This document shows positions 1-52,227 of a stretch of 52,227 bases of DNA, piece by piece. The position numbers were made by a program, and so were the translations under genes. The notes below the pieces were generated by a model, which was not told where the DNA came from, ran no database searches, and was given only the letters and a program-made list of their open reading frames with translations. Position 1 is the first letter of the stretch. Each line of letters starts with the position of its first letter. Location of the stretch: the IMG/VR virus record IMGVR_UViG_3300036766_000708, positions 1 to 52,227 of that record; one strand, written 5' to 3'. The DNA is from a virus.

Positions 1-203
1 CGATCGGGTACCAGAAGGATCAAGCAGAAGCGGCGTATCTGTCGTGCGAGCAAACCGAGTCAGTGTCTCCACGGTCGTTCTGGGGTATCGCACAAGGGAC
101 CACACGCGCCAGCCAGGACGGGCAGTACCAGAACGATCGTTTTACGCTCGACTTGCTAGCAGCAAAGGTGCTCGCCCGCGGCGCGAAGCTGGTAGCAGCG
201 TAA
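1..203 (+). CDS. DUF932-type protein, C-terminal fragment
   Basis: Frame 3 reads 66 codons from base 3 to TAA at 201-203 with no start, so this is the 3' end of a gene. The peptide ends SFWGIAQGTTRASQDGQYQN..., a tail I associate with DUF932-type phage/plasmid proteins: a WG pair, then a Q-G-T-R stretch, then a helix. The N-terminal part of such a protein runs off the other end of the window (51320 onward), and the two parts together have about the family's usual length. Function unknown. The frame at the window end does not continue directly into this one; 2 (or 2+3n) bases would have to be missing. Confidence 0.7.
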   Translation, partial: IGYQKDQAEAAYLSCEQTESVSPRSFWGIAQGTTRASQDGQYQNDRFTLDLLAAKVLARGAKLVAA

Positions 204-475
204 TGGCCGCCATGCCTGCAAACCAGATTTCCCCAAGAAGGAGCAGAAGTAAATTGGGCCAATACGATACCTGGACTGGTCGAGAACTAGGCGAGCCGAC
301 ACAAGAACAGCTAACAGCCTTACGTGAATACGCATCAGAGCATGGTCGCAACTGGAAGTCAGCCCTGCTTGACGATTGGATGTATGCACGCGTGCCAGGG
401 CCACTACAGCAAGTGCGCAACAATTTTGGCCCGAAGTGGCTGATGCTGTTTGACATCAACAAGGGAGACGCGTGA
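203..475 (+). CDS. hypothetical protein, 90 aa
   Basis: ATG at 203 overlaps the TAA of the preceding DUF932 fragment (TAATG), which points to coupled translation and decides the start. The frame is open further upstream, but there the DUF932 frame is the coding one. The protein is soluble and basic at the N-terminus; a Trp-rich second half (NWKSALLDDWMYAR, FGPKWLMLF) suggests a small folded domain. I recognise no family. The stop overlaps the GTG of the next gene. Confidence 0.65.
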   Translation: MAAMPANQISPRRSRSKLGQYDTWTGRELGEPTQEQLTALREYASEHGRNWKSALLDDWMYARVPGPLQQVRNNFGPKWLMLFDINKGDA

Positions 476-882
476 GCAAGGAACTAGGGCGGAGTCGGCG
501 GCGCGACGGCTATCCCGCGTTACCTGTCCTGTCAGCCGGTACCCCTGAAGAATCGCTTCAGGGGTACGGCCTTCGTGTTCTCGGTTTCGTCGTCGCGTAC
601 GGTTGCACGGCAACGCTGTCACTCGACGATCTGAAGCTGGCGGACCACACGTACCCGATCGCGGTCGCGCGTGCGGATCTGGATATCCGAGTACTCAACA
701 CCCTCCACACCGCACGGCGATTGATCCTGTCGGCGATCGGCTGGCTCGAGCGTGAGGACGATGCCCCGGTGGTACCTATTCCCTCAGTACCCGACATCGA
801 TACTCCCGGCGGAGCGCACGATCGCTTGATTCCAAAACCTAAACCGCTGGCACCCACTGGCGCGGCGAATTTCGCATTCTGA
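472..882 (+). CDS. hypothetical protein, 136 aa
   Basis: GTG start overlaps the preceding TGA (GTGA). The middle is an alpha/beta-looking segment with hydrophobic stretches (LRVLGFVVAYGCTATLSLDDLKLAD, RRLILSAIGWLERE); the last ~40 residues are proline-rich and probably disordered. No recognisable family. The reading frame contains a perfect 12-bp inverted repeat at 539-567. Confidence 0.6.
   Translation: MSKELGRSRRRDGYPALPVLSAGTPEESLQGYGLRVLGFVVAYGCTATLSLDDLKLADHTYPIAVARADLDIRVLNTLHTARRLILSAIGWLEREDDAPVVPIPSVPDIDTPGGAHDRLIPKPKPLAPTGAANFAF
539..567. repeat. perfect 12-bp stem-loop inside a coding region
   Basis: GTACCCCTGAAG (539-550) and CTTCAGGGGTAC (556-567) are perfectly complementary around a 5-base AATCG loop. 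It lies inside the 472-882 gene and is not followed by a T run, so it is unlikely to be a simple terminator. Both outer ends are GTAC/GGTACC. Confidence 0.7.
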
Positions 883-892
883 GGTACCGACA

Positions 893-1306
893 ATGAGCGT
901 ATGTCCGACCTGTCATCAAACGATCAGAGCGGTCAAGCCACGCGTGACCGAAACGATCGATCCGTCGACCTTGTCCCCCGATCAACTGTTCGCGTACTAC
1001 AAACGCACCGCACCGATCGAAGACATCCGTTTTTGGTTGAATGTCGCGATGATGTCGGATTCACTTCGGAACCAAATGATCGCCCTGGAGTACGACGCCA
1101 CACGGATACCGCGTGCAGAATTTTACCGGCGGTTCGTCGCGCTACAGGCGACATGGCGACAGGAGTCAAACGCGCGCGAACGTCAGGCGCATATCGACGC
1201 GGGGGAGGTACTGACAGATGGACGCTGGGAAGTACCCACGGTCGACGAACCGGAACCGACAACGGGCGATCTCCTGGAAGGGGGTATCCATGCGGAAACG
1301 ACGTAG
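893..1306 (+). CDS. small protein with N-terminal CxxC, 137 aa
   Basis: Starts MSVCPTCHQTI, so a CPTC knuckle sits at residues 4-7; no second Cys pair follows, so any metal site would be incomplete or shared between subunits. The rest is helical and charged (LSPDQLFAYYKRTAPIEDIRFWLN, ERQAHIDAGEVLTDGRW). The gene lies 10 bases after the preceding one and overlaps the next by 17 bases. Function unknown. Confidence 0.6.
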   Translation: MSVCPTCHQTIRAVKPRVTETIDPSTLSPDQLFAYYKRTAPIEDIRFWLNVAMMSDSLRNQMIALEYDATRIPRAEFYRRFVALQATWRQESNARERQAHIDAGEVLTDGRWEVPTVDEPEPTTGDLLEGGIHAETT

Positions 1307-1463
1307 TTTCACGATCGCAAACCGCGGCATCGTCGAGTGGCACGAGCCCACGGCCGGCCCGTACCCGTACCACGTCACGATCCGGACCTTTGCCGGCGTG
1401 CAGTACCTCGGGGCAGTGGCGACGCTGCGTGAGGGTAAACGCGCCATTTTGGAGAACACGTAG
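1290..1463 (+). CDS. hypothetical basic protein, 57 aa
   Basis: The ATG at 1290 is preceded by a purine-rich ribosome site (GGAAGGGGG, about 5 bases away), which is why I start here and not at the in-frame ATG at 1218 deep inside the previous gene. The peptide (MRKRRSFTIANRGIVEWHE..., YPYHVTIRTFAGVQYLG) looks like one small beta-rich domain. Overlaps the end of the preceding gene. No family recognised. Confidence 0.55.
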   Translation: MRKRRSFTIANRGIVEWHEPTAGPYPYHVTIRTFAGVQYLGAVATLREGKRAILENT

Positions 1464-1465
1464 CC

Positions 1466-1714
1466 ATGAACGACCAGGACCTTGTGACCGACACGATCGC
1501 CATTCTGCGGGCGGACAAACCGGACGCGCTGAACCATATCCGAGCGCTGTACGCGGTCAAGCTGGTACCGCCGGTAGACCCGGTTGACACCTTCCACAAC
1601 CACCTAGATCGGTGCGATCGATGCCGGCGAATGCCGTTCGATCTATGTGCGACAGGTCGATCGTTATTGGCAGTAACCGGGCGTAATACAATCCAGGTGC
1701 GCGCCGATCGCTGA
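1466..1714 (+). CDS. small CxxC protein, 82 aa
   Basis: ATG two bases after the preceding stop. The protein has HLDRCDRCRRMPFDLC at about residues 46-61, a H-C-x2-C-x8-C cluster that could bind zinc. The first 35 residues form a helix with regular hydrophobics (DLVTDTIAILRADKPDALNHIRALYAV). It closes the rightward cluster; the long control region starts immediately after. Function unknown. Confidence 0.55.
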   Translation: MNDQDLVTDTIAILRADKPDALNHIRALYAVKLVPPVDPVDTFHNHLDRCDRCRRMPFDLCATGRSLLAVTGRNTIQVRADR

Positions 1715-1722
1715 TCAGTACC
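1711..1722. repeat. CTGATCAGTAC repeat, copy 1
   Basis: CTGATCAGTACC, spanning the stop of the 82-aa gene. Same core as the copies at 1770 and 1955. Confidence 0.6.
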
Positions 1723-1769
1723 GGACCTTCCACCCTCTCACCCGTCACTTACCGGGTACTGGTCGATCA

Positions 1770-1781
1770 CTGATCAGTACC
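1770..1781. repeat. CTGATCAGTAC repeat, copy 2
   Basis: CTGATCAGTACC, identical over 12 bases to copy 1 and 59 bases downstream of it. Confidence 0.6.
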
Positions 1782-1814
1782 CGATATCCTCCGCTCAGCT
1801 AGTCTCATAATCAC

Positions 1815-1910
1815 TCAACCTTCCTCCCTGTCCTTCCACGTCTCCGCTTCCCACTCGAACACGCGGTAACTGCCTCTGTTACAGTCACCTAGCGCGATCT
1901 CCCCGGTCAT
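1815..1910 (-). CDS. possible 31-aa peptide
   Basis: Minus-strand ATG at 1910 is preceded by GGAGGCGGGAAGTG, a good ribosome site, and reads MTGEIALGDCNRGSYRVFEW... to TGA at 1815. The Glu/Trp-rich peptide looks protein-like. It would lie downstream of the leftward zinc-finger pair. Support is only the ribosome site and composition. Confidence 0.35.
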   Translation of the reverse strand: MTGEIALGDCNRGSYRVFEWEAETWKDREEG

Positions 1911-1951
1911 CACTTCCCGCCTCCTGGCTCACTGAAACGCGGCTCAGGTGG

Positions 1952-1965
1952 GTACTGATCAGTAC
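1952..1965. repeat. CTGATCAGTAC repeat, copy 3, extended to a 14-bp palindrome
   Basis: GTACTGATCAGTAC is a perfect palindrome that contains the 11-base core shared with copies 1 and 2. Operator-like. Confidence 0.6.
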
Positions 1966-2153
1966 TCAGATACGACACAACAGACACAAGGCAACTATGT
2001 AAGTTCAATCGAATCAACACAATACGGCTACTGTAGCGGGTTCCACCCGAACCCAGACAGGGAGTGGGTAGGCTCCCCGCGGCCGGAGTGTGCAGTGGCA
2101 TGCACATGTCGTTGCCGATCGATTTTTTCTTCAGAAGGCAGCTCTACAGTGAC

Positions 2154-2183
2154 AACTGTACAGTTTCAAAAGGTTATAGTTTC
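2154..2183. repeat. 30-bp direct repeat, copy A (with palindrome 1)
   Basis: Begins with the 12-bp palindrome AACTGTACAGTT (2154-2165) followed by TCAAAAGGTTATAGTTTC. The whole 30 bases recur exactly at 2211-2240. Likely protein-binding sites in tandem. Confidence 0.8.
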
Positions 2184-2208
2184 AGGAGGGCGGGCAGGAT
2201 GACACACT

Positions 2209-2224
2209 GAAACTGTACAGTTTC
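2209..2224. repeat. 16-bp palindrome GAAACTGTACAGTTTC (2)
   Basis: Perfect 16-bp palindrome; second of five AACTGTACAGTT sites. Confidence 0.8.
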
Positions 2225-2240
2225 AAAAGGTTATAGTTTC
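2211..2240. repeat. 30-bp direct repeat, copy B
   Basis: Exact copy of 2154-2183, 57 bases downstream. Its palindrome is extended to 16 bp by flanking bases. Confidence 0.8.
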
Positions 2241-2252
2241 TAGGAAGGGTGA

Positions 2253-2264
2253 AACTGTACAGTT
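2253..2264. repeat. 12-bp palindrome AACTGTACAGTT (3)
   Basis: Third site, directly followed by CTCAGCGATCAGTACC (2265-2280), a 16-mer that recurs at 3233-3248. Confidence 0.75.
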
Positions 2265-2282
2265 CTCAGCGATCAGTACCAG

Positions 2283-2298
2283 GAAACTGTACAGTTTC
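2283..2298. repeat. 16-bp palindrome GAAACTGTACAGTTTC (4)
   Basis: Same perfect 16-bp palindrome as the one at 2209; 30 bases after site 3. Confidence 0.8.
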
Positions 2299-2363
2299 AC
2301 CACTTTCCCCATATGGATATCGGGAAATTCTCACTTGATAAAGTTAAATCCGTCCGTCCTTTG

Positions 2364-2445
2364 TTCTCTTGTACTTACCTACTGTTTCATACTGATAAAA
2401 GCCGGTTTCTCAGACAAACCGTATGGTCTGCTTAGTACAAGAGAA
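2364..2445. repeat. 12-bp inverted repeat around an AT-rich core
   Basis: TTCTCTTGTACT (2364-2375) pairs with AGTACAAGAGAA (2434-2445). The 58-base spacer contains two smaller, mutually exclusive stems: CGGTTT/AAACCG (2403-2408/2416-2421) and CAGAC/GTCTG (2411-2415/2426-2430). It sits in the most AT-rich part of the region. It could be an origin structure, a structured RNA or a large operator. Confidence 0.6.
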
Positions 2446-2547
2446 GGGGGAAAATCAGTATGGTAAGTGCGGAAGGACCCCGGATTCATTGAGGGAATTC
2501 GTGTGTACTGATTATCCAGAGCCGGGAAACCAGTATGGGGGGTCTAG

Positions 2548-2561
2548 AAACTGTACAGTTT
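2548..2561. repeat. 14-bp palindrome AAACTGTACAGTTT (5)
   Basis: Fifth site, about 250 bases from site 4 and overlapping the stop codon of the leftward zinc-finger gene. Confidence 0.75.
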
Positions 2562-2814
2562 AGGATTTGTGGAACCGGCAGCGACCGACCGGAGGTAGGG
2601 TCATCCCCTGGCGGCTCCTCGGGAAGTGTTTGTACAGGGCGGGAGCGCCGCACAGGTTGCAGGTGTCAGTGGCTGTTTCCCTGGCCTTGAGGTAGGCGTA
2701 CTGAGCGGGAGTGGTCCGACTGAACGCACCCGGCGAGGACAGCGCGAACCCGGACACCCGTATCGAGTCCGGATGTGACCCGCCCACATTGCCGGAGTAC
2801 CCCCGCCGGCTCAT
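2560..2814 (-). CDS. small zinc-finger-like protein, 84 aa
   Basis: ATG at 2814 overlaps the TGA of the upstream leftward gene (ATGA), so the two are coupled. The last 30 residues carry CNLCGAP...GRCRFH, a C-x2-C ... C-x2-H arrangement that could bind zinc; the first 50 are Ser/Gly-rich. The stop lies inside operator-like palindrome 5. With its neighbour it is the only leftward gene pair in this part of the map, facing the control region. Role unknown; a DNA- or RNA-binding regulator is plausible. Confidence 0.6.
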   Translation of the reverse strand: MSRRGYSGNVGGSHPDSIRVSGFALSSPGAFSRTTPAQYAYLKARETATDTCNLCGAPALYKHFPRSRQGMTLPPVGRCRFHKS

Positions 2815-3119
2815 GAGGGACCCCCGGTCCATTTCGCGACCAGACACTCAGGACACAGGGGTGAATGATCGGCGATCAGGTACCCGTGTCCACATCCCTC
2901 ACACGGCTTCAACCCGGCCCGCCGGAGGTTCCTGACCCGTTCTCGCGGTCCCTGGACCCTGGTGAACCCGTACCGCCAGCGGACCCCCCGCGCGGACAAC
3001 TCCAACCGTACCTGCCGGGGTGACACCCCCTGCTGCAAGCGATCATTCACGATGGCACTGAGCGTGCATGTCTGCATGGATGATGCACCGGCCTTGCAAG
3101 TGTCGTACCGACATGCCAT
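2811..3119 (-). CDS. small zinc-ribbon protein, 102 aa
   Basis: The C-terminal third has C-EGCGHGYLIADHSPLCPEC, two C-x2-C pairs about 14 residues apart, a treble-clef or ribbon spacing. Before it is a helical, Arg-rich stretch (IVNDRLQQGVSPRQVRLELSARG, then GFTRVQGPRERVRNLRRAG) that could contact nucleic acid. The start ATG at 3119 leaves a 30-base gap to the divergent gene at 3150, so any shared promoter would overlap the coding starts. Possibly a regulator acting at the nearby palindromes (inference only). Confidence 0.65.
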   Translation of the reverse strand: MACRYDTCKAGASSMQTCTLSAIVNDRLQQGVSPRQVRLELSARGVRWRYGFTRVQGPRERVRNLRRAGLKPCEGCGHGYLIADHSPLCPECLVAKWTGGPS

Positions 3120-3149
3120 GATGCACTCGGTTGAGGGAGGGTCCCCCGG

Positions 3150-3815
3150 ATGTCCACTGCTGAGCGTCTCTCGCTTCCCGCGCCTTCCTCGCGCGTTCTG
3201 TCGTCGGACGGGCCTTGTCGTCCTGATGACTCCTCAGCGATCAGTACCCTCGCGTCGACACCGGCCCTTCCCTCGACCACTGACACCCCCCGTATCCGGA
3301 AGCGGCATCTGAAGCCGCCGAAGGACACGAAGGTCTACAAAATCGCAATGGCCTACGTCGGCCTCAAGGCGCAGGGACTGAAGCTCCAGGAAATCAGCGA
3401 CACGATCGGCGTCCCGAAGGACACCATCACCACCTATGTGAAGCGGGCGAACAAGCACGGCTGGCTGAAGCGGGAATTGCTCGGCGTGGAAGACCAGATC
3501 GAACTGTCCCTCCCCGAACAGATTGTGGGCAATGTCGCGGCCGTGTTGAGTGAGCGCGACGGCACGACCCTGACCCTCACCCCGGCCGCGCGAGAAATGA
3601 CGATCGCCGCGGCGAAGGGGTTTGGGATTTTCAAGAACCACGAAGCCGTGAAGGTCGACGGGGTGATCGGCGTCGGGTTCGCGCTGAAGGTGCAAGTGGA
3701 ACTCCCACAAGGGATCAGTACCCTGTCGCCGATTCAGATCCGCCCCGGCAGTGTCGGAGGGACCCCCGCGATCGACGCTGAAATCATGGGCGACGGGGAA
3801 GGAGCGTCCTCGTAA
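3150..3815 (+). CDS. probable terminase small subunit, 221 aa
   Basis: After a low-complexity Ser/Thr/Pro N-terminus (about 45 residues) comes a helix-turn-helix (residues ~66-105: LKAQGLKLQEISDTIGVPKDTITTYVKRANKHGWL) followed by a helical segment and a beta-rich tail. HTH plus oligomerisation helices, placed first in the packaging block upstream of the large terminase, fits a small terminase that recognises the packaging site. A strong ribosome site (GAGGGAGGG) precedes ATG 3150. It contains an exact 16-mer shared with the control region (3233-3248). A different HTH regulator cannot be excluded. Confidence 0.6.
   Translation: MSTAERLSLPAPSSRVLSSDGPCRPDDSSAISTLASTPALPSTTDTPRIRKRHLKPPKDTKVYKIAMAYVGLKAQGLKLQEISDTIGVPKDTITTYVKRANKHGWLKRELLGVEDQIELSLPEQIVGNVAAVLSERDGTTLTLTPAAREMTIAAAKGFGIFKNHEAVKVDGVIGVGFALKVQVELPQGISTLSPIQIRPGSVGGTPAIDAEIMGDGEGASS
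3233..3248. repeat. CTCAGCGATCAGTACC, copy of control-region 16-mer
   Basis: Exact copy of 2265-2280, here inside the N-terminal low-complexity codons of the small-terminase candidate. Could be a terminase or regulator site. Confidence 0.6.
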
Positions 3816-4228
3816 TGGCCGGCTTTCTCTCGCCGCTCGAACTGGAGTACCTCGACGGGGTGACGTGGAAAATTACCGCGCCGTTTACGTACCACATCGG
3901 CGCGCCGGATGGCGTCGAATCGGTGCAGATTCCGATCGGCTTCGTGACGGATTTCGCGTCCGTGCCGAAAGTGCTCTGGAATCTCCTACCGCCCGTGGGG
4001 ACCTACGGGAAAGCGGCGGTCATTCATGACTGGCTCTATCAGGACCGCGTGATTGACGGGCCGTGTTTGCGTGTCTGTACCCGTGCGGAAGCAGACGCGA
4101 TTCTCTTTGAAGCGATGACGGTACTTGCGGTCGGTTTCCTGACTCGCTGGACGATCTACCTCGGTGTGCGGGTCGGCGGTTGGGTCCCCTGGTCCACGTA
4201 CCGTCGACACGAACACGAGTCCCGGTGA
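3815..4228 (+). CDS. DUF1353 family protein, 137 aa
   Basis: Contains the family signature: IGFVTDFASVPKVLWNLLPP (about residues 40-60) and then GKAAVIHDWLYQ, in the usual order. Full length for the family. DUF1353 proteins are common in phage structural or packaging regions and occur next to lysis genes; their biochemical role is not established. ATG overlaps the preceding TAA (TAATG). Confidence 0.85.
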   Translation: MAGFLSPLELEYLDGVTWKITAPFTYHIGAPDGVESVQIPIGFVTDFASVPKVLWNLLPPVGTYGKAAVIHDWLYQDRVIDGPCLRVCTRAEADAILFEAMTVLAVGFLTRWTIYLGVRVGGWVPWSTYRRHEHESR

Positions 4229-4234
4229 TGTCCC

Positions 4235-4585
4235 ATGCGCTCTCTCGCATCATTCGTCATGGGTACGATGCTTTCCACCGCATCTATGTCAACCGCACCC
4301 GTTACACCTTTGATTCGCGTGACCCCGCATGTGTTGAACGAGGGGGACACGATTCGGATTCGGTGTCAGGTCCCGCGGCATCCCGACAATCGCAAACTGC
4401 AAATCGCGATCGAGGGGTACCGCTATACGGAAGTGCCGATAGAAGGGGAGCGTGGCCCGGTGACGACGGAGATTACGTACCAACACGTTCCGTGTGGCGT
4501 CGATACCGTGAGTTGCGCCGTCGTAACGTCGATGGGGTACTCCCAACGCGTGACCGCCCCAATTCTGGTCGCATGTCGCGGGTAG
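4235..4585 (+). CDS. probable exported beta-sandwich protein, 116 aa
   Basis: Starts MRSLASFVMGTMLSTASMSTA, a short weak signal-like segment. The remainder looks like one Ig-like or beta-sandwich domain with alternating hydrophobics (TIRIRCQVPR, KLQIAIEGYRYTEVPI, GPVTTEITYQHVPCGVDTVSCAVV) and several Cys that could form disulphides outside the cytoplasm. No family recognised. The next gene starts inside its last 13 bases. Confidence 0.55.
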   Translation: MRSLASFVMGTMLSTASMSTAPVTPLIRVTPHVLNEGDTIRIRCQVPRHPDNRKLQIAIEGYRYTEVPIEGERGPVTTEITYQHVPCGVDTVSCAVVTSMGYSQRVTAPILVACRG

Positions 4586-4767
4586 ATGACGACCAGGATC
4601 GCCATGTGTCGTTCTACCCGACGAGATCCGGACGTGTCGGGCCGACGAAAGCGATCAGGGTCCTCGAAGTGCATGACGATCACGACGTCCGTCTCGGGTT
4701 CGTGGTGATTACGGACACGCTCCTCACGTCGAGTCTCTCCGTGTTTTCGGAAGCGGAGGCGTCGTGA
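4573..4767 (+). CDS. hypothetical protein, 64 aa
   Basis: ATG at 4573 overlaps the end of the exported protein, and the TGA overlaps the GTG of the next gene. The peptide (VSFYPTRSGRVGPTKAIRVLEVHDDHDVRLGFVVITDTLLTSS) alternates beta-type hydrophobics with charged turns, like a small all-beta domain. The frame is open far upstream, but the upstream part is antisense-like; the overlapping start is the economical choice. Confidence 0.6.
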   Translation: MSRVDDDQDRHVSFYPTRSGRVGPTKAIRVLEVHDDHDVRLGFVVITDTLLTSSLSVFSEAEAS

Positions 4768-5015
4768 TCATCTCGTTCGGCTTCAAGAATGGCCCGGTGC
4801 AGCGCGTGGACAAGACGTTCGACGTCCGGGATCTCACGCACGATATCGGCGATCGGGGATTCATCGAACGCGCGAATGAGATTCGCGATTATGCCGAGGC
4901 ACACCCGAACGAGCGTATTGCTATCGGCTGTACCGCTGGAAAGCACCGATCGCGGGCGCTCGCCAATCATGTTGCGACGGCGATCCGGACGTCCGTGCTG
5001 CACCGAGACAAGTAA
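4764..5015 (+). CDS. stand-alone RapZ C-terminal-like domain, 83 aa
   Basis: Begins MIISFGFKNG, reads FDVRDLTHD, then IAIGCTAGKHRSRALANHV (residues 52-70). This is the signature of the C-terminal domain of RapZ/YvcJ proteins (SFG-x-K-G, DVR-x-L, IGCTGG-x-HRS). In bacteria that domain binds small RNA or metabolite and is attached to a P-loop kinase domain; here the kinase half is absent. GTG start overlaps the preceding TGA. It sits directly before the large terminase, an odd place for a regulatory domain. Confidence 0.75.
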   Translation: MIISFGFKNGPVQRVDKTFDVRDLTHDIGDRGFIERANEIRDYAEAHPNERIAIGCTAGKHRSRALANHVATAIRTSVLHRDK

Positions 5016-6575
5016 ATGGCGAGCAAGAGACTTCCGCCTCACGTCGGCCTTGAGGTTGGCAAAACACTGCTCTATAACCCGTACCAACAGGAATTCCTCA
5101 AGGCCCGCCGGATGCGATTCGCGTCCTGCTGCAAGGTGATCGGGTACTGCGGGAGCGACGGGATTTTCCGGTGTCCGAAATGTGGGAAAGCGGACGCGGG
5201 CGCGGACAGAGTGTACCGTCGTCTCGGTTGTTTCGCGGGTCGTCGTGGCGGGAAATCCATCGTGGGGGCTCATGGCGCGCGGGAAGAGGTCCTGGTTCCC
5301 AATACCCTCGGGTGGATCTGTGGACCGTCGTACAAAATTCTCCACGACGCGACCATGCCGGCGTTTCTCAAACTGATCCCGCGTGAGTGGTGCGCGAGCT
5401 GGGATCAAGAACATTTGGAGTTGACCCTTGTCAACGGGGCGGTTGTCCAATTTAGGTCCCTGGACGATCCGGATCGTGGTCACGCCGGGGTGGGTTTACA
5501 TTGGGTGTGGATTGACGAAGCGGCGTTTGTGGCGGAACTGGCTTGGGACTATCTACGCCCGGCCCTTACCGACTTTGGCGGTGCTGCGTTCTTTACTTCC
5601 TCCGTAGACGGGTTTGATTGGACCTACGAACGTGTGGAAAAGCCGGCGCTGATCGACAAGAAACCGGGCTTCTGGGCGGCGAAGTGGCGGACGATCGATA
5701 ACCCGTTCATCGCGACGTACCGAGCGAATGAAGTCGAAGAGGCGCGGCTGACCATGCCGCCTCAGTTGTTCCGGCAGGAGTACGAAGGCGAGCGGGAGAA
5801 CTTCACCGGGTCCGTGTACGGCGAGTGGATCGACGATGCGTACCTCGCGGACGAAGACGCGGTCAGGACGTTCATTCCGGAGTGGCCGCGGGTGGACAGT
5901 CGACGCGTGATCATTCCGCTGGACTCCGGCGCGGACCATCCGTTCGGCGCGACCAAAATGGTGGTGACGGAGCAAGGGATCGTCGTCGTCGCGGATTATC
6001 TCGAACGTCAACGGGCGGTCAGCGCGCATTTGGTGTCGATTCGCTCCCAGTTCTCGCCCCCGTCCGACACACTTTGGTGCGCGAACCGGAACGAGGCACA
6101 ACTGCGGCTCGAATTTGCCGCGCATGGGATCTTGGTCGCGCCCGCGGAAAATGATCAGATGGCGGGGATCCAACGCGTCCTCTCCTGGCTGTACACGAAG
6201 CAGTTGAAGATCGCGTACCCGGCCCGGCGGACGTTCGACCAGATGAAGCAGTTGCGATTCTCCCCGAAGAACACCGGGAAGGACGGCGAGAAGAACGAGA
6301 AGGAAAAAGTCTTCAAGCTGAAAGACGAACTGCCTGACTGTGTGCGGTACGGGTTGATGACGTGGCCGTCGTTGCCGAAGATCCCCGACGCGATCCTGAT
6401 GCGAGACACGCGGGGGATGGACGAGAAGACGAAGTGGGAGCTGGAAAAGATCCGGACCTATGCCAGTCGCGATAACGAACGGGATCTCGAACCGGCGAAC
6501 GACGAATATCCGACCGGGAATTTCTACGGGGTGAGCGAGGACGCGATCGGGCATGACGGACACTTCTACGGGTAG
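5016..6575 (+). CDS. terL: terminase large subunit, 519 aa
   Basis: Packaging motor. ATPase: Walker A GRRGGKS (residues 75-81), Walker B WVWIDE (163-168), coupling motif TSSVDG (194-199). Nuclease half: PLDSGADHPF with Asp at 303, and LPDCVRYGLM near the C-terminus, as expected for the RNase H-like terminase nuclease. Length is normal. Unusual: a Cys cluster lies just before Walker A (C38, C39, C45, C53-x2-C56, C72), which looks like an inserted zinc ribbon between the adenine-binding region and the P-loop. ATG starts one base after the RapZ-like gene. Confidence 0.95.
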   Translation: MASKRLPPHVGLEVGKTLLYNPYQQEFLKARRMRFASCCKVIGYCGSDGIFRCPKCGKADAGADRVYRRLGCFAGRRGGKSIVGAHGAREEVLVPNTLGWICGPSYKILHDATMPAFLKLIPREWCASWDQEHLELTLVNGAVVQFRSLDDPDRGHAGVGLHWVWIDEAAFVAELAWDYLRPALTDFGGAAFFTSSVDGFDWTYERVEKPALIDKKPGFWAAKWRTIDNPFIATYRANEVEEARLTMPPQLFRQEYEGERENFTGSVYGEWIDDAYLADEDAVRTFIPEWPRVDSRRVIIPLDSGADHPFGATKMVVTEQGIVVVADYLERQRAVSAHLVSIRSQFSPPSDTLWCANRNEAQLRLEFAAHGILVAPAENDQMAGIQRVLSWLYTKQLKIAYPARRTFDQMKQLRFSPKNTGKDGEKNEKEKVFKLKDELPDCVRYGLMTWPSLPKIPDAILMRDTRGMDEKTKWELEKIRTYASRDNERDLEPANDEYPTGNFYGVSEDAIGHDGHFYG

Positions 6576-6586
6576 GGGAGGACGGT

Positions 6587-6997
6587 ATGTGGATTAGCCG
6601 GCAATTTTTCGACATGGTCCTGAGCGACAACAAGCGCCAACAGTTCGACATGCAGAAGTTGCAGGCCGAGTGTGCGGTGGGCGAGGCTCGTGTCGCGGCC
6701 CTACGTGAACAAAAAGCCAAGGACGACATCACGATCGATTGGATGCGTCATCGGGTGAACGCGCTTGAGAAAGAAAAGGCGGCATTGCTCGTGTCGAAGG
6801 GGATCAACATCTCCGTGCCTGAAATCGTGCCGACACGTCCGGGTACCGTGTCCTCGACTCCCCCTGGATTCGATCATCTCCCCTCATTTGAAGATGTGGG
6901 AGACGAACAGGCATCGAAATTTGGCGTCGCGCACGACGATCTTGGACATCTGATCCTCACGATGCCGGACGCATCCCACGGCGGTACTACGAATTAA
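6587..6997 (+). CDS. coiled-coil protein between terminase and portal, 136 aa
   Basis: Residues ~10-70 are a strong coiled coil (QQFDMQKLQAECAVGEARVA, then HRVNALEKEKAALLV); the rest is Pro/Gly-rich and acidic, probably flexible. A GGGGAGGACGG ribosome site precedes the ATG. Its place between large terminase and portal suggests a packaging or head-assembly accessory role, but no family is recognised. Confidence 0.65.
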   Translation: MWISRQFFDMVLSDNKRQQFDMQKLQAECAVGEARVAALREQKAKDDITIDWMRHRVNALEKEKAALLVSKGINISVPEIVPTRPGTVSSTPPGFDHLPSFEDVGDEQASKFGVAHDDLGHLILTMPDASHGGTTN

Positions 6998-7009
6998 CAG
7001 AAGGTCATC

Positions 7010-9406
7010 ATGGCATCCCCGTTCAAACCTCCGATCTCGCCTCCCGCCAGTCCCAACCCTGGAGCGACATCCGCTCCGGGCGGCACAGGGCCGACACTCC
7101 TGCAAGGCGCGAAGACGTTTACCGATCCGCAGCTGCTCGAAATGTTCACACGATGGAAGCGAGAGAGCTTCGATCAGCGGTGGATTTACGAGCGGCAGTG
7201 GATGCGGAACGTGTTTTACATCCTCAACCGCCAGTGGATCTACTTCGACTCGAAGCGCGGGCAGTGGCAAGATAAGCGGCTCGCCCGTTGGATTCCACGT
7301 CCGGTGACGAACATTCTCAAGGACGGACTCCAAACCGTCCGGGCGAACTTCGCCGCGATCAACTACGGCGCGACCGCTCGACCCGCCAACGCGGACAACA
7401 AGAACGTCGTCACGGCCTCGGTCGCAGATGACTACATGCCGATTCTCTACACCGACCACCAGATGGACGCGGTCTATAACGAGTTTGATTTCTGGATGCT
7501 CGCGTGCGGGAATGCCTGGATGCACACCGCGGTAAATCACGAGCGCAAAAACGGGATGCTGACGATCCGGTACGAGACGTGTTTGACCTGCAAAGGTGGA
7601 CCGTTTTCTGAAGTCGACATCAAAAACGCGGGTCAGAAATGTCCGCAGTGTGGCGCGAATACGTTGATGCCGGCCACGAACCCAGATGGCTCGCCGATGG
7701 AAGACAAGCGGCCGTTGCCGAAGGGCATCACGATCCCGTTGTCGCCGTTCGAGATTGCGTACCCGCTCGTGTACGAACGCTACGATCTTGCGCCCTACAC
7801 GATTCGGATGCGGTGGAGAGACAAGTCGTACTATGAACAGAACGGTGATCTGTCGCAGTACGTCAATCAAGTGCCCTGGTCGAAATCGCCCGCGGAACGG
7901 ACGATGCAGATTTTCAAGTCCCTCCCGTTCCAGAACGATCTCGGGGTGTCCGCTCCGTTCTTCGGCGGCGGCGGTACCAACACGGAAGCGGAGGGCGTGG
8001 TTGAGTACGACGTGTGGGTCAAACCCTGCGACGACTTCCCGGATGGACAGGTGATTCGGTTTGCCGGCGATCAAAATCCGATCGTCATTCATTCCGAGCA
8101 AGAATCACTGCCGGGACCACTCCCGTACCACTCGGGCGACGGCAATCCGATCTTCACCTTCCATCATGCGCGGTATGAGCATGTTGGCGGACGGTCCCTC
8201 GGCTCTGCGTTGATCGATCCCGGCGTGCAGAAGCAGGATCAACTCAATCAGCTCGATTCCCACATGCTGATGATCATCGGCCGCATGGCGAATCCGGTGT
8301 GGTTGGAACCAAAGGGCGCGGAGGTCGAGAAGTTCACGGGCGAGCCGGGGTTGGTCGTCAAGTGGAATCCACTGGTGGCCGGCGGCAACGCGAAACCGGA
8401 GCGCATCCCCGGTGAAGGGATCAACGCGTCGGTGTTTCAGTACCGCCAGATCATCAAGGACGAGGCACAAGACTTGATGGGCACGTACGACATTCTCAAG
8501 GGTCAGAAACCCGCGGGTGTCGAAGCGTATGCGGCGTTGAATCTGCTGCTCGAACGTGGACAGGCGAAACACGCAAGTGCGTTCAAGGAACGAGCCGCGG
8601 TCCATCGTGCCTGGGCGGGCGACGCGTTGTCGATTGAGCAAGAGTTCGGCGACGAGACGAAGATTCGGGCGCGCATGATGCCGAATCGGTCATGGGCGTT
8701 CGATGAGTTCAAGCGGGCGGACTTGAAAGGGTCGGTCGAGATCATCATCGAGGACGGCACGACCACACCGAAAACGAATTTGGGTGAACGTGCCTCGATC
8801 GATCACTTGAATTCTCTCGGGCTGATCGATCCCACCGACGAAGATCAGAAGCGGAAGATTTTCGAGAAGTTTGGCGAATCCGAACTGTTGCCGGAGATCG
8901 ACGCGCAAGTGCAGGAAGCGTGGATGAATATGGACGCGTTCGAGACGTTCTTGAAGGATCCCAACGCGATTGCGTCCGCGGCCGGCGCGGGGATCTCGCC
9001 CCTGCGGTACAAACGCTGGTATAACCCGGCGATCCACCGCAAGGAACTGATCAAGTGGGCGCTCAGTGACCGCGGGCGGGAAGTGTTCAAGGGGTCCCCG
9101 GCGGCGGAAGGGCTGGTGGACGCGTACCTGACGGAAATCGACGTCGCGCTCGGGCAAGCCCAAATGGGCATTATCGACGCGGCGGGTGTCATTATCGATA
9201 CAAAAGGCGGGCAACCCCCGCCTGGACAAGGGAATCCAGCTCTGCAGGGTGGTGGTACCGGTACCCCCGGCGGCGGAAAACCGGGTGCGCCCCCGAATCA
9301 ACAGGGAGCGGCCGGTCGAGGGTCCGCAATGGGCAACTCGAACGCGAATGCGGGTGGAGTAGCTGCCGCGAACCCGGCACAACCTCAAACAGTAGTGAAT
9401 CAGTGA
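7010..9406 (+). CDS. portal protein, 798 aa
   Basis: Dodecameric ring through which DNA enters and leaves. The call rests on size, position between terminase and scaffold/capsid, and portal-like text: RPVTNILKDGLQTVRANFAAI near residue 100, long helical wing, ALNLLLERGQAKHASAFKERAAVHRAWAG around residue 505, then a Gly/Pro-rich tail. P22-type podoviral portals have similar length. A CLTC...KCPQC pair at about residues 190-213 suggests a structural zinc site in the clip or wing. The stop codon is part of a 12-mer motif repeated elsewhere (9395-9406). Confidence 0.85.
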   Translation: MASPFKPPISPPASPNPGATSAPGGTGPTLLQGAKTFTDPQLLEMFTRWKRESFDQRWIYERQWMRNVFYILNRQWIYFDSKRGQWQDKRLARWIPRPVTNILKDGLQTVRANFAAINYGATARPANADNKNVVTASVADDYMPILYTDHQMDAVYNEFDFWMLACGNAWMHTAVNHERKNGMLTIRYETCLTCKGGPFSEVDIKNAGQKCPQCGANTLMPATNPDGSPMEDKRPLPKGITIPLSPFEIAYPLVYERYDLAPYTIRMRWRDKSYYEQNGDLSQYVNQVPWSKSPAERTMQIFKSLPFQNDLGVSAPFFGGGGTNTEAEGVVEYDVWVKPCDDFPDGQVIRFAGDQNPIVIHSEQESLPGPLPYHSGDGNPIFTFHHARYEHVGGRSLGSALIDPGVQKQDQLNQLDSHMLMIIGRMANPVWLEPKGAEVEKFTGEPGLVVKWNPLVAGGNAKPERIPGEGINASVFQYRQIIKDEAQDLMGTYDILKGQKPAGVEAYAALNLLLERGQAKHASAFKERAAVHRAWAGDALSIEQEFGDETKIRARMMPNRSWAFDEFKRADLKGSVEIIIEDGTTTPKTNLGERASIDHLNSLGLIDPTDEDQKRKIFEKFGESELLPEIDAQVQEAWMNMDAFETFLKDPNAIASAAGAGISPLRYKRWYNPAIHRKELIKWALSDRGREVFKGSPAAEGLVDAYLTEIDVALGQAQMGIIDAAGVIIDTKGGQPPPGQGNPALQGGGTGTPGGGKPGAPPNQQGAAGRGSAMGNSNANAGGVAAANPAQPQTVVNQ
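9395..9406. promoter_or_regulatory. GTGAATCAGTGA motif, copy 1
   Basis: Exact 12-mer also at 43580-43591 and, reversed, at 22499-22510. Here it encodes the last residues and stop of the portal gene and precedes a 126-base gap before the scaffold gene, which holds no gene I can see. Confidence 0.45.
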
Positions 9407-9532
9407 AAGAAAGTACTTGCAGGACGGCAATATCAGTGCCACACTGAGCGCCGGTAGACGTTCATGCAAGAAATCGGCCACATCATCAGCCAAACGACAC
9501 GCGGCCCTCACCCGCGATAACAAAGGAACGGT

Positions 9533-10441
9533 ATGGCTCTCGACGACACCACAGGAACAGGAACAGGAACATCAGGTACCTCGACGGCGAGTGGTACGAC
9601 CACACCAGCCGCCAGTACCGCAGCCTCCGGCGCGGCCGGCACTCCAAATCCATCGGGCGATCCAGGTACTGCGCGAACCGGCGCGGCTGCATCCGGGTTT
9701 ACATACCAGGAAGACCGATCGAAGTGGATCCCGCCACACCGATTGACCGAAGTTTCTCAGAAGCAGCAAACCGCGGAACAGCGCGCGACGACACTCAGCA
9801 CCGAACTCGAACAGGCGAAACAGCGCATTGCGGCGCTTGCGGGTGTGAATCCTCAAGATCCGCAAGCGATGAAATCGCAACAGGTCAAGGACGCCTTCGA
9901 GGCCATGTTCCCGCATCTGAAGCCGTTGCTCTCCATGACGGCGGAACAGATCGAAGCCCTGACGAAGACCCCCGAAGCGACACAGCGTCAGTCGCAGGCG
10001 GAATTGCGTCAGTGGCAACGACATGGCAATCAGCAGATGACGGCCGTCTACACCGACGTCGCCGAGTCGATGGGCATCGACAAGCTGGATGATGATCAGA
10101 AAGCCGATCTGAAAGACAGCTTCACGTCCTGGCTGAAGAACAAAGCCAACGCGGAATTACAAGCCAGCGGTGGTCAGGATTCCGCGACGATCACCCGGTA
10201 CGAGGAAGGTGACGCGGCCCTATTGAAAGAGTTCGTGACGTCGTATACGAAACGCTGGGTGGAGCCCGCACGCCGGACCGCGACCGCCAATACATTCCCT
10301 CGAACACGAGCGGTACCGAGTTCAACCGGCCGCACGCAAGTGACGACCGTCGAACGACCGGCCGTGTTTAAGACACTCGACGAACGAATGGACTATGCCG
10401 CGAAGCTCGCACGAGAACGCGGCGTCCAGTTCGGCTCGTAA
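9533..10441 (+). CDS. probable scaffolding protein, 302 aa
   Basis: Position directly between portal and capsid, acidic/helical composition and a disordered Gly/Ser/Thr-rich N-terminus (TGTGTSGTSTASGTT) are typical of internal scaffold. Residues ~65-105 form a coiled coil (LTEVSQKQQTAEQRATTLST, then EQAKQRIAALAG). The C-terminus is basic with a helix (ERMDYAAKLARERG), as expected for a coat-binding end. No protease domain seen. Confidence 0.75.
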   Translation: MALDDTTGTGTGTSGTSTASGTTTPAASTAASGAAGTPNPSGDPGTARTGAAASGFTYQEDRSKWIPPHRLTEVSQKQQTAEQRATTLSTELEQAKQRIAALAGVNPQDPQAMKSQQVKDAFEAMFPHLKPLLSMTAEQIEALTKTPEATQRQSQAELRQWQRHGNQQMTAVYTDVAESMGIDKLDDDQKADLKDSFTSWLKNKANAELQASGGQDSATITRYEEGDAALLKEFVTSYTKRWVEPARRTATANTFPRTRAVPSSTGRTQVTTVERPAVFKTLDERMDYAAKLARERGVQFGS

Positions 10442-10459
10442 CAAAAGGATAGGACGATC

Positions 10460-11839
10460 ATGCGCGCATTTCTTCTTCACGATCTGATGACCCACGCCGG
10501 TACCGAGGCCGGCCTGCTGTTCGTCGGCGCGGACAGTACGGCGGTGTTCGGGCTCTACAAGGATGTCTTCGAGGAAGGCATCGCGGAGGGTGTGAACAAC
10601 AGTAATCCGCTCGGCGACATCTTCAAGCCGGTCAAGGTGGATTACAAGGGCGGCAAGGGCCACACTTTCGAGGCACACGTCGGACGCAACCCGTCGCCCA
10701 TGTTCGTCGCCGAGGATGGGGCATTTGCCGGCGCGGGCGCTCAGCGGCACATCAACGGGACGGTACATGTCCGCAAGATGATGGCGCGGCTCCGTCTCAC
10801 ACAGGAAGCGATGGATGACAGCGTGTCGTCCGAAGCGTCGTGGAAGTCCGCGAAGAAAGACGAGATGACGCGGATCATCGACGACATCGCCAAGCGGGAA
10901 GAGTTCGCGCTCTCCACGGACGGCAAGGGCGTGTTCTGTCTCCTGTCGGGCGATCCGGGTACCTCGTCCACCACGATTGAAGTGGACAGTCCGGGCAACA
11001 TCGCAGGTACCTCCTTCGGCAACCGATTCTTGCAAAAGGGCATGTATCTGGCCGCGATCAATCCGGCGGATGGTTCTGTCCGTGCGGGTATCTCGAAGGT
11101 CGTCGACATCAACGAAGACGGGACCGACTACACGGCGGCAGCGGTGACAGACACGGCGTGGGCGGACAACGATTACCTCGTGCAAGCGGCGAACGCGTCA
11201 GTCACGGACATCCTCGATACCGCCTACGAAAAGGCGTATTACGGTCTGCCCGCGCTGGTCGACGACGGCACGAACAAGGCCAACTACTTCGAGATCCAGC
11301 GGTCGCTGGCTCCGTCGTACAAGTCGTATGTGGTCAGCTCGGCCGGCGCGCTCGCGACTGATGCCATGCAGCGGACGGCGGACGTGCTGTACCAGAAACT
11401 CGGCGGCGAGGTTACGCGTCTCTTGATGCACCCCTCGGTGCGACGCGAGTTCCTGAAGTTGACGGAAGCCGATCGGCGCTATGCCCCGGCGTCCAGCGAC
11501 AAGAAACAGAGTGACCCTGGTACCGTCGCGTTCAAGAAACCCGGCGGCGACGTGTCGATGGGTGAGGTACCCGTCACCCCGATTCGGACCCTCGGACTCG
11601 ATCAGGTGTACTTCCTCGACGAGACGCGGATGGGCGCGAAGCAGTACGTCGCGGAGCCGGGACGATTTGTCGACGAAGACGGATCGATTCTCGTCCGCGA
11701 CGGCGTCGGTGATTCCGCCCGTCACGCGTTCGAAGCGTGGTGGTTCGCGCGGAAGCAGAACTTCGTGGGCAATCCCGCGGTCTGTGCCAGATGGGATGGG
11801 GTCACTGGACAAACTTTGGTGATTGTTCCAGAGCTTTAG
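10460..11839 (+). CDS. major capsid protein, 459 aa
   Basis: Shell subunit, probably HK97 fold. Evidence: place after scaffold, high-expression look, and capsid-like text: DIFKPVKVDYKGGKGHTFEAH (E-loop area, residues ~52-75), REEFALSTDGKGVFCLLSGDPG (~150), LGLDQVYFLDETRMGAKQYV near residue 390, and the closing domain WWFARKQNFVGNPAVCARWDGVTG. No N-terminal protease-processed region is evident. A strong stem-loop follows the stop at 11875. Confidence 0.88.
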   Translation: MRAFLLHDLMTHAGTEAGLLFVGADSTAVFGLYKDVFEEGIAEGVNNSNPLGDIFKPVKVDYKGGKGHTFEAHVGRNPSPMFVAEDGAFAGAGAQRHINGTVHVRKMMARLRLTQEAMDDSVSSEASWKSAKKDEMTRIIDDIAKREEFALSTDGKGVFCLLSGDPGTSSTTIEVDSPGNIAGTSFGNRFLQKGMYLAAINPADGSVRAGISKVVDINEDGTDYTAAAVTDTAWADNDYLVQAANASVTDILDTAYEKAYYGLPALVDDGTNKANYFEIQRSLAPSYKSYVVSSAGALATDAMQRTADVLYQKLGGEVTRLLMHPSVRREFLKLTEADRRYAPASSDKKQSDPGTVAFKKPGGDVSMGEVPVTPIRTLGLDQVYFLDETRMGAKQYVAEPGRFVDEDGSILVRDGVGDSARHAFEAWWFARKQNFVGNPAVCARWDGVTGQTLVIVPEL

Positions 11840-11874
11840 TTCTTGATTCTGCGTTCAGCGTAATCGTCGTTATG

Positions 11875-11908
11875 GCCCGTAGCGTTCATACATCTGAACG
11901 CTACGGGC
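11875..11908 (+). terminator. 14-bp stem-loop after the capsid gene
   Basis: GCCCGTAGCGTTCA (11875-11888), loop TACATC, TGAACGCTACGGGC (11895-11908): a perfect 14-bp stem in the gap between capsid and the next head gene. There is no T run on the + strand, so it may be a processing or stability element rather than a classical intrinsic terminator. Confidence 0.6.
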
Positions 11909-11941
11909 TGTGCGATCGGGGGAACTAGAGGAGGTTCAAAC

Positions 11942-12382
11942 ATGGGTGTATTGGGGCATTTCAAAGAATCGGCGGTCGTTCACAATCGCACCCTCGGCGC
12001 GGGTGCGTTTGAGCGCATTCTCAGTGTCCGCTACGACGGCGAAGACATCAATCTCGTACCGGGACCGAACGTGCTCCCGAAGGTCGCGATTCCGTACGCG
12101 ATCAAGCAAAACCCGCTGATGGGGTCGAAGCATCCCGTGGACCCGCGGAAGTTCATTTCGCTGGTGGGCGTGGAAGGGTCGAAGAATTACCCGATCACCC
12201 CCATTCCCGAGTCGGTCCTGGCGAAAGCGGCGCAGGCGCTTGAAGTCGTCGATCGTGATGGATCGTTCTACGGGGAGCCGATGGAAGCTCGGAAGCTGTT
12301 GAAGCGGACGCCGTACAGCGCGTACGAAGCGTCGGTGGAAGCGGGGTCGGGCACCGAATTCGACACGAGTCACAACGTCTAA
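11942..12382 (+). CDS. probable head structural protein, 146 aa
   Basis: Excellent ribosome site (AGAGGAGG, 8 bases before ATG). All-beta-looking protein (HNRTLGAGAFERILSVRYDGEDINLVPG...) right after the capsid; could be a decoration or minor head protein. No family recognised. The C-terminus (EAGSGTEFDTSHNV) is flexible. Confidence 0.6.
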   Translation: MGVLGHFKESAVVHNRTLGAGAFERILSVRYDGEDINLVPGPNVLPKVAIPYAIKQNPLMGSKHPVDPRKFISLVGVEGSKNYPITPIPESVLAKAAQALEVVDRDGSFYGEPMEARKLLKRTPYSAYEASVEAGSGTEFDTSHNV

Positions 12383-12386
12383 GGAC

Positions 12387-12989
12387 ATGCAGGTACTCGA
12401 CACCTCCGTCGCGATGTCCTTCGGGAATTGGATCCCCGACATCAACCGGAACAACCTTCCGAAGCCGCCGGCATGGTTCCTCAAACGGTTGTGGGACCAG
12501 GATCCGGGGTTGGTCATCGTGCCGGCGCGGACAGCAAGGAAGTACCTCCTGGCGCGACGCCGGGACCGCTCACTCGCCGTCCCCATGATCGTCGAGAACT
12601 TGAAAACGGCCGCGATCAAGAAACACGCGCGGGTCATGTACTCGGATGGCGATCTCCTGGCGTCGCTCAAGCTCGTCGCCGTCGACACCATCGTCGGGAA
12701 CTTCCACACGGGCTGGGCGGGCGCGGACGCGATCATCGCCGACCTTCGCGATCGGGATATGTGGGCGGATGGGGGAGTCGACGCGTATATCGCGCGAGTC
12801 GAAGCGAAGGAAGAACAGACCCGACTCGACCAACGCAAGAAATTCCTCGACGACGTGGATCACCGGGCGTCGGACGCCTATCGATCGTACAAAGCGCGAA
12901 CGGGACAGCGTAACCATACAGCGAAAAACATCCCTGTACGGCAATCGTCCCCCTCTAGTCGTACCGACGGCGTCATCATCACTGGATGA
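12387..12989 (+). CDS. hypothetical virion-region protein, 200 aa
   Basis: Starts five bases after the preceding stop. Mixed alpha/beta N-terminal half (WFLKRLWDQDPGLVIVPARTARKYLLARRRD) and a charged helical C-terminal half (AKEEQTRLDQRKKFLDDVDHRASDAYRSYKARTG) that may be a coiled coil. Placed in the head/connector block; function not recognised. Confidence 0.55.
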   Translation: MQVLDTSVAMSFGNWIPDINRNNLPKPPAWFLKRLWDQDPGLVIVPARTARKYLLARRRDRSLAVPMIVENLKTAAIKKHARVMYSDGDLLASLKLVAVDTIVGNFHTGWAGADAIIADLRDRDMWADGGVDAYIARVEAKEEQTRLDQRKKFLDDVDHRASDAYRSYKARTGQRNHTAKNIPVRQSSPSSRTDGVIITG

Positions 12990-13019
12990 CACCGCGGGCG
13001 AGGGTAGGTAGGTTTCATC

Positions 13020-13520
13020 ATGGCTGCTTTTGCTTTTGAAAATGCGAACAAGGTGTGGGGTCGTGTCAACATCGCGCTGGTCAATGCGTCCCCGGCCACG
13101 AAGAAAGTCTTTCAGGCGTTGAAGCTGCATCTGTCGACGCAGAAGGGCAACCCGGACTTGCAGTTTCTCCCGTTCATCAACACGTCGATCGATGATGCGG
13201 GTGGACAGGTGCTCGCGACAGGTGCGGCGCGCATTCTCGCGATCTGGGGCGTCAAGCCGGCGACGGCGACGGACGTCTATCTTGTCGCGTTCGACGATGC
13301 GACCGACGATGCGGGCGCGGGTACGGACGGCCGTGTCGTGCTGCCGTTCCTCGAATCCGTCGCGGCTCCCAACGAGCGCGAGGAAGAGGTGTTCATCAGT
13401 CCACGTGGCGTGGTCCTCGCGGCCGGTCTGGTCATGAAGGCGTACACCGATTTCGACGGGACGACCGACTCGACCGACACCGACTGTCCGTCCGGCTTCG
13501 TGCTCGTCAAGGGCGCGTAA
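13020..13520 (+). CDS. probable virion structural protein, 166 aa
   Basis: All-beta-looking protein with repeated Ala/Gly/Asp turns (LATGAARILAIWGVKPATATDVYLVAFDDATDDAG) in the head region, followed by a good intrinsic terminator candidate, so it may be abundant. Could be a decoration or head-fibre protein. No family recognised. Confidence 0.55.
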   Translation: MAAFAFENANKVWGRVNIALVNASPATKKVFQALKLHLSTQKGNPDLQFLPFINTSIDDAGGQVLATGAARILAIWGVKPATATDVYLVAFDDATDDAGAGTDGRVVLPFLESVAAPNEREEEVFISPRGVVLAAGLVMKAYTDFDGTTDSTDTDCPSGFVLVKGA

Positions 13521-13535
13521 GTTCGTTCACTCACT

Positions 13536-13572
13536 GGAAGGGGTCCGGCGGAAGCCTCCCCTTCCCTCTTTT
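13536..13572 (+). terminator. intrinsic terminator-like hairpin
   Basis: GGAAGGGG (13536-13543) and CCCCTTCC (13558-13565) form an 8-bp GC-rich stem around a 14-base loop, followed by CTCTTTT. This lies in the 72-base gap after the 166-aa gene. Confidence 0.6.
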
Positions 13573-13592
13573 CAAAGAGAAGGATCTTCCTC

Positions 13593-14261
13593 ATGGCAAC
13601 TCGTTTCATTCATCGTGGCCCGGCCAACCCCAATACAGGGCCGGCGCTTCCGACCGCAGCTCCCATTTACGTCGATTCCGACGACAACAAACTGAAATTC
13701 GTACCGGCTGGATCGGGCACGACTGAAATTGAAGTCGTCGATGCGTCCAGTACCCAGACGCTCACCAACAAGACGCTGACCGCTCCGACGTTGACAGCTC
13801 CGGTCATTACGGGCGCGTTGACCGTCGCAGCAGGAGCGGTACTCACATCGCCGAGCCTTGTCACACCAACGGTGCAAGATTTGACCGAAGTGGTCGCGGC
13901 GACGAATATTATTACGGCCGCTGAAACAGGGTCCGTTTTCTTCCTGGCTCACGCAACGGAGTTCGTGTCAACGCTTCCTGCTGTTGCGGCAGGGCTGCAT
14001 TTCACGTTCATCGTCGGGCTGGCCCCATCCGGCGCGAGTTACACGATTGTTGGCGCGTCGGGCACGCCGATTGTCGGGCATGTGCTTTCGACCGACGTGA
14101 ACTCGGCCACTGATCCCGATTTTGAAGTGACGGGCGTGTTGACAATTACCATCGTGAACAGCAAGGCAGTCAAGGGCGACATGGTGGAGCTATGGTGCGA
14201 CGGCACGAACTGGTATGCCACGGCCAAATGTTCGGTGTTTGACGCGATCACGTTCTCGTAA
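13593..14261 (+). CDS. fibre-like protein with LT-repeat, 222 aa
   Basis: The stretch TQTLTNKTLTAPTLTAPVIT (residues ~50-70) is the repeat typical of trimeric phage fibre and appendage proteins; the C-terminal ~100 residues look like a beta-sandwich knob. The N-terminus (RGPANPNTGPALPTAAPIYV) may attach it to the virion. Probably a short head or neck fibre given the position among head genes. Confidence 0.65.
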   Translation: MATRFIHRGPANPNTGPALPTAAPIYVDSDDNKLKFVPAGSGTTEIEVVDASSTQTLTNKTLTAPTLTAPVITGALTVAAGAVLTSPSLVTPTVQDLTEVVAATNIITAAETGSVFFLAHATEFVSTLPAVAAGLHFTFIVGLAPSGASYTIVGASGTPIVGHVLSTDVNSATDPDFEVTGVLTITIVNSKAVKGDMVELWCDGTNWYATAKCSVFDAITFS

Positions 14262-14294
14262 ATCGTAAACACGTTCGGCAGGAGGATACGAACC

Positions 14295-14480
14295 GTGATC
14301 ACGAAAGAACTGCTGCACGCGAAGCTCGCCGATCTTGAACAGAGTCAACGGCAAGACATCGCCAACGCCAACGCGAAGGGCGGGGCGATCATGGTCCTCA
14401 AGGAAATGATCGCGAGCTGGGATGCCCCGGCGGAAATGATCGGCCCGGTGGGGCCAGTACCAGGACAGACGGAAGGGTAA
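14295..14480 (+). CDS. small coiled-coil protein, 61 aa
   Basis: GTG start with a clear AGGAGGA ribosome site. Residues 1-45 form one amphipathic helix (KELLHAKLADLEQSQRQDIANANAKGGAIMVLKEMI), and the tail is Pro/Gly-rich. Similar small helical proteins are common before phage connector genes. Function unknown. Confidence 0.6.
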   Translation: MITKELLHAKLADLEQSQRQDIANANAKGGAIMVLKEMIASWDAPAEMIGPVGPVPGQTEG

Positions 14481-14482
14481 TC

Positions 14483-14899
14483 ATGGCTTCAGGTGGAGAC
14501 ATTCTCGTCGTTCAAAAAGACTCTGAACGGCCCTTTGCTGCGGATACGGATCTGGAAGGAACCACGGGCGGCACGGTCACACTCGCCGCGGCTCGGACGA
14601 ACTTCCAGATTTACGTGCAGAAGATCGTCTTGTCGATCGTCACGCATGTGAACGCGAAGATCGTTACGTTCCAGGATAGTACCCCGTTGCAGTTGGCCGC
14701 GCACACCGATGCAACAGCCGCGGCGGGGGTCCCGTCAGTTGTGGCCTGGGACTTTGGGCCGCACGGCGCACCGCTGGCCGTCGACAAGGCATTCACGGTG
14801 ACGAATCCGGCGTCTGGGTGTGTTGGCCGGGTCCACGTCGAGGGGTACTACAAACCGGGCCGGACGCTCAATACCGGCATGGTGAACAGTCAACTCTAA
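14483..14899 (+). CDS. hypothetical virion protein, 138 aa
   Basis: Beta-rich protein (TLAAARTNFQIYVQKIVLSIVTHVNAKIVTFQD, then AFTVTNPASGCVGRVHVEGYY) resembling small capsid-decorating or head-completion proteins. Two bases after the preceding gene; its TAA overlaps the ATG of the next gene (TAATG). Confidence 0.55.
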   Translation: MASGGDILVVQKDSERPFAADTDLEGTTGGTVTLAAARTNFQIYVQKIVLSIVTHVNAKIVTFQDSTPLQLAAHTDATAAAGVPSVVAWDFGPHGAPLAVDKAFTVTNPASGCVGRVHVEGYYKPGRTLNTGMVNSQL

Positions 14900-15609
14900 T
14901 GGCGGCAACTACGGTCGCATCACTGCTGTCTCAAGCTCGGAAGCAACTGCGGGAACTTTCCGCGCGGTTCTGGGCGGATGATGAGCTGACGGAGATCATG
15001 CAGAACGGAGTGACGGACTTGTGGGGCGCGATCCTGGATGTTCATGGAGAACATTACCTCACGAGAAGTACCGCGCCGATTCTGCGCGCGGGTGATGACA
15101 AGATTTCCAACATGCCGGAGGATTGCTTCCGGGTGTTGGGAATTGAGCCGGCGGTACTCACGTCGGACGGGTCCGGCCGGCTGTTCAAGTTCTTCCCGCG
15201 CAAGTACACGCATCCGGAGTTCGCATTCGCCCGGTCCCTCACCGCGCAGGACCAGGGGATCGGCGGCATCATCTACTACCACGCGAGCGGGGCGGGATGG
15301 CCGGTCGACACGATGCAGATTTTGACCGCGCCGATCTTGTCGGCGGATCTTGCCCTCCGGATCATCTACAACCCCGGAATTACCCTCGGCAATGTCAACC
15401 CGATTCCGGGCGGGTCGGATAACGCGTTGAAAGCGTGGACGATTGCCTACGCGCGCGCGAAAGAGAACGAGACACAGACGCCGGACGCCGGCTGGTTGGC
15501 GATCTACGGCACGGAAAAGCAACTGATCCTCACCCGGATTACTCCGCGACAGGAACAAGAACCGGAAGTCGTCGAGGATTTCTTTGGTGGGATGGGGAGT
15601 AGCTACTAA
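14899..15609 (+). CDS. head-tail adaptor-like protein, 236 aa
   Basis: Helix-rich N-terminus (VASLLSQARKQLRELSARFWADDELTEIMQNGVTDLWGAILD), then MPEDCFRVLGIEP, and a closing helix (ALKAWTIAYARAKENETQTPDAGWLAIYGTEKQLIL). This architecture, with a W-x-D-x-E-L segment near residue 25 and a C-terminal helix packing on the portal, is typical of podoviral adaptors and DUF6682-like proteins. The overlapping start and place after the head genes support the call; assignment is by pattern, not alignment. Confidence 0.7.
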   Translation: MAATTVASLLSQARKQLRELSARFWADDELTEIMQNGVTDLWGAILDVHGEHYLTRSTAPILRAGDDKISNMPEDCFRVLGIEPAVLTSDGSGRLFKFFPRKYTHPEFAFARSLTAQDQGIGGIIYYHASGAGWPVDTMQILTAPILSADLALRIIYNPGITLGNVNPIPGGSDNALKAWTIAYARAKENETQTPDAGWLAIYGTEKQLILTRITPRQEQEPEVVEDFFGGMGSSY

Positions 15610-16697
15610 TGTCACGCATTGCAATCTTCCTGGTTCTGCTGTTGGCGCTCGCGGCTAATGCGTTCGCACAAGCGCCGGTCATCATCGGCGGCGGCTCGCC
15701 CGCGGAAATCGTGTTGATGGTCAACGGCAACGTGTATCTCCGGATCGCCGCAGACGGGTCCATCAAAACCGAAAACGGCGCGCGGTTCACGATTGGGTCA
15801 ACAGGTACCTCCGGACAGTTCACGACGGAGGATCCACCGAACAGCTTTCCGACTGCGACGCTGAATGAAACGCTTCTGAAGAACGACTTGTCCGGGGCAG
15901 GGGTACTTGCGGTCAAGAACAGCAACGTCGCCGGATACAGCGCCTACACCGCGCGCGCGTCGACCGGACATGAAGTGTTCGCGTTCGGGTACGGCAATGC
16001 CAGCGTTGGGCCGGCGATCTTCCAGGATGCGAACTACATCGAGACATGGTCCGGGGTGAGTACCGCTGCGGCTCCGAAACGGCTGGTCTTCGCGGCGGAC
16101 GGGAACTATGGATCGGTGGGCTCGAATTTCCGATTCTATCAACGGCAGTCGATCGAGACAGACGGCGGGGTCAAGTGGTGGAAGCTGATTCCATCCGGTA
16201 CCTCGCAAGTGGAAACGATGTCGCTGTTGCCGAATGGCGGACTCGGGATCGGGCTGGCGACGCCGATCACGATGCTCCACCTTAAGACGCAGAACGCGCT
16301 GCAAGCCGCGGTCACGATCGATGAATACAGCCTATCCCCGGCGGTCATCGGCCGTAAAGCAAACGGCGGTGTCGACAGTGCGACGGCCGCGGTCAACACG
16401 AATACGCTGCTCTCTCTCGCGGCATACGGGTACGAGTCGGCGGCGTTTGCGACGGTATCCGCGGCGGTGATTAACGCGGTTGCCACGGAAACGCATTCAT
16501 CGACCGCGCACGGGTCCCGTTTCGATTTCCTCGTGACGCCAGACACATCGACCACGAAAGCCGTGCAAATGAGCATTCGCCCGACTCAGTGGATTGTCGG
16601 ATCGATGGTGACGCCGGCTTCGTCGGGGACGCGGTATCTCTGCATCAGTACCGCGGGCGTGATCACATCGTCCGCTTCGGCTTGCTCCGGCACATAA
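15609..16697 (+). CDS. fibre-like protein with signal-peptide-like N-terminus, 362 aa
   Basis: Residues 1-20 (MSRIAIFLVLLLALAANAFA) are a textbook signal peptide with an AFA-Q cleavage site. The rest reads like a trimeric tail fibre: SIKTENGARFTIGST, LPNGGLGIGLATPITMLHLK (the GIG...P-x-x-LH motif of fibre repeats) and a C-terminal RYLCISTAGVITSSASACSGT cap. Export of a virion protein is unexpected, so it may be a secreted or surface-displayed fibre homologue rather than a tail fibre. ATG overlaps the preceding stop. Confidence 0.65.
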   Translation: MSRIAIFLVLLLALAANAFAQAPVIIGGGSPAEIVLMVNGNVYLRIAADGSIKTENGARFTIGSTGTSGQFTTEDPPNSFPTATLNETLLKNDLSGAGVLAVKNSNVAGYSAYTARASTGHEVFAFGYGNASVGPAIFQDANYIETWSGVSTAAAPKRLVFAADGNYGSVGSNFRFYQRQSIETDGGVKWWKLIPSGTSQVETMSLLPNGGLGIGLATPITMLHLKTQNALQAAVTIDEYSLSPAVIGRKANGGVDSATAAVNTNTLLSLAAYGYESAAFATVSAAVINAVATETHSSTAHGSRFDFLVTPDTSTTKAVQMSIRPTQWIVGSMVTPASSGTRYLCISTAGVITSSASACSGT

Positions 16698-16708
16698 GGA
16701 CACGATCC

Positions 16709-17098
16709 ATGTCTGAATCACAGAACAACCTCACCCTCCTCGTCAACCAACAGGACGCGGACGGCGCGAACGTGGTGAATCGATCGATCGGTGCGATCGG
16801 CTACGCGGGTTTGGCCGGCGAGTTCCACACCGGGAAGCTGATTGATGCCAGCCTGCACGCGCTCGACCTGCCGACCGTGAACATCTTGCAGTTTGTGTTC
16901 CACAACACCCACGCGACAGCGGTCATCACCATCACGGGTACTGTTCAAGGTGGTGCATCGCAAACCATCGCGAAAGTCCAACCCGGCGGCGTGTTTGCGA
17001 ACTGGTGTGCGAGTACCAGTGCAACGGCCGGATACACCGCGTTGGGCGTCCAGTCCGACATCGCGAACGCCACGTTTGAAATGTTCTTGGGCGGCTAA
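16709..17098 (+). CDS. hypothetical virion protein, 129 aa
   Basis: ATG at 16709 is chosen because AAGGACACGATCC precedes it and the upstream in-frame start lies in the previous gene. The product is beta-rich (ATAVITITGTVQGGASQTIAKVQPGGVFANW), like a small jelly-roll, and lies between fibre and tail propeller genes. No family recognised. Confidence 0.55.
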   Translation: MSESQNNLTLLVNQQDADGANVVNRSIGAIGYAGLAGEFHTGKLIDASLHALDLPTVNILQFVFHNTHATAVITITGTVQGGASQTIAKVQPGGVFANWCASTSATAGYTALGVQSDIANATFEMFLGG

Positions 17099-17100
17099 TC

Positions 17101-18747
17101 ATGCCGTCAGGAACCCTTCGTGTCACCCAGTTCGGTCAGGGCGGCGTCAACGTCGATGCCAACCCGCTGGACATGGCGGATAACGAACTGCGATCGTCAC
17201 AGAACGCCGAGCATACCGGCTTGAGCGGGCGCAAGGGCGGGCTCAGTACTCGACAGGGACTGGCGCAGTTCAATACCTCGAGGCTGAGCGGCGCGGTCCT
17301 TGGCGGGATCGAGATGCCCGTTGCAGGTACCGGCGGGGCTCCGGCCGCGGGCGGAGGCGGAAACAATACCGGCTCGCCCATTCCCGGCATTACCGGCGAC
17401 AACCTCGGCGCGGGGTTGACGATCGATAGCAGCACAAACGTCGGAGCCGCGACGCCGCCCAGTGAACCACTCGGCCAATCTGGGGTGCTGTTTGGCGGGT
17501 CCCGGTTGCTGCTCATTGGACGCCACGACGACGATCTCAATGTGTTGAGTAAGCAGACCGGGTACGGGTGGTACCTCACGTCGAAGGAATGCCAGGACGA
17601 CGCGCTCAAGATTACCTCCGGATCGGGCGGGTGTGTCGTGGGTCCGTTTGGCTTTCCCGTCGATTCGACGCCGCGGTACTCCCCCGCGTCGGACACCGCC
17701 GATTCGGTCAACCACGGGCAGCAGGGATACGCCGAAGCGAACGGGGTCCTCTACTACGGGGCGGCGTTTGATACGGCTTTCGATGTCAACCCCACGAAGG
17801 CGACCCTGCGACGCTACGACGGGCACACGGACTCGCTGGTGTGTACCTTCCCCCACAACAACTACCTCGTGACAGCGGTCGCGTCGTTCAAAACCAGCGT
17901 GTCCTGCGTGCTCGTGAAGTACGCGGACGGGAATGTCTGCTACGTGGCGGTGTTGGACAAAGAATTCGGGATCCCCGCCTACTTCCACGGGCGCATTTTC
18001 AAAGTCACCGGGCTCGACGCGGGTAATTATGCCCTGACGGAGATTTTCAATTCCCTCAACCCGGCGAACGGCGCACCATTCGTCAGCTCCCACACCACCG
18101 GGTTTGCGCCGTACGTGCTGGAAAACTTTGGCGGGAATCTGTGGTTCGGGATGTGGCGCGGGCATCAGATTCTTGATTCGGATCTCGACCCCTACATCGT
18201 GCAACTGCAAGGGAGCGGCTTCGTCATCGCCAATAACGTCTCCGCGGATCACAGTTCGACCAAACTGTCTGACGTGTCCTGTATGCGGCCGTTTCAAGGG
18301 TCGTTGTTTTTCGGGTATCGCGTGCATTCCAACGATACCGGCGGGTACACCCCGCAATTTGCCAAGATCATGAAACTCGACCCGGACGGCACCCTGACGG
18401 AGTCGTTGAACACAGACGATGGGGGTACCGCGGCGGATACCAATGCGGCGGCCGCGATGCGGCTATTCGGCGGGAATTTGTACGCGACGCTATTCAATCC
18501 GAGTTCGCCGTCGACCGCGTCGGTCAAGAAATTCGACGGGGCGTCGTGGACGACGGTGTTGAATTTTGCTTCATTGGGTGTCCCGCTCAACCTCGGTGTC
18601 GATGATGGGGTGTTGTACACCTGGGGCGAGGACATCTTGTACTCGTCGTTGGACGGGATCACCTGGACGAATCGCTCCGCACACCTGAACGCGAACATGG
18701 ATTCTCACGATCACCCCATGAGCGCCCTCTACGGGGTGGACCAGTAA
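17101..18747 (+). CDS. tail beta-propeller protein, 548 aa
   Basis: N-terminus (GTLRVTQFGQGGVNVDANPLDMADNELRSSQNAEH) matches the start of podoviral tail-stabilisation proteins that wrap the tail hub. It is followed by Gly-rich linkers and many WYL/GNLW-type blades (YGWYLTS, GGNLWFGMWRG, LFGGNLYATLF, GVLYTWGEDILYSS). Probably a tail hub or stabilisation component. Its stop overlaps the next gene's ATG, and the pair probably act together. Confidence 0.7.
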   Translation: MPSGTLRVTQFGQGGVNVDANPLDMADNELRSSQNAEHTGLSGRKGGLSTRQGLAQFNTSRLSGAVLGGIEMPVAGTGGAPAAGGGGNNTGSPIPGITGDNLGAGLTIDSSTNVGAATPPSEPLGQSGVLFGGSRLLLIGRHDDDLNVLSKQTGYGWYLTSKECQDDALKITSGSGGCVVGPFGFPVDSTPRYSPASDTADSVNHGQQGYAEANGVLYYGAAFDTAFDVNPTKATLRRYDGHTDSLVCTFPHNNYLVTAVASFKTSVSCVLVKYADGNVCYVAVLDKEFGIPAYFHGRIFKVTGLDAGNYALTEIFNSLNPANGAPFVSSHTTGFAPYVLENFGGNLWFGMWRGHQILDSDLDPYIVQLQGSGFVIANNVSADHSSTKLSDVSCMRPFQGSLFFGYRVHSNDTGGYTPQFAKIMKLDPDGTLTESLNTDDGGTAADTNAAAAMRLFGGNLYATLFNPSSPSTASVKKFDGASWTTVLNFASLGVPLNLGVDDGVLYTWGEDILYSSLDGITWTNRSAHLNANMDSHDHPMSALYGVDQ

Positions 18748-20315
18748 TGGCCTTCACCCTGGTGCAGTCGGGCGAGACGTTGTATTCCGTCAACACGGAT
18801 GGTGGATGGACCGCGTTGGTACTGCCGGCGGGAATTATCTTGTCGGCGCTGCGGGTCCCGCGGTTCGAGCGATTCAAACGGTACGTGATCCTCGTCAATA
18901 CTCCGTCGCGGCCCTTGTCGATCGACGTGTTCGGGGTCGTCCGGGTTCTGACGCCACTGACACCGGGGTCCGCGATCGTACTCTCGAACGCGAACGGTGG
19001 GACACTGAGCGGGACCTTTGAAGCGGTCGAGACATTCCGTATTCTCGACGCGCTAGGCAACGTGATCAGCGAAAGCGATTACAGTCCGGTGTCGAACAGC
19101 GAGACGATCACGACCGACTATCTGAATGCCACCAATGTCCTGGTGTCGACTGACGACATCACCGATCGGCAACTGTACCGCACGACCGACAACGGCGCGG
19201 TGTTTTTCCCGTGGATTGTGATCGACGGTAACATCATCACGTCCATCAATGACGATACGCCCGACTCAGGCTTGGGCATCGTGTCCGCGCCGATTCGCGG
19301 GGCGGCACCGGATCTGACGCTGATCAAGGAATGGGCAGGGCGGCTCTGGGGTGTCGACCGTGCCGACATGGATAACCTCCGGTGGACGGAAGCGGGCACG
19401 ATGTTCGCCTGGGGTGCGCTCAACACCCTTCCGATTCCACACATCGGCGAGGATTCGTACGGGATTACCGCGCTGATTCCCCGCCGAAACGCCCTCGGGG
19501 TTGGCCGCAAGAAAGGCTTGCAGCAAATCACCGGGTCGACGCTGGCGAATATCAAACCGACCACGCTCCAGGAAGAATGCGGTGTTGAATCGCAAGAGTC
19601 GGTTGTCGTGTATCAGGATCGCGCATTTTTCCTCTGGCGTGACGGGGTGTACTGCTGGGACGACAACGGGGTCAACTGCGTCAGTGACGAAAAGGTCCGG
19701 TCCTGGTTCGCGACCGATGATGTGTTTAACCGGGCGATGTTTCAGCGGGCATTCGCGGTGCTCGACGAAGCGGACGGCATGTATTTGCTGTTTCTCGCGT
19801 CCGCTGGAAGCAATGTGATTGACCGGTGGGTCGCGTACGACATCTCGCAACAATCCTGGTGGGGTCCGCACAAAACCGACGCGTTTGATCCGTCGTCCGC
19901 GTTCCTGGTCCGGGGATCCAACGGGTACCCGTTCCACATGATTGGCAGTCGACAAGGATTCCTGTCGCTCAACGTCGCCGCGAAAAACGATTGGGGCGTG
20001 CATCCGATCGCGATGCGGACAGTCGGGAAACCGCATGATGCGCTCGAACCGGACTTCGAGAAGGTCTGGGGCGAGTGTTCCATCCTCGGGAAGGTACAAC
20101 CGAGTGGGATCATTACCATCACGCCGGCCGTGGGTGATTTCGACACGATCGTGGACACAGCGTCGATCGCGTACGACATGACGACAGGCCGGCAGAACAT
20201 CGGCCGGATCGGGTTCGGCGCACTGGCGCAACTGACATTCGAGCACGCGACGTTGAACGAAGATGTGCTGATTTACGGGTACGAATTGCCTTTCATCGTG
20301 ACAGGACGGCGGTAG
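18747..20315 (+). CDS. tail stabilisation/tubular protein, 522 aa
   Basis: Reads as a propeller-like protein: FKRYVILVNTPSRPLSIDVF, RQLYRTTDNGAVFFPW, LIKEWAGRLWGVDRADMDNLRWTEAG, ALGVGRKKGLQQITGS, DRAFFLWRDGVYCWDDNGV, WVAYDISQQSWWGP. These segments are typical of P22 gp10-like or T7 gp12-like tail proteins. Overlaps the end of the preceding propeller gene. Supports a podovirus tail. Confidence 0.75.
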   Translation: MAFTLVQSGETLYSVNTDGGWTALVLPAGIILSALRVPRFERFKRYVILVNTPSRPLSIDVFGVVRVLTPLTPGSAIVLSNANGGTLSGTFEAVETFRILDALGNVISESDYSPVSNSETITTDYLNATNVLVSTDDITDRQLYRTTDNGAVFFPWIVIDGNIITSINDDTPDSGLGIVSAPIRGAAPDLTLIKEWAGRLWGVDRADMDNLRWTEAGTMFAWGALNTLPIPHIGEDSYGITALIPRRNALGVGRKKGLQQITGSTLANIKPTTLQEECGVESQESVVVYQDRAFFLWRDGVYCWDDNGVNCVSDEKVRSWFATDDVFNRAMFQRAFAVLDEADGMYLLFLASAGSNVIDRWVAYDISQQSWWGPHKTDAFDPSSAFLVRGSNGYPFHMIGSRQGFLSLNVAAKNDWGVHPIAMRTVGKPHDALEPDFEKVWGECSILGKVQPSGIITITPAVGDFDTIVDTASIAYDMTTGRQNIGRIGFGALAQLTFEHATLNEDVLIYGYELPFIVTGRR

Positions 20316-20328
20316 GGAGAACAGCATC

Positions 20329-21063
20329 ATGGCGACGACCAATCCATACGATCAGTACGGCACCGGGAACTATGCCGGACGGGATCAGATCATCAACGGA
20401 CAGACGTACAAGCAGTACTCGCCTGAGTGGTACGCCAAAATGCGGGAAACGCAGGTGCGCGGCGGGTCCACCGCGGGACAGACGGCCGCGGCCTACACGT
20501 CTGAAGCCTTAAAAGGGTTTCCCTCGATCGCCGGATTGACGGGTGGAAGTGGATCCGTGTCCGGCGCATCCGGGGCCGGCGGTGGGGCCGGTACGGGTGT
20601 CACAGGCGGCGGCGGGGGTAACGGTGTGCCCTCGGTCGGCGGGCTCGAACTCCCGAACATGGACGCCTCGAACTCCGCGACGTTCTCGCGCGCCAAAGAT
20701 GCGGTCGGGCAGCAATCCCGTGCGGCGCTCACGTCGCTCAACGATGAACTCGGCGCGCAGGGACAGATCGGCGGCGGGGCACAGGTACAAGGTACCCGCG
20801 ACATCATCCAGTCCGGCGCGGGGAACTTGGGTGAAGTGTCGCGTGATCTCGCGATCCAGAACTCCAATCAAGCCGCGGATTTCGCGAAAACCCGGTACTC
20901 CGGCGGGATCACTCAACGCGGACAGGATATTCAGTCACAGGAAGCTGCGGCCCAACTGGAACTCGCGCGCCAACAGCAACAGCAAAACACGTTGTTCCGT
21001 CTGCTGTCGTTGGCGACGCAAGGATTGTCGTCCTCGTACTCCAGCGATCAGCCGGTGTACTAA
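20329..21063 (+). CDS. Gly-rich helical virion protein, 244 aa; possible ejection protein
   Basis: Short N-terminal domain (YDQYGTGNYAGRDQIINGQTYKQYSPEWYAKMRE), a long Gly/Ser linker (~65-105), then a Gln/Ala-rich helix (SFNR-type, SQEAAAQLELARQQQQQNTL). Such linker-plus-helix proteins in podovirus tail regions are often ejected with the DNA or form tail needles. Placed after tail proteins and before a fibre. Assignment is inference. Confidence 0.55.
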   Translation: MATTNPYDQYGTGNYAGRDQIINGQTYKQYSPEWYAKMRETQVRGGSTAGQTAAAYTSEALKGFPSIAGLTGGSGSVSGASGAGGGAGTGVTGGGGGNGVPSVGGLELPNMDASNSATFSRAKDAVGQQSRAALTSLNDELGAQGQIGGGAQVQGTRDIIQSGAGNLGEVSRDLAIQNSNQAADFAKTRYSGGITQRGQDIQSQEAAAQLELARQQQQQNTLFRLLSLATQGLSSSYSSDQPVY

Positions 21064-21072
21064 GGCGGGGTG

Positions 21073-22470
21073 ATGTCCACCACTGTCCGATCACAGCCGT
21101 ACCAGTTGTCCTGGTCGGATCCTGTCGGGTCCATCGACACTGTCAATACCCGTCTGGGTAAGCAGTTGGTCGATGCGAACGAGATGTTTGACATTTTGTT
21201 CAGTGACCTCGCGGGTGTGGCGGACGATCTGGCGAATATCGACACCAGCGGCGGGCTGACATCGCCGGTCGGCGTGGTGGACGGTGGAACTGGCCTGATC
21301 ACGGTCGCGCAAGGAGACCTCCTGTACGGGTCCGCGGCAGATGTCCTCTCGGTCCTCGCGAAAGACGCCAACGCGACTCGGTACTTGAGCAACACCGGAG
21401 CCTCGAACAATCCCGCGTGGGCACAAGTCAATCTCGCCAACGGGGTCACAGGTAATCTCGGCGTCACGCATCTGAACAGTGGGACATCCGCCGGGGCGAC
21501 CACCTTCTGGCGCGGCGACGGGGTCTGGGCGGTTCCAGCGGGCACAGCAACGGGTACTGTTACCCACACCGCCGGAGCCCTCACCGCCAGCGCCCTGGTG
21601 GTCGGCAACGCGGCGGACGACATCAAGGTCCTCGCGTCACTCGGAACGACCACGACGCTCCTTCACGGCAATGCCGCGGGACTGCCGACATTCAGTGCGG
21701 TGGATCTCGCAAACGATGTCACGGGTAATCTCCCGGTGGGGAATTTGAACGGCGGCAGTGCGGCATCCTCGGCGACCTTTTGGCGCGGAGACGGATCGTG
21801 GGCCACGCTGGCGAGTGCGAACGCGGCCTATACGTTCTATCAACAAAAATGGCACGCGATCATGGCCAGTTCGTCGAGTGCCAGCGTGGTCGGCATTGGT
21901 CCGACCGGCTCCAACACCGGCACCGGCATTTCTGTAGTGGTCGACACCGCCGATGTGTGGGCGCGCATCAGTACCGCGTCCAGCGGGTCTCGTGTGTTCT
22001 GGGGCGCGGTGAATACGCTGGCGCAATTCCAGAACGATCCTACGTACATCTTTCGGATTCGTACGGGTTCGGACATCACGAGTGTGCGCTTGTGGTGGAT
22101 GCTGGGCGGGGATACGGTCGTGGGGAACTCCGACACCATGCCCGCCAACAGTGTCGGTGTCCGTTACAGCACCGTGACGGCTGATGCGGGGTTCATCGGC
22201 TGTACCACGAATAATGCAGGCACACAATCGACATCGGCCTCGATCGCGAACATCGCCGCGAGCACGATCTATGTCATCAAAATCGTCGTGAGCGGGGACG
22301 GCACTGTGTTTACGTTCACCGTCAATGGGGGTACCCCGGTCGTGATGAACTCCGGTAACTTACCCGTGGTGACGACCAACATCAATTTTCACGTAGCGTT
22401 GGCTCCTCAAGTCGCGTCGTCGCGTGTCATGGATGCTGCTTTTATTTACGGGGAATTCCCCCCGTACTAA
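21073..22470 (+). CDS. tail fibre protein with internal repeats, 465 aa
   Basis: N-terminal virion-anchor-like segment ([34 protein letters not shown]), then two clear repeats: [32 protein letters not shown] and [15 protein letters not shown]...[12 protein letters not shown] (residues ~125-155 and ~220-250), the LNGGTxAxxxTFWRGDGTW motif of phage fibres. The C-terminal ~210 residues form a lectin-like beta domain, probably the receptor-binding part. ATG at 21073 has AAGGCGGGG before it; an in-frame GTG at 21070 is possible. Confidence 0.8.
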
Positions 22471-22498
22471 GGGAATTCACGAAATCATAGCTCTACGG

Positions 22499-22531
22499 TC
22501 ACTGATTCACTGATGGCATGATTCATGCCAT
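22499..22531 (+). promoter_or_regulatory. TCACTGAT tandem plus 19-bp palindrome
   Basis: TCACTGATTCACTGAT is a tandem of an 8-mer; its first 12 bases are the reverse complement of the 12-mer at 9395 and 43580. It is followed by ATGGCATGATTCATGCCAT (22513-22531), palindromic around one base. The group ends 21 bases before the ATG at 22553, so it looks like an operator or promoter for the ejection-protein genes. Confidence 0.5.
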
Positions 22532-22552
22532 ACTACGTCTGAAGGATTCACT

Positions 22553-22861
22553 ATGCCTGCTCCTACCTTACTCGGGCCGCAGCGGAAGCTGGAATGGGAC
22601 CCCCTGACGAACTCCTGGGCACCGACGCAGCGGACAGACGAGGACTACCAGAAGACGTTTGCGGAGAACATCAAACGCGGCGGGTTTCCGGTATTCGGGG
22701 CCACGAAAGCAACCCCAGACCCACAGCCGTTCGAGGGGATGGCGACTGGGGACCCGTGGGCGCGGCCAAGTCTTCAGGCGTTGATGGAACAGAACGACCC
22801 CAACAGCGAAATCAACAAACTCCAGAAGGGCCGCAAGACTGCTGGTGGGAGGGTCCTGTAA
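22553..22861 (+). CDS. hypothetical protein, 102 aa
   Basis: Small, soluble, mostly disordered-looking protein with Trp/Pro segments (KLEWDPLTNSWAPTQ, ATGDPWARPSLQALMEQNDP). First of a three-gene run with two large, probably ejected proteins; its TAA overlaps the next ATG. Function unknown; chaperone or minor virion protein are guesses. Confidence 0.55.
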   Translation: MPAPTLLGPQRKLEWDPLTNSWAPTQRTDEDYQKTFAENIKRGGFPVFGATKATPDPQPFEGMATGDPWARPSLQALMEQNDPNSEINKLQKGRKTAGGRVL

Positions 22862-23898
22862 TGCCGTACACGATGACTCCCGGTGCTGGACTCGCCGGCC
22901 CGGTCAAACAGAAAACCCCGATCGACGCACTGGCGGAATTTCTCGGCGTGGATAGTACGGAAGTCCCGGCCATGAGTGGGACGGTGTCGGGTGCCGGATC
23001 GCCCTCGCTCGAACTCGCGCAGCTTCGCGGCGGGCGGGCAGACGAACTCGCAACCAACGTCGCCAGTGGCGCGGCTTCCCCTGGTTCAGACCGTCTATTG
23101 TCGATGCTTCGCGGCGAAATGGACAGCGATCCGGATACGGGTGTCGCGGCGCAGAAGCAGGCGGCTGCGAACACGGAAGCGAGCTATCAGCAGTACGGGG
23201 ATCTGCCCCGACAACAGCGACAGGAAGCGTTGGACGCGAAGCTGGCCGTGGGTCGCATTCCCGGTGAAACGGCACGCGACGTCGCCCACATCAACGCCAG
23301 CGGAGACATCGCGAAACAGGCATTGGCGAACGAAGGGTCCGCGTACGTCGCAGAGACCAACGCGGGAGCCAAAGGAGGCGGTGGATCTCGACTACCGTCT
23401 GGCCTTATGGAACGCATCGCGGGTGCGCACACTGCGCTCAATACATTGGATGAACTCGAACAGCTGTACCCAAAGGTGCAGGGGTTCGTGAACGGGATGG
23501 GACCGGTCGCAGGACGCATGAGTGAGTTCATGCAGGGCGTCCCCGGTATGCCGTCGAATCCCGACTTCAACGGATTCACCGCGCGGTCCTCGACCCTCGC
23601 CAACGCGGTTATCAAAGCCATTACCGGTGCGCAGATGTCTGAACCGGAAGCCGTCCGCATCATGAAACAGATTCCCACGGTCCACGATCGATCGGACGTG
23701 TGGAAATCAAAAACTACGGCGATGCGCTCGAATCTCGCCAGCACCGTCCAGAACATTCAAAACGAAAATCAAAGCGGACAAGGCGGGCCGGGATTGTCGC
23801 GCGATCGGTTGATGCAGATCGCCGCGTCGCTGGGATTGAGCGTTGGTGGCGACAGCGGAGACGATCCGTACGCCAATCCCGACTACCAGCCCCAGTAA
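22861..23898 (+). CDS. internal virion/ejection-type protein, 345 aa
   Basis: ATG at 22861 overlaps the preceding TAA. Long helical protein: Gln/Ala-rich middle (AAQKQAAANTEASYQQYGDLPRQQRQEAL), then GFNGFTARSSTLANAVIKAITGAQMSEPEAVRIMKQIPTVHDRSDVWKSK (residues ~240-290), a segment I know from many podoviral internal proteins. Probably packaged inside the head and ejected. Adjacent gene also has membrane-active features. Confidence 0.65.
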   Translation: MPYTMTPGAGLAGPVKQKTPIDALAEFLGVDSTEVPAMSGTVSGAGSPSLELAQLRGGRADELATNVASGAASPGSDRLLSMLRGEMDSDPDTGVAAQKQAAANTEASYQQYGDLPRQQRQEALDAKLAVGRIPGETARDVAHINASGDIAKQALANEGSAYVAETNAGAKGGGGSRLPSGLMERIAGAHTALNTLDELEQLYPKVQGFVNGMGPVAGRMSEFMQGVPGMPSNPDFNGFTARSSTLANAVIKAITGAQMSEPEAVRIMKQIPTVHDRSDVWKSKTTAMRSNLASTVQNIQNENQSGQGGPGLSRDRLMQIAASLGLSVGGDSGDDPYANPDYQPQ

Positions 23899-23909
23899 AG
23901 GATTCGATC

Positions 23910-25244
23910 ATGCCGCAAATCGGTGAAGTGCGAAAAGGCGCGAGTGAGTCCGTTCGCTGGGATGGGGCACGCTGGCAACCGCAGGGTAATCCCAATGTAT
24001 CGGCAGTCCCCGCGTCCGAAACCGATAATCCGTGGATCGCGCGCATGAAGGGATTTTTGTCGGGCGCGGCCTCGGGATTACCGAACGCCGCCAAGATCGT
24101 CCAAGTGGCCGCGCCGTTTGTGACCGGCGGCGCGTCGATTCCGTTGCAAATGGCGATCGGCGGCGGGACTCAGGCGCTTGCGGATTTGACCTCACGGGCC
24201 GCGGGAAACTCAGACGCTCCCCAGACGTTTTCGGATCTCCTCCTCCGGGCGGCAGAAGGCGCGGCGATCCCTGGTGTGCTTGGCGGGGCAATGAAGGGCA
24301 TCCAAGCGATTCGTCCGTTGGCGACCAAAGGCACGATGGGCGGAGTCGGCGGCGCGATGATCGGCGGGTACGAAGGCGGGAAACGCGGCGGAGTCACTGG
24401 GGCGCTCGAAGGGGCGGCATTGGGTGCGGCGGGCGGGTCCACACTCGCCAACAAGTTCGCCTCGTTCAGAGGATTGTCGGGCGCGGCGAAGGACGCTGAA
24501 CAAGCGGTACCCGCGGTTGAGCGTGAGATGGGCGGGTTTGCCTCGCAACCGAAAGCAACGTACATCAATCGCCCGAACACCCCATTCACCGGACCTACAC
24601 GGCCGGCGGAAGATATGTGGCCGGCGCGCGAGACAGCGTGGGCAGCTACACCGACACAGACACCGACGTCAATGTCGCCGCGTGTCGCCGGGAAAGCGCC
24701 TGTCCTCAACGACGAACTGAATTCCATCCTCACGTCGCTCAAGGAACCGGCACCCCCGACTCGCGTCACGTCCGCGCCGTCGACCAACCCGACACTGACC
24801 CCGGTTGAAGGTCGACCCGCACAGTCCCTCGACATGGTCGGGGAACAGGCGGACGCGGAAGGGCGACGGATGGCTCAGCAATTCCCGTGGAACGAGGATC
24901 CAACCGGGATTGAAGCGGGTCGTGATCGTGTCATGCAACGACGGATAGGTACCTCGCCCGCGTTGAGTACCGTGTCGCCTGACGCGCTGATGCCGCCGGC
25001 CGCGGAACCGGGGCTCGAACTTCCTGATTCGTGGAAACCGTTCACGGATCGACCGTCGCTGCAAGGGCTGTCGAGTGATATTCCTGAAGAGTTGAGTGCG
25101 GCGATCGATGCCGCGGCAAACGACGAACGACTCGCCGGCTATCCGAGCTTCTCTCCGCGGAAGATGCCGAGTTTCTTTAAGGGACCGGGTACTTATCCGA
25201 AAACCGGACGAACCCCCGCGATCCATAGTGCGTGGGAGCCGTAA
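23910..25244 (+). CDS. glycine-zipper ejection-type protein, 444 aa
   Basis: Residues ~45-200 hold long Gly/Ala hydrophobic helices with G-x3-G zippers (GGVGGAMIGGYEGGKRGGVTGALEGAALGAAGGS), which can insert into or cross membranes. The remainder is Pro/Thr-rich and flexible. Together with the preceding protein this resembles the large internal proteins of podoviruses that form a DNA conduit through the cell envelope. Start chosen at ATG 23910, 11 bases after the preceding stop. Confidence 0.65.
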   Translation: MPQIGEVRKGASESVRWDGARWQPQGNPNVSAVPASETDNPWIARMKGFLSGAASGLPNAAKIVQVAAPFVTGGASIPLQMAIGGGTQALADLTSRAAGNSDAPQTFSDLLLRAAEGAAIPGVLGGAMKGIQAIRPLATKGTMGGVGGAMIGGYEGGKRGGVTGALEGAALGAAGGSTLANKFASFRGLSGAAKDAEQAVPAVEREMGGFASQPKATYINRPNTPFTGPTRPAEDMWPARETAWAATPTQTPTSMSPRVAGKAPVLNDELNSILTSLKEPAPPTRVTSAPSTNPTLTPVEGRPAQSLDMVGEQADAEGRRMAQQFPWNEDPTGIEAGRDRVMQRRIGTSPALSTVSPDALMPPAAEPGLELPDSWKPFTDRPSLQGLSSDIPEELSAAIDAAANDERLAGYPSFSPRKMPSFFKGPGTYPKTGRTPAIHSAWEP

Positions 25245-25248
25245 TGCT

Positions 25249-25524
25249 ATGCACGAATCGATGATTATCAAAACTGATCTCGATCGCGTTCCGACGAAAC
25301 GGGAGTGGATCGTGCCGATTGCGATTGCGACCATTTCCGGCGTGATCTCGCTCGGTGTGGCCGGGTACGTGGGCTATACGTCCAACGACAAGGAACTTGC
25401 GGTCAAAGTCGGCCAAGTCGAAACGCAGCAACGGAACGACGGCGATCGGCTGAACCGCATCGAAATCAAAGTTGACAGTGTCGACGACAAGATCGATCGG
25501 ATTCTCGAACGCGTGACGAGGTAA
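25249..25524 (+). CDS. membrane protein with coiled coil, holin-like, 91 aa
   Basis: One strong transmembrane helix (residues ~21-43: WIVPIAIATISGVISLGVAGYVGY), then a coiled coil (ELAVKVGQVETQQRNDGDRLNRIEIKVDSVDDKIDRIL). A single-TM protein with a coiled coil, upstream of the endolysin by five genes, may be a holin or spanin-like lysis protein. ATG 25249 is taken in the same frame as the long open stretch; an internal ATG at 25261 is equally possible. Confidence 0.6.
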   Translation: MHESMIIKTDLDRVPTKREWIVPIAIATISGVISLGVAGYVGYTSNDKELAVKVGQVETQQRNDGDRLNRIEIKVDSVDDKIDRILERVTR

Positions 25525-25529
25525 GGGAC

Positions 25530-25709
25530 ATGCCACAAGATTTTGCCGGTGTGATGCGGGAGTTCAAACAGCACCAGTTGCACTCCGGCTCGAAGCACGG
25601 GAAGAAAGTCACCAACCCCAAACAGGCGTTCGCGATCGGATTCAGCGAACAACGAAAGATGGGGATCGAGGATCGCCCCTCGTTCAAGGGCTTGAAGACA
25701 CGAAAGTAG
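25530..25709 (+). CDS. DUF6496-like small protein, 59 aa
   Basis: Short gene 5 bases after the holin-like gene with an AAGGGAC ribosome site. Peptide pattern MREFKQHQLHSGSKHGKKVTNPKQAFAIGFSE matches small phage proteins of the form M-x-E-F-K-x-G-x-LHSGSK-G-x-VK-x-x-KQAIAIG-x-SE, which I connect with DUF6496. Role unknown. Full-length, ends with TAG at 25709. Confidence 0.7.
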   Translation: MPQDFAGVMREFKQHQLHSGSKHGKKVTNPKQAFAIGFSEQRKMGIEDRPSFKGLKTRK

Positions 25710-25713
25710 ATCC

Positions 25714-25980
25714 ATGAATTTCGGTCCTGATGAAGCGATCGGTGTCTCTAAAATCGGCACCGTAGCGGCGCGCGCGCTTGAGTTCTTCACCAGTGCGCGT
25801 GTCCGTGCGCGAATCACACCGGACGGTGCGCACGAGTTGCTCCCGGTGACGGTCGATCCTGTCTTATCCTCGTCGGGGATCTATTTGTACGGCAAGAAGG
25901 ATGATGTGGACGGAAAAATGCACTTGTATGCGCGGTTCCCGACTGGAACGGTGCAGATTGTTGCCACGGAGCCTGACTAA
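25714..25980 (+). CDS. hypothetical beta-rich protein, 88 aa
   Basis: Small protein, with a basic patch (SARVRARITPDG) and a C-terminal half of beta strands (SGIYLYGKKDDVDGKMHLYARFPTGTVQIVATEPD). Starts four bases after the DUF6496-like gene; the stop overlaps the next gene (TAATG). No family recognised. Confidence 0.55.
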   Translation: MNFGPDEAIGVSKIGTVAARALEFFTSARVRARITPDGAHELLPVTVDPVLSSSGIYLYGKKDDVDGKMHLYARFPTGTVQIVATEPD

Positions 25981-26282
25981 TGCCGCAGCCGGATACCATC
26001 ACCATCACTCCTGCCATTCCTGCCATTCCCGCACTCACGCGGATTGAATGTCCGTACTGTGCGACGTCGTACACGAGCGCGCGGTGCGGGATTCCCGTGG
26101 ATCTGGACGTCGTGTTCACGATCGTGTGTGGCACCTGCAAACGACAAATCGACGGCGCGGTAGAGACGGTCGAAGTACCGGGTAAACCCGCCACGACATT
26201 GCACAAGTGGACCTGGGGGTACCTGGGTGTGCCCGGTACTGAGCCTGCTTCGACTCGCATCGTGAAGGTACGTGCATCGTGA
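25980..26282 (+). CDS. small zinc-ribbon protein, 100 aa
   Basis: Contains RIECPYCATSYTSARCG and IVCGTCKRQIDG: two C-x2-C pairs (residues ~23-26 and ~50-53) joined by a beta hairpin, a zinc-ribbon layout. N-terminus is Pro/Ile/Thr-rich. Between lysis-region genes and a fibre gene. Function unknown; the stop overlaps the next GTG. Confidence 0.6.
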   Translation: MPQPDTITITPAIPAIPALTRIECPYCATSYTSARCGIPVDLDVVFTIVCGTCKRQIDGAVETVEVPGKPATTLHKWTWGYLGVPGTEPASTRIVKVRAS

Positions 26283-27208
26283 ATATCGCCGGTCATCAGG
26301 TCATTTCTGCGACGGCACCCTCGGCCGCTCCCGTCGCGGTCGGCTGGGAATGGGCGGATACGGCCAATGCGTTACTGAAACTGTGTACCTCCATCTCGCC
26401 CTACACGTTCGTCACGATGGGCGGAGGGGTCCCCGCGGCACATGCCGCGAGTCACGCATCTGGCGGCGGCGACCCGGTCACGCTGGCCGAATCCCAAGTC
26501 ACCAATTTGGCAACAGACCTCGCTGCAAAAGCTGTCGCGACCCGCAACATTATTTCGGGTGGAGGATTGACCGGCGGCGGGGATCTGTCCGCCGATCGCA
26601 CGATCGCTGTCGGGGCCGGTACCGGCATCACAGTCAATGCGGACGATGTCGCCGTGAATTATGGCACCAGCGGTACTACCGCTTGTGCGGGGAACGATAG
26701 CCGACTCGCGAAAACGACCACCTACGTGCCGACGTTAGTGTCCGCTGTCGACAATACACAGACGGCGCTCATTTCCTTCACGGTCCCCGCGAACGACATG
26801 GCCGATGGGGACATTCTGAATATTACGTTTGCGTCCTTGCTGAAGAACAACAAAGGGACTGTAGGCACGGCTGAACTTCTGGTGGACTGGGGCGGGGTCA
26901 CGGTACCCCTGACTGATGGTGCGGGCGGGTACGCGTGGAGCAACAACGCCACGGAGCGCAAATGGCTCTATCGCATCGCCCTCATGCGGGTTGGGGCTGA
27001 TCTGTGGGCGTACGCGCCGGTCACGAGCACCGCCTTGTCGATTGATTTTCTCGGGGCCACGAATCCCACGGTGGCGTACTCGGGCGCGCAAGTCTGTACA
27101 CCCAATTTCGCCAGCTCCGCGACCGTCGCCGTGAAGATTACCCTCTCCGCGACGGATGCCACGTTCTATTTCAAACCCCAACAAGCGTATGTCGTGCGGG
27201 GGCATTGA
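26279..27208 (+). CDS. second tail-fibre-type protein, 309 aa
   Basis: HAASHASGGGDPVTLAESQVTNLATDLAAKA (residues ~55-85) and IISGGGLTGGGDLSADRTIAVGAGTGITVN are hallmark fibre motifs; AGNDSRL also recurs in fibres. The C-terminal ~150 residues form a beta-sandwich, perhaps receptor-binding. GTG start overlaps the zinc-ribbon gene; the stop overlaps the endolysin ATG. Its distance from the main tail genes suggests a later-acquired adhesin. Confidence 0.75.
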   Translation: MNIAGHQVISATAPSAAPVAVGWEWADTANALLKLCTSISPYTFVTMGGGVPAAHAASHASGGGDPVTLAESQVTNLATDLAAKAVATRNIISGGGLTGGGDLSADRTIAVGAGTGITVNADDVAVNYGTSGTTACAGNDSRLAKTTTYVPTLVSAVDNTQTALISFTVPANDMADGDILNITFASLLKNNKGTVGTAELLVDWGGVTVPLTDGAGGYAWSNNATERKWLYRIALMRVGADLWAYAPVTSTALSIDFLGATNPTVAYSGAQVCTPNFASSATVAVKITLSATDATFYFKPQQAYVVRGH

Positions 27209-27645
27209 TGAATCCTCGCGACGCGCACAAGCTCCTCGGGTGTCATCCGGATGTGATTCTCGGTGTCGATCGGGTCCTGACGACGATGGCAGCGGCGGGG
27301 CATCCGATGATGGTCACGGACGGGTTCAGAACGGTCACGCAGCAAGTCATCCTCTGGAACCAGGGCCGGACTACCCCTGGACCGGGAGTCACGAAGAAAC
27401 GACCCCTAGGCCGTGTGGTGACCCATGCAGACGGGATCAGGACCCTCTCGAATCACCAAAGCGGTCGGGCGGCGGATTGCTGCTTCATCGTGGCCGGGAA
27501 ACCCTCATGGGACGAAGCCCTACCGTGGGATCTGTACGGGGAGACTGCGGAAGCGGTTGGCTTTTCCTGGGGCGGGCGCTGGCCGAAAGGGAAGACGGAT
27601 AAGCCGCATATCGAACTGCTAGAAGTACTCGCTCAGACGGCGTAG
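27208..27645 (+). CDS. endolysin, M15 peptidase (L-alanyl-D-glutamate type), 145 aa
   Basis: Zinc peptidase that cuts the peptide bridge of peptidoglycan. Metal-site pattern: H83 in HQSGRAADCCFI (H-x6-D, Asp 90) and H134 in DKPHIELL, the standard H...D...H of M15C endolysins such as T5 lysin; the substrate-side Arg lies in TDGFRTVTQQ. Length is that of single-domain family members. It ends the rightward lysis block. No signal peptide, so a holin is expected (candidate at 25249). Confidence 0.85.
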   Translation: MNPRDAHKLLGCHPDVILGVDRVLTTMAAAGHPMMVTDGFRTVTQQVILWNQGRTTPGPGVTKKRPLGRVVTHADGIRTLSNHQSGRAADCCFIVAGKPSWDEALPWDLYGETAEAVGFSWGGRWPKGKTDKPHIELLEVLAQTA

Positions 27646-27674
27646 TGTCCTCCTCGGCACGGTTCCTGCAAGGC

Positions 27675-27687
27675 CAGTGAATCACTG
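27675..27687. promoter_or_regulatory. CAGTGAATCACTG dyad before the phosphoesterase gene
   Basis: CAGTG-AAT-CACTG is an inverted repeat with a 3-base centre, 30 bases upstream of ATG 27718, in a 72-base gap. Related in sequence to the 12-mers at 9395, 22499 and 43580. Confidence 0.4.
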
Positions 27688-27717
27688 AATCCCCGATTTT
27701 CGATGTAGAGGTACCTG

Positions 27718-28848
27718 ATGGGTTCGTACTTACCTGCCGACCGTCCCCCGTGCCCGACGAAGCTCCCTGGGTGTGCTGGGTTCATCAAGGATCGGAAGGC
27801 CAAACAGTGCAATTCCTGTAACCGCGAGAGTCAGCGACGCGCCCGACCCAGCGTCCAAGTGTTGTCCGATCAGGATCGCCAACGGTTCAAGAACGACGCG
27901 GCAGCGGTCAATAAGAAGTACGACGAGGCACTGAAGACGATCCAGCGACAGGAACGGGAACTGCGGTCGCTCGGGGCGATCGGCGACGGGATCGACACGT
28001 TCAAGATCATCCCGAAAAAATCGTCAGGGACCTCCGAAGCGACGCCGATTCTCGTCGCGAGTGATTGGCACACGGAAGAAACGGTGACGTTCGCGCAGAC
28101 GTCCGGCCTGAACCAATTCACCCCGGAGATTTGTCAGTCCCGTGTGACGAAATTTTTCACGTCGTCCCTGCGGCTGATCAACCTCCTCGCGCAAGATGTC
28201 TCGATCAGTACCGTGGTGCTTGGGCTCCTCGGCGACTTCATCACGAACGATCTCCACGAGGAAGCGGCGGAAACCAATGATCTGCATCCGATTCACGCAA
28301 TCATCAACGCGCAGAATTTGATCGCCTCGGGGATCGAGTTCCTCCTCGCCAATTCCAAGTACGAATTCATCATTCCGTGTAAGGTCGGCAATCACTCCCG
28401 CACGACGAAAAAGGTCCGCTTCGCCACGGAAACCGGGCACTCGCTCGAATACCTGATGTACGTCCATCTGGCCGCGTACTTCCGGAACGAACCGCGGGTG
28501 CGATTCCAGATCAGCGAAGGGTACCACCACTACATCGACATCTACGATCGCCCCTACCGTTTCCATCACGGTCATTCGATTCAGTACGGCGGCGGAATTG
28601 GCGGGATCTTCATTCCCGCGTTCAAGGCGATTTCTCAGTGGGATAAGGGCCGGCAAGCGGACCTGGACATCTTCGGGCATTTCCACCAGATGAAAGACGG
28701 CGGGAAGTTCGTCAGCAACGGATCGCTGATTGGGTACAACGCGTTTGCGCTGTCCATCAAGGCGGATTATGAACCCCCGCGGCAGACGTTGATCTTGATC
28801 GACAAGAAACGTGGACGTACCTGTATCTGGCCGGTAATTTTGTCATAA
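27718..28848 (+). CDS. calcineurin-like metallophosphoesterase with N-terminal Cys cluster, 376 aa
   Basis: Phosphoesterase signature residues are in order: D116-x-H118 (SDWH), G-D173 (LLGDF), G-N225-H226 (GNHSR), H-x-H around 284-286 (FHHGHS) and G320-H-x-H323 (FGHFHQ). The N-terminus has C12...C19...C31-x2-C34, a likely zinc finger, then a coiled coil (~55-85). Phage relatives are usually annotated as phosphoesterases or nuclease-like; the substrate is unknown, and a nucleic-acid substrate fits the zinc finger. Starts the accessory block after the endolysin. Confidence 0.85.
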   Translation: MGSYLPADRPPCPTKLPGCAGFIKDRKAKQCNSCNRESQRRARPSVQVLSDQDRQRFKNDAAAVNKKYDEALKTIQRQERELRSLGAIGDGIDTFKIIPKKSSGTSEATPILVASDWHTEETVTFAQTSGLNQFTPEICQSRVTKFFTSSLRLINLLAQDVSISTVVLGLLGDFITNDLHEEAAETNDLHPIHAIINAQNLIASGIEFLLANSKYEFIIPCKVGNHSRTTKKVRFATETGHSLEYLMYVHLAAYFRNEPRVRFQISEGYHHYIDIYDRPYRFHHGHSIQYGGGIGGIFIPAFKAISQWDKGRQADLDIFGHFHQMKDGGKFVSNGSLIGYNAFALSIKADYEPPRQTLILIDKKRGRTCIWPVILS

Positions 28849-28858
28849 GGACACCCCC

Positions 28859-29563
28859 ATGAAAGCCTACGCGCTCATTGCCGTTCTCCTCCTGTCGTTC
28901 CTGGCGCTGTCGATCCCCGTCCATGCGCAATGTCCCGGTTTCCCTGTCCGTGGCGTGCAGATCATCGACACACTGTATAACTCCGCGCTCGCCAACGGGA
29001 CGGACGACCAGCGACGCGATCTCACTCGAACCTTCATCGAACAATTGGTGTACGAAGCACCGGCCGAAGGATGGGTGTGGAAATCCGCGGATCCGGGTCG
29101 TCCCCCGTCGAAAGACTCCATCGCGCGCATGATTGGATCGGTCCTGTGTAATTGGGATTGGCAGAACGGGGGTACCCGTCAACGATCGGTTCAAGCGGGG
29201 CAGCTTGGCGACAACATCACCGGTCAGTCGGCGATTCTGATTTCGGGGGTGAATCATATCGGCAGTGGGACTCCATCACCGGTTCCCCAACCCGGTCCAC
29301 CTGTCACCACGATCATCGATCTCTCTCCGGTCCTGCAACGGCTCGACACCTTGTACGCGCAGGCGGAGCGGATCTTCACCGCGGACAATATCGCGGCGGA
29401 TGCTCGACAACGTGCGCTCGCGGGTCAGATCACGGATGTCGATACGCACCTGAAGGAACACGACGAGAATCCCTCGTTTCTCCGGAGGGTCCTGACGAAC
29501 CCGATTGTGCTGTCCGTGGTCAGTGGTGTTCTCGCGGGTAAATTCGTCCTCCCCGGCAAGTAG
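28859..29563 (+). CDS. secreted protein with C-terminal membrane segment, 234 aa
   Basis: Signal peptide MKAYALIAVLLLSFLALSIPVHA-QC (residues 1-23). A helical ectodomain follows, with a Pro-rich linker (GSGTPSPVPQPGPPVTT) and a coiled-coil-like helix (LQRLDTLYAQAERIF). The last ~20 residues (RVLTNPIVLSVVSGVLAGKFV) form a membrane helix. If the signal is cleaved at AQ-C it may be a lipoprotein-like or periplasm-spanning protein; a spanin role in lysis is possible but unproven. Confidence 0.6.
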   Translation: MKAYALIAVLLLSFLALSIPVHAQCPGFPVRGVQIIDTLYNSALANGTDDQRRDLTRTFIEQLVYEAPAEGWVWKSADPGRPPSKDSIARMIGSVLCNWDWQNGGTRQRSVQAGQLGDNITGQSAILISGVNHIGSGTPSPVPQPGPPVTTIIDLSPVLQRLDTLYAQAERIFTADNIAADARQRALAGQITDVDTHLKEHDENPSFLRRVLTNPIVLSVVSGVLAGKFVLPGK

Positions 29564-29564
29564 C

Positions 29565-29948
29565 GTGTCCGAACACACCCCGTTCCTTCAGGTCATCCCT
29601 CAGCGGCACGACGGGGATTGCAGTGTCGCGTGTCTCGCGATGTTGCTGGGGACGTCCTACGAAAAAGCGTTGCTCGCGATCGGGCTGGAATCCGTGATCG
29701 AACGCGGCACCTACATCAAAGAACTGAAACGCGCGGCACGGGTGCTCGGCCGGCCGCTCCGCGATCGAAAACGCGTTGACCTGGAAAACGACACGGGGAT
29801 CTTGATGGTGAAATCCCCAAACTGGCCGTCACACCATCTGGTCGTGTTGAAAGACGGACTGGTGATCGACACCGACGCGACGATTTGGGACGTGGATGTG
29901 TTTCTGGCCGGGTACACCGCGACGGTGATCGGGCTGTTGGCGTTATAG
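29565..29948 (+). CDS. C39-like cysteine peptidase-fold protein, 127 aa
   Basis: Q13 and C19 in QRHDGDCSVACLAMLLG give the oxyanion Gln and nucleophile Cys of papain-like C39 domains; SHHLVVLKDGLVIDTD supplies His (90 or 91) and Asp 102. Single domain, no transporter attached. Such stand-alone domains in phages may act as proteases or have lost activity; the substrate is unknown. GTG start two bases after the preceding TAG. Confidence 0.65.
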   Translation: MSEHTPFLQVIPQRHDGDCSVACLAMLLGTSYEKALLAIGLESVIERGTYIKELKRAARVLGRPLRDRKRVDLENDTGILMVKSPNWPSHHLVVLKDGLVIDTDATIWDVDVFLAGYTATVIGLLAL

Positions 29949-29957
29949 GAGAGAGAT

Positions 29958-30389
29958 GTGAAATCAGATACGTTACCCACGGGCGCGAAGGAGCGGAAAG
30001 AGTACCCGATCGCAACTGGAGTTCTTGACTACTTCCCTGACGCGCTCGCGGCGATTTCCCATGTATCTTTCGCCGGCAGTCAACAACACCACCCCGGCGA
30101 ACCGCTGCACTGGGATAGATCGAAATCCACCGATCACGCAGACACGATGCAGCGACATTTCCTACAACGGGGGACCCTCGACACGGACGGGCAACGACAC
30201 TCCGCAAAGATGGCGTGGCGGGCGCTGGCGTTGCTGCAAACGGAGATCGAACAGGAGCGCAAACAAGAACCGGCGCTCCGGCCCACCTATACAGCGGAAG
30301 TCGATTGGTTACATACATGCGGCTGTCGTGATCGGAACGTCAGCGGATGTACGACGCACAAAACCGGAATCTATGAAGGGCAACCATGA
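29958..30389 (+). CDS. DUF5664-like protein (dATP/dGTP diphosphohydrolase-type), 143 aa
   Basis: Pattern YPIATGVLDYFPDALAAISHVSFAGSQQHHPGEPLHWDRSKSTDHADTMQRHFLQRGT, then HSAKMAWRALALLQTEIEQE, is the one carried by phage DUF5664-type proteins, some of which are annotated as dATP/dGTP diphosphohydrolases. Expected role would be nucleotide-pool adjustment. C-terminus has a HTCGCRD...GCTTH Cys/His tail. GTG preceded by TAGGAGAGA. It overlaps the nucleotidase gene that follows. Confidence 0.6.
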   Translation: MKSDTLPTGAKERKEYPIATGVLDYFPDALAAISHVSFAGSQQHHPGEPLHWDRSKSTDHADTMQRHFLQRGTLDTDGQRHSAKMAWRALALLQTEIEQERKQEPALRPTYTAEVDWLHTCGCRDRNVSGCTTHKTGIYEGQP

Positions 30390-31018
30390 TCATCGGTGTT
30401 GATATTGACGGCGTCCTTGCCGACTTCAACTCGTCGTTCATCGATCTGATCGTCAAAGTCACAGGCGAAGACAAGTTCCCCCCGCGACCGTTCGACATCC
30501 CTACATGGCACTACCCGCAGCATTTCGGCTATTCCGAGGACGTGATGGAGTTCCACAACGGCCCGGTGTGGTCCGCGGTACGTGAGAACCCCTGGTTTTG
30601 GTTCAATCTCAAGCCGTATCCGGGTACCGCAGAGGCGTTGTTGTATCTCCTGACGCGTGAATATCTCTTACCGCGGGCACATGGTGACGAGTTGTACTTC
30701 GTGACCGCCCGCGTCGGCGTCCACGTCAAGCAACAGTCTGAGCGTTGGCTCAAGAAATTCATGCCGACATTCACGAACTGGCATCCGACTGTGTTGATTG
30801 CCAGCAACAAAGCGATGGTTGCGAGCGCACTGGGATTCGACGTCTACATTGACGACCGTTGGGAGAATTGTGAGAACGTCAGGGTGTTGACCGGGGCGCG
30901 GACGTTCCTGATGGATCGCCCCTGGAACGCGGACGCGCCGGCCGAGGAATACGGCATCATCCGAACCCACACCGTCGTCGGCATCGCGGACAAACCACTG
31001 AAACGGATCGCCGCATGA
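30386..31018 (+). CDS. HAD-superfamily nucleotidase (5'(3')-deoxyribonucleotidase type), 210 aa
   Basis: Motif I DIDGVLADF at residues 6-14 gives the two catalytic Asp residues. FVTARV near residue 110 supplies the motif II Thr, IASNKAMV the Lys region and YIDDRWENC the motif IV acidic pair. The layout matches small phage and bacterial NT5C-like nucleotidases that dephosphorylate dNMPs. With the adjacent DUF5664-like gene it suggests control of nucleotide pools. Confidence 0.8.
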   Translation: MIIGVDIDGVLADFNSSFIDLIVKVTGEDKFPPRPFDIPTWHYPQHFGYSEDVMEFHNGPVWSAVRENPWFWFNLKPYPGTAEALLYLLTREYLLPRAHGDELYFVTARVGVHVKQQSERWLKKFMPTFTNWHPTVLIASNKAMVASALGFDVYIDDRWENCENVRVLTGARTFLMDRPWNADAPAEEYGIIRTHTVVGIADKPLKRIAA

Positions 31019-31368
31019 GGACCTTTCTCATTCTCCTGGTGTGCCTCTTCCTCGCACCGACACCCTTACACGCCGCCGATACACTGTTCCGGATCTCGGA
31101 AGTCGCACTGATCGCCGCTCACGGGTCTGATTTGGCGACCACCCAGAACTGCATCGGCCGCGGGGTCTGCCACGAACTCAACCCGTACCTAGGCCGTTTC
31201 AAAGAGCCCCTGGTCTTCGGCGCGGCGAAGATGGGCGTCGCGGCAGGGTCCATCTGGCTCACCGATCGGCTTCACGAGCACCACCGGTTTTGGGCTATCC
31301 TAGTCAACGCCGCGGGTACCTCGGTGTTCTTCACGGTTGCTGCGCATAACGCGCGGGTCAGCCGATGA
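31015..31368 (+). CDS. exported/membrane protein, 117 aa
   Basis: Signal peptide or first TM at 1-20 (MRTFLILLVCLFLAPTPLHA-AD). Later hydrophobic segments (LVFGAAKMGVAAGSIWLTD, FWAILVNAAGTSVFFTVAAHNA) are probable membrane helices. A C-x5-C pair lies near residues 43-48. The order helix, ELNPYLG, helices resembles small envelope proteins of the DUF5658 kind, but I am not certain. ATG overlaps the nucleotidase stop (ATGA). Confidence 0.55.
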   Translation: MRTFLILLVCLFLAPTPLHAADTLFRISEVALIAAHGSDLATTQNCIGRGVCHELNPYLGRFKEPLVFGAAKMGVAAGSIWLTDRLHEHHRFWAILVNAAGTSVFFTVAAHNARVSR

Positions 31369-31514
31369 CGCTCACGATGGGTTTTCCGCTGCTTGTGGGG
31401 TCCCTGGAGCTGTGCGCGGGGATCGTGTATGCCTACAACCATCAATGGGCGTTGGCCGTCGTGTGGGCGGCGTACGCGGTCGCGTGCGTGGGGTTGGCGA
31501 TCGGGAGTCGGTAG
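31365..31514 (+). CDS. tiny two-helix membrane protein, 49 aa
   Basis: ATG overlaps the preceding TGA. Sequence is almost all hydrophobic: GFPLLVGSLELCAGIVYAYN and WALAVVWAAYAVACVGLAIGSR, two membrane helices. Possible accessory lysis or superinfection protein (guess). Ends the rightward block just before attP. Confidence 0.55.
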   Translation: MTLTMGFPLLVGSLELCAGIVYAYNHQWALAVVWAAYAVACVGLAIGSR

Positions 31515-31628
31515 CGGGTCCTGAGGTACTGAGTCGCGTCTGTGTCGACCCCCTGGCAATTCAGGCAATTCATGAACTCGACATGAACACAATCCCTCAA
31601 TGTTTTAGCAATTCCTACCCCTGCCCGC

Positions 31629-31652
31629 GTTCAAATCCCGCCCCCGCAACCA
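31629..31652 (+). other. attP: probable attP core: 3' end of tRNA-fMet
   Basis: The 24 bases start with TTCAAAT after a G (a T-loop) and continue CCCGC and CCCCCGCAACCA. That reproduces the T-loop, 3' T-stem, 3' acceptor strand, discriminator A and CCA of initiator tRNA-fMet (acceptor 3' strand CCCCGC-A-A-CCA). The 5' half of a tRNA and the paired 5' T-stem are absent, so this is not a tRNA gene. It is 87 bases before the integrase start, where attP usually lies. Integration here would restore the host tRNA 3' end. Confidence 0.75.
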
Positions 31653-31738
31653 AAAACTTCCCCTTTAGAATCAATCACTTAGCAAAACAGAGCAAAAGTG
31701 CTGAGTCGGATCTGAGCCGTTCGTGGTACAGTCGGGTC

Positions 31739-33013
31739 ATGCTCCACCTGTACCGCCGGCATCGCACCACCTGTCCGCACACGTCGGCCACCTACCGCCG
31801 TTGCTCGTGCCCGATCTACGTCCGAGGGACCTTGGGCGGCGACGACGTCCATCGCATGTCGATGGATCAAACCTCGTGGGACGCGGCCACGGGGATCGTC
31901 AACGCCTGGACAGTCGCCGGGAAGGTCGGGATGAAGCCCGACGACACCCAGAAAACCATTACGGACGCCGTGACCGCGTTCATGCTTGACGCGACCGCGC
32001 GGGGACTGACGCACGCGACGCTGAAAAAGTACCGCTTCCTGTCGAGGGGATTGATTCCCTGGTGCAAGGACAATGGGTACCTGTACCTGTCGTCGCTCAC
32101 CCTCGACGCGCTCACCACGTACCGCGGGACTTGGATCGGCGGGGGACTGTCGAAAACCAAGCAACAGGAACGACTGCGGGCGTTCTTCGGCTGGTGTGTC
32201 AAGCGGGATTGGATCACGAAAAACCCCGCGGAACATCTGTCGGCCTTCAACGTCGACCACACCCCGACGATGCCGTTCACGGCAGAGGAGATGATCACTA
32301 TCCTGGCCGCATGTGGGAGGTACCCGGCACGGAATCGGACGAAGATGACGGCGCTTGTTCAACTGTTGCGGTGGTCCGGGCTCCGCATCGGCGACGCGGT
32401 CACGATCACGACGGATCGCATTCAGAACGGGAAAGTGTTCTTGCACACGCAGAAGACGGGGACGAAGGTGTGGGTCCCCTTGCCGCCGGCCGTGATTGAG
32501 GCACTGGCGAAGGTTCCAGTCGAGGACGGGCGGTACTTCTGGTCAGGGAAGGGGAAAACCACGTCCGCATCGTCGAGCTGGCAACGGGCGTTGCGGGTAC
32601 TCTTCACGTTGGCGGACATTCCGGATGGCCACGCACATCGGTTCCGGGACACCTTCGCGGTCGAGTTGTTGTTGCAGGGGGTGGAACTGGCGGACGTGTC
32701 GATCTTGCTGGGGCACGCGTCAATCAAAGTGACCGAGAAGCATTATAGTCCGTGGGTGAAAGCGCGGCAGTCGAGACTGGAAACCGCGGTCCAAAAGGCG
32801 TGGAGTAGCAGTACCCCCCCTACGCCGCCGGCTTCAACGCCTTCGGTTCCCGCACAATCGCCCCATCCCGCAGTCGACGGACCACGTACCGGGGAAGATG
32901 AATCGGCGGCTCGACCGACAGCGTCCGGTACACCCGATCCGCGACCGACTGCGGGATCCGGAGCGTTCGGCCGATCAGCAGTACCCCCGGCTCGTGACGA
33001 AACCGCCGCCTGA
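31739..33013 (+). CDS. int: tyrosine-type integrase, 424 aa
   Basis: Site-specific recombinase for attP x attB. Catalytic set is present: R216 (SGLRIGD), K239 (TQKTG), H300-R303 (HAHRFRDTF), H326 (LLGHAS) and Tyr 336 (EKHYSPW). The N-terminus MLHLYRRHRTTCPHTSATYRRC-x-C carries a Cys/His cluster typical of integrases from soil bacteria such as Acidobacteriota. SAM-like core-binding domain about 70-170. ATG 31739 is chosen because upstream codons cover attP. After residue ~356 the protein becomes Pro/Ser-rich and lies antisense to the excisionase-like gene. Confidence 0.92.
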   Translation: MLHLYRRHRTTCPHTSATYRRCSCPIYVRGTLGGDDVHRMSMDQTSWDAATGIVNAWTVAGKVGMKPDDTQKTITDAVTAFMLDATARGLTHATLKKYRFLSRGLIPWCKDNGYLYLSSLTLDALTTYRGTWIGGGLSKTKQQERLRAFFGWCVKRDWITKNPAEHLSAFNVDHTPTMPFTAEEMITILAACGRYPARNRTKMTALVQLLRWSGLRIGDAVTITTDRIQNGKVFLHTQKTGTKVWVPLPPAVIEALAKVPVEDGRYFWSGKGKTTSASSSWQRALRVLFTLADIPDGHAHRFRDTFAVELLLQGVELADVSILLGHASIKVTEKHYSPWVKARQSRLETAVQKAWSSSTPPTPPASTPSVPAQSPHPAVDGPRTGEDESAARPTASGTPDPRPTAGSGAFGRSAVPPARDETAA

Positions 33014-33080
33014 TGGTGTTACCGGACAGGGACAGCTTCTCCGCGAGTTCCTGCACGCTGTAGTGCCGTTCGTCGATCAT
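32820..33080 (-). CDS. excisionase-like HTH protein, 86 aa
   Basis: Pattern HYSVQELAEKLSLSGNTIRRRFRHEPGVLLI...RTLRIPQSVADRVYRTL is the winged HTH of MerR/Xis-type excisionases (helix, recognition helix around residues 17-26, then a wing with RTLRIP). Located next to the integrase on the opposite strand, as excisionase/RDF genes often are. It ends the leftward operon and overlaps the integrase by 194 bases antisense. ATG overlaps the preceding TGA. Directionality factor or repressor cannot be told apart. Confidence 0.7.
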   Translation of the reverse strand: MIDERHYSVQELAEKLSLSGNTIRRRFRHEPGVLLIGRTLRIPQSVADRVYRTLSVEPPIHLPRYVVRRLRDGAIVREPKALKPAA

Positions 33081-33454
33081 TCCCCGTCTCCCCCGTACGT
33101 TTTTGCCTTCTCGCCGGCCTTTGTGATCAACACGTACGGTTTCTTCGGTTTCTTGCTGGTCGCGTCGGCGAGCGTTTGCAGGCTCCCGCCGAGTTCGACG
33201 AACTTCAATTTATCGAACTTCGACGTTTCCCCCTTCACCACGGTGATCGTGTACCCGGTGACGGATGTTTTTTCGAGACACTCCGCGTCCATGATCGCGT
33301 GCAGCTTCGCTTTTTCGATGTCCGCCTGTTCGGTCAACAGCTTCGCTTCGAGCGCAAGGTCCGCGTAGGTGGACAGGATCGCCTCCGCACGAACCTGCAT
33401 AGCTGGACTGAGCGAAAGAATCTGTTCCTGGTCGGTCGTCAATGCTTGTTTCAC
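33077..33454 (-). CDS. helical protein downstream of the polymerase, 125 aa
   Basis: GTG start one base after the polymerase stop. Mostly alpha-helical (MQVRAEAILSTYADLALEAKLLTEQADIEKAKLHAIM), possibly coiled coil, with a beta hairpin (TSVTGYTITVVKGETSKFDKLKF) and a basic C-terminus. Context suggests a replication accessory; no family recognised. Confidence 0.6.
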   Translation of the reverse strand: MKQALTTDQEQILSLSPAMQVRAEAILSTYADLALEAKLLTEQADIEKAKLHAIMDAECLEKTSVTGYTITVVKGETSKFDKLKFVELGGSLQTLADATSKKPKKPYVLITKAGEKAKTYGGDGE

Positions 33455-33455
33455 G

Positions 33456-36221
33456 TTATGCCGCCTTCACGGTGAAATAGTCCGGAATGTCAATCATGTG
33501 TCCCCAGTTATCGCCACACTCGCCAGACGTTTCGATCGGGACGGTGAGCAAGTACGCGGGTACCTGCGTCATTGCGTACACCATTTGTGTATCCAGCCCC
33601 ATCAGAATCCGCTTGTCGCACTCCATCAAGAGATCGTCGTGAATCTGCAACAACGGTTCCACGCGATCACCATCCTTCCACCGGGGGAGGAGAATCTTTC
33701 GATAGACATAATCCTCCGCGACCTTCATCACTGATTGCGCGCCGGCCTGAATCGGCGTGGAAAAGGCGAACCGTTCGGCTTCAGACCGTACCGCATCATC
33801 GTATGAACGGATGCCACCGATGTAGCGTCGTCGACCACGAAGGTCCGTGACGAACCCGTACCGCCGCGCTTCCGCGATCTTCCCTTGCTGGTACTTGGGG
33901 ACGTCCTTGTAGAGCGTCATGGTTTCCGTGAGCCAGCGTTGCGCGTCATCCTCACTGACATCCACGCCGTTCTTCCGCAGCTCCAGACACAACCCGATAT
34001 TCGTCATCCCCATCGGGATCCCGAAGTTCACCGCTTTGGCCGGGAGTCGATGCTTGCTCTTGTCCTGATCTTTCGGGGCGACGCCGAAGATGCGTTGGGC
34101 CAGGGTCGCATGAAGGTCAATCCCCGTGCGAAATGCGTGCAGGAGAACCGGGTCTTGCGAAAGGTGAGCGAGCACCCGCAGCTCAATCTGACTAAGATCC
34201 CACGAGGCAAGTACCGCACCGTCGCCACTGACAAACCCCTCGCGGAACCGTTTCGCAAATTTTCCGTGTTTCGGCAGAGCGAGCACGTTCGGATGACTAG
34301 CTGCCAGCCGGCCGGATACGACGCGGGTAAGGCGGAAGGTGCAATGGATCCGGCCGTCGTACGGGTACTGATCGACGAAGTCCGGGATCTGGTCGACGAA
34401 GGTGCTTTTGAGCTTGTAGACTTCTCGGTACTCACGGATGTCTCCAATCAGCGTCCGAACGCCCACCGGAAGTCGCTGATCCTTTTCCAGCGCTTCGAGG
34501 ACCTTGTCATTGGTGGAGGGATCGCCTCCCGGTGTCCGCTTGAGTGAGGTAATGCCAAATCGCTCAAATAGAAGTTCTCCAACATGATCGGTTGAGTTGG
34601 GGTTGAAGGACCACGCGGCGTCGTCGGAGTACCCTTCGCTGCCGGCGAGGAGCTGAGACGCGATGCGGGTTTTGATTTCGACAATCTCGAATCCCAGGTC
34701 TGTACTAAGCCGGGAGAAATGAGCAAGGTCGGGCTTGAGGCCGATCTGTTGCATCCGGTCAATGAGGGGGATGGTGGCGAGATCGGCCTGGTACGTATCG
34801 GATAGATTCGCCGCCGCCAGTCGTTCAACCAGACGCGGCTTGAGTCGATGGGTGCAGTCAGCATCGCGGCCGGCATAGTGCAGAGCGACATCCAACGGGA
34901 CATGATCCAATGTAGCCGCCCACATTGCGCCGTATTGAGGCCGAGCGTCGATGTGTCGATCGAGAACCTGATCTCCCCAGAGCTTGCGAGGATCTTTGGA
35001 TCGGAGACATCGTTCAACCGACTTAAACAAATCTGATTTTGGGAGTTTCGGATGCACTGAAAGGCGACGACCGGGATGGACTTTCCCCTTCGCGTCGGTG
35101 TACGGGGTCGTGGTGAGTCGCGTAAATTCTTCGAGACACCGGGTTTCCCAGCCATCTTGTTCGTTCTCCCAACAGGACAGTAACCAATCCTGCGCTAATC
35201 GAAAGTTCGCGTCACCCATGACGTCGTCGTAGTGGTCCATTTTCATGTTGCAGTGGCGGGCACCGAGGGGTTTCAATCCCTGCGGTTCCAGTTGCAGGAC
35301 GAACGCCATTTGCATCGTATCGTCAAACGTCAGGTACCGGGTGTCGATGCCAATCGCCCGAAAAATGTTCAGCTCGTGGAGGGCGGAATGAAAGACAAAA
35401 CGATATACGGGGACTCCCCCGGCTTCAACGGACTGAAGGTCACTGTTGACCCATTCGACAAAGCGATCGACAAGAGCCTTCCAGCGATTGCGAATGATGT
35501 AGGCATGGCCGGGGCGGGTCGTGAGCTGGACGGACCAGACGTTGTGCGCCCACCCTTCCGTATCGCACGAGAACTCAATCGTGTTCGCTTCGAGCATGAT
35601 GTGATCGACGGTTTCGACATCGAGTACCTCCTCATACACCGGGTTCGGGATCGGGTCGTCGTAGAGAATCCGGGGGCCGATCGTGCCATCCAGGACCCCT
35701 TCGAGTTGTGAGAAATCGTACGTGACCGCCGCGGAGAGTTCGGGGGACCGGAATCCTGCCGCCGGATTATAGATCGGGAAAATCACCACTTCCTCGGGGT
35801 GCTCGAACAGCGTCCGCCGAGGGGAATCGATCGGGAGGTACCACGGAATTGCGTGCGAGCTCTCCATATCCACGTCGCCGAGGAACCACTGCGTAATGTG
35901 GCGCCCGAGGCAGATGATGTACTTTGGTCGAACCGCCTGAAGTTCCGTGATCAGTGCAGGTTCGTCACGCTCAAAATCAGCGGAGGTATAGTCGCCCTCC
36001 GGCCCGCACCATTCTTTGACCCAGACCGTACAGTAGCAATCGTGACGAGCCGGTAATCGGACACCGTCGAGGTAACGATCAATTTCGTTGGTTCGCCGAC
36101 CTTTCGCACTAAACGGACGTCCAGTACTCGCGTCATCTTTGCTTGCCCATTCTCCACAGATGAACAGATCACAAGGGATCGGGCCGGTGCCGACGATCCT
36201 GCGTCCTATACCGCTTGACAT
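33456..36221 (-). CDS. polA: UDG-like/family A DNA polymerase fusion, 921 aa
   Basis: Replicative polymerase. Residues ~10-165 resemble the uracil-DNA glycosylase superfamily: GTGPIPCDLFICGEWAS...STGRPFSAKGRR (motif I region), IICLGRHITQWFLGD and FPIYNPAAGF. Exonuclease: DTE at 220-222, HELNIFRAIG, YAGRDADC near 455. Polymerase: motif A DLSQIELRVLAHLSQDP (~675), motif B RLPAKAVNFGIPMG (~735), motif C QIHDDLLME (~865). Family A enzymes usually have H-D-E in motif C; here it is HDD. An N-terminal UDG-like domain is known from the SPO1 polymerase. Glycosylase activity is uncertain. Confidence 0.9.
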   Translation of the reverse strand: MSSGIGRRIVGTGPIPCDLFICGEWASKDDASTGRPFSAKGRRTNEIDRYLDGVRLPARHDCYCTVWVKEWCGPEGDYTSADFERDEPALITELQAVRPKYIICLGRHITQWFLGDVDMESSHAIPWYLPIDSPRRTLFEHPEEVVIFPIYNPAAGFRSPELSAAVTYDFSQLEGVLDGTIGPRILYDDPIPNPVYEEVLDVETVDHIMLEANTIEFSCDTEGWAHNVWSVQLTTRPGHAYIIRNRWKALVDRFVEWVNSDLQSVEAGGVPVYRFVFHSALHELNIFRAIGIDTRYLTFDDTMQMAFVLQLEPQGLKPLGARHCNMKMDHYDDVMGDANFRLAQDWLLSCWENEQDGWETRCLEEFTRLTTTPYTDAKGKVHPGRRLSVHPKLPKSDLFKSVERCLRSKDPRKLWGDQVLDRHIDARPQYGAMWAATLDHVPLDVALHYAGRDADCTHRLKPRLVERLAAANLSDTYQADLATIPLIDRMQQIGLKPDLAHFSRLSTDLGFEIVEIKTRIASQLLAGSEGYSDDAAWSFNPNSTDHVGELLFERFGITSLKRTPGGDPSTNDKVLEALEKDQRLPVGVRTLIGDIREYREVYKLKSTFVDQIPDFVDQYPYDGRIHCTFRLTRVVSGRLAASHPNVLALPKHGKFAKRFREGFVSGDGAVLASWDLSQIELRVLAHLSQDPVLLHAFRTGIDLHATLAQRIFGVAPKDQDKSKHRLPAKAVNFGIPMGMTNIGLCLELRKNGVDVSEDDAQRWLTETMTLYKDVPKYQQGKIAEARRYGFVTDLRGRRRYIGGIRSYDDAVRSEAERFAFSTPIQAGAQSVMKVAEDYVYRKILLPRWKDGDRVEPLLQIHDDLLMECDKRILMGLDTQMVYAMTQVPAYLLTVPIETSGECGDNWGHMIDIPDYFTVKAA

Positions 36222-36230
36222 GATCGCTCG

Positions 36231-36563
36231 TTAGGACCGGACGTACGGATTCGGCGGCAACGCTCGCGATCGTCCAGTCGCGGTCACAGTTGTGAGTCGC
36301 CAACCGGGAGGCATCAGCGATTGTAGAAACACGTTGACTTCGTCGAAATAGACGCGCCGGACAGACCGGTCAAAGCCATCCATATGCTGAGATTCAGTGA
36401 GGGTGAACACGCGCCCGGAGAAGTGTTCGTCCTTGAACTGATCGAGAAATGCGCGCTTCATGGCGTGGTTGGGCGTCACCAGACGCGCATCCAGATCGCG
36501 TTTCAGTTCTTGCGCCAACCAGTACGACTTCCCGCCGCGCCGGGGTGCTGTGATGAACTCCAT
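36231..36563 (-). CDS. minimal P-loop protein, 110 aa
   Basis: ATG at 36563 overlaps the TAA of the nuclease gene. Walker A is APRRGGKS (residues 6-13: MEFITAPRRGGKSYWLAQEL) and a Walker B-like strand is RRVYFDEVNVF (~78-88). Only 110 residues, much shorter than a full RecA or AAA core; it may be a truncated ATPase or a compact clamp-like helper. Sits between the ERCC4 nuclease and the polymerase, ten bases before the latter. Confidence 0.65.
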   Translation of the reverse strand: MEFITAPRRGGKSYWLAQELKRDLDARLVTPNHAMKRAFLDQFKDEHFSGRVFTLTESQHMDGFDRSVRRVYFDEVNVFLQSLMPPGWRLTTVTATGRSRALPPNPYVRS

Positions 36564-37318
36564 TAGCTCAATACCTCTCGAATGTGCGTGGCGATCACTT
36601 TCCCGACGCCAGGGACGTCCATCAGTTGCTTCTGGGTCGCGGACGCTAGTCGTCCCCACGTGCCGAAATGGTGTTCGATCGCCCGCCCCTTGTCCCAGCC
36701 GACGCCGTCGATCCCCGCGAGCATCTTCAGCATTTCGCTGGGGGGCGACATCATCACCTTGTCCGGGGGCGGGAGGTAGATCGCTTGGTGTGATCGGTGT
36801 TCCTGCAATTCCTTCGCCGTCCACCAGTGATACAGCGTCGCGAGAAAGCGGATCGTGTCCGCTCGCGTCTGGCAATGCCAGTACGACAACCCGCCGCGGA
36901 TCGTCTGCGTCAGGATCCAGGACTCGAGATCGTTGTACATGATCGCCCGCGTACCGACCTGCACCGGGAACCACCCGCGTTTCTTCGTCGCCGCGTCCCA
37001 GGTGTAGTGCAGGAGTACCCCATCATCGCTCTGTTTCCACATACCTTCCGTGAGCAACCATGCCCGGTCGTAAATCTTGTGCTCGTCCATCGCGAGGCCG
37101 TAGAGTTGATGGCCGGCGAAGCGACCCCCGAGCATGGACGAGACGACATCGCGGGATTCCTTGAGTTCGATGCCGATGAAGACGTCCGCACCGTCGATAC
37201 CTTTCCCGATGAAAGCCACGTCTCCAAAATCGAGATGGGTAAGATCCGCGGGTACCCCGTAGCGGTTGAGGGGTCCTAAAAGATCGCGAGATCCGATGCG
37301 TTCGTCCACAAGGAGCAT
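36563..37318 (-). CDS. ERCC4-type nuclease with HhH domain, 251 aa
   Basis: MLLVDERIGSRDLLGPL starts the family core; FGD33 and I-E51-L-K53-ESRDVVSSM correspond to the G-D...E-R-K-x3-D of XPF/Mus81 nucleases (Lys in place of the usual R-K pair). The C-terminal 60 residues hold helix-hairpin-helix repeats (LAGIDGVGWDKGRAIEHHFGTWGRLASATQKQLMDVPGVGKVIATHI) that bind DNA. Full-length for phage versions. Start at 37318 gives TCAT overlap with the preceding gene; the longer upstream frame is antisense-like. Likely flap or branch processing in replication. Confidence 0.85.
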   Translation of the reverse strand: MLLVDERIGSRDLLGPLNRYGVPADLTHLDFGDVAFIGKGIDGADVFIGIELKESRDVVSSMLGGRFAGHQLYGLAMDEHKIYDRAWLLTEGMWKQSDDGVLLHYTWDAATKKRGWFPVQVGTRAIMYNDLESWILTQTIRGGLSYWHCQTRADTIRFLATLYHWWTAKELQEHRSHQAIYLPPPDKVMMSPPSEMLKMLAGIDGVGWDKGRAIEHHFGTWGRLASATQKQLMDVPGVGKVIATHIREVLS

Positions 37319-37875
37319 CAGGCGACAACTCGTCGTAGATGGGCGTAGCGATTGCGAATCTTGAGTAACCGCTCTGCGGTGGTGTACTTGAGGGTGATTA
37401 CTTTTGGATCCTCGTGGAGCGGCGTCCAATCCTCCCCGGCGACAAATCCTCGAACCGTCAACGCACACTGATGAGTCGAAATGTCGAATGACGACAACAC
37501 GTCGTCCACTTCTCCATTGACGATGATGATGTGATACGGAAGCGATCCTTGCGCGCTGACGGTAGCGACACGCCGGATCAATAACGACAGGTGATACCCC
37601 TCGAACGTGCTCGACACGAATATATCTCGCGACAATGAACGATCGAGTGCGAACTGTTCGCGTTTACTTCCTCTCCCGTCTTGCTCTTCGAAATTGAATC
37701 CATGCAGACGAAGATGCGATAGGATACGGGTGCGCGCAGCGTTCAAAACCGATACATCCCCAAGCACGGGAACCCAGACATCTACATCCGATGCCAGAGC
37801 AGGACAGGCGGCAAATCCCCCGGCAATGAACGCGATTTCTTGAAGATCAGATGGTAAAAGGTTGTTCGGTAGCAT
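37318..37875 (-). CDS. nucleotidyltransferase-like protein, copy 1, 185 aa
   Basis: FIAGGFAACPALASDVDVWVPV (GG at 19-20, Asp 30 and 32) is the GG-x-n-D-x-D of the Pol-beta/MNT nucleotidyltransferase fold. The C-terminus FDISTHQCALTV...VITLKYTTAERLLKIRNRYAHL parallels the protein at 40228 (FDLSVHAWAID...ITVSHIRSTTAARLLKLTQRYHP), so the two are paralogues. A third catalytic Asp is not obvious. Substrate unknown. Adjacent to a nuclease; its stop overlaps the nuclease start. Confidence 0.65.
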   Translation of the reverse strand: MLPNNLLPSDLQEIAFIAGGFAACPALASDVDVWVPVLGDVSVLNAARTRILSHLRLHGFNFEEQDGRGSKREQFALDRSLSRDIFVSSTFEGYHLSLLIRRVATVSAQGSLPYHIIIVNGEVDDVLSSFDISTHQCALTVRGFVAGEDWTPLHEDPKVITLKYTTAERLLKIRNRYAHLRRVVA

Positions 37876-37884
37876 AAATGTCCT

Positions 37885-38070
37885 TTACTTCGAGTACCTG
37901 TTCGCCGCGTTGAACCCCTTGACGGTAAACGCCGGAGCCGCCGGGAGCCGTTCAACGACCGCGTTGCAAAAGTAACAACTCTGCTGGTCCTTGTCCTCGT
38001 CACGGACGATGCGCGTGACTCGATTGCAGCACTCCTCGTTCGTACACAGGTACTCGTACGTCTTCAGCAT
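37885..38070 (-). CDS. FmdB-type zinc-ribbon protein, 61 aa
   Basis: MLKTYEYLCTNEECCNRVTRIVRDEDKDQQSCYFCNAVVERLPAAPAFTVKGFNAANRYSK matches the pattern of FmdB-like zinc ribbons: YEY-x-C-x4-C ... C-x2-C ... VKGFNA-x-N-x-YS. Short stand-alone version. Starts at 38070 overlapping the preceding stop. FmdB proteins are often called regulatory, but the role is not established. Confidence 0.8.
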   Translation of the reverse strand: MLKTYEYLCTNEECCNRVTRIVRDEDKDQQSCYFCNAVVERLPAAPAFTVKGFNAANRYSK

Positions 38071-38273
38071 CACGGACGCTCCGGTAGCGGTGCATGAGAT
38101 ATGAAACGCTGAATGAGTTGTTGCCAACCATCGGCACGATGGTGCCCTTCAACACGGCCGGAATACAATGTTTGTGATCGCTCGGGCGTTCCATCCCCGA
38201 CGAGAACAGTCACGGTGTAGTCGCTAATGGGTGCCAGTTCTGATACGTTCTGAAAGACTACAATGAGCGCCAT
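38070..38273 (-). CDS. hypothetical protein, 67 aa
   Basis: ATG at 38273 overlaps the TGA of the upstream gene; a GTG one codon earlier is also possible. Sequence (MALIVVFQNVSELAPISDYTVTVLVGDGTPERSQTLYSGRVEGH) has a beta-type start and a helical end. Lies in the tightly packed run of small genes between methyltransferase and FmdB; no family recognised. Confidence 0.6.
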   Translation of the reverse strand: MALIVVFQNVSELAPISDYTVTVLVGDGTPERSQTLYSGRVEGHHRADGWQQLIQRFISHAPLPERP

Positions 38274-38512
38274 CACCGTTGCCCGGAGTTGAACACCGTG
38301 GTACCCCCGCCCGGATTGAACGACACCGGATTGAAGTCACTGCTGGTCTGGGGAACCATGACCCGTCTGTACAGGTAGTAGGTTCGTTTCACCTGGACGA
38401 GATTGATCGATCCGCTTGGGATTACCATCAAACTCGCCGGCTGTTCCTCCGCTTCCCAGACGCCGAGGATCTCCATTAGACCGTCCGGGTGTTGGAGCAC
38501 GATCCGTTTCAC
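38273..38512 (-). CDS. hypothetical protein, 79 aa
   Basis: GTG at 38512 overlaps the preceding TGA (GTGA). Beta-rich first part (MKRIVLQHPDGLMEILGVWEAEEQPASLMVIPSGSINLVQVKRTYYLYRRV), disordered Gly/Asn tail. No family recognised; conserved-looking small operon member. Confidence 0.55.
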   Translation of the reverse strand: MKRIVLQHPDGLMEILGVWEAEEQPASLMVIPSGSINLVQVKRTYYLYRRVMVPQTSSDFNPVSFNPGGGTTVFNSGQR

Positions 38513-38715
38513 GATTCATCCTCTCCGACGATTAACCGCAGTCTCCGCACCACCAGAACCAAATCCGGCGGGAGGTAGTCGTGTGAGATGTGATCGAGGA
38601 GTACCCGCACGTCCGCTTCAAAATGCTTGACGACGGTGGTGATCAGTGCCGGGGACGCGTCGAACTGTTCACGCGGAACGTCGTTAGCAAACTCAGGAAT
38701 GCTAGATACAGACAT
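38509..38715 (-). CDS. hypothetical helical protein, 68 aa
   Basis: The ATG at 38715 follows the methyltransferase stop by 10 bases; GGGGGAG and GAGGG upstream offer ribosome sites. An in-frame upstream ATG would place the start inside the methyltransferase gene. The product is mostly one or two helices (ALITTVVKHFEADVRVLLDHISHDYLPPDLVLVVRRLRLIV). Unknown function. Confidence 0.55.
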   Translation of the reverse strand: MSVSSIPEFANDVPREQFDASPALITTVVKHFEADVRVLLDHISHDYLPPDLVLVVRRLRLIVGEDES

Positions 38716-38725
38716 AGGGGGACCC

Positions 38726-39439
38726 TCACTGAACACTCCCCCCAAGGACCGGCTCGAAGATCACCACGCACGAGGGAAACGGTGCGGAGTCGAGTAGGTC
38801 CTTGTCCGGAACATCCTGCAAGATACGCTCCACGGCCATCTTCGGGAGTCCCGTGATGTCGACCATTGATTTCATCCAGGCGCGGTCGTCGAACTTCGGG
38901 CCTTCCGCGAGTGCCGCGTTGTGCTGTTCGGCGATCCAGGCGCGGAGGTCGTCGGACACTTTCAGTTCGAACTCCAACCGACCAGGGAGCAAGCGACCAC
39001 GGACACCGGGACGCCAGTCGCCGTCTTTATTGGTGATGACGCGTGTCGACTCCGGGTCAACTTTCGACGGTACTGTTTGTTCGACCCACGCGTCCTTGTC
39101 CCATATGTAGTTTTGCCACCACGCGGTATCGCTCCGCACCGGCAACAACATGACGACCGTCGTCCCCTTGTCCGCTTCCTCGCGCGCCTTTTTGATGAAC
39201 CGCCCCGCGATCGAGTACGGCGGATTCATCCAGACCGTGAACCCGACCCCACCCCAGTCCGTCGTCAGGGCATCCTCCGCGAGCGTCGACCCCGGCCCGT
39301 AGAACAACTCGCATTTCGCGTTTTCCGCACGGGCGGCGACGTCGAGATTGAAGTGAAACTCCGCGTTCAGGGCGTCGAAGGTCCCTTGTGGGGTCCCGCG
39401 TTCGTCGCCGGCTGATTGAAAGAACACCGGGTTATTCAT
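38726..39439 (-). CDS. dam: DNA N6-adenine methyltransferase (phage Dam type), 237 aa
   Basis: Fold and motifs of the phage Dam family (PF05869-type): TPQGTFDALNAEFHFNLDVAA (Asp 33 in the SAM-binding start), NAKCELFYGPGS, and the catalytic NPPY at residues 72-75 (VWMNPPYSIAGRFIKKAREEA), then VVMLLPVRSDTAWW. Transfers a methyl group to adenine N6; the target site cannot be read from sequence. A 25-residue insert (SKVDPESTRVITNKDGDWRPG) is odd. Start 39439 overlaps the ATPase stop (ATGA). GATC and GTAC are both rich in this genome. Confidence 0.85.
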   Translation of the reverse strand: MNNPVFFQSAGDERGTPQGTFDALNAEFHFNLDVAARAENAKCELFYGPGSTLAEDALTTDWGGVGFTVWMNPPYSIAGRFIKKAREEADKGTTVVMLLPVRSDTAWWQNYIWDKDAWVEQTVPSKVDPESTRVITNKDGDWRPGVRGRLLPGRLEFELKVSDDLRAWIAEQHNAALAEGPKFDDRAWMKSMVDITGLPKMAVERILQDVPDKDLLDSAPFPSCVVIFEPVLGGSVQ

Positions 39440-40218
39440 CACAACCCCCAATCGTCCGGCATACTTTCAGGGTAGGCCGTCATCGCCATGAGCGGCCAAT
39501 CGAGATCCGGGTACTCCTGATCTCTCGCTTCCGCGTTCGGGAACTTCCCGATCTTCGTTTTGTAGACACGCTCCGCCGGATCCCAACGGTGCGTGAGGGT
39601 GATGTCCACGAGTCCGGCAACCCCATTCCACCCGTCCGGAATGCGCTCGCCCGTGTTGTTCGGCACCATCTTGCCCTTGCCCGGATCGAACTTGCTGACC
39701 CACTTGTCCCGGTTCGTCCGGAGCAGTCCAAGGTTGACCCCCGCTGCCGCCGCTTCCTGGTACAGCGAGTTCATTTCGGTATTGAGCGGGCCGTATTCTT
39801 TCGGGGCATCGTTCTGCGCGCCGAAGTTCGCGTACCGAAGGACCTCGTACGCGATGTCCTCGCGATCGACCAGCACTGTCCGGACGTGATGCAAGGCGAC
39901 CCGGTAATCCGCGACAAATTTGTTCCACACCAGCATGGCCGCGTCGCCGAGCTGATTCTTCGATTGGCCCTTTTGCGGTTGGAAGATGTACCGCCCAATG
40001 CGGATGTCCTTGTTGATCTTCCGGGACTTCCTCACCCGGTTCATCCCGTACGCATCGAAGGCGCAGACGTAGATCGGGCCGGGGGCGGACAGGGCGAAAT
40101 CAGATTTCCCCGATCCCTCCTCGCCGTTGGACGCCCAGGAGAGATTGGACGGCGCGTCTTCGCTCAGCTTTTCGTAGCTCGCCCAATCGACGTTTTCATG
40201 GTTCTTCGCGGTCGCCAT
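39439..40218 (-). CDS. RecA-like ATPase, Sak4/AAA_24 type, 259 aa
   Basis: Walker A GEEGSGKS at 32-39, Walker B HVRTVLVD at ~111-118 followed by REDIAYEVLRYANFG. The closing part (WNGVAGLVDITLTHRWDP) is typical of the phage AAA_24/Sak4 single-strand annealing/recombination ATPases. Probably loads or pairs single-stranded DNA with the candidate SSB at 42638 and the nuclease at 41398, forming a recombination module. Confidence 0.8.
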   Translation of the reverse strand: MATAKNHENVDWASYEKLSEDAPSNLSWASNGEEGSGKSDFALSAPGPIYVCAFDAYGMNRVRKSRKINKDIRIGRYIFQPQKGQSKNQLGDAAMLVWNKFVADYRVALHHVRTVLVDREDIAYEVLRYANFGAQNDAPKEYGPLNTEMNSLYQEAAAAGVNLGLLRTNRDKWVSKFDPGKGKMVPNNTGERIPDGWNGVAGLVDITLTHRWDPAERVYKTKIGKFPNAEARDQEYPDLDWPLMAMTAYPESMPDDWGL

Positions 40219-40227
40219 GTCACTCCC

Positions 40228-40755
40228 TTAATGAACCTCGACGGGGTGTCCCGCCGGGTGGTACCGCTGTGTCAACTTCAACAACCGTGCCGCGGTGGTG
40301 GATCGGATGTGACTGACGGTGATCGGGTCACACTGCTGGGTACTGGTGTCGATCCCGTGAATGCGACCTTTCTCGTCGATCGCCCACGCGTGGACGGAGA
40401 GATCGAACGTTTCCAGCAACCCTTCCACACCGGACTTGAGCGAAGTCCGTCCGTTCCATCCCGTGATGTGGATCGGCTTCGGCGACCAGGAGGGGTGACA
40501 ACTTCCGAACCGGTAGAAATCGTCCGCGTGTCCACCTTCGTACGGCAGGTCCTCCGTGGGGGCTGGGATACCACCGCGCCAGTGTCCCCCCATCAGCGCC
40601 CGCCCCACGGACAGGACCGCCATACAGTCGCCGCTCAGGACAAACAGGTCGATGTCGCGGGCCTTTTCAAGATTCACTACCGCACCGCCGGCAATGACGC
40701 ACTTGACGTGTGTCGATTCGATCAGTGTGAAGATGGTTTGAAAGGTGGGGTTCAT
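40228..40755 (-). CDS. nucleotidyltransferase-like protein, copy 2, 175 aa
   Basis: VIAGGAVVNLEKARDIDLFVL carries GG (23-24) and D34-x-D36, the same nucleotidyltransferase hallmark as the protein at 37318. The C-terminal region aligns with that paralogue by eye (FDLSVHA and R-S/T-TTA-x-RLLK-x-x-x-RY). Insert around residues 45-75 (HWRGGIPAPTEDLPYEGGHADD) is unique. Lies directly upstream of the RecA-like ATPase. Function unknown. Confidence 0.65.
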   Translation of the reverse strand: MNPTFQTIFTLIESTHVKCVIAGGAVVNLEKARDIDLFVLSGDCMAVLSVGRALMGGHWRGGIPAPTEDLPYEGGHADDFYRFGSCHPSWSPKPIHITGWNGRTSLKSGVEGLLETFDLSVHAWAIDEKGRIHGIDTSTQQCDPITVSHIRSTTAARLLKLTQRYHPAGHPVEVH

Positions 40756-40961
40756 TCAATCCCCGCCTTCCGCAGCAACGCCATCGCTGACTCGACGGAT
40801 GTCAAGATCGCTTCGTCGTTGATCAACCGCTGCCGGAGTACCCGCAGCGCCGACAACGTTTCTTCCGTTGTCGTCAGTGCCGCTCGCTGTGACTCCGCTC
40901 GCTGTTCCAATCCTGCGATCGTGCTCGTCATTCGCTGCCGCAGTGTTGATTCCCGCTCCAT
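40752..40961 (-). CDS. coiled-coil protein overprinted on its neighbour, 69 aa
   Basis: ATG 40961 has a perfect ribosome site (GAGGAG, 7 bases before). The product MERESTLRQRMTSTIAGLEQRAESQRAALTTTEETLSALRVLRQRLINDEAILTSVESAMALLRKAG is a convincing heptad coiled coil. It lies almost entirely inside the 41220 gene, in another frame of the same strand. The neighbour's frame here is low-complexity, so this may be the true coding frame and the neighbour may be shorter or overprinted. Confidence 0.6.
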   Translation of the reverse strand: MERESTLRQRMTSTIAGLEQRAESQRAALTTTEETLSALRVLRQRLINDEAILTSVESAMALLRKAGIE

Positions 40962-41220
40962 TGGTGTGCTCCTCAATCATGCGGACGGTGAACTCGTTCT
41001 TGACCTTGCCCGGTACGATCTCCCAGCGGAGGGTATCGAGCCGGGACGTGACCTGATCGATCGTCCCCTGCGTGACGGTGACGTCGCCGCCGTGCTGTGC
41101 CAGTACCGCGAGGAGGATCAGTCCGGACTTCATGCCGTACTCGATCGCGATCTGGGCATTCCGCCGTGCTTGCCGGTTCGAGATTTTTTTGTGCCGAACG
41201 GGGATAGATGCGTTGTTCAT
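40756..41220 (-). CDS. hypothetical protein with overlapped C-terminus, 154 aa
   Basis: ATG overlaps the TGA of the small membrane gene (TCAT). The first ~85 residues are protein-like: MNNASIPVRHKKISNRQARRNAQIAIEYGMKSGLILLAVLAQHGGDVTVTQGTIDQVTSRL and WEIVPGKVKNEFTVRMIEEH. After that the reading frame turns Gly/Ala/Asp-rich where the coiled-coil gene overlaps. Function unknown; a replication or recombination accessory is likely from context only. Confidence 0.5.
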   Translation of the reverse strand: MNNASIPVRHKKISNRQARRNAQIAIEYGMKSGLILLAVLAQHGGDVTVTQGTIDQVTSRLDTLRWEIVPGKVKNEFTVRMIEEHTNGAGINTAAANDEHDRRIGTASGVTASGTDDNGRNVVGAAGTPAAVDQRRSDLDIRRVSDGVAAEGGD

Positions 41221-41384
41221 CGAAGCTTCCTTGCTTCGTCAATCGCTCCCGCAACGAACGACAGGAACGCGATAATAAACAGCGCCAGGATCGGCGCGAA
41301 CACCCAGTACCAGGAGTGAGGAAAATATCCCAGCAGTTTCGAGACGAGGAGGATGATCGTGACGTAATGCCAGAAAGTCATCAT
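41217..41384 (-). CDS. tiny membrane protein, 55 aa
   Basis: MMTFWHYVTIILLVSKLLGYFPHSWYWVFAPILALFIIAFLSFVAGAIDEARKLR: two hydrophobic stretches, probably one or two membrane helices. AGGAGG lies 8 bases before the ATG at 41384, a strong ribosome site, and the TGA overlaps the next ATG. Too short for most gene finders; the start, ribosome site and coupling support it. Confidence 0.65.
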   Translation of the reverse strand: MMTFWHYVTIILLVSKLLGYFPHSWYWVFAPILALFIIAFLSFVAGAIDEARKLR

Positions 41385-41397
41385 CGGCGTTACCTCC

Positions 41398-42009
41398 TCA
41401 CAGCATCCCGCGATTTCTCGCGTGTTGCATCAACATCGTCCAGTTCTCGTCGATCTCCGCTTGCGTGAACGTCACCAGATGACTCAGAAACATTGGCTCC
41501 ATACCCCCCGGCTTTTTCCGATCCCACTCCCCGTTGACGTGCAGGACCCGCATCAGGAATTTCCGTGTGTCCAGCCATTTCGCGTACCCTTTCATCTGTA
41601 AAAACCAGTGAAGAAACTTGTCCGTGGGCATCCCGTATTCGTCCGTGTACGGGGACGTGTTACCCTTGTAGATCCGACTCGACATCCGCGTGAATTTGTA
41701 TTCCTCGCCCGCGTCGTACGTGGGATTGATGCCATCGGGCGACATCCAGACGCCTTCCGGGGATACCAGTTCTCCCGGCCGGACGGTGGCAAACTTCTCA
41801 GCCAATCCGCGTTCCAGCATGTTCTCGAACACGAGTCCCATTTCGAGCGTCGTTTGATTGAACGGTTTCGATCGATCAAAGCGTTTCGGCTGCAACTGCG
41901 ACATGAAATCGCCGTAGATCGCGGAGAGATGCAGTCCCGGCGCACGGTTGGTCCCGGAGTTCCCCAATCTGGAGATCAAGTCCGGATCGTCGATCCGTTC
42001 GATGATCAT
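41398..42009 (-). CDS. PD-(D/E)XK nuclease, Cas4/YqaJ-like, 203 aa
   Basis: Motifs in order: GLVFENMLERGLAEKF (E62), SPEGVWMSPDGI with Asp 92, EEYKFTRMS with E103-x-K105, then a helical closing segment (FLHWFLQMKGYAKWLDTRKFLMRVLHV). This is the D...E-x-K core of phage recombination exonucleases. ATG 42009 overlaps the TGA of the tiny membrane gene (ATGA), which fixes the start. Likely resects DNA for the Sak4-like ATPase. Confidence 0.8.
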   Translation of the reverse strand: MIIERIDDPDLISRLGNSGTNRAPGLHLSAIYGDFMSQLQPKRFDRSKPFNQTTLEMGLVFENMLERGLAEKFATVRPGELVSPEGVWMSPDGINPTYDAGEEYKFTRMSSRIYKGNTSPYTDEYGMPTDKFLHWFLQMKGYAKWLDTRKFLMRVLHVNGEWDRKKPGGMEPMFLSHLVTFTQAEIDENWTMLMQHARNRGML

Positions 42010-42110
42010 GCGAGGATCACCCACACGATCAGCGAGGTAAACAGGACGAGGAAAATGATCCCGCCGGCCAGTCCGAGGGTGATCGTGATAGTGAGGAGGA
42101 TGTCTTTCAC
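42006..42110 (-). CDS. tiny membrane protein, 34 aa
   Basis: GTG at 42110 overlaps the preceding TGA (GTGA). Peptide ILLTITITLGLAGGIIFL, then VLFTSLIVWVILA: essentially one long or two short membrane helices with no other domain. Coupled to both neighbours. Part of a run of three such genes around the nuclease. Confidence 0.55.
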   Translation of the reverse strand: MKDILLTITITLGLAGGIIFLVLFTSLIVWVILA

Positions 42111-42205
42111 GGGAGTCGCTCGAAATGGAAATCGCGAACGATACTCAGCAAGACCGCGAGTACCAGGACCGCAATCGCGACCATGCACAAGGCGAGTTTG
42201 ATCAT
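42107..42205 (-). CDS. tiny membrane protein, 32 aa
   Basis: ATG overlaps the preceding TGA. MIKLALCMVAIAVLVLAVLLSIV is one membrane helix, followed by a basic-acidic tail (RDFHFERLP) that probably faces the cytoplasm. Role unknown. Confidence 0.55.
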   Translation of the reverse strand: MIKLALCMVAIAVLVLAVLLSIVRDFHFERLP

Positions 42206-42516
42206 CGAAAGCACTCCTCGAACGGCATGTCCGTCGCGTGGACCGATCCGTCTTTCTTGCCGACCGTGTAGAACCCGTGTTCGATCTTCCAGTCGTCCGC
42301 GTTGGCTTTCTGATCGTCGTGCTTCTCGCCACGGAGCTTCCCGTCCCTGCCGAAGCCGATCATCAGTGAGCACGTCGGCTGCACACAGGTCTGCGGGCGA
42401 TCGATCACCACTACCCCGTCTTGCTTGACGACGCCGTGAAAGTGAGCGGACCCATGCCCGCGTCGCGTCTTCGGAAGGAAATCGAGTAACCGTGGTCGAT
42501 ACAACAACGACGCCAT
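42202..42516 (-). CDS. hypothetical protein, 104 aa
   Basis: Beta-rich second half (GVVVIDRPQTCVQPTCSLMIGFGRDGKLRG, GFYTVGKKDGSVHATDMPFEECF) with three Cys; the N-terminus is basic (SLLYRPRLLDFLPKTRRGHGSAHFHGVV). No family recognised. First gene after the gap that follows the SSB candidate; its stop overlaps the tiny membrane gene. Confidence 0.55.
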   Translation of the reverse strand: MASLLYRPRLLDFLPKTRRGHGSAHFHGVVKQDGVVVIDRPQTCVQPTCSLMIGFGRDGKLRGEKHDDQKANADDWKIEHGFYTVGKKDGSVHATDMPFEECFR

Positions 42517-42539
42517 GTGTGTGACTCACTCAGCAAAGG

Positions 42540-42625
42540 AGGGTGACGGTACTCGACGTTTGCACTCAGGGACGCTTATCCCCGCCGGCAAGACTCCATG
42601 CTCGCCAAACCGATCCCGTCACCCT
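42540..42625. other. long-range 10-bp inverted repeat in an intergenic gap
   Basis: AGGGTGACGG (42540-42549) pairs with CCGTCACCCT (42616-42625) across 66 bases. It occupies most of the gap between the SSB candidate and the next leftward gene, so it may form a terminator-like or attenuating RNA arm. No T run seen. Confidence 0.45.
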
Positions 42626-42637
42626 ATTCGTTGTGAA

Positions 42638-43543
42638 CTACGCCGCCGCCGGGAGCGAGACGATCTGCGGTTTCGCCGCCGGGTCGTAGACCACGATGCC
42701 GAGTTCCGCGAGTTCGGACAGGTACGTCTCGTCCGTGCCACGCTTGGCAATGTCGTTGCGGTTGGGTTCATTTCCGGCAAGTGCCGCACGAGACAACAGC
42801 AACGTCAGATTCGACCGCTGCACAGAGTTACCCTTCGCCGCCTTCAGGACGGTTTCGAGGTACTGCGATGTGACCGTGTCGAGATCACCCGCTGCGACCG
42901 CGCCATTGCCTTTTGTTGCACCCGCCGGAGCGGACATCGCCGGAGCTGCCGCTTTCGTGGATGCGGTCGTGGTCGTGGTCGCCGATGCTCCTGTCCCCGC
43001 CTTCTCGTCGAGCAGCTTCACGCACACGAGCGTCGAGGGAGGGAACTTGGATTTCTTCTGACCGGGGCGGGTTCTCGCGTCTTCCCCGAAGTTCCGTTCC
43101 TTGTCGGCGATACGCTTGAAGTGGCCGTAAAGTCCGCTGCCCGCGGTCAGGGCCGACATATCACCCGCCTGGGTGATCGTGGTCGAGACGCCGGAGGTTT
43201 CCAGCACGCTCATGAACGTGCCAAACTTCGAGTCCTTGCGAATCGCGGGCTCGACGATGCCCTCAACCGGCACCAACCCGAAGCCGTCATCGCCGATCGT
43301 GAAGTTGTCGCCGGCCGACGCACCGAGCGAGTACGACTGACTGACGGTACGGTCGTCCGCAGGGCCATCTCCATCAAGCAGGTACCCGATGACCGCGAAG
43401 ATGGGATTCCCCTCTGCGGCGTACCCTTCCGGCGGTTCCTTCGTGAACTTGAATCCGACGATATGGGCGTTGACATTGTCGAAGAGGTTGGTCCCTTCCT
43501 TCATGTCTGCCGACGCGAGTGAGGCGTACTTCTGTTTGCTCAC
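42638..43543 (-). CDS. candidate single-strand DNA-binding protein, 301 aa
   Basis: N-terminal ~165 residues read like an OB-fold-containing phage protein (NVNAHIVGFKFTKEPPEGYAAEGNPIFAVIGYLLDGDG, RKDSKFGTFMSVLETSG, GLYGHFKRIADKERNFGEDARTR). A Thr/Ala linker (~180-205) follows, then a C-terminal helical/winged domain (DTVTSQYLETVLKAAKGNSVQRSNLTLLLSRAA). Two-domain layout and neighbourhood (nuclease, Sak4-like ATPase, helicase) make an SSB plausible. GTG start with AGGAG. Confidence 0.5.
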   Translation of the reverse strand: MSKQKYASLASADMKEGTNLFDNVNAHIVGFKFTKEPPEGYAAEGNPIFAVIGYLLDGDGPADDRTVSQSYSLGASAGDNFTIGDDGFGLVPVEGIVEPAIRKDSKFGTFMSVLETSGVSTTITQAGDMSALTAGSGLYGHFKRIADKERNFGEDARTRPGQKKSKFPPSTLVCVKLLDEKAGTGASATTTTTASTKAAAPAMSAPAGATKGNGAVAAGDLDTVTSQYLETVLKAAKGNSVQRSNLTLLLSRAALAGNEPNRNDIAKRGTDETYLSELAELGIVVYDPAAKPQIVSLPAAA

Positions 43544-43579
43544 GGTAACTCCTGGATAGGTGGTTGACGGGCTGCACGT

Positions 43580-43591
43580 GTGAATCAGTGA
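43580..43591. promoter_or_regulatory. GTGAATCAGTGA motif, copy 2
   Basis: Exact 12-mer, in the 91-base gap upstream of the leftward SSB candidate and 37 bases from its start. Same sequence as at 9395 and (reversed) 22499. Confidence 0.45.
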
Positions 43592-43634
43592 TGTACTAAG
43601 CAGCTTCTATGCCACTTCAGGAGAGTCAGTGATG

Positions 43635-43883
43635 TTAGATGGATTCGCCACGCTGCAATAAGGTCCGGAGTCGTTCGAGTTCGAGGACCGCCCGGACGAC
43701 GGTACCACTGACATCAGCCCCTTCGTGTGTGACGAGCGCGTGTAGCGGAAGGGATTTGAGCGCCTGTTCGACATCGCCCAACCCGCGAGCAATTGCATGG
43801 ATGCGGACCTTGATCATCGGTACCGCCAACAAGCTGATGCGGCTATCGCGGGAATCGAGCGACGGGGATCCGGGTCCGGGCAC
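43635..43883 (-). CDS. hypothetical protein, 82 aa
   Basis: GTG at 43883 has GAGG 8 bases upstream. An internal ATG (residue 23) would give a tidy 60-aa protein but has no obvious ribosome site. The C-terminal 60 residues form an alpha-beta domain (MIKVRIHAIARGLGDVEQALKSLPLHALVTHEGADVSGTVVRAVLELERLRTLLQ). Just downstream of the helicase stop. No family recognised. Confidence 0.55.
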   Translation of the reverse strand: MPGPGSPSLDSRDSRISLLAVPMIKVRIHAIARGLGDVEQALKSLPLHALVTHEGADVSGTVVRAVLELERLRTLLQRGESI

Positions 43884-43892
43884 CGTGTAACC

Positions 43893-43916
43893 TCAGTGTG
43901 AATGATTCACTGATGG
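43893..43916. promoter_or_regulatory. imperfect dyad with GATTCACTGATGG
   Basis: TCAGTG...CACTGA dyad in the 36-base gap between the helicase stop and the next leftward gene. The 13 bases GATTCACTGATGG (43904-43916) also occur at 22504-22516. Confidence 0.45.
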
Positions 43917-43919
43917 GGA

Positions 43920-46364
43920 TTACGCCACGAATTCGAGCGGCGCGGGGATGTGTTCGACGTAGAGGATCGCGTCCTTGAACCAGCGGGGCGCGTGCTTGCT
44001 GAATCGCCGGAGGAACCAGTCAGCGAAATGGTCGTCGACAATGAACGTGTTGTGCGCGCCGAAGCCTTCAGCCACATAAGTAGCAGTCGACGTCTGAAAC
44101 GACGAGATCGGCCCGTCCGGTAGACGTTCTACACGAAGCACTGTCGATACGGACGTGCGTCGAAGATCCTCAAGACGCTCCGACGCCAGGAATTTGTCAA
44201 GTAAACGATTTGGGCGGATTTCACCCAAAAAACGAAGCTGCTCCGTCGCGCCGCCACGAATCGATAAGACGGCGTGTTCAGGACGCGGGAAGGTCGTTCC
44301 GAATCGGTACCCGAGATGCGTTAAATAATCGGCCGCGCGCAACGCCGTATCCGTGACATTCTGTGAAAGAAACACCTGCAAGACGCCGCGGTTGCGTTTA
44401 CCACGTCCAATAGCGAGACAACCTTCACCGTCTGTAAATCCGCTCAACCATCCTTTTTCGTAGGTATCTTCAGTCGTCCAAGGCTCAAGCAGTCTCAACA
44501 TCTTGTCGCCGGGTTGAAGCCGATCCGCCCTCCACCACGCCTGCATACGCGAGTATCCCTGTTCTTTTCGGTGCGCGTGTATCAGCCACGGGTGATTGGG
44601 AGTGCAAATTAGCTCCGCGTCGTTGAGGATCACCCTGACGCGTGGCATGGTACTCACGCGGCTCTTGACGACGGTCGACCATTGCCATTTACGACGGCGC
44701 ACGGATGCACCCACGCCAGGGACACGACTTTGTGAGAAGTGCTGGCCCTCTTCGTCGAACGCGAGTAGTTCAGTGCCTTCGGCGATGTCCGCTGCGGCAA
44801 CCCACCGGAGATCCTTTGTCAAAATACGTGTTTCCGGCGACACGCACTCGCACCAATCGTCAGGACCGCGCATCCCCCGGCCGCACGCCTGGACGAGTTT
44901 CTGCATCGCAAGGTAGCCGGCGTATTCTTTGTCGAGTTCGGCCCGGACCTTGAGAATCGGTCCTCGCATGTCGGGTTGCGGCACCTTCCCGATGATTTGA
45001 AAGCGGCATTGATCGTCAGGGAAGTCGTACCCGGTCACGACAGAGGGCGATACCAACACCCACCCTTCACCGGGGTGTGCCTTGAACCACTGGATCTGTT
45101 CGCGGGTGTTCGACGGATCATGGACAATGAACCGGTCACGGTACTCCGACATGGCCATCAATTCCTTCATGCGTTGGTAACTGACCGTGTGAATGATCCC
45201 GTTCCAGTTGAGCGCCAACCGCGGGCCGAGGATGCGATCGATCCGTTGCAACCACAGGTACTTGGTGGTTTCGTGCATCCGGGCATCGACACGGACGGAC
45301 GGATAGGTATTAACGGAGATCACCGGGCGCTGCGACAACGGGAACCGCGACGGGCATTCCCAGAACAGCACCTTGTCGGGACCGATGCCCAATAGTTGCA
45401 ACGTCTTCGGCGTCATCGTCGCGGACATCAGGAGGATGTGCGGGATCCCCCGGAACAGATGACTCTCCGCGTACTTACTGACCCGCATTGGGGCGAATCG
45501 TGCCCGCATGGGGTCGAGGTCGAGAATCCAGTCCAGCGGGTCGATGTTGGATAGCCGATCCAGGATCCCTTTGATTCGCTTCAGCCGCTTCGTGTCCTTG
45601 ACGCCTTCAATGTCGATGGGCGGATGGAGCGCCCGTGCTTCGAGCTTCCGGTCGAGCGGTGTTCGATGATGGTCCGCCCAATCTTTCCACGCCTGGAGAT
45701 TCGTGTCTTTCAGGAGCTTCGAGCCGATGTACTTCGCATCCTCCCCGGTGACTTCGACCGCGAGGAACGCTTCGAGTTCCTTGTCCGCGTCATGCGCCTC
45801 GTCGAGGATCAGGAGGTCTATCGGTCCCAGTCCTTCCGCGTACTCCTCAGTGGCGAAGTACATGGCGTAGTTTGTCGACACCAGGGCGGCTCGTCGAGCA
45901 TCCCACACCGCACCGTAGTACGCACAATCCGGCCGGATTGCGGGCCGTTCCCGCGCTGGCGCGAAGTCGCAGCGGACTCCTGAATGACACGGACCCTCAT
46001 CGCACCCGATGTCGTGCCGGGAGCGGCGATAACGATCAAGGTGTCCCCCTGGTTCGACCGCGTGGCAAGGATAGTTGCGCGCACCGCGGAGATCAATGAG
46101 TCCAAGTGACTGAAAGTCAGGCGCGAGCTGATCTTGGAGTCCCTTGGTACTTGTCAGATAAACGACACGTTTCACCTCTGGATGGAGTAGGGACACGAGC
46201 ATCCCGGTTGGGGATTTTCCCGATCCGGTCGGCATCGCGAGCGCAGAAAAGCGTTTCGGATTGAGGAGGACTTTGTCGACGGCGATCAGTTGGTCGTCGT
46301 ACCAACTCGTAAATTTAGGAGGGAAGCCGAGTAAGACGGGATCGGGTAAGGGTGTGGATTTCAT
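43920..46364 (-). CDS. DinG-like Fe-S helicase interrupted by an intein, 814 aa
   Basis: SF2 helicase, XPD/DinG type. Walker A PTGSGKS (residues 45-51); Cys at 100, 121, 126, 132 and 147 probably hold a Fe-S cluster; DEAH at 188-191; LLMSATMTP; motif VI QACGRGMR just before residue 500. An intein occupies residues 507-772; joining the exteins gives DDWCE-TFIVDDHFADW, the normal continuation. Extein length about 548. ATG 46364 overlaps the upstream TGA. Likely the replicative or repair helicase of this phage. Confidence 0.9.
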   Translation of the reverse strand: MKSTPLPDPVLLGFPPKFTSWYDDQLIAVDKVLLNPKRFSALAMPTGSGKSPTGMLVSLLHPEVKRVVYLTSTKGLQDQLAPDFQSLGLIDLRGARNYPCHAVEPGGHLDRYRRSRHDIGCDEGPCHSGVRCDFAPARERPAIRPDCAYYGAVWDARRAALVSTNYAMYFATEEYAEGLGPIDLLILDEAHDADKELEAFLAVEVTGEDAKYIGSKLLKDTNLQAWKDWADHHRTPLDRKLEARALHPPIDIEGVKDTKRLKRIKGILDRLSNIDPLDWILDLDPMRARFAPMRVSKYAESHLFRGIPHILLMSATMTPKTLQLLGIGPDKVLFWECPSRFPLSQRPVISVNTYPSVRVDARMHETTKYLWLQRIDRILGPRLALNWNGIIHTVSYQRMKELMAMSEYRDRFIVHDPSNTREQIQWFKAHPGEGWVLVSPSVVTGYDFPDDQCRFQIIGKVPQPDMRGPILKVRAELDKEYAGYLAMQKLVQACGRGMRGPDDWCECVSPETRILTKDLRWVAAADIAEGTELLAFDEEGQHFSQSRVPGVGASVRRRKWQWSTVVKSRVSTMPRVRVILNDAELICTPNHPWLIHAHRKEQGYSRMQAWWRADRLQPGDKMLRLLEPWTTEDTYEKGWLSGFTDGEGCLAIGRGKRNRGVLQVFLSQNVTDTALRAADYLTHLGYRFGTTFPRPEHAVLSIRGGATEQLRFLGEIRPNRLLDKFLASERLEDLRRTSVSTVLRVERLPDGPISSFQTSTATYVAEGFGAHNTFIVDDHFADWFLRRFSKHAPRWFKDAILYVEHIPAPLEFVA
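44049..44846 (-). mobile_element. intein with LAGLIDADG-type homing domain, 266 aa
   Basis: Begins with Cys (CVSPETRILTKDLRWVAAADI, splicing block A) and ends GFGAHN before a Thr +1 residue, the required C...HN-T arrangement. LICTPNHPWLIHA is block B (TxxH-like). A central WLSGFTDGEGCLAI is a LAGLIDADG motif, but only one is clear, so the endonuclease may be single-motif or decayed. Inserted at the end of helicase motif VI, a conserved site. The DNA reads more AT-rich than its flanks, consistent with transfer. Confidence 0.88.
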
Positions 46365-46585
46365 GCGGCGTCCATCACCCATTGTTCCGCGTACGTTTGC
46401 AACGACCGATCCAGCCCACGCCGCCAACACCGCGCGTTGCATGATCGCCGGTACTCGCGGAGCACTTCCCGTGCGTCTTCCTGATCCAGGACCGCAGCGT
46501 CCTCGCGATCTGTCGTTAATGCCCAGCTCTCGACACACTCGACGTACTGTCCGGTCCCGACGTGAAACAGCACCACAGGGATCAT
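46361..46585 (-). CDS. hypothetical protein, 74 aa
   Basis: ATG 46585 overlaps the preceding TGA; the stop overlaps the helicase ATG, so it is translationally linked to the helicase. Peptide MIPVVLFHVGTGQYVECVESWALTTDREDAAVLDQEDAREVLREYRRSCNARCWRRGL is beta then helix with three Cys. No family recognised. Confidence 0.6.
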   Translation of the reverse strand: MIPVVLFHVGTGQYVECVESWALTTDREDAAVLDQEDAREVLREYRRSCNARCWRRGLDRSLQTYAEQWVMDAA

Positions 46586-46740
46586 GGGAGGTACCGTCCG
46601 ACGATCAGCGCCCCGGTGTCGATTCGCCTGTAAATCACCCACACGTACCACTGTCCGTCGACATCCCACACGGTATAAAACGTGTCTTCAATCGTGACGG
46701 CCAATGAAATCGCGTCGTGGTGTTGCGTGTTGGTAATCAC
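46582..46740 (-). CDS. small beta protein, 52 aa
   Basis: GTG at 46740 has GGAAGGA upstream and overlaps the preceding TGA. The product (AISLAVTIEDTFYTVWDVDGQWYVWVIYRRIDTGALIVGRY) is nearly all beta with many aromatics. The start was set by the ribosome site rather than by the longer upstream frame, which lies in the preceding gene. Function unknown. Confidence 0.55.
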   Translation of the reverse strand: MITNTQHHDAISLAVTIEDTFYTVWDVDGQWYVWVIYRRIDTGALIVGRYLP

Positions 46741-46985
46741 CGAGAATCCTTCCCTGGATGTGTGTACTGGTGCTGACTGTTGGGAAAGAGATACAACATG
46801 GTCGATAGTTCCTCCGGGGTCAGTGGCAAATCGGTCGGCAATTCCCCCGACTCCAGAATGAAACACGCCTCGGGTTCCACGTGATAGAGCCGCATGAGTT
46901 CCGGCGCGGACAGGTAGCACACGGTTCCTGAAGCGGACGGGTACAAGCCGGGGCAGACGATGTACTGTTTGCTGACGTCAGGCAC
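46737..46985 (-). CDS. hypothetical protein, 82 aa
   Basis: GTG at 46985 lies just inside the end of the previous gene. The product (VSKQYIVCPGLYPSASGTVCYLSAPELMRLYHVEPEACFIL...) has three Cys and a Pro/Leu-rich helix-like middle. Tightly coupled on both sides. No family recognised. Confidence 0.5.
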   Translation of the reverse strand: MPDVSKQYIVCPGLYPSASGTVCYLSAPELMRLYHVEPEACFILESGELPTDLPLTPEELSTMLYLFPNSQHQYTHPGKDSR

Positions 46986-47238
46986 GAAGCGCCTCGATCG
47001 TCGGGTGGAGTTCGTCAAATCGTTCCTGCTGTTCGTACGCATCGAGTACCGCGTTGGCAATCGCGACGAACTCCAGGGACCACGCGATCACCGTCGCGTC
47101 ATAACTGTACCGAGTACCCCAGACCTGCGTCAGTTCCGCGTGCCGGCCTTGTAAACTCTCCGCCTGTCGTTGGTAGTGATCGCGCTGATCACGAATCGTC
47201 CGGAGTAAGTGATCGCGGGGTGTTTCGAGTGCGGCCAT
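46978..47238 (-). CDS. helical protein, 86 aa
   Basis: ATG overlaps the preceding TAA (TTACAT region). The first half is a coiled-coil-like helix (DHLLRTIRDQRDHYQRQAESLQGRHAELTQV), the second another helix (ATVIAWSLEFVAIANAVLDAYEQQERFDEL). No family recognised. Confidence 0.6.
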   Translation of the reverse strand: MAALETPRDHLLRTIRDQRDHYQRQAESLQGRHAELTQVWGTRYSYDATVIAWSLEFVAIANAVLDAYEQQERFDELHPTIEALRA

Positions 47239-47519
47239 TAGCGGAGATCCTTTTCAATCAGGTTCAGGACATCACGGACCATTTCGACCGCACGTGCTTG
47301 CGCGACTTCCGGTGCAGCGACGTCAGGCAAGTGAAGATCCTCTTCTGTGAATAGCGGATGGAGATGCATGATCCATTGCCCTGGATAGTTGACATGCCCG
47401 CGAGTGACGACGATGCGAACATACCCACCGAGCGAACATTCCCAGGTCCGGGGTTTGGGTACCTTCCCGTCTGTTGTCTTCTCGTCGCGGGCATAATTTG
47501 TCGTGTCGATCCAGTGCAT
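47238..47519 (-). CDS. hypothetical protein, 93 aa
   Basis: ATG 47519 with GGGAG about 13 bases upstream; a longer in-frame start exists at 47552. Product: MHWIDTTNYARDEKTTDGKVPKPRTWECSLGGYVRIVVTRGHVNYPGQWIMHLHPLFTEEDLHL, beta-rich, followed by a helix. Possibly a small metal-binding or nucleotide protein; no family recognised. Confidence 0.55.
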   Translation of the reverse strand: MHWIDTTNYARDEKTTDGKVPKPRTWECSLGGYVRIVVTRGHVNYPGQWIMHLHPLFTEEDLHLPDVAAPEVAQARAVEMVRDVLNLIEKDLR

Positions 47520-47570
47520 GACTACTTTCACTCCCTTACTCAGCCACCTCATGTCGAATCCGCGACTGTA

Positions 47571-47957
47571 TCAACGCTGAAGCACAGTTTCAGCTAATCC
47601 GACCGGGCAATTACTTGCATGGTGATGACTCTTTTCGCCCTTCGTAGCCTCGCAATGGTGACAGCGATACACCCCAAGCCCCCTCGCGGGGCGAATCCAC
47701 GATGGCTGTTCGATTAGCGAGTAAGAATCGTCCACGAGATCCGACAACGCCTCAGCGAGCCGAGAAATCGTGCTGTGGGCCACGTCACACAGATTCTCCC
47801 GCTCACGCTCTGGGACAGCGAAGTCGCGGGCATCGGCTAATCGAGACAGGAGAGCATCGATCCCAACAGGCTGAACCCAGGTCCACGACTCCCGCTGTTT
47901 CGCCGCGTGGTAGCCGGGATCAAGATGCCGAGGCTTGCCGAGCGCGTGGAGCGGCAC
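47571..47957 (-). CDS. hypothetical protein with C-terminal Cys/His cluster, 128 aa
   Basis: GTG at 47957 directly follows the TGA of the upstream gene, which decides the start over the longer frame. The middle is helical (LLSRLADARDFAVPERERENLCDVAHSTISRLAEALSDLVDD); the C-terminus YRCHHCEATKGEKSHHHASNCP carries C-x2-C...H...C, a probable zinc finger. Unknown function. Confidence 0.55.
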   Translation of the reverse strand: MPLHALGKPRHLDPGYHAAKQRESWTWVQPVGIDALLSRLADARDFAVPERERENLCDVAHSTISRLAEALSDLVDDSYSLIEQPSWIRPARGLGVYRCHHCEATKGEKSHHHASNCPVGLAETVLQR

Positions 47958-47958
47958 A

Positions 47959-48234
47959 TCAGTAGGCAAGATCGTATCCAGTCCGGTAGCCGGCGAGCCA
48001 CGCGGCATAAAGCGCATCTACGTGATCACCCGCTCCGAGAGGCAATGTGTCGTACCACTTACTGAACAACTTCCACTCAAACGCATCCGCTGCCCGAGGC
48101 AAACAATGGCAAAATCCGCATCTTCCACACGTCACAGTCTCCGCGTGTGCCGTCGGTGCAGGATACACAGTCAGGCATTGAGGGCACGCCTCGCCGTTCC
48201 CCACCATGATCGCGCGTTCGCCCATGTGGCTCAT
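47959..48234 (-). CDS. zinc-ribbon protein, 91 aa
   Basis: ATG overlaps the preceding TGA. C-x2-C pairs ACPQC and TCGRCGFCHC in the first 45 residues give four or more Cys in zinc-ribbon spacing, followed by a helical part (AFEWKLFSKWYDTLPLGAGDHVDALYAAWLAGY). Likely nucleic-acid binding (inference). Confidence 0.6.
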   Translation of the reverse strand: MSHMGERAIMVGNGEACPQCLTVYPAPTAHAETVTCGRCGFCHCLPRAADAFEWKLFSKWYDTLPLGAGDHVDALYAAWLAGYRTGYDLAY

Positions 48235-48464
48235 GACTGCCTCGGCATTGCGGGATCGTCATAACCAAGAGCCGCCGCAACAGCCTCTAGCGACTCCATC
48301 ACGAATGTTATATCGTCCTCGGTCGGCCCATAGACCAGCACCGTTCCGTTCGATTGCGTGTGCGGGTAAATCTCGCGTATCAAATAGCGATTCGCGTAGA
48401 AGAAGGGCGTCTGGTTCGCGCCTGACTTCGGATACCACGGCGTCAACTTCGTAAACATGCTCAT
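48231..48464 (-). CDS. hypothetical protein, 77 aa
   Basis: Product MSMFTKLTPWYPKSGANQTPFFYANRYLIREIYPHTQSNGTVLVYGPTEDDITFVMESLEAVAAALG, a small alpha/beta protein with a central beta hairpin and C-terminal helix. Tight packing between zinc-ribbon and coiled-coil genes. No family recognised. Confidence 0.6.
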   Translation of the reverse strand: MSMFTKLTPWYPKSGANQTPFFYANRYLIREIYPHTQSNGTVLVYGPTEDDITFVMESLEAVAAALGYDDPAMPRQS

Positions 48465-48468
48465 TGGC

Positions 48469-48654
48469 CTACTCCCACATCTCGTTAATTAACGTTTCGG
48501 CTTTCTTCATTGCGCTTGCAGCCTCGTCGAGATTACATGCGGCATCCTCGTACCGCTTGAGTAGGAAGTTCTCCTTCGCCTCGTAAGCAGTCGAGATCAT
48601 CCTGTCGAGGTGATCAATGGTCGCTTCGTGCATTTTTTCAGACACAGGCTTCAT
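48469..48654 (-). CDS. coiled-coil protein, 61 aa
   Basis: Nearly all helix (VSEKMHEATIDHLDRMISTAYEAKENFLLKRYEDAACNLDEAASAMKKAETLINEMWE) with regular heptads. A ribosome site (AGGAGA) lies upstream. No family recognised. Confidence 0.6.
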   Translation of the reverse strand: MKPVSEKMHEATIDHLDRMISTAYEAKENFLLKRYEDAACNLDEAASAMKKAETLINEMWE

Positions 48655-48672
48655 TGTGATTCTCCTATATGC

Positions 48673-49188
48673 CTACGCCGCCTTGTCAGTGTCCTCGTAC
48701 GGAATGTACGCCTTGAAATCCATTTCGAGTTGATTAAGGTACTTATGCTTCCAGCGTTCCTCGCGTTCGGGTTCATCAGGCATGGATAGAATTTGTTTGT
48801 AGTTGCGTGCAACCACTTCCCGTGCGGAGGCTTCGTCGCCGCGCCCCAAGTGTCCTTGTACCGCTTGTTTCTGTGTCTCCAACCATTCGAGAAACTTCTG
48901 TCGTTCTATTTCCTCGCGATTGTCGTAGATCATCATGTTCGCGCGTCTCATGACGCTGTTGATCAAGGTCGGTTCGAGCTTGTCGAGATGCGTGAGCCCA
49001 AACCAGATGCAGTACCGAATCACGTCCTGTTCGCGCTCGAAGGGAAACACACCAGACCGCGCGATGATCGACAAGGCGCGATCGTGGCCCGACTGGATGT
49101 ACGCCTGAATGCGGGACGATTTGCCCTTCCCTATTTCTGGCGGGACGTTGAATTCTGCGGGATCGAACCGACCATGATAGCCGCTCAT
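48673..49188 (-). CDS. hypothetical protein, 171 aa
   Basis: Mid-size soluble helical protein: GKGKSSRIQAYIQSGHDRALSIIARSGVFPFEREQDVIRYCIWFGLTHLDKLEP, then EEIERQKFLEWLETQKQAVQGHLGRG. Resembles DNA- or protein-interaction scaffolds with a possible RHH-like N-terminal segment, but I do not recognise the family. ATG overlaps the preceding TGA. Confidence 0.6.
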   Translation of the reverse strand: MSGYHGRFDPAEFNVPPEIGKGKSSRIQAYIQSGHDRALSIIARSGVFPFEREQDVIRYCIWFGLTHLDKLEPTLINSVMRRANMMIYDNREEIERQKFLEWLETQKQAVQGHLGRGDEASAREVVARNYKQILSMPDEPEREERWKHKYLNQLEMDFKAYIPYEDTDKAA

Positions 49189-49529
49189 ACGTCCTCCCGC
49201 CGTGGCGTCCCGTACTTCCGCAAGATCGACGCGAGTAACGGATCCGTTTCCTCTTCGCGTCTGTAATTCCCTTGCGGTGGTGTTTTCCTGATCGGCGCGC
49301 GTGGCCGTCCGGGTCGACTTCCTGTCTCGTTCCAGCGGGGGTCATCACCGGCCGCTCTGACTTCCCATCGTGATCGCAGTTTGTACAGGTACCGTTGTTG
49401 CGAGCCGTTCAGATGTTCCAACCCGCCCGTGATTTGCAGCGACAGGAATGCGACGAACGCCTGTGCCGCACTGCGATCCCCGGCGGAGGTACTCGCCGGC
49501 TGTCGCGCAAGGATCTCTTCGTAATTCAT
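49185..49529 (-). CDS. hypothetical basic protein, 114 aa
   Basis: Helical first half (MNYEEILARQPASTSAGDRSAAQAFVAFLSLQITGGLEHLNGSQQRYLYKLRSRWEVRAAG), then a disordered Arg/Pro-rich tail (GSRPGRPRAPIRKTPPQGNYRREEE). The tail could bind nucleic acid. Early in the leftward operon. Unknown. Confidence 0.6.
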   Translation of the reverse strand: MNYEEILARQPASTSAGDRSAAQAFVAFLSLQITGGLEHLNGSQQRYLYKLRSRWEVRAAGDDPRWNETGSRPGRPRAPIRKTPPQGNYRREEETDPLLASILRKYGTPRREDV

Positions 49530-49549
49530 TCAGCACTGGGTACCCTTTT

Positions 49550-49648
49550 CTATGTACGATGCAGACCATACGGATTGTCTGAGTCACCGGGGTACCTGCA
49601 ATCGGTACACCGGACGTAACGATCAGTGCATCCGTGACTTCCCGCCAC
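49550..49648 (-). CDS. possible small Cys peptide, 32 aa
   Basis: GTG at 49648 follows GGAGGA by 5 bases and reads MAGSHGCTDRYVRCTDCRYPGDSDNPYGLHRT. Three Cys (C-x6-C-x2-C) plus His could form a zinc knuckle. Overlaps the 64-aa gene by 26 bases in another frame. Support is the ribosome site and Cys pattern. Confidence 0.45.
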   Translation of the reverse strand: MAGSHGCTDRYVRCTDCRYPGDSDNPYGLHRT

Positions 49649-49817
49649 GGCGTCCTCCGTAGAAATCCGTGTGAGAATCCGTCCGACGAAGGTTGATGCG
49701 CGCCGCGAGGACCTTGTCGGATCGGTACGGCCGTGGTTCCGTACGAGGGACCGGCCGTGGCCATGCACTTGACGGGTACACCGGGCGAATCAGGTCGGCA
49801 ATCTTCGTGTCACGCAT
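49623..49817 (-). CDS. hypothetical protein, first of leftward operon, 64 aa
   Basis: First gene of the long leftward unit, ATG 49817 with GGTAGG upstream. Product is Arg/Pro-rich (VYPSSAWPRPVPRTEPRPYRSDKVLAARINLRRTDSHTDFYGGRRGGKS); the GGRRGGKS end mimics a P-loop but is at the C-terminus and not functional as such. No family recognised. Confidence 0.5.
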   Translation of the reverse strand: MRDTKIADLIRPVYPSSAWPRPVPRTEPRPYRSDKVLAARINLRRTDSHTDFYGGRRGGKSRMH

Positions 49818-49911
49818 CAGCTTGACCTACCACTTCCACTGAGTTAAGCTCTCCCGGTAAATAGTCCGCATACGACACAGTGACGCACGAACGGACTTGG
49901 AGGACAGGCCG
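49818..49911. promoter_or_regulatory. divergent promoter region
   Basis: 94 bases between the leftward operon and the winged-helix gene: the only place where promoters for both can lie. TTGACC (49822-49827) may be a -35 element for the rightward gene; on the minus strand TATTTA could be a -10. Neither is strong. Operator sites for the neighbouring regulator would be expected here; no perfect dyad stands out. Confidence 0.4.
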
Positions 49912-50286
49912 ATGAAACACATGACCGCGGATATTGCGTTGGAGTTGATCGAGGGAATTCTGCGGCTGTACCGAGAGGAACACATGGTCACGACGATCGA
50001 TGATGGGGGCAATGTGTCGGAGCGCCTTGAGTCTTCCCGCCCGCCCGCGTCTGACCGATCGCTGCCCGCCCGCGCGAAGTACTCCCTGCAAGTCGGCAAT
50101 GGGAACGTCCTCAACCAACCGCACGCGACGCCGTCTCAGGTCAAGATTCTCGAATGTCTGAAAGGCAAACGCGACGTGACCATGAAACAATTGGTCGAAG
50201 GTACCGGCTTGCAGGCGAGTACCATTTCCAACTATCTGGTCATCCTGCGCAAGCAAGGGATTTTGCGCTCCGACGCGATCCGGTAA
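49912..50286 (+). CDS. winged-helix regulator, 124 aa
   Basis: ATG 49912 has GGAGGACAGG upstream. N-terminal ~45 residues are a helix (MTADIALELIEGILRLYREEHMVTTI), then a linker; residues ~75-124 form a winged helix of ArsR/MarR/Rrf2 look (SQVKILECLKGKRDVTMKQLVEGTGLQASTISNYLVILRKQGILRSD). It lies alone between divergent operons and has no catalytic residues, so it is the best candidate for the switch regulator of this phage. Its codons include one CGCGTCTGACCGAT repeat. Confidence 0.7.
   Translation: MKHMTADIALELIEGILRLYREEHMVTTIDDGGNVSERLESSRPPASDRSLPARAKYSLQVGNGNVLNQPHATPSQVKILECLKGKRDVTMKQLVEGTGLQASTISNYLVILRKQGILRSDAIR
50046..50059. repeat. CGCGTCTRACCG repeat, copy 1
   Basis: CGCGTCTGACCGAT inside the winged-helix gene. 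Confidence 0.55.
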
Positions 50287-50302
50287 GGAAAGAGACACCC
50301 CG

Positions 50303-50602
50303 TTACCAGTCGATGTCCGGGCGCACGTCTGACTGATTCTGCCAATTCGTCGCTCCGGGGATCACCCGGCCGCGCCCACCCCGACTTTTCTTCCCGCCTT
50401 TCGATCCCGCCCTGGCTGCTTCCGCGCCGGGGGAAAATCGATGGGCCTTCCCCGACTTCCACGCGGCCAGTCCGCCGATACGAGCCATCTTCACCCGCTG
50501 GTCCTGTGTCAGGGAGGCGAAGCCGCGTCGCGGGCGTTTCGGCGGTGCCGGAGTTGGGGTCACGGGGACCGGTGGTGTCAGTTCACTTGCTGGATTCATC
50601 AT
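50303..50602 (-). CDS. KGG/con-10-like protein, 99 aa
   Basis: RGFASLTQDQRVKMARIGGLAAWKSGKAHRFSPGAEAARAGSKGGKKSRGG is the pattern of con-10/KGG-motif stress proteins (GFA...R-x-A-x-x-GG-x-AA...AHxF...A...G-x-KGG). N-terminus is Pro/Thr-rich. Convergent with the winged-helix gene (gap of 16 bases). Function in a phage unknown; such proteins are small, basic and may bind nucleic acid. Confidence 0.7.
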   Translation of the reverse strand: MMNPASELTPPVPVTPTPAPPKRPRRGFASLTQDQRVKMARIGGLAAWKSGKAHRFSPGAEAARAGSKGGKKSRGGRGRVIPGATNWQNQSDVRPDIDW

Positions 50603-50871
50603 GTCCTCTCTCGGTTATCGAGTACCTGTGTCCGCGTCTGACCGATTTTTTGCGTGTGCCGGCTTCTGCCTGTACACACGGTTGCGCCGGTTGCCGAACC
50701 CAAATGCAGCGTCCACCCCTTCCGGTTTTCTGTGTCCCGCGCGCGAATCGTCGTACGGGTACTGGTGCCCGCACCCGCCGTCACCGTGCGTCGCGGTACC
50801 CTCCGGCGTTTCGTGACGGTCACAGCATCGCGGATGGATCGATCAAACCGTTGCTGTACTCGGTTGTTCAT
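50599..50871 (-). CDS. probable basic protein, 90 aa
   Basis: ATG 50871 and the stop both overlap their neighbours as ATGA, giving a coupled three-gene chain with 50868 and 50303. Product is very basic (MNNRVQQRFDRSIRDAVTVTKRRRVPRRTVTAGAGTSTRTTIRARDTENRKGW). Ribosome site weak. The coupling is the main support; it could be a shadow of unused DNA. Confidence 0.4.
   Translation of the reverse strand: MNNRVQQRFDRSIRDAVTVTKRRRVPRRTVTAGAGTSTRTTIRARDTENRKGWTLHLGSATGATVCTGRSRHTQKIGQTRTQVLDNRERT
50633..50646. repeat. CGCGTCTRACCG repeat, copy 2
   Basis: CGCGTCTGACCGAT, identical over 14 bases to copy 1. Confidence 0.55.
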
Positions 50872-51077
50872 GGCGTCCCCGTGCCCGCGTCTAACCGTTG
50901 CTCGTGTGCGCGCGCGCGTCTAACCGATCCAGGTTCGATCGTGCGTCCTGGGGCATCCTCGCGGGTTTTAGGTACCGTCGTGTCTGACGGTCGCGCTGGT
51001 GCAATGACCATGCCAGTGAGACACGCCGGGTAAGGTTCGGGATTCGCGAATCGAGAATCAATGTCCTGTGTCCGCAT
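50868..51077 (-). CDS. possible small protein, 69 aa
   Basis: ATG 51077; TGA overlaps the next ATG. Product (MRTQDIDSRFANPEPYPACLTGMVIAPARPSDTTVPKTREDAPGRTIEPGSVRRARAHEQ) is plausible but unrecognised, probably disordered. It would head the leftward chain to the con-10-like gene. Confidence 0.4.
   Translation of the reverse strand: MRTQDIDSRFANPEPYPACLTGMVIAPARPSDTTVPKTREDAPGRTIEPGSVRRARAHEQRLDAGTGTP
50886..50897. repeat. CGCGTCTRACCG repeat, copy 3
   Basis: CGCGTCTAACCG; 12-base core with A for G. Confidence 0.5.
50915..50928. repeat. CGCGTCTRACCG repeat, copy 4
   Basis: CGCGTCTAACCGAT, 29 bases after copy 3. A diverged form also occurs near 50983. Confidence 0.5.
51041..51052. repeat. 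12-bp palindrome GATTCGCGAATC
   Basis: Perfect palindrome near the start of the leftward chain; operator-like. Confidence 0.5.
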
Positions 51078-51319
51078 GGTCTATTTCGAGACATGCGTAA
51101 GCTGTGCCGTTATGGAACACGGGAAATACAGAGCAATTTCGCACGGAAGGATCTGAGGTAGTTCACGTAATCGCCGGAACGTGTCCACAAAGTCAGCGAT
51201 TCATCAGACTACCTCGGTGTATCACTGGAGAATCCCTAGAAAATAGCGGCTCTACCATTGGCGGGGTACTTGCTTTGTTTAAAGTAGCGGGATTCCCCCG
51301 CGCCGAAAGGACAGCATCA
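51078..51319. promoter_or_regulatory. divergent promoter region before the DUF932 gene
   Basis: 242 bases with no gene. AT-rich stretch 51225-51290 includes TTGCTTTGTTTAAAGT, a possible promoter for the rightward gene; AAAGGA lies about 10 bases before GTG 51320. Confidence 0.4.
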
Positions 51320-52227
51320 GTGAACCTTACACAAGCCGCAACACAGTACGCGAACCGCCCAGCCGATGAACGTTTCCCTTCCGTCGAAGCCCTGATCGCG
51401 AACGCGGCTGACGAACGCGCGAACTCGAAAGAGTGCAACTACAACCTCAAGGATCTGCGGTTCGAGCCGGTCATGTTGGGCGGACACGAATCGATCGGTC
51501 TGACGTCGCCCAAAGGTACCGCGGTCATGACCAATTGGGCGTTCGGGCAGACCTGCCGGACGTTGGGCGCACCGGCCGGGTACGTGAAGACGTTACCTCC
51601 GTCGATCGCCGCGGACGCGCTGAACTTTGGCATTCGTGAAGCGGGGACCGGCGCGCAAGTGTCGATCCTGGCCAAAGCTCCAAACGGCAATCCCTTCCCG
51701 ACGATCCGTGCATGTACCTCCGATAGCTACTCCCGTGTGTGGGACGCGGACCTATACGGCCAGATCGCGCGACAGATCATGGATCAGGATTCCAAGTGGA
51801 CGACGCCGCCAACGTGGAGTGGTGAACCGGCAGGCGCGTACCGTGGCGATCGGGATTCCTTCCTCGTGTTGACGAACGGCGGATCGATTGTGAACGATCC
51901 GAGTCTGCGAAACACCGGGACGATGATCGATAGCGCGTCGTCACCTTCCGGTTCTGGTCCGACTGACGGCATGTATCGCGGGATCCTGGTACGCAATTCC
52001 GAGGTTGGTGCTGCTGCGATCACGATTCAGCGGATTCTCTACCGCTACATCTGCGGGAATCACATCATCTGGGGAGCGGTTATTGACAAGGTGTTCCATC
52101 GTCGCCATGTCGGGACCGGTGTTTCACGATCCGCTACTCGCGAGATCGCGAACATCGCGCATGAGTGGGCAAACGCGTCTGCGTCGAAGGATCAAGCGAT
52201 TATCCAGACGTTGATTGATCGTGAACT
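51320..52227 (+). CDS. DUF932-type protein, N-terminal part (runs off the window)
   Basis: GTG start; 302 codons with no stop. The middle carries the family pattern SSPSGSGPTDGMYRGILVRNSEVGAAAITIQRILYRYICGNHIIWGAVID-x-x-x-HRRHVG (residues ~215-275). The N-terminus FGQTCRTLGAPAGYVKTLPPSIAADALN and the KTL/Y signature are usual too. These large phage/plasmid proteins have no settled function. The missing C-terminus matches the fragment at 1-203. It heads a rightward unit that would continue across the join into the small genes at 203-1714. Confidence 0.75.
   Translation, partial: MNLTQAATQYANRPADERFPSVEALIANAADERANSKECNYNLKDLRFEPVMLGGHESIGLTSPKGTAVMTNWAFGQTCRTLGAPAGYVKTLPPSIAADALNFGIREAGTGAQVSILAKAPNGNPFPTIRACTSDSYSRVWDADLYGQIARQIMDQDSKWTTPPTWSGEPAGAYRGDRDSFLVLTNGGSIVNDPSLRNTGTMIDSASSPSGSGPTDGMYRGILVRNSEVGAAAITIQRILYRYICGNHIIWGAVIDKVFHRRHVGTGVSRSATREIANIAHEWANASASKDQAIIQTLIDRE

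Follow-up and report, generated by a model that had tools for sequence, protein, structure and literature searches.

The phage contig and its genes

The window, i.e. the whole stretch of DNA analysed here, is an entire phage contig of 52,227 bases. Podovirus-like head genes (TerL, portal and capsid) and a tyrosine integrase are encoded on it. The features needed below are the following:

1711 to 3722, no strand: clustered GATCAGTACC motifs containing both GATC and RGTACY, mostly non-coding, upstream of the terminase genes
2152 to 2563, no strand: five copies of the palindrome GAAACTGTACAGTTTC or of sequences near it, centred on GTAC, non-coding
33456 to 36221, minus strand: DNA polymerase I fused to an N-terminal type-4 uracil-DNA glycosylase domain in one protein
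36563 to 37318, minus strand: ERCC4/Hef-like nuclease with helix-hairpin-helix
38726 to 39451, minus strand: Dam-type DNA N6-adenine methyltransferase (PF05869) with NPPY motif and extended C-terminal part
43920 to 46364, minus strand: DinG-like helicase

The Dam-type protein reached 86.7 bits with Pfam PF05869 (cut-off 28.1; profile positions 7-107 of 169) and matched PHROG 111. With the NCBIfam equivalog TIGR01712 75.1 bits were obtained, which is below the cut-off of 97.05. Its NPPY motif aligns with NPPY or NPPF of other family members, and its C-terminal part is common only to the window and the relatives G002 and G003. The predicted structure of this protein was too poor to be used (pLDDT 42). 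No other methyltransferase was recognised among the called ORFs of the window. One ORF matched PF18909 (dATP/dGTP diphosphohydrolase N-terminal domain); besides this match, no nucleotide-hypermodification genes were recognised among the window ORFs.

The polymerase-glycosylase fusion could be aligned over its full length with the proteins of G002 and G003 and over nearly the full length with that of G1465. The ERCC4/Hef-like nuclease is unusual in a phage replication cassette. The DinG-like helicase is interrupted at about residues 507-771 by an insert some 265 residues long. This insert is probably an intein, as it is missing in the orthologues of G001 and G002 and gave a weak match to an intein N-terminus.

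Several searches for relatives and for the host were performed. In an annotated phage collection no match was detected to positions 1-12000 (megablast) or to the protein of 17101-18747 (tblastn). A narrow pattern scan of 84,980 species revealed no proviral TerL relative as a host clue. Among about 1,440 genomes of five phyla no close proviral relative was found at the thresholds used; the only TerL match was a distant one from Gemmatimonadota with 111 bits. Neither tRNA nor Rfam clues to the host were found within the window. A 16-base operator-like palindrome was rejected as host marker, its 15 viral and 64 genomic single matches corresponding to chance, and the matched loci were taken as a near-random background sample. 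Aquitalea was also rejected as a GTAC-rich host type: the ratio decreased from 3.1 (8 kb) to 2.06 (72 kb) and to 1.08 with the codon shuffle.

Excess of GTAC and GATC in the window

The original prediction placed an excess of GTAC and GATC in the first 1800 bases, with about 20 GTAC and more than 20 GATC estimated by hand. The counts of 22 and 27 agree with this estimate, and base composition predicts 6.5 for each. The excess is real in this region, but it is a property of the genome and not a local one. The whole contig contains 370 GTAC and 546 GATC. Relative to the rest of the genome, the first 1800 bases show just a mild surplus (GTAC 22 versus 12.4, Poisson p 0.009; GATC 27 versus 18.5, p 0.04), and the richest stretch of 1800 bases lies elsewhere for both tetramers. 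A local feature of positions 1-1800 was ruled out since the excess spans the genome.

Two null models were applied. In 100 dinucleotide-preserving shuffles 125.6 ± 10.8 GTAC and 366.7 ± 18.3 GATC were obtained, and none of the 100 reached the observed count of either tetramer. This null overstates the case for GTAC, because bacteria generally lie above its expectation (median already 1.5 in about 120 bacterial loci). The second null was a synonymous-codon shuffle, proposed as a check together with the original prediction, which preserves proteins and codon usage and was applied to 45 CDS from our own gene calls. The excess survived here as well, with 388 GATC observed versus 249.5 expected (z 13.3) and 252 GTAC versus 151.2 (z 10.8). 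GATC and GTAC thereby rank first and second of the 256 tetramers, and both are raised in all three frames. Furthermore, AGTACC and GGTACT occur almost equally on the coding strand (30 and 27). From the excess in all frames and the equality of both strands it follows that the excess acts at the level of DNA and not of codons.

An origin of the excess in dinucleotide or codon composition is extremely improbable. An order-2 Markov model does predict 334 GTAC, near the observed 370, but its expectation is calculated from GTA and TAC counts, which are themselves fed by the GTAC sites; as these counts contain the signal, this null was set aside as a test. Neither of the two shuffles attained the observed GTAC, and a GTAC excess is missing from the sampled bacteria. 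A bias arising purely from dinucleotide composition, named with the original prediction as a possible refutation, thus does not apply to either tetramer, and a codon or dinucleotide artefact was ruled out by both shuffles.

The excess of GTAC varies with the flanking bases, with 3.8-fold for AGTACC/GGTACT, 3.1-fold for GGTACC, 1.0-fold for CGTACG and 0.6-fold for TGTACA. Hence, the truly enriched unit is RGTACY, about 3.2-fold over the codon shuffle. It is present at 152 sites of the whole contig, 57 of them GGTACC (8 expected; 1.1 per kb). The enriched octamers are diverse and none is dominant; even the most frequent do not exceed 15-20 copies in CDS.

The premise of a usual avoidance of 4-bp palindromes by phages is in general not borne out by this genome, in which most of them are near expectation and 6-bp palindromes are purged. 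Observed and expected numbers in CDS were 0/23 for CCCGGG, 0/12 for GGGCCC, 1/24 for GGCGCC, 0/12 for GATATC, 0/8 for CCATGG, 0/10 for GCATGC and 0/6 for AGATCT. With AGATCT as an exception, GTAC- and GATC-centred 6-bp palindromes are mostly spared. This broad loss in the window indicates strong restriction pressure. Extreme purging was also observed in the relative G012 (L155, L156), where 6-bp palindromes overall amount to 0.21 of expectation.

The turnover of sites was counted only where amino acids are conserved between the window and a relative. Compared with G002, 59 GTAC were kept (41.8 expected) and 34 were gained (19.0 expected); no other tetramers are as strongly over-retained as GTAC and GATC, which are also among the most over-gained. 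Compared with G003, only GTAC is still over-retained and over-gained. As gain and retention both exceed expectation, the sites are maintained as a statistical property and not at fixed places.

This turnover bears on the idea of a functional motif, according to which the sites would bind a regulator or a packaging or replication factor. The GATCAGTACC cluster before the terminase genes is partly conserved in L003, with several motifs at aligned positions, and possibly represents a packaging or regulatory site. In the same non-coding stretch the GTAC-centred palindrome GAAACTGTACAGTTTC is repeated five times, its copies alternating with AAAGGTTATAGTTTC repeats (2152-2563), and appears operator-like. 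However, this array is replaced by other sequence in L003 and thus not kept. Moreover, only some 15 of the 370 sites are concerned; the remainder is distributed over the genome, mostly in coding regions and in all frames. A fixed functional motif, one of the readings first offered, is unsupported for most sites since GTAC sites turn over, and as a general explanation it is very improbable.

For comparison, 22 bacterial genomes of five phyla were examined with the codon-shuffled null and the same gene picking as for the window; this limited sample may not include the host. Ratios of 0.50-1.09 for GTAC, 0.36-1.29 for RGTACY and 0.63-1.56 for GATC were obtained, versus 1.75, 3.21 and 1.56 for the window. 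GATC is therefore at the top of the ordinary bacterial range at similar G+C, and GTAC is outside the range.

A host signature had also been suggested, i.e. adaptation to an unsampled host overusing GTAC (as RGTACY) and GATC. It is possible for GATC, whose ratio equals the upper values among bacteria, e.g. in some Acidobacteriota, Planctomycetota and Gemmatimonadota. For GTAC the dinucleotide expectation is exceeded in most bacteria, as given above, and most phyla are outside the sample. Nevertheless, the highest ratios among the 22 bacteria are 1.09 (GTAC) and 1.29 (RGTACY). The flank preference also varies among relatives, with 57 GGTACC in the window, 45 in G001 and 64 in G002, but 8 in G003. 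Furthermore, the sister phage G1465, whose capsid is 80% identical, is almost without GTAC or GATC. In general, this explanation is regarded as somewhat unlikely.

Relatives and their methylase genes

Relatives were gathered as metagenome contigs or loci by terminase and capsid searches. GTAC shows the widest spread of all 256 tetramers among 86 family contigs or loci (sd 1.02, the next 0.46), and its spread in bacteria is 0.50. It exceeds twice the expectation in 33 of 78 loci and is below 0.1 times in 8, counts that are partly non-independent because of near-duplicate contigs (L231/L233, L286/L287 and the shared part of G001/G002). Thus, the tetramer is either enriched or absent in many members. 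Only 0-6 GTAC per contig were counted in G1465, G1466, G1467, G1468, G1469, G1491 and G007. No GATC at all occurs in G1465, G1466 and G1467, and hardly any in G1469. In some members the loss of sites is near-complete, as known for restriction-site avoidance: G1465 has 2 GTAC in 50.5 kb and a GATC ratio (observed/expected) of 0.00. L231 and L233, the GTAC-free phages closest to the window, have capsids 80% identical to that of the window. On the capsid tree about four changes to the GTAC-free and about six to the GTAC-rich state are needed.

The two tetramers are not always coupled, as L006 and L007 are GTAC-rich yet GATC-poor. A distant second lineage, G1498, contains 81 GGTACC versus 6 expected and carries two methylases. 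The GTAC-rich and GTAC-free groups differ in further genes, e.g. the DinG-like helicase.

GATC was compared with the presence of a Dam-family gene. In 48 contigs, the 11 Dam-positive ones had GATC ratios of at least 0.88 and the 37 Dam-negative ones ranged down to 0 (p 0.016); with phylogenetically independent pairs on the tree, a low-powered test, the link was not significant. All strict GATC avoiders tested are without a Dam-family gene. In G1465, PolA, ERCC4 and AAA_24 are present, with ERCC4 and AAA_24 adjacent and no Dam gene between them.

The GTAC state of the family members cannot be predicted from the presence of Dam (p 0.28). In G1491 a Dam-family gene and a GATC ratio of 1.32 go along with no more than 2 GTAC; protection of GTAC is therefore not a general property of Dam-family genes. 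On these two grounds it was ruled out across the family that the excess of GTAC is due to a Dam-family gene alone. When any methylase was considered, one or two were found in all seven clearly GTAC-rich near-complete members (codon-shuffle ratio at least 1.38), including two phrog_3816 enzymes in G1488 and G1498, versus one of five GTAC-free members (Fisher p 0.010); these groups were drawn post hoc and the p values ignore kinship. Inclusion of the moderately GTAC-rich G1506 (1.34), for which no methylase was found, changes the value to p 0.032. As the search was made with PF05869, PF01555 and homologues of the methylases already detected, further types may have escaped it. Methylation protection, likewise among the first suggestions, therefore fits GATC, with no Dam-positive avoider, and is plausible for GTAC, for which Dam alone is not predictive.

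Proposed restriction and protection, and known palindrome systems

Avoidance of recognition sites is a well-known sequence scar of restriction. As a tentative explanation (probability about 0.45), GTAC and GATC are restriction targets in this phage group, which some phages purge and against which others are protected by methylation. The hosts would restrict at GTAC and GATC, and some members would have lost GTAC, sometimes GATC too, almost completely. In the lineage of the window the DNA probably carries methyl groups, placed on GATC by the Dam-type enzyme of the phage itself and on GTAC either by this enzyme or by one of the host. Methylated sites would be free to be present in the window. 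From the distribution of sites and genes we infer that restriction caused the absences and that methylation underlies the tolerance; the same holds for the choice of the enzyme acting on GTAC.

Protection alone does not account for the 1.5-3 fold overshoot of GTAC, mainly as RGTACY. It predicts a return to expectation, so a further bias is needed. Host composition may provide this bias, or the methylated site may itself be subject to a linked repair or selection process.

By analogy with the HIP1 palindrome, a methylase together with methylation-dependent repair could make and keep RGTACY, perhaps also GATC. The overshoot with raised gain and raised retention would agree with such a coupling, as would the enrichment of a hexamer unit (GGTACC) instead of the bare tetramer. 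The GGTACC excess and the two methylases of the distant G1498 point in the same direction, and HIP provides a precedent linked to methylases (PMC4390886). On the other hand, a C-to-T repair signature at GTAC was not seen when single-substitution neighbours were compared: ATAC, CTAC and TTAC are similarly low, and no single neighbour is specially depleted. Furthermore, no gene resembling Vsr or MutH was recognised. This coupling is decidedly unlikely as the explanation. In a broader form, the lineage would actively accumulate methylatable RGTACY as a phage counterpart of HIP, methylase-linked repair or selection lifting it above expectation in protected lineages, and unprotected sisters would purge the same site. 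This form is fairly unlikely; if true, a single phage family would comprise members lacking a given tetranucleotide and members with an excess of it, with switches between the two states.

With restriction and protection as the preferred reading, the same site purged or in excess among close relatives represents a natural experiment on the way in which protection by methylation alters selection on restriction sites. GTAC density could flag self-protecting methylase phages in metagenomes. If the excess is tied to a methylase, the reasons for the accumulation of methylated palindromes such as HIP1 could be studied in a short, testable system. In the literature searched, the coverage of which was incomplete, no report of GTAC over-representation in phages was found.

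That phages avoid Type II restriction sites, up to their near-complete elimination, was described by Rusinov et al. (2018, PMC6286503). The near-complete elimination in the GTAC-free and GATC-free relatives and the lack of many 6-bp palindromes in the window are comparable. In contrast, GTAC of the window is in excess over dinucleotide and codon nulls. In that study overabundant GCNGC was judged apparently unrelated to restriction. GTAC is a known target of PabI-family restriction glycosylases and other GTAC-specific systems (HpyAXII; PMC10273834), and it is rare in Helicobacter and Campylobacter (PMC10273834), which the GTAC-free phages resemble in this respect. The enzyme of the window corresponds to phage Dam methyltransferases (PF05869) in domain, NPPY motif and location in the replication cassette. 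It differs from the others in the extended C-terminal part, present only in G002 and G003 as well, and in its score below the TIGR01712 cut-off.

HIP1 and its alternates are highly iterated palindromes of cyanobacteria linked to methylases (Elhai 2015, PMC4390886). As with HIP, a palindrome of the window is over-represented far above expectation throughout the genome (GGTACC 57 versus 8, about 1 per kb; RGTACY 3.2-fold) and co-occurs with methylase genes. Unlike HIP, the unit has 4-6 bp with no dominant octamer, the lineage is that of a phage, and close relatives purge the same site.

Follow-up and report, generated by a model that had tools for sequence, protein, structure and literature searches.

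A palindrome array upstream of the terminase genes of an uncultured phage: candidate iterons of a packaging-initiation region

In phage P1, the cut at pac is surrounded by short repeats that include TGATCA/G hexamers, and the phage encodes a Dam, while iteron-type replication origins (lambda O, plasmid Rep) display clustered iterons in AT-rich DNA. Regarding SPP1, the repeats of the pac site adjoin the small-terminase gene, and the HTH domain of the small terminase of SF6/SPP1 does not read the pac repeats in a sequence-specific manner (PMC4737164). The Microbacterium phage Akoni is a podovirus with circularly permuted ends (PMC8281081) and is too divergent to serve as a comparison for the region described here. 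Another Microbacterium phage, Shocker (NC_073470), is a distant relative (22% identity of the portal) in which a 484-bp terminal repeat (1-484 and 44948-45431) is likewise found upstream of HTH and terminase genes, but which lacks the box conserved in closer relatives (see below). Four CCTTTACAGG motifs occur in this terminal repeat and also recur elsewhere in the Shocker genome, where they are perhaps promoter elements; as they are not limited to the terminal repeat, an analogy with terminal-repeat iterons was ruled out.

The locus under study is part of an IMG/VR virus sequence of 52,227 bases, the whole of which is hereafter called the window. The two ends of the record are adjacent in the relative L020, with about 40 bp missing, indicating a circularly permuted assembly of a nearly complete phage genome. 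The TerL, portal and capsid genes are on the + strand, a tyrosine integrase is encoded at 31.7-33.0 kb, and the polymerase, Dam and helicase genes run leftward, those for polymerase and helicase being placed at 33-46 kb. No close cultured phage was found, TerL and portal showing less than 30% identity to named or deposited phages among the listed matches, and no prophage copy was found in GTDB genomes with TerL or portal. Related loci were gathered by TerL and portal searches, which yielded 6, then 16, then 79 of them, while the presence of genes was tested in 13 records, several of which are fragments, so that negative results among these are limited. The palindromes and direct repeats of the left end are the following:

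2154-2165 (no strand): palindrome 1, AACTGTACAGTT, 12 bp, perfect
2208-2225 (no strand): palindrome 2, TGAAACTGTACAGTTTCA, 18 bp, perfect
2253-2264 (no strand): palindrome 3, AACTGTACAGTT, 12 bp, perfect
2283-2298 (no strand): palindrome 4, GAAACTGTACAGTTTC, 16 bp, perfect
2548-2561 (no strand): palindrome 5, AAACTGTACAGTTT, 14 bp, 264 bp from palindrome 4 and syntenic with the L020 site at 6926
2154-2183 (+): copy 1 of a 30-bp direct repeat, palindrome plus degenerate site at 2168-2183
2211-2240 (+): copy 2 of the 30-bp direct repeat, palindrome plus degenerate site at 2225-2240

All five copies of AACTGTACAGTT found in a search of the whole record lie within 2154-2561, with start-to-start spacings of 57, 42, 32 and 264 bp, and no further copy exists elsewhere in the 52,227 bases even when up to two mismatches are allowed. 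Among 100 dinucleotide shuffles searched with the same tolerance (<=2 mismatches), the number of sites averaged 0.62 and peaked at 3, and no shuffle reached five. An earlier note on this DNA had deduced a dedicated DNA-binding protein from the density of the palindromes and had named frequent occurrence of the 12-mer throughout the genome as the observation that would speak against it; the 12-mer is restricted to 2154-2561, and the deduction of such a protein is sound. The exact 30-bp direct repeats reported in that note are indeed present, as are five palindromes with a common core, but one of its two 16-mers measures 18 bp. When the five sites are turned into a weight matrix, they take the top ranks and are followed by AAAAGGTTATAGTTTC at 2168 and 2225, a degenerate copy of the palindrome that forms the second half of each 30-bp repeat. 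Regarding 8-mers, ACAGTTTC is found seven times in a 1.2-kb interval around the array, with a -log10 p of 14.2 vs at most 6.7 in the 163 other intervals of the record. The 16-mer was detected in 15 IMG/VR contigs, with one copy apiece and no array in any of these, and the 30-bp unit and the two-site pattern are absent from the remaining viral contigs. A literature search for the 12-mer gave a sole match, which has no connection with phages.

Within the left end, GC content is lowest around the array (AT-rich DNA, 46% GC at 2001-2400), which is flanked by two convergent genes, orf 1466-1714 (+) and orf 2811-3119 (-), no high-scoring gene being found within 1715-2810. Downstream of the array come the HTH gene 3150, which encodes a putative small terminase, and TerL (5016). 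Promoter-like sites in 1600-3300 are as numerous as in shuffles, a count to be read with the reservation that the host promoter type may differ from the model, and no Rfam RNA family was found in the window. Two further repeats had been overlooked in the earlier note, namely a second clustered repeat, GATCAGTACC with longer flanking matches (at 1710, 1769, 1951, 2268 and 3236), and a repeat pair between palindromes 4 and 5. The features of the surrounding region are as follows:

1710-1722 (+): copy 1 of the second repeat family, CTGATCAGTACC, with syntenic L020 copies at 6081-6643
1769-1782 (+): copy 2 of the second repeat family, ACTGATCAGTACCC
1950-1965 (no strand): copy 3 of the second repeat family, including the 14-bp palindrome GTACTGATCAGTAC
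2092-2135 (+): match of the window to the G-rich/A-tract box of its relatives, weak, with a score of 5.3, seventh best of 104,368 positions
2265-2280 (+): copy 4 of the second repeat family, CTCAGCGATCAGTACC, between palindromes 3 and 4
2449 and 2524 (+): repeat pair GGAAAATCAGTATGG / GGGAAACCAGTATGG, with a conserved stretch at 2449-2538, partly retained in L020
2560-2847 (-): doubtful ORF with a CxxC/CxxH pattern, its end falling inside palindrome 5
2811-3119 (-): small Zn/HTH protein showing Zn-ribbon-like cysteines and a hint of three RecX-like helices
3094-3122 (+): promoter-like TTGCAA-17-CATGAT preceding the HTH gene, the TTGCAA being retained in several relatives
3150-3815 (+): HTH protein, a putative small terminase and the leading candidate for binding the array
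3233-3248 (+): copy 5 of the second repeat family, CTCAGCGATCAGTACC, within the 5' part of the HTH gene
5016-6575 (+): TerL, terminase large subunit

Such an organization recalls the pac site of SPP1/SF6, where several sets of short repeats are also found near the gene of an HTH small terminase and vary among related phages (PMC4737164). However, the SPP1 pac overlaps the promoter and start of the small-terminase gene, whereas the array of the window lies some 600-1000 bp upstream, a small gene intervening, and its repeats are perfect palindromes. The analogy is weakened by the SF6 HTH domain, which does without specific reading of the repeats. As with the P1 pac, the window has copies of TGATCAG together with a phage Dam methyltransferase (PF05869, 38726-39439, -), and these copies cluster near the array in a manner reminiscent of P1. 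Unlike those of P1, the GATC-containing repeats of the window are scattered over about 1.5 kb, and the corresponding repeats of L022 (GGTACTAGTACC) have no GATC, though the record of L022 aligns over the Dam gene.

While the locus stays in place, the repeat family is swapped among relatives. In the closest relative, L020/L021, whose TerL is 89% identical, two diverged copies of the palindrome, GAAACTGTAAGGTTTA and GAAACTATAAGGTTTT, are present at the syntenic place, and no other sequence in the 37.8-kb record G002 matches the palindrome matrix as well as these two. Different repeats are found at this place in L022 (AACCACAC, five copies), L023 (ACTTACAC, six), L024 (AACTAGTA, three), L050 (GACACTCA, four), L068 (CTGTGTCA, six), L070 (GTGACACA, four), L079 (AGTGATAG, six), L111 (AACTGTTG, five) and L113 (CAAGTCGG, four). 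Repeat enrichment in a 1.2-kb interval centred on the box exceeds that of every background interval of the same record in 8 of 26 loci, about one or fewer being expected, and an exact-repeat array is absent in about half of the 26 box-bearing loci tested. This replacement at a fixed locus provides a natural series in which to follow a phage DNA-binding protein as it changes along with its site.

The box itself, shared by most related loci, consists of a G-rich segment and then AAAATTTT; it points the same way as the terminase genes in every case and lies 1.7-5.7 kb before TerL. With a leave-one-out matrix, it is the best match in all 19 loci (19/19), a test that is partly circular because the boxes had been chosen for G-richness and an AT run. 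Among 15 held-out loci that did not contribute to the matrix, seven have a clear match upstream of TerL, with scores of 15-23 vs 3-9 on the reverse strand, and two strong copies of the box are found 65 bp apart in L020. The succession of a G-rich segment, the AAAATTTT tract and the small-terminase gene is, by eye, similar to that of lambda cos (cosN-cosB), but lambda fails to match the box matrix, no conserved dyad or two-fold symmetry was detected across 26 boxes (best z 1.9), and none of the contigs examined by their coordinates starts or ends at the box, the window being a circularly permuted assembly. A cosN of the lambda type was ruled out by the lack of a dyad and of a contig end at this position.

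Regarding the proteins that may bind the palindromes, each of the 37 loci examined has a gene for an HTH protein upstream of TerL (37/37), with the same gene order. In the protein encoded at 3150, a three-helix HTH at residues 61-103 is predicted confidently and the remainder with low confidence; a structure search with the predicted protein returned generic HTH matches only and no small terminase, and it is synteny, position and the HTH that point to a small terminase (TerS). This protein was not among the candidates named in the earlier note. Of those candidates, the winged-helix protein 49912 is restricted, among the 13 records, to the window and its closest relative there, G002, and no homologue of the 2560 ORF is detectable in L020. 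The third, the small Zn/HTH protein 2811, is encoded between the array and the HTH gene and is present in the window, G002, G003 and, weakly, G006 among the same records, its homologues adjoining the array in L020, L022 and, weakly, L050.

On the basis of position, exclusivity and the comparative pattern, the palindromes can tentatively be read as iterons of a packaging-initiation region, to be bound by the small terminase or by another HTH protein encoded nearby. As in pac and cos regions, the repeats are short, clustered and phage-specific, and they are located near the putative small-terminase gene, with the HTH gene 3150 and TerL 5016 downstream. Since the repeats at this spot differ from relative to relative, a start of packaging (or copying) is most likely, rather than a lysogeny switch; among the operators, iterons and partition site considered in the earlier note, iterons fare best. 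A dimeric or ring-forming HTH protein encoded by the phage, most likely the putative small terminase 3150 and alternatively the Zn/HTH protein 2811, would bind GAAACTRTA half-sites, and with four sites close together and the fifth 264 bp off, the DNA might be bent or looped by the protein once bound. The array so bound would mark the phage concatemer, which TerL would cut near the G-rich/A-tract box. Because related phages keep the locus and swap the repeat, each would package its own DNA. A broader proposal, which is possible but doubtful, is that this uncultured phage lineage shares an undescribed genome-start element made of a G-rich/A-tract box amid phage-swapped iterons, with the iterons as a specificity code; if true, this code would restrict each phage, in a co-infected cell, to packaging (or copying) its own DNA.

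The main rival is a replication origin, in which the palindromes would be iterons for a phage replication initiator and the surrounding AT-rich DNA the site of strand opening. The AT-rich low point and the clustered phage-specific iterons, present in relatives with and without an integrase, are shared with iteron-type origins, but no initiator gene was found near the array, no Rep_3 initiator (the sole initiator family searched) was found in the 13 records, and the locus is linked to the terminase operon instead of the polymerase and helicase genes. In the window, G002 and G003, the cumulative GC skew does bottom out no more than about 1.5 kb from the array; however, this minimum is confounded by gene direction and the third-position skew is too weak to back a replication bias, and GC skew was therefore discarded as evidence for an origin. 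Such an origin appears somewhat unlikely, yet in either case the array would mark a probable start of packaging or replication in this uncultured lineage.

A role as operators through which a phage repressor or regulator, e.g., the winged-helix protein 49912, would control lysogeny or the transcription entering the terminase region is unlikely. Perfect palindromes of 12-18 bp are what dimeric repressors usually recognize, and as the window and G002 have similar sites as well as the winged-helix protein in common, together with a tyrosine integrase found only in these two of the 13 records, the sites may act as operators in those two phages alone. Against immunity operators, as proposed in the earlier note, stand the intergenic location between convergent genes, promoter-like sites no commoner than in shuffles, the lack of any copy in 49530-49911, where divergent early promoters are likely, and the arrays at the same locus in relatives devoid of the winged-helix protein and of tyrosine or serine integrase, no serine recombinase being found in the 13 records. 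Among these records, some of them fragments, arrays do not track lysogeny genes; a cluster of palindromes is not necessarily a set of immunity operators, even in a temperate phage. Clustered palindromes are also typical of parS arrays, but a partition (centromere-like) site for a ParB-type protein, likewise suggested earlier, is very improbable given that neither ParB_N nor a ParA-type AAA_31 was found in the 13 records and that a phage with an integrase does not need plasmid-like maintenance. Multiple short sites with mixed spacing could finally suggest integrase arm-type sites of attP, the least credible of these roles and one that was rejected: the array does not flank the putative attP core (31625-31660), which is directly upstream of int and 29 kb away, and relatives that lack a tyrosine integrase have arrays as well. 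The same putative attP sequence, GTTCAAATCCCGCCCCCGCAACCA, is found before int in G002, near 6529, and is identical; this core resembles the 3' end of an initiator tRNA.

Elsewhere in the window, DNA polymerase A (33456-36221, -) carries an N-terminal domain of the uracil-DNA-glycosylase superfamily in the same ORF (PF03167 + PF00476), an unusual fusion, and an ERCC4-type nuclease with helix-hairpin-helix domains (36563-37318, -) adjoins a polymerase in a genome that also encodes a DinG/XPD-like helicase. In many putative small terminases of the lineage, namely those of L059, L068, L070, L085, L107 and L113, the HTH is preceded by an N-terminal H-x-C-x-C-xx-C-like zinc-binding pattern.
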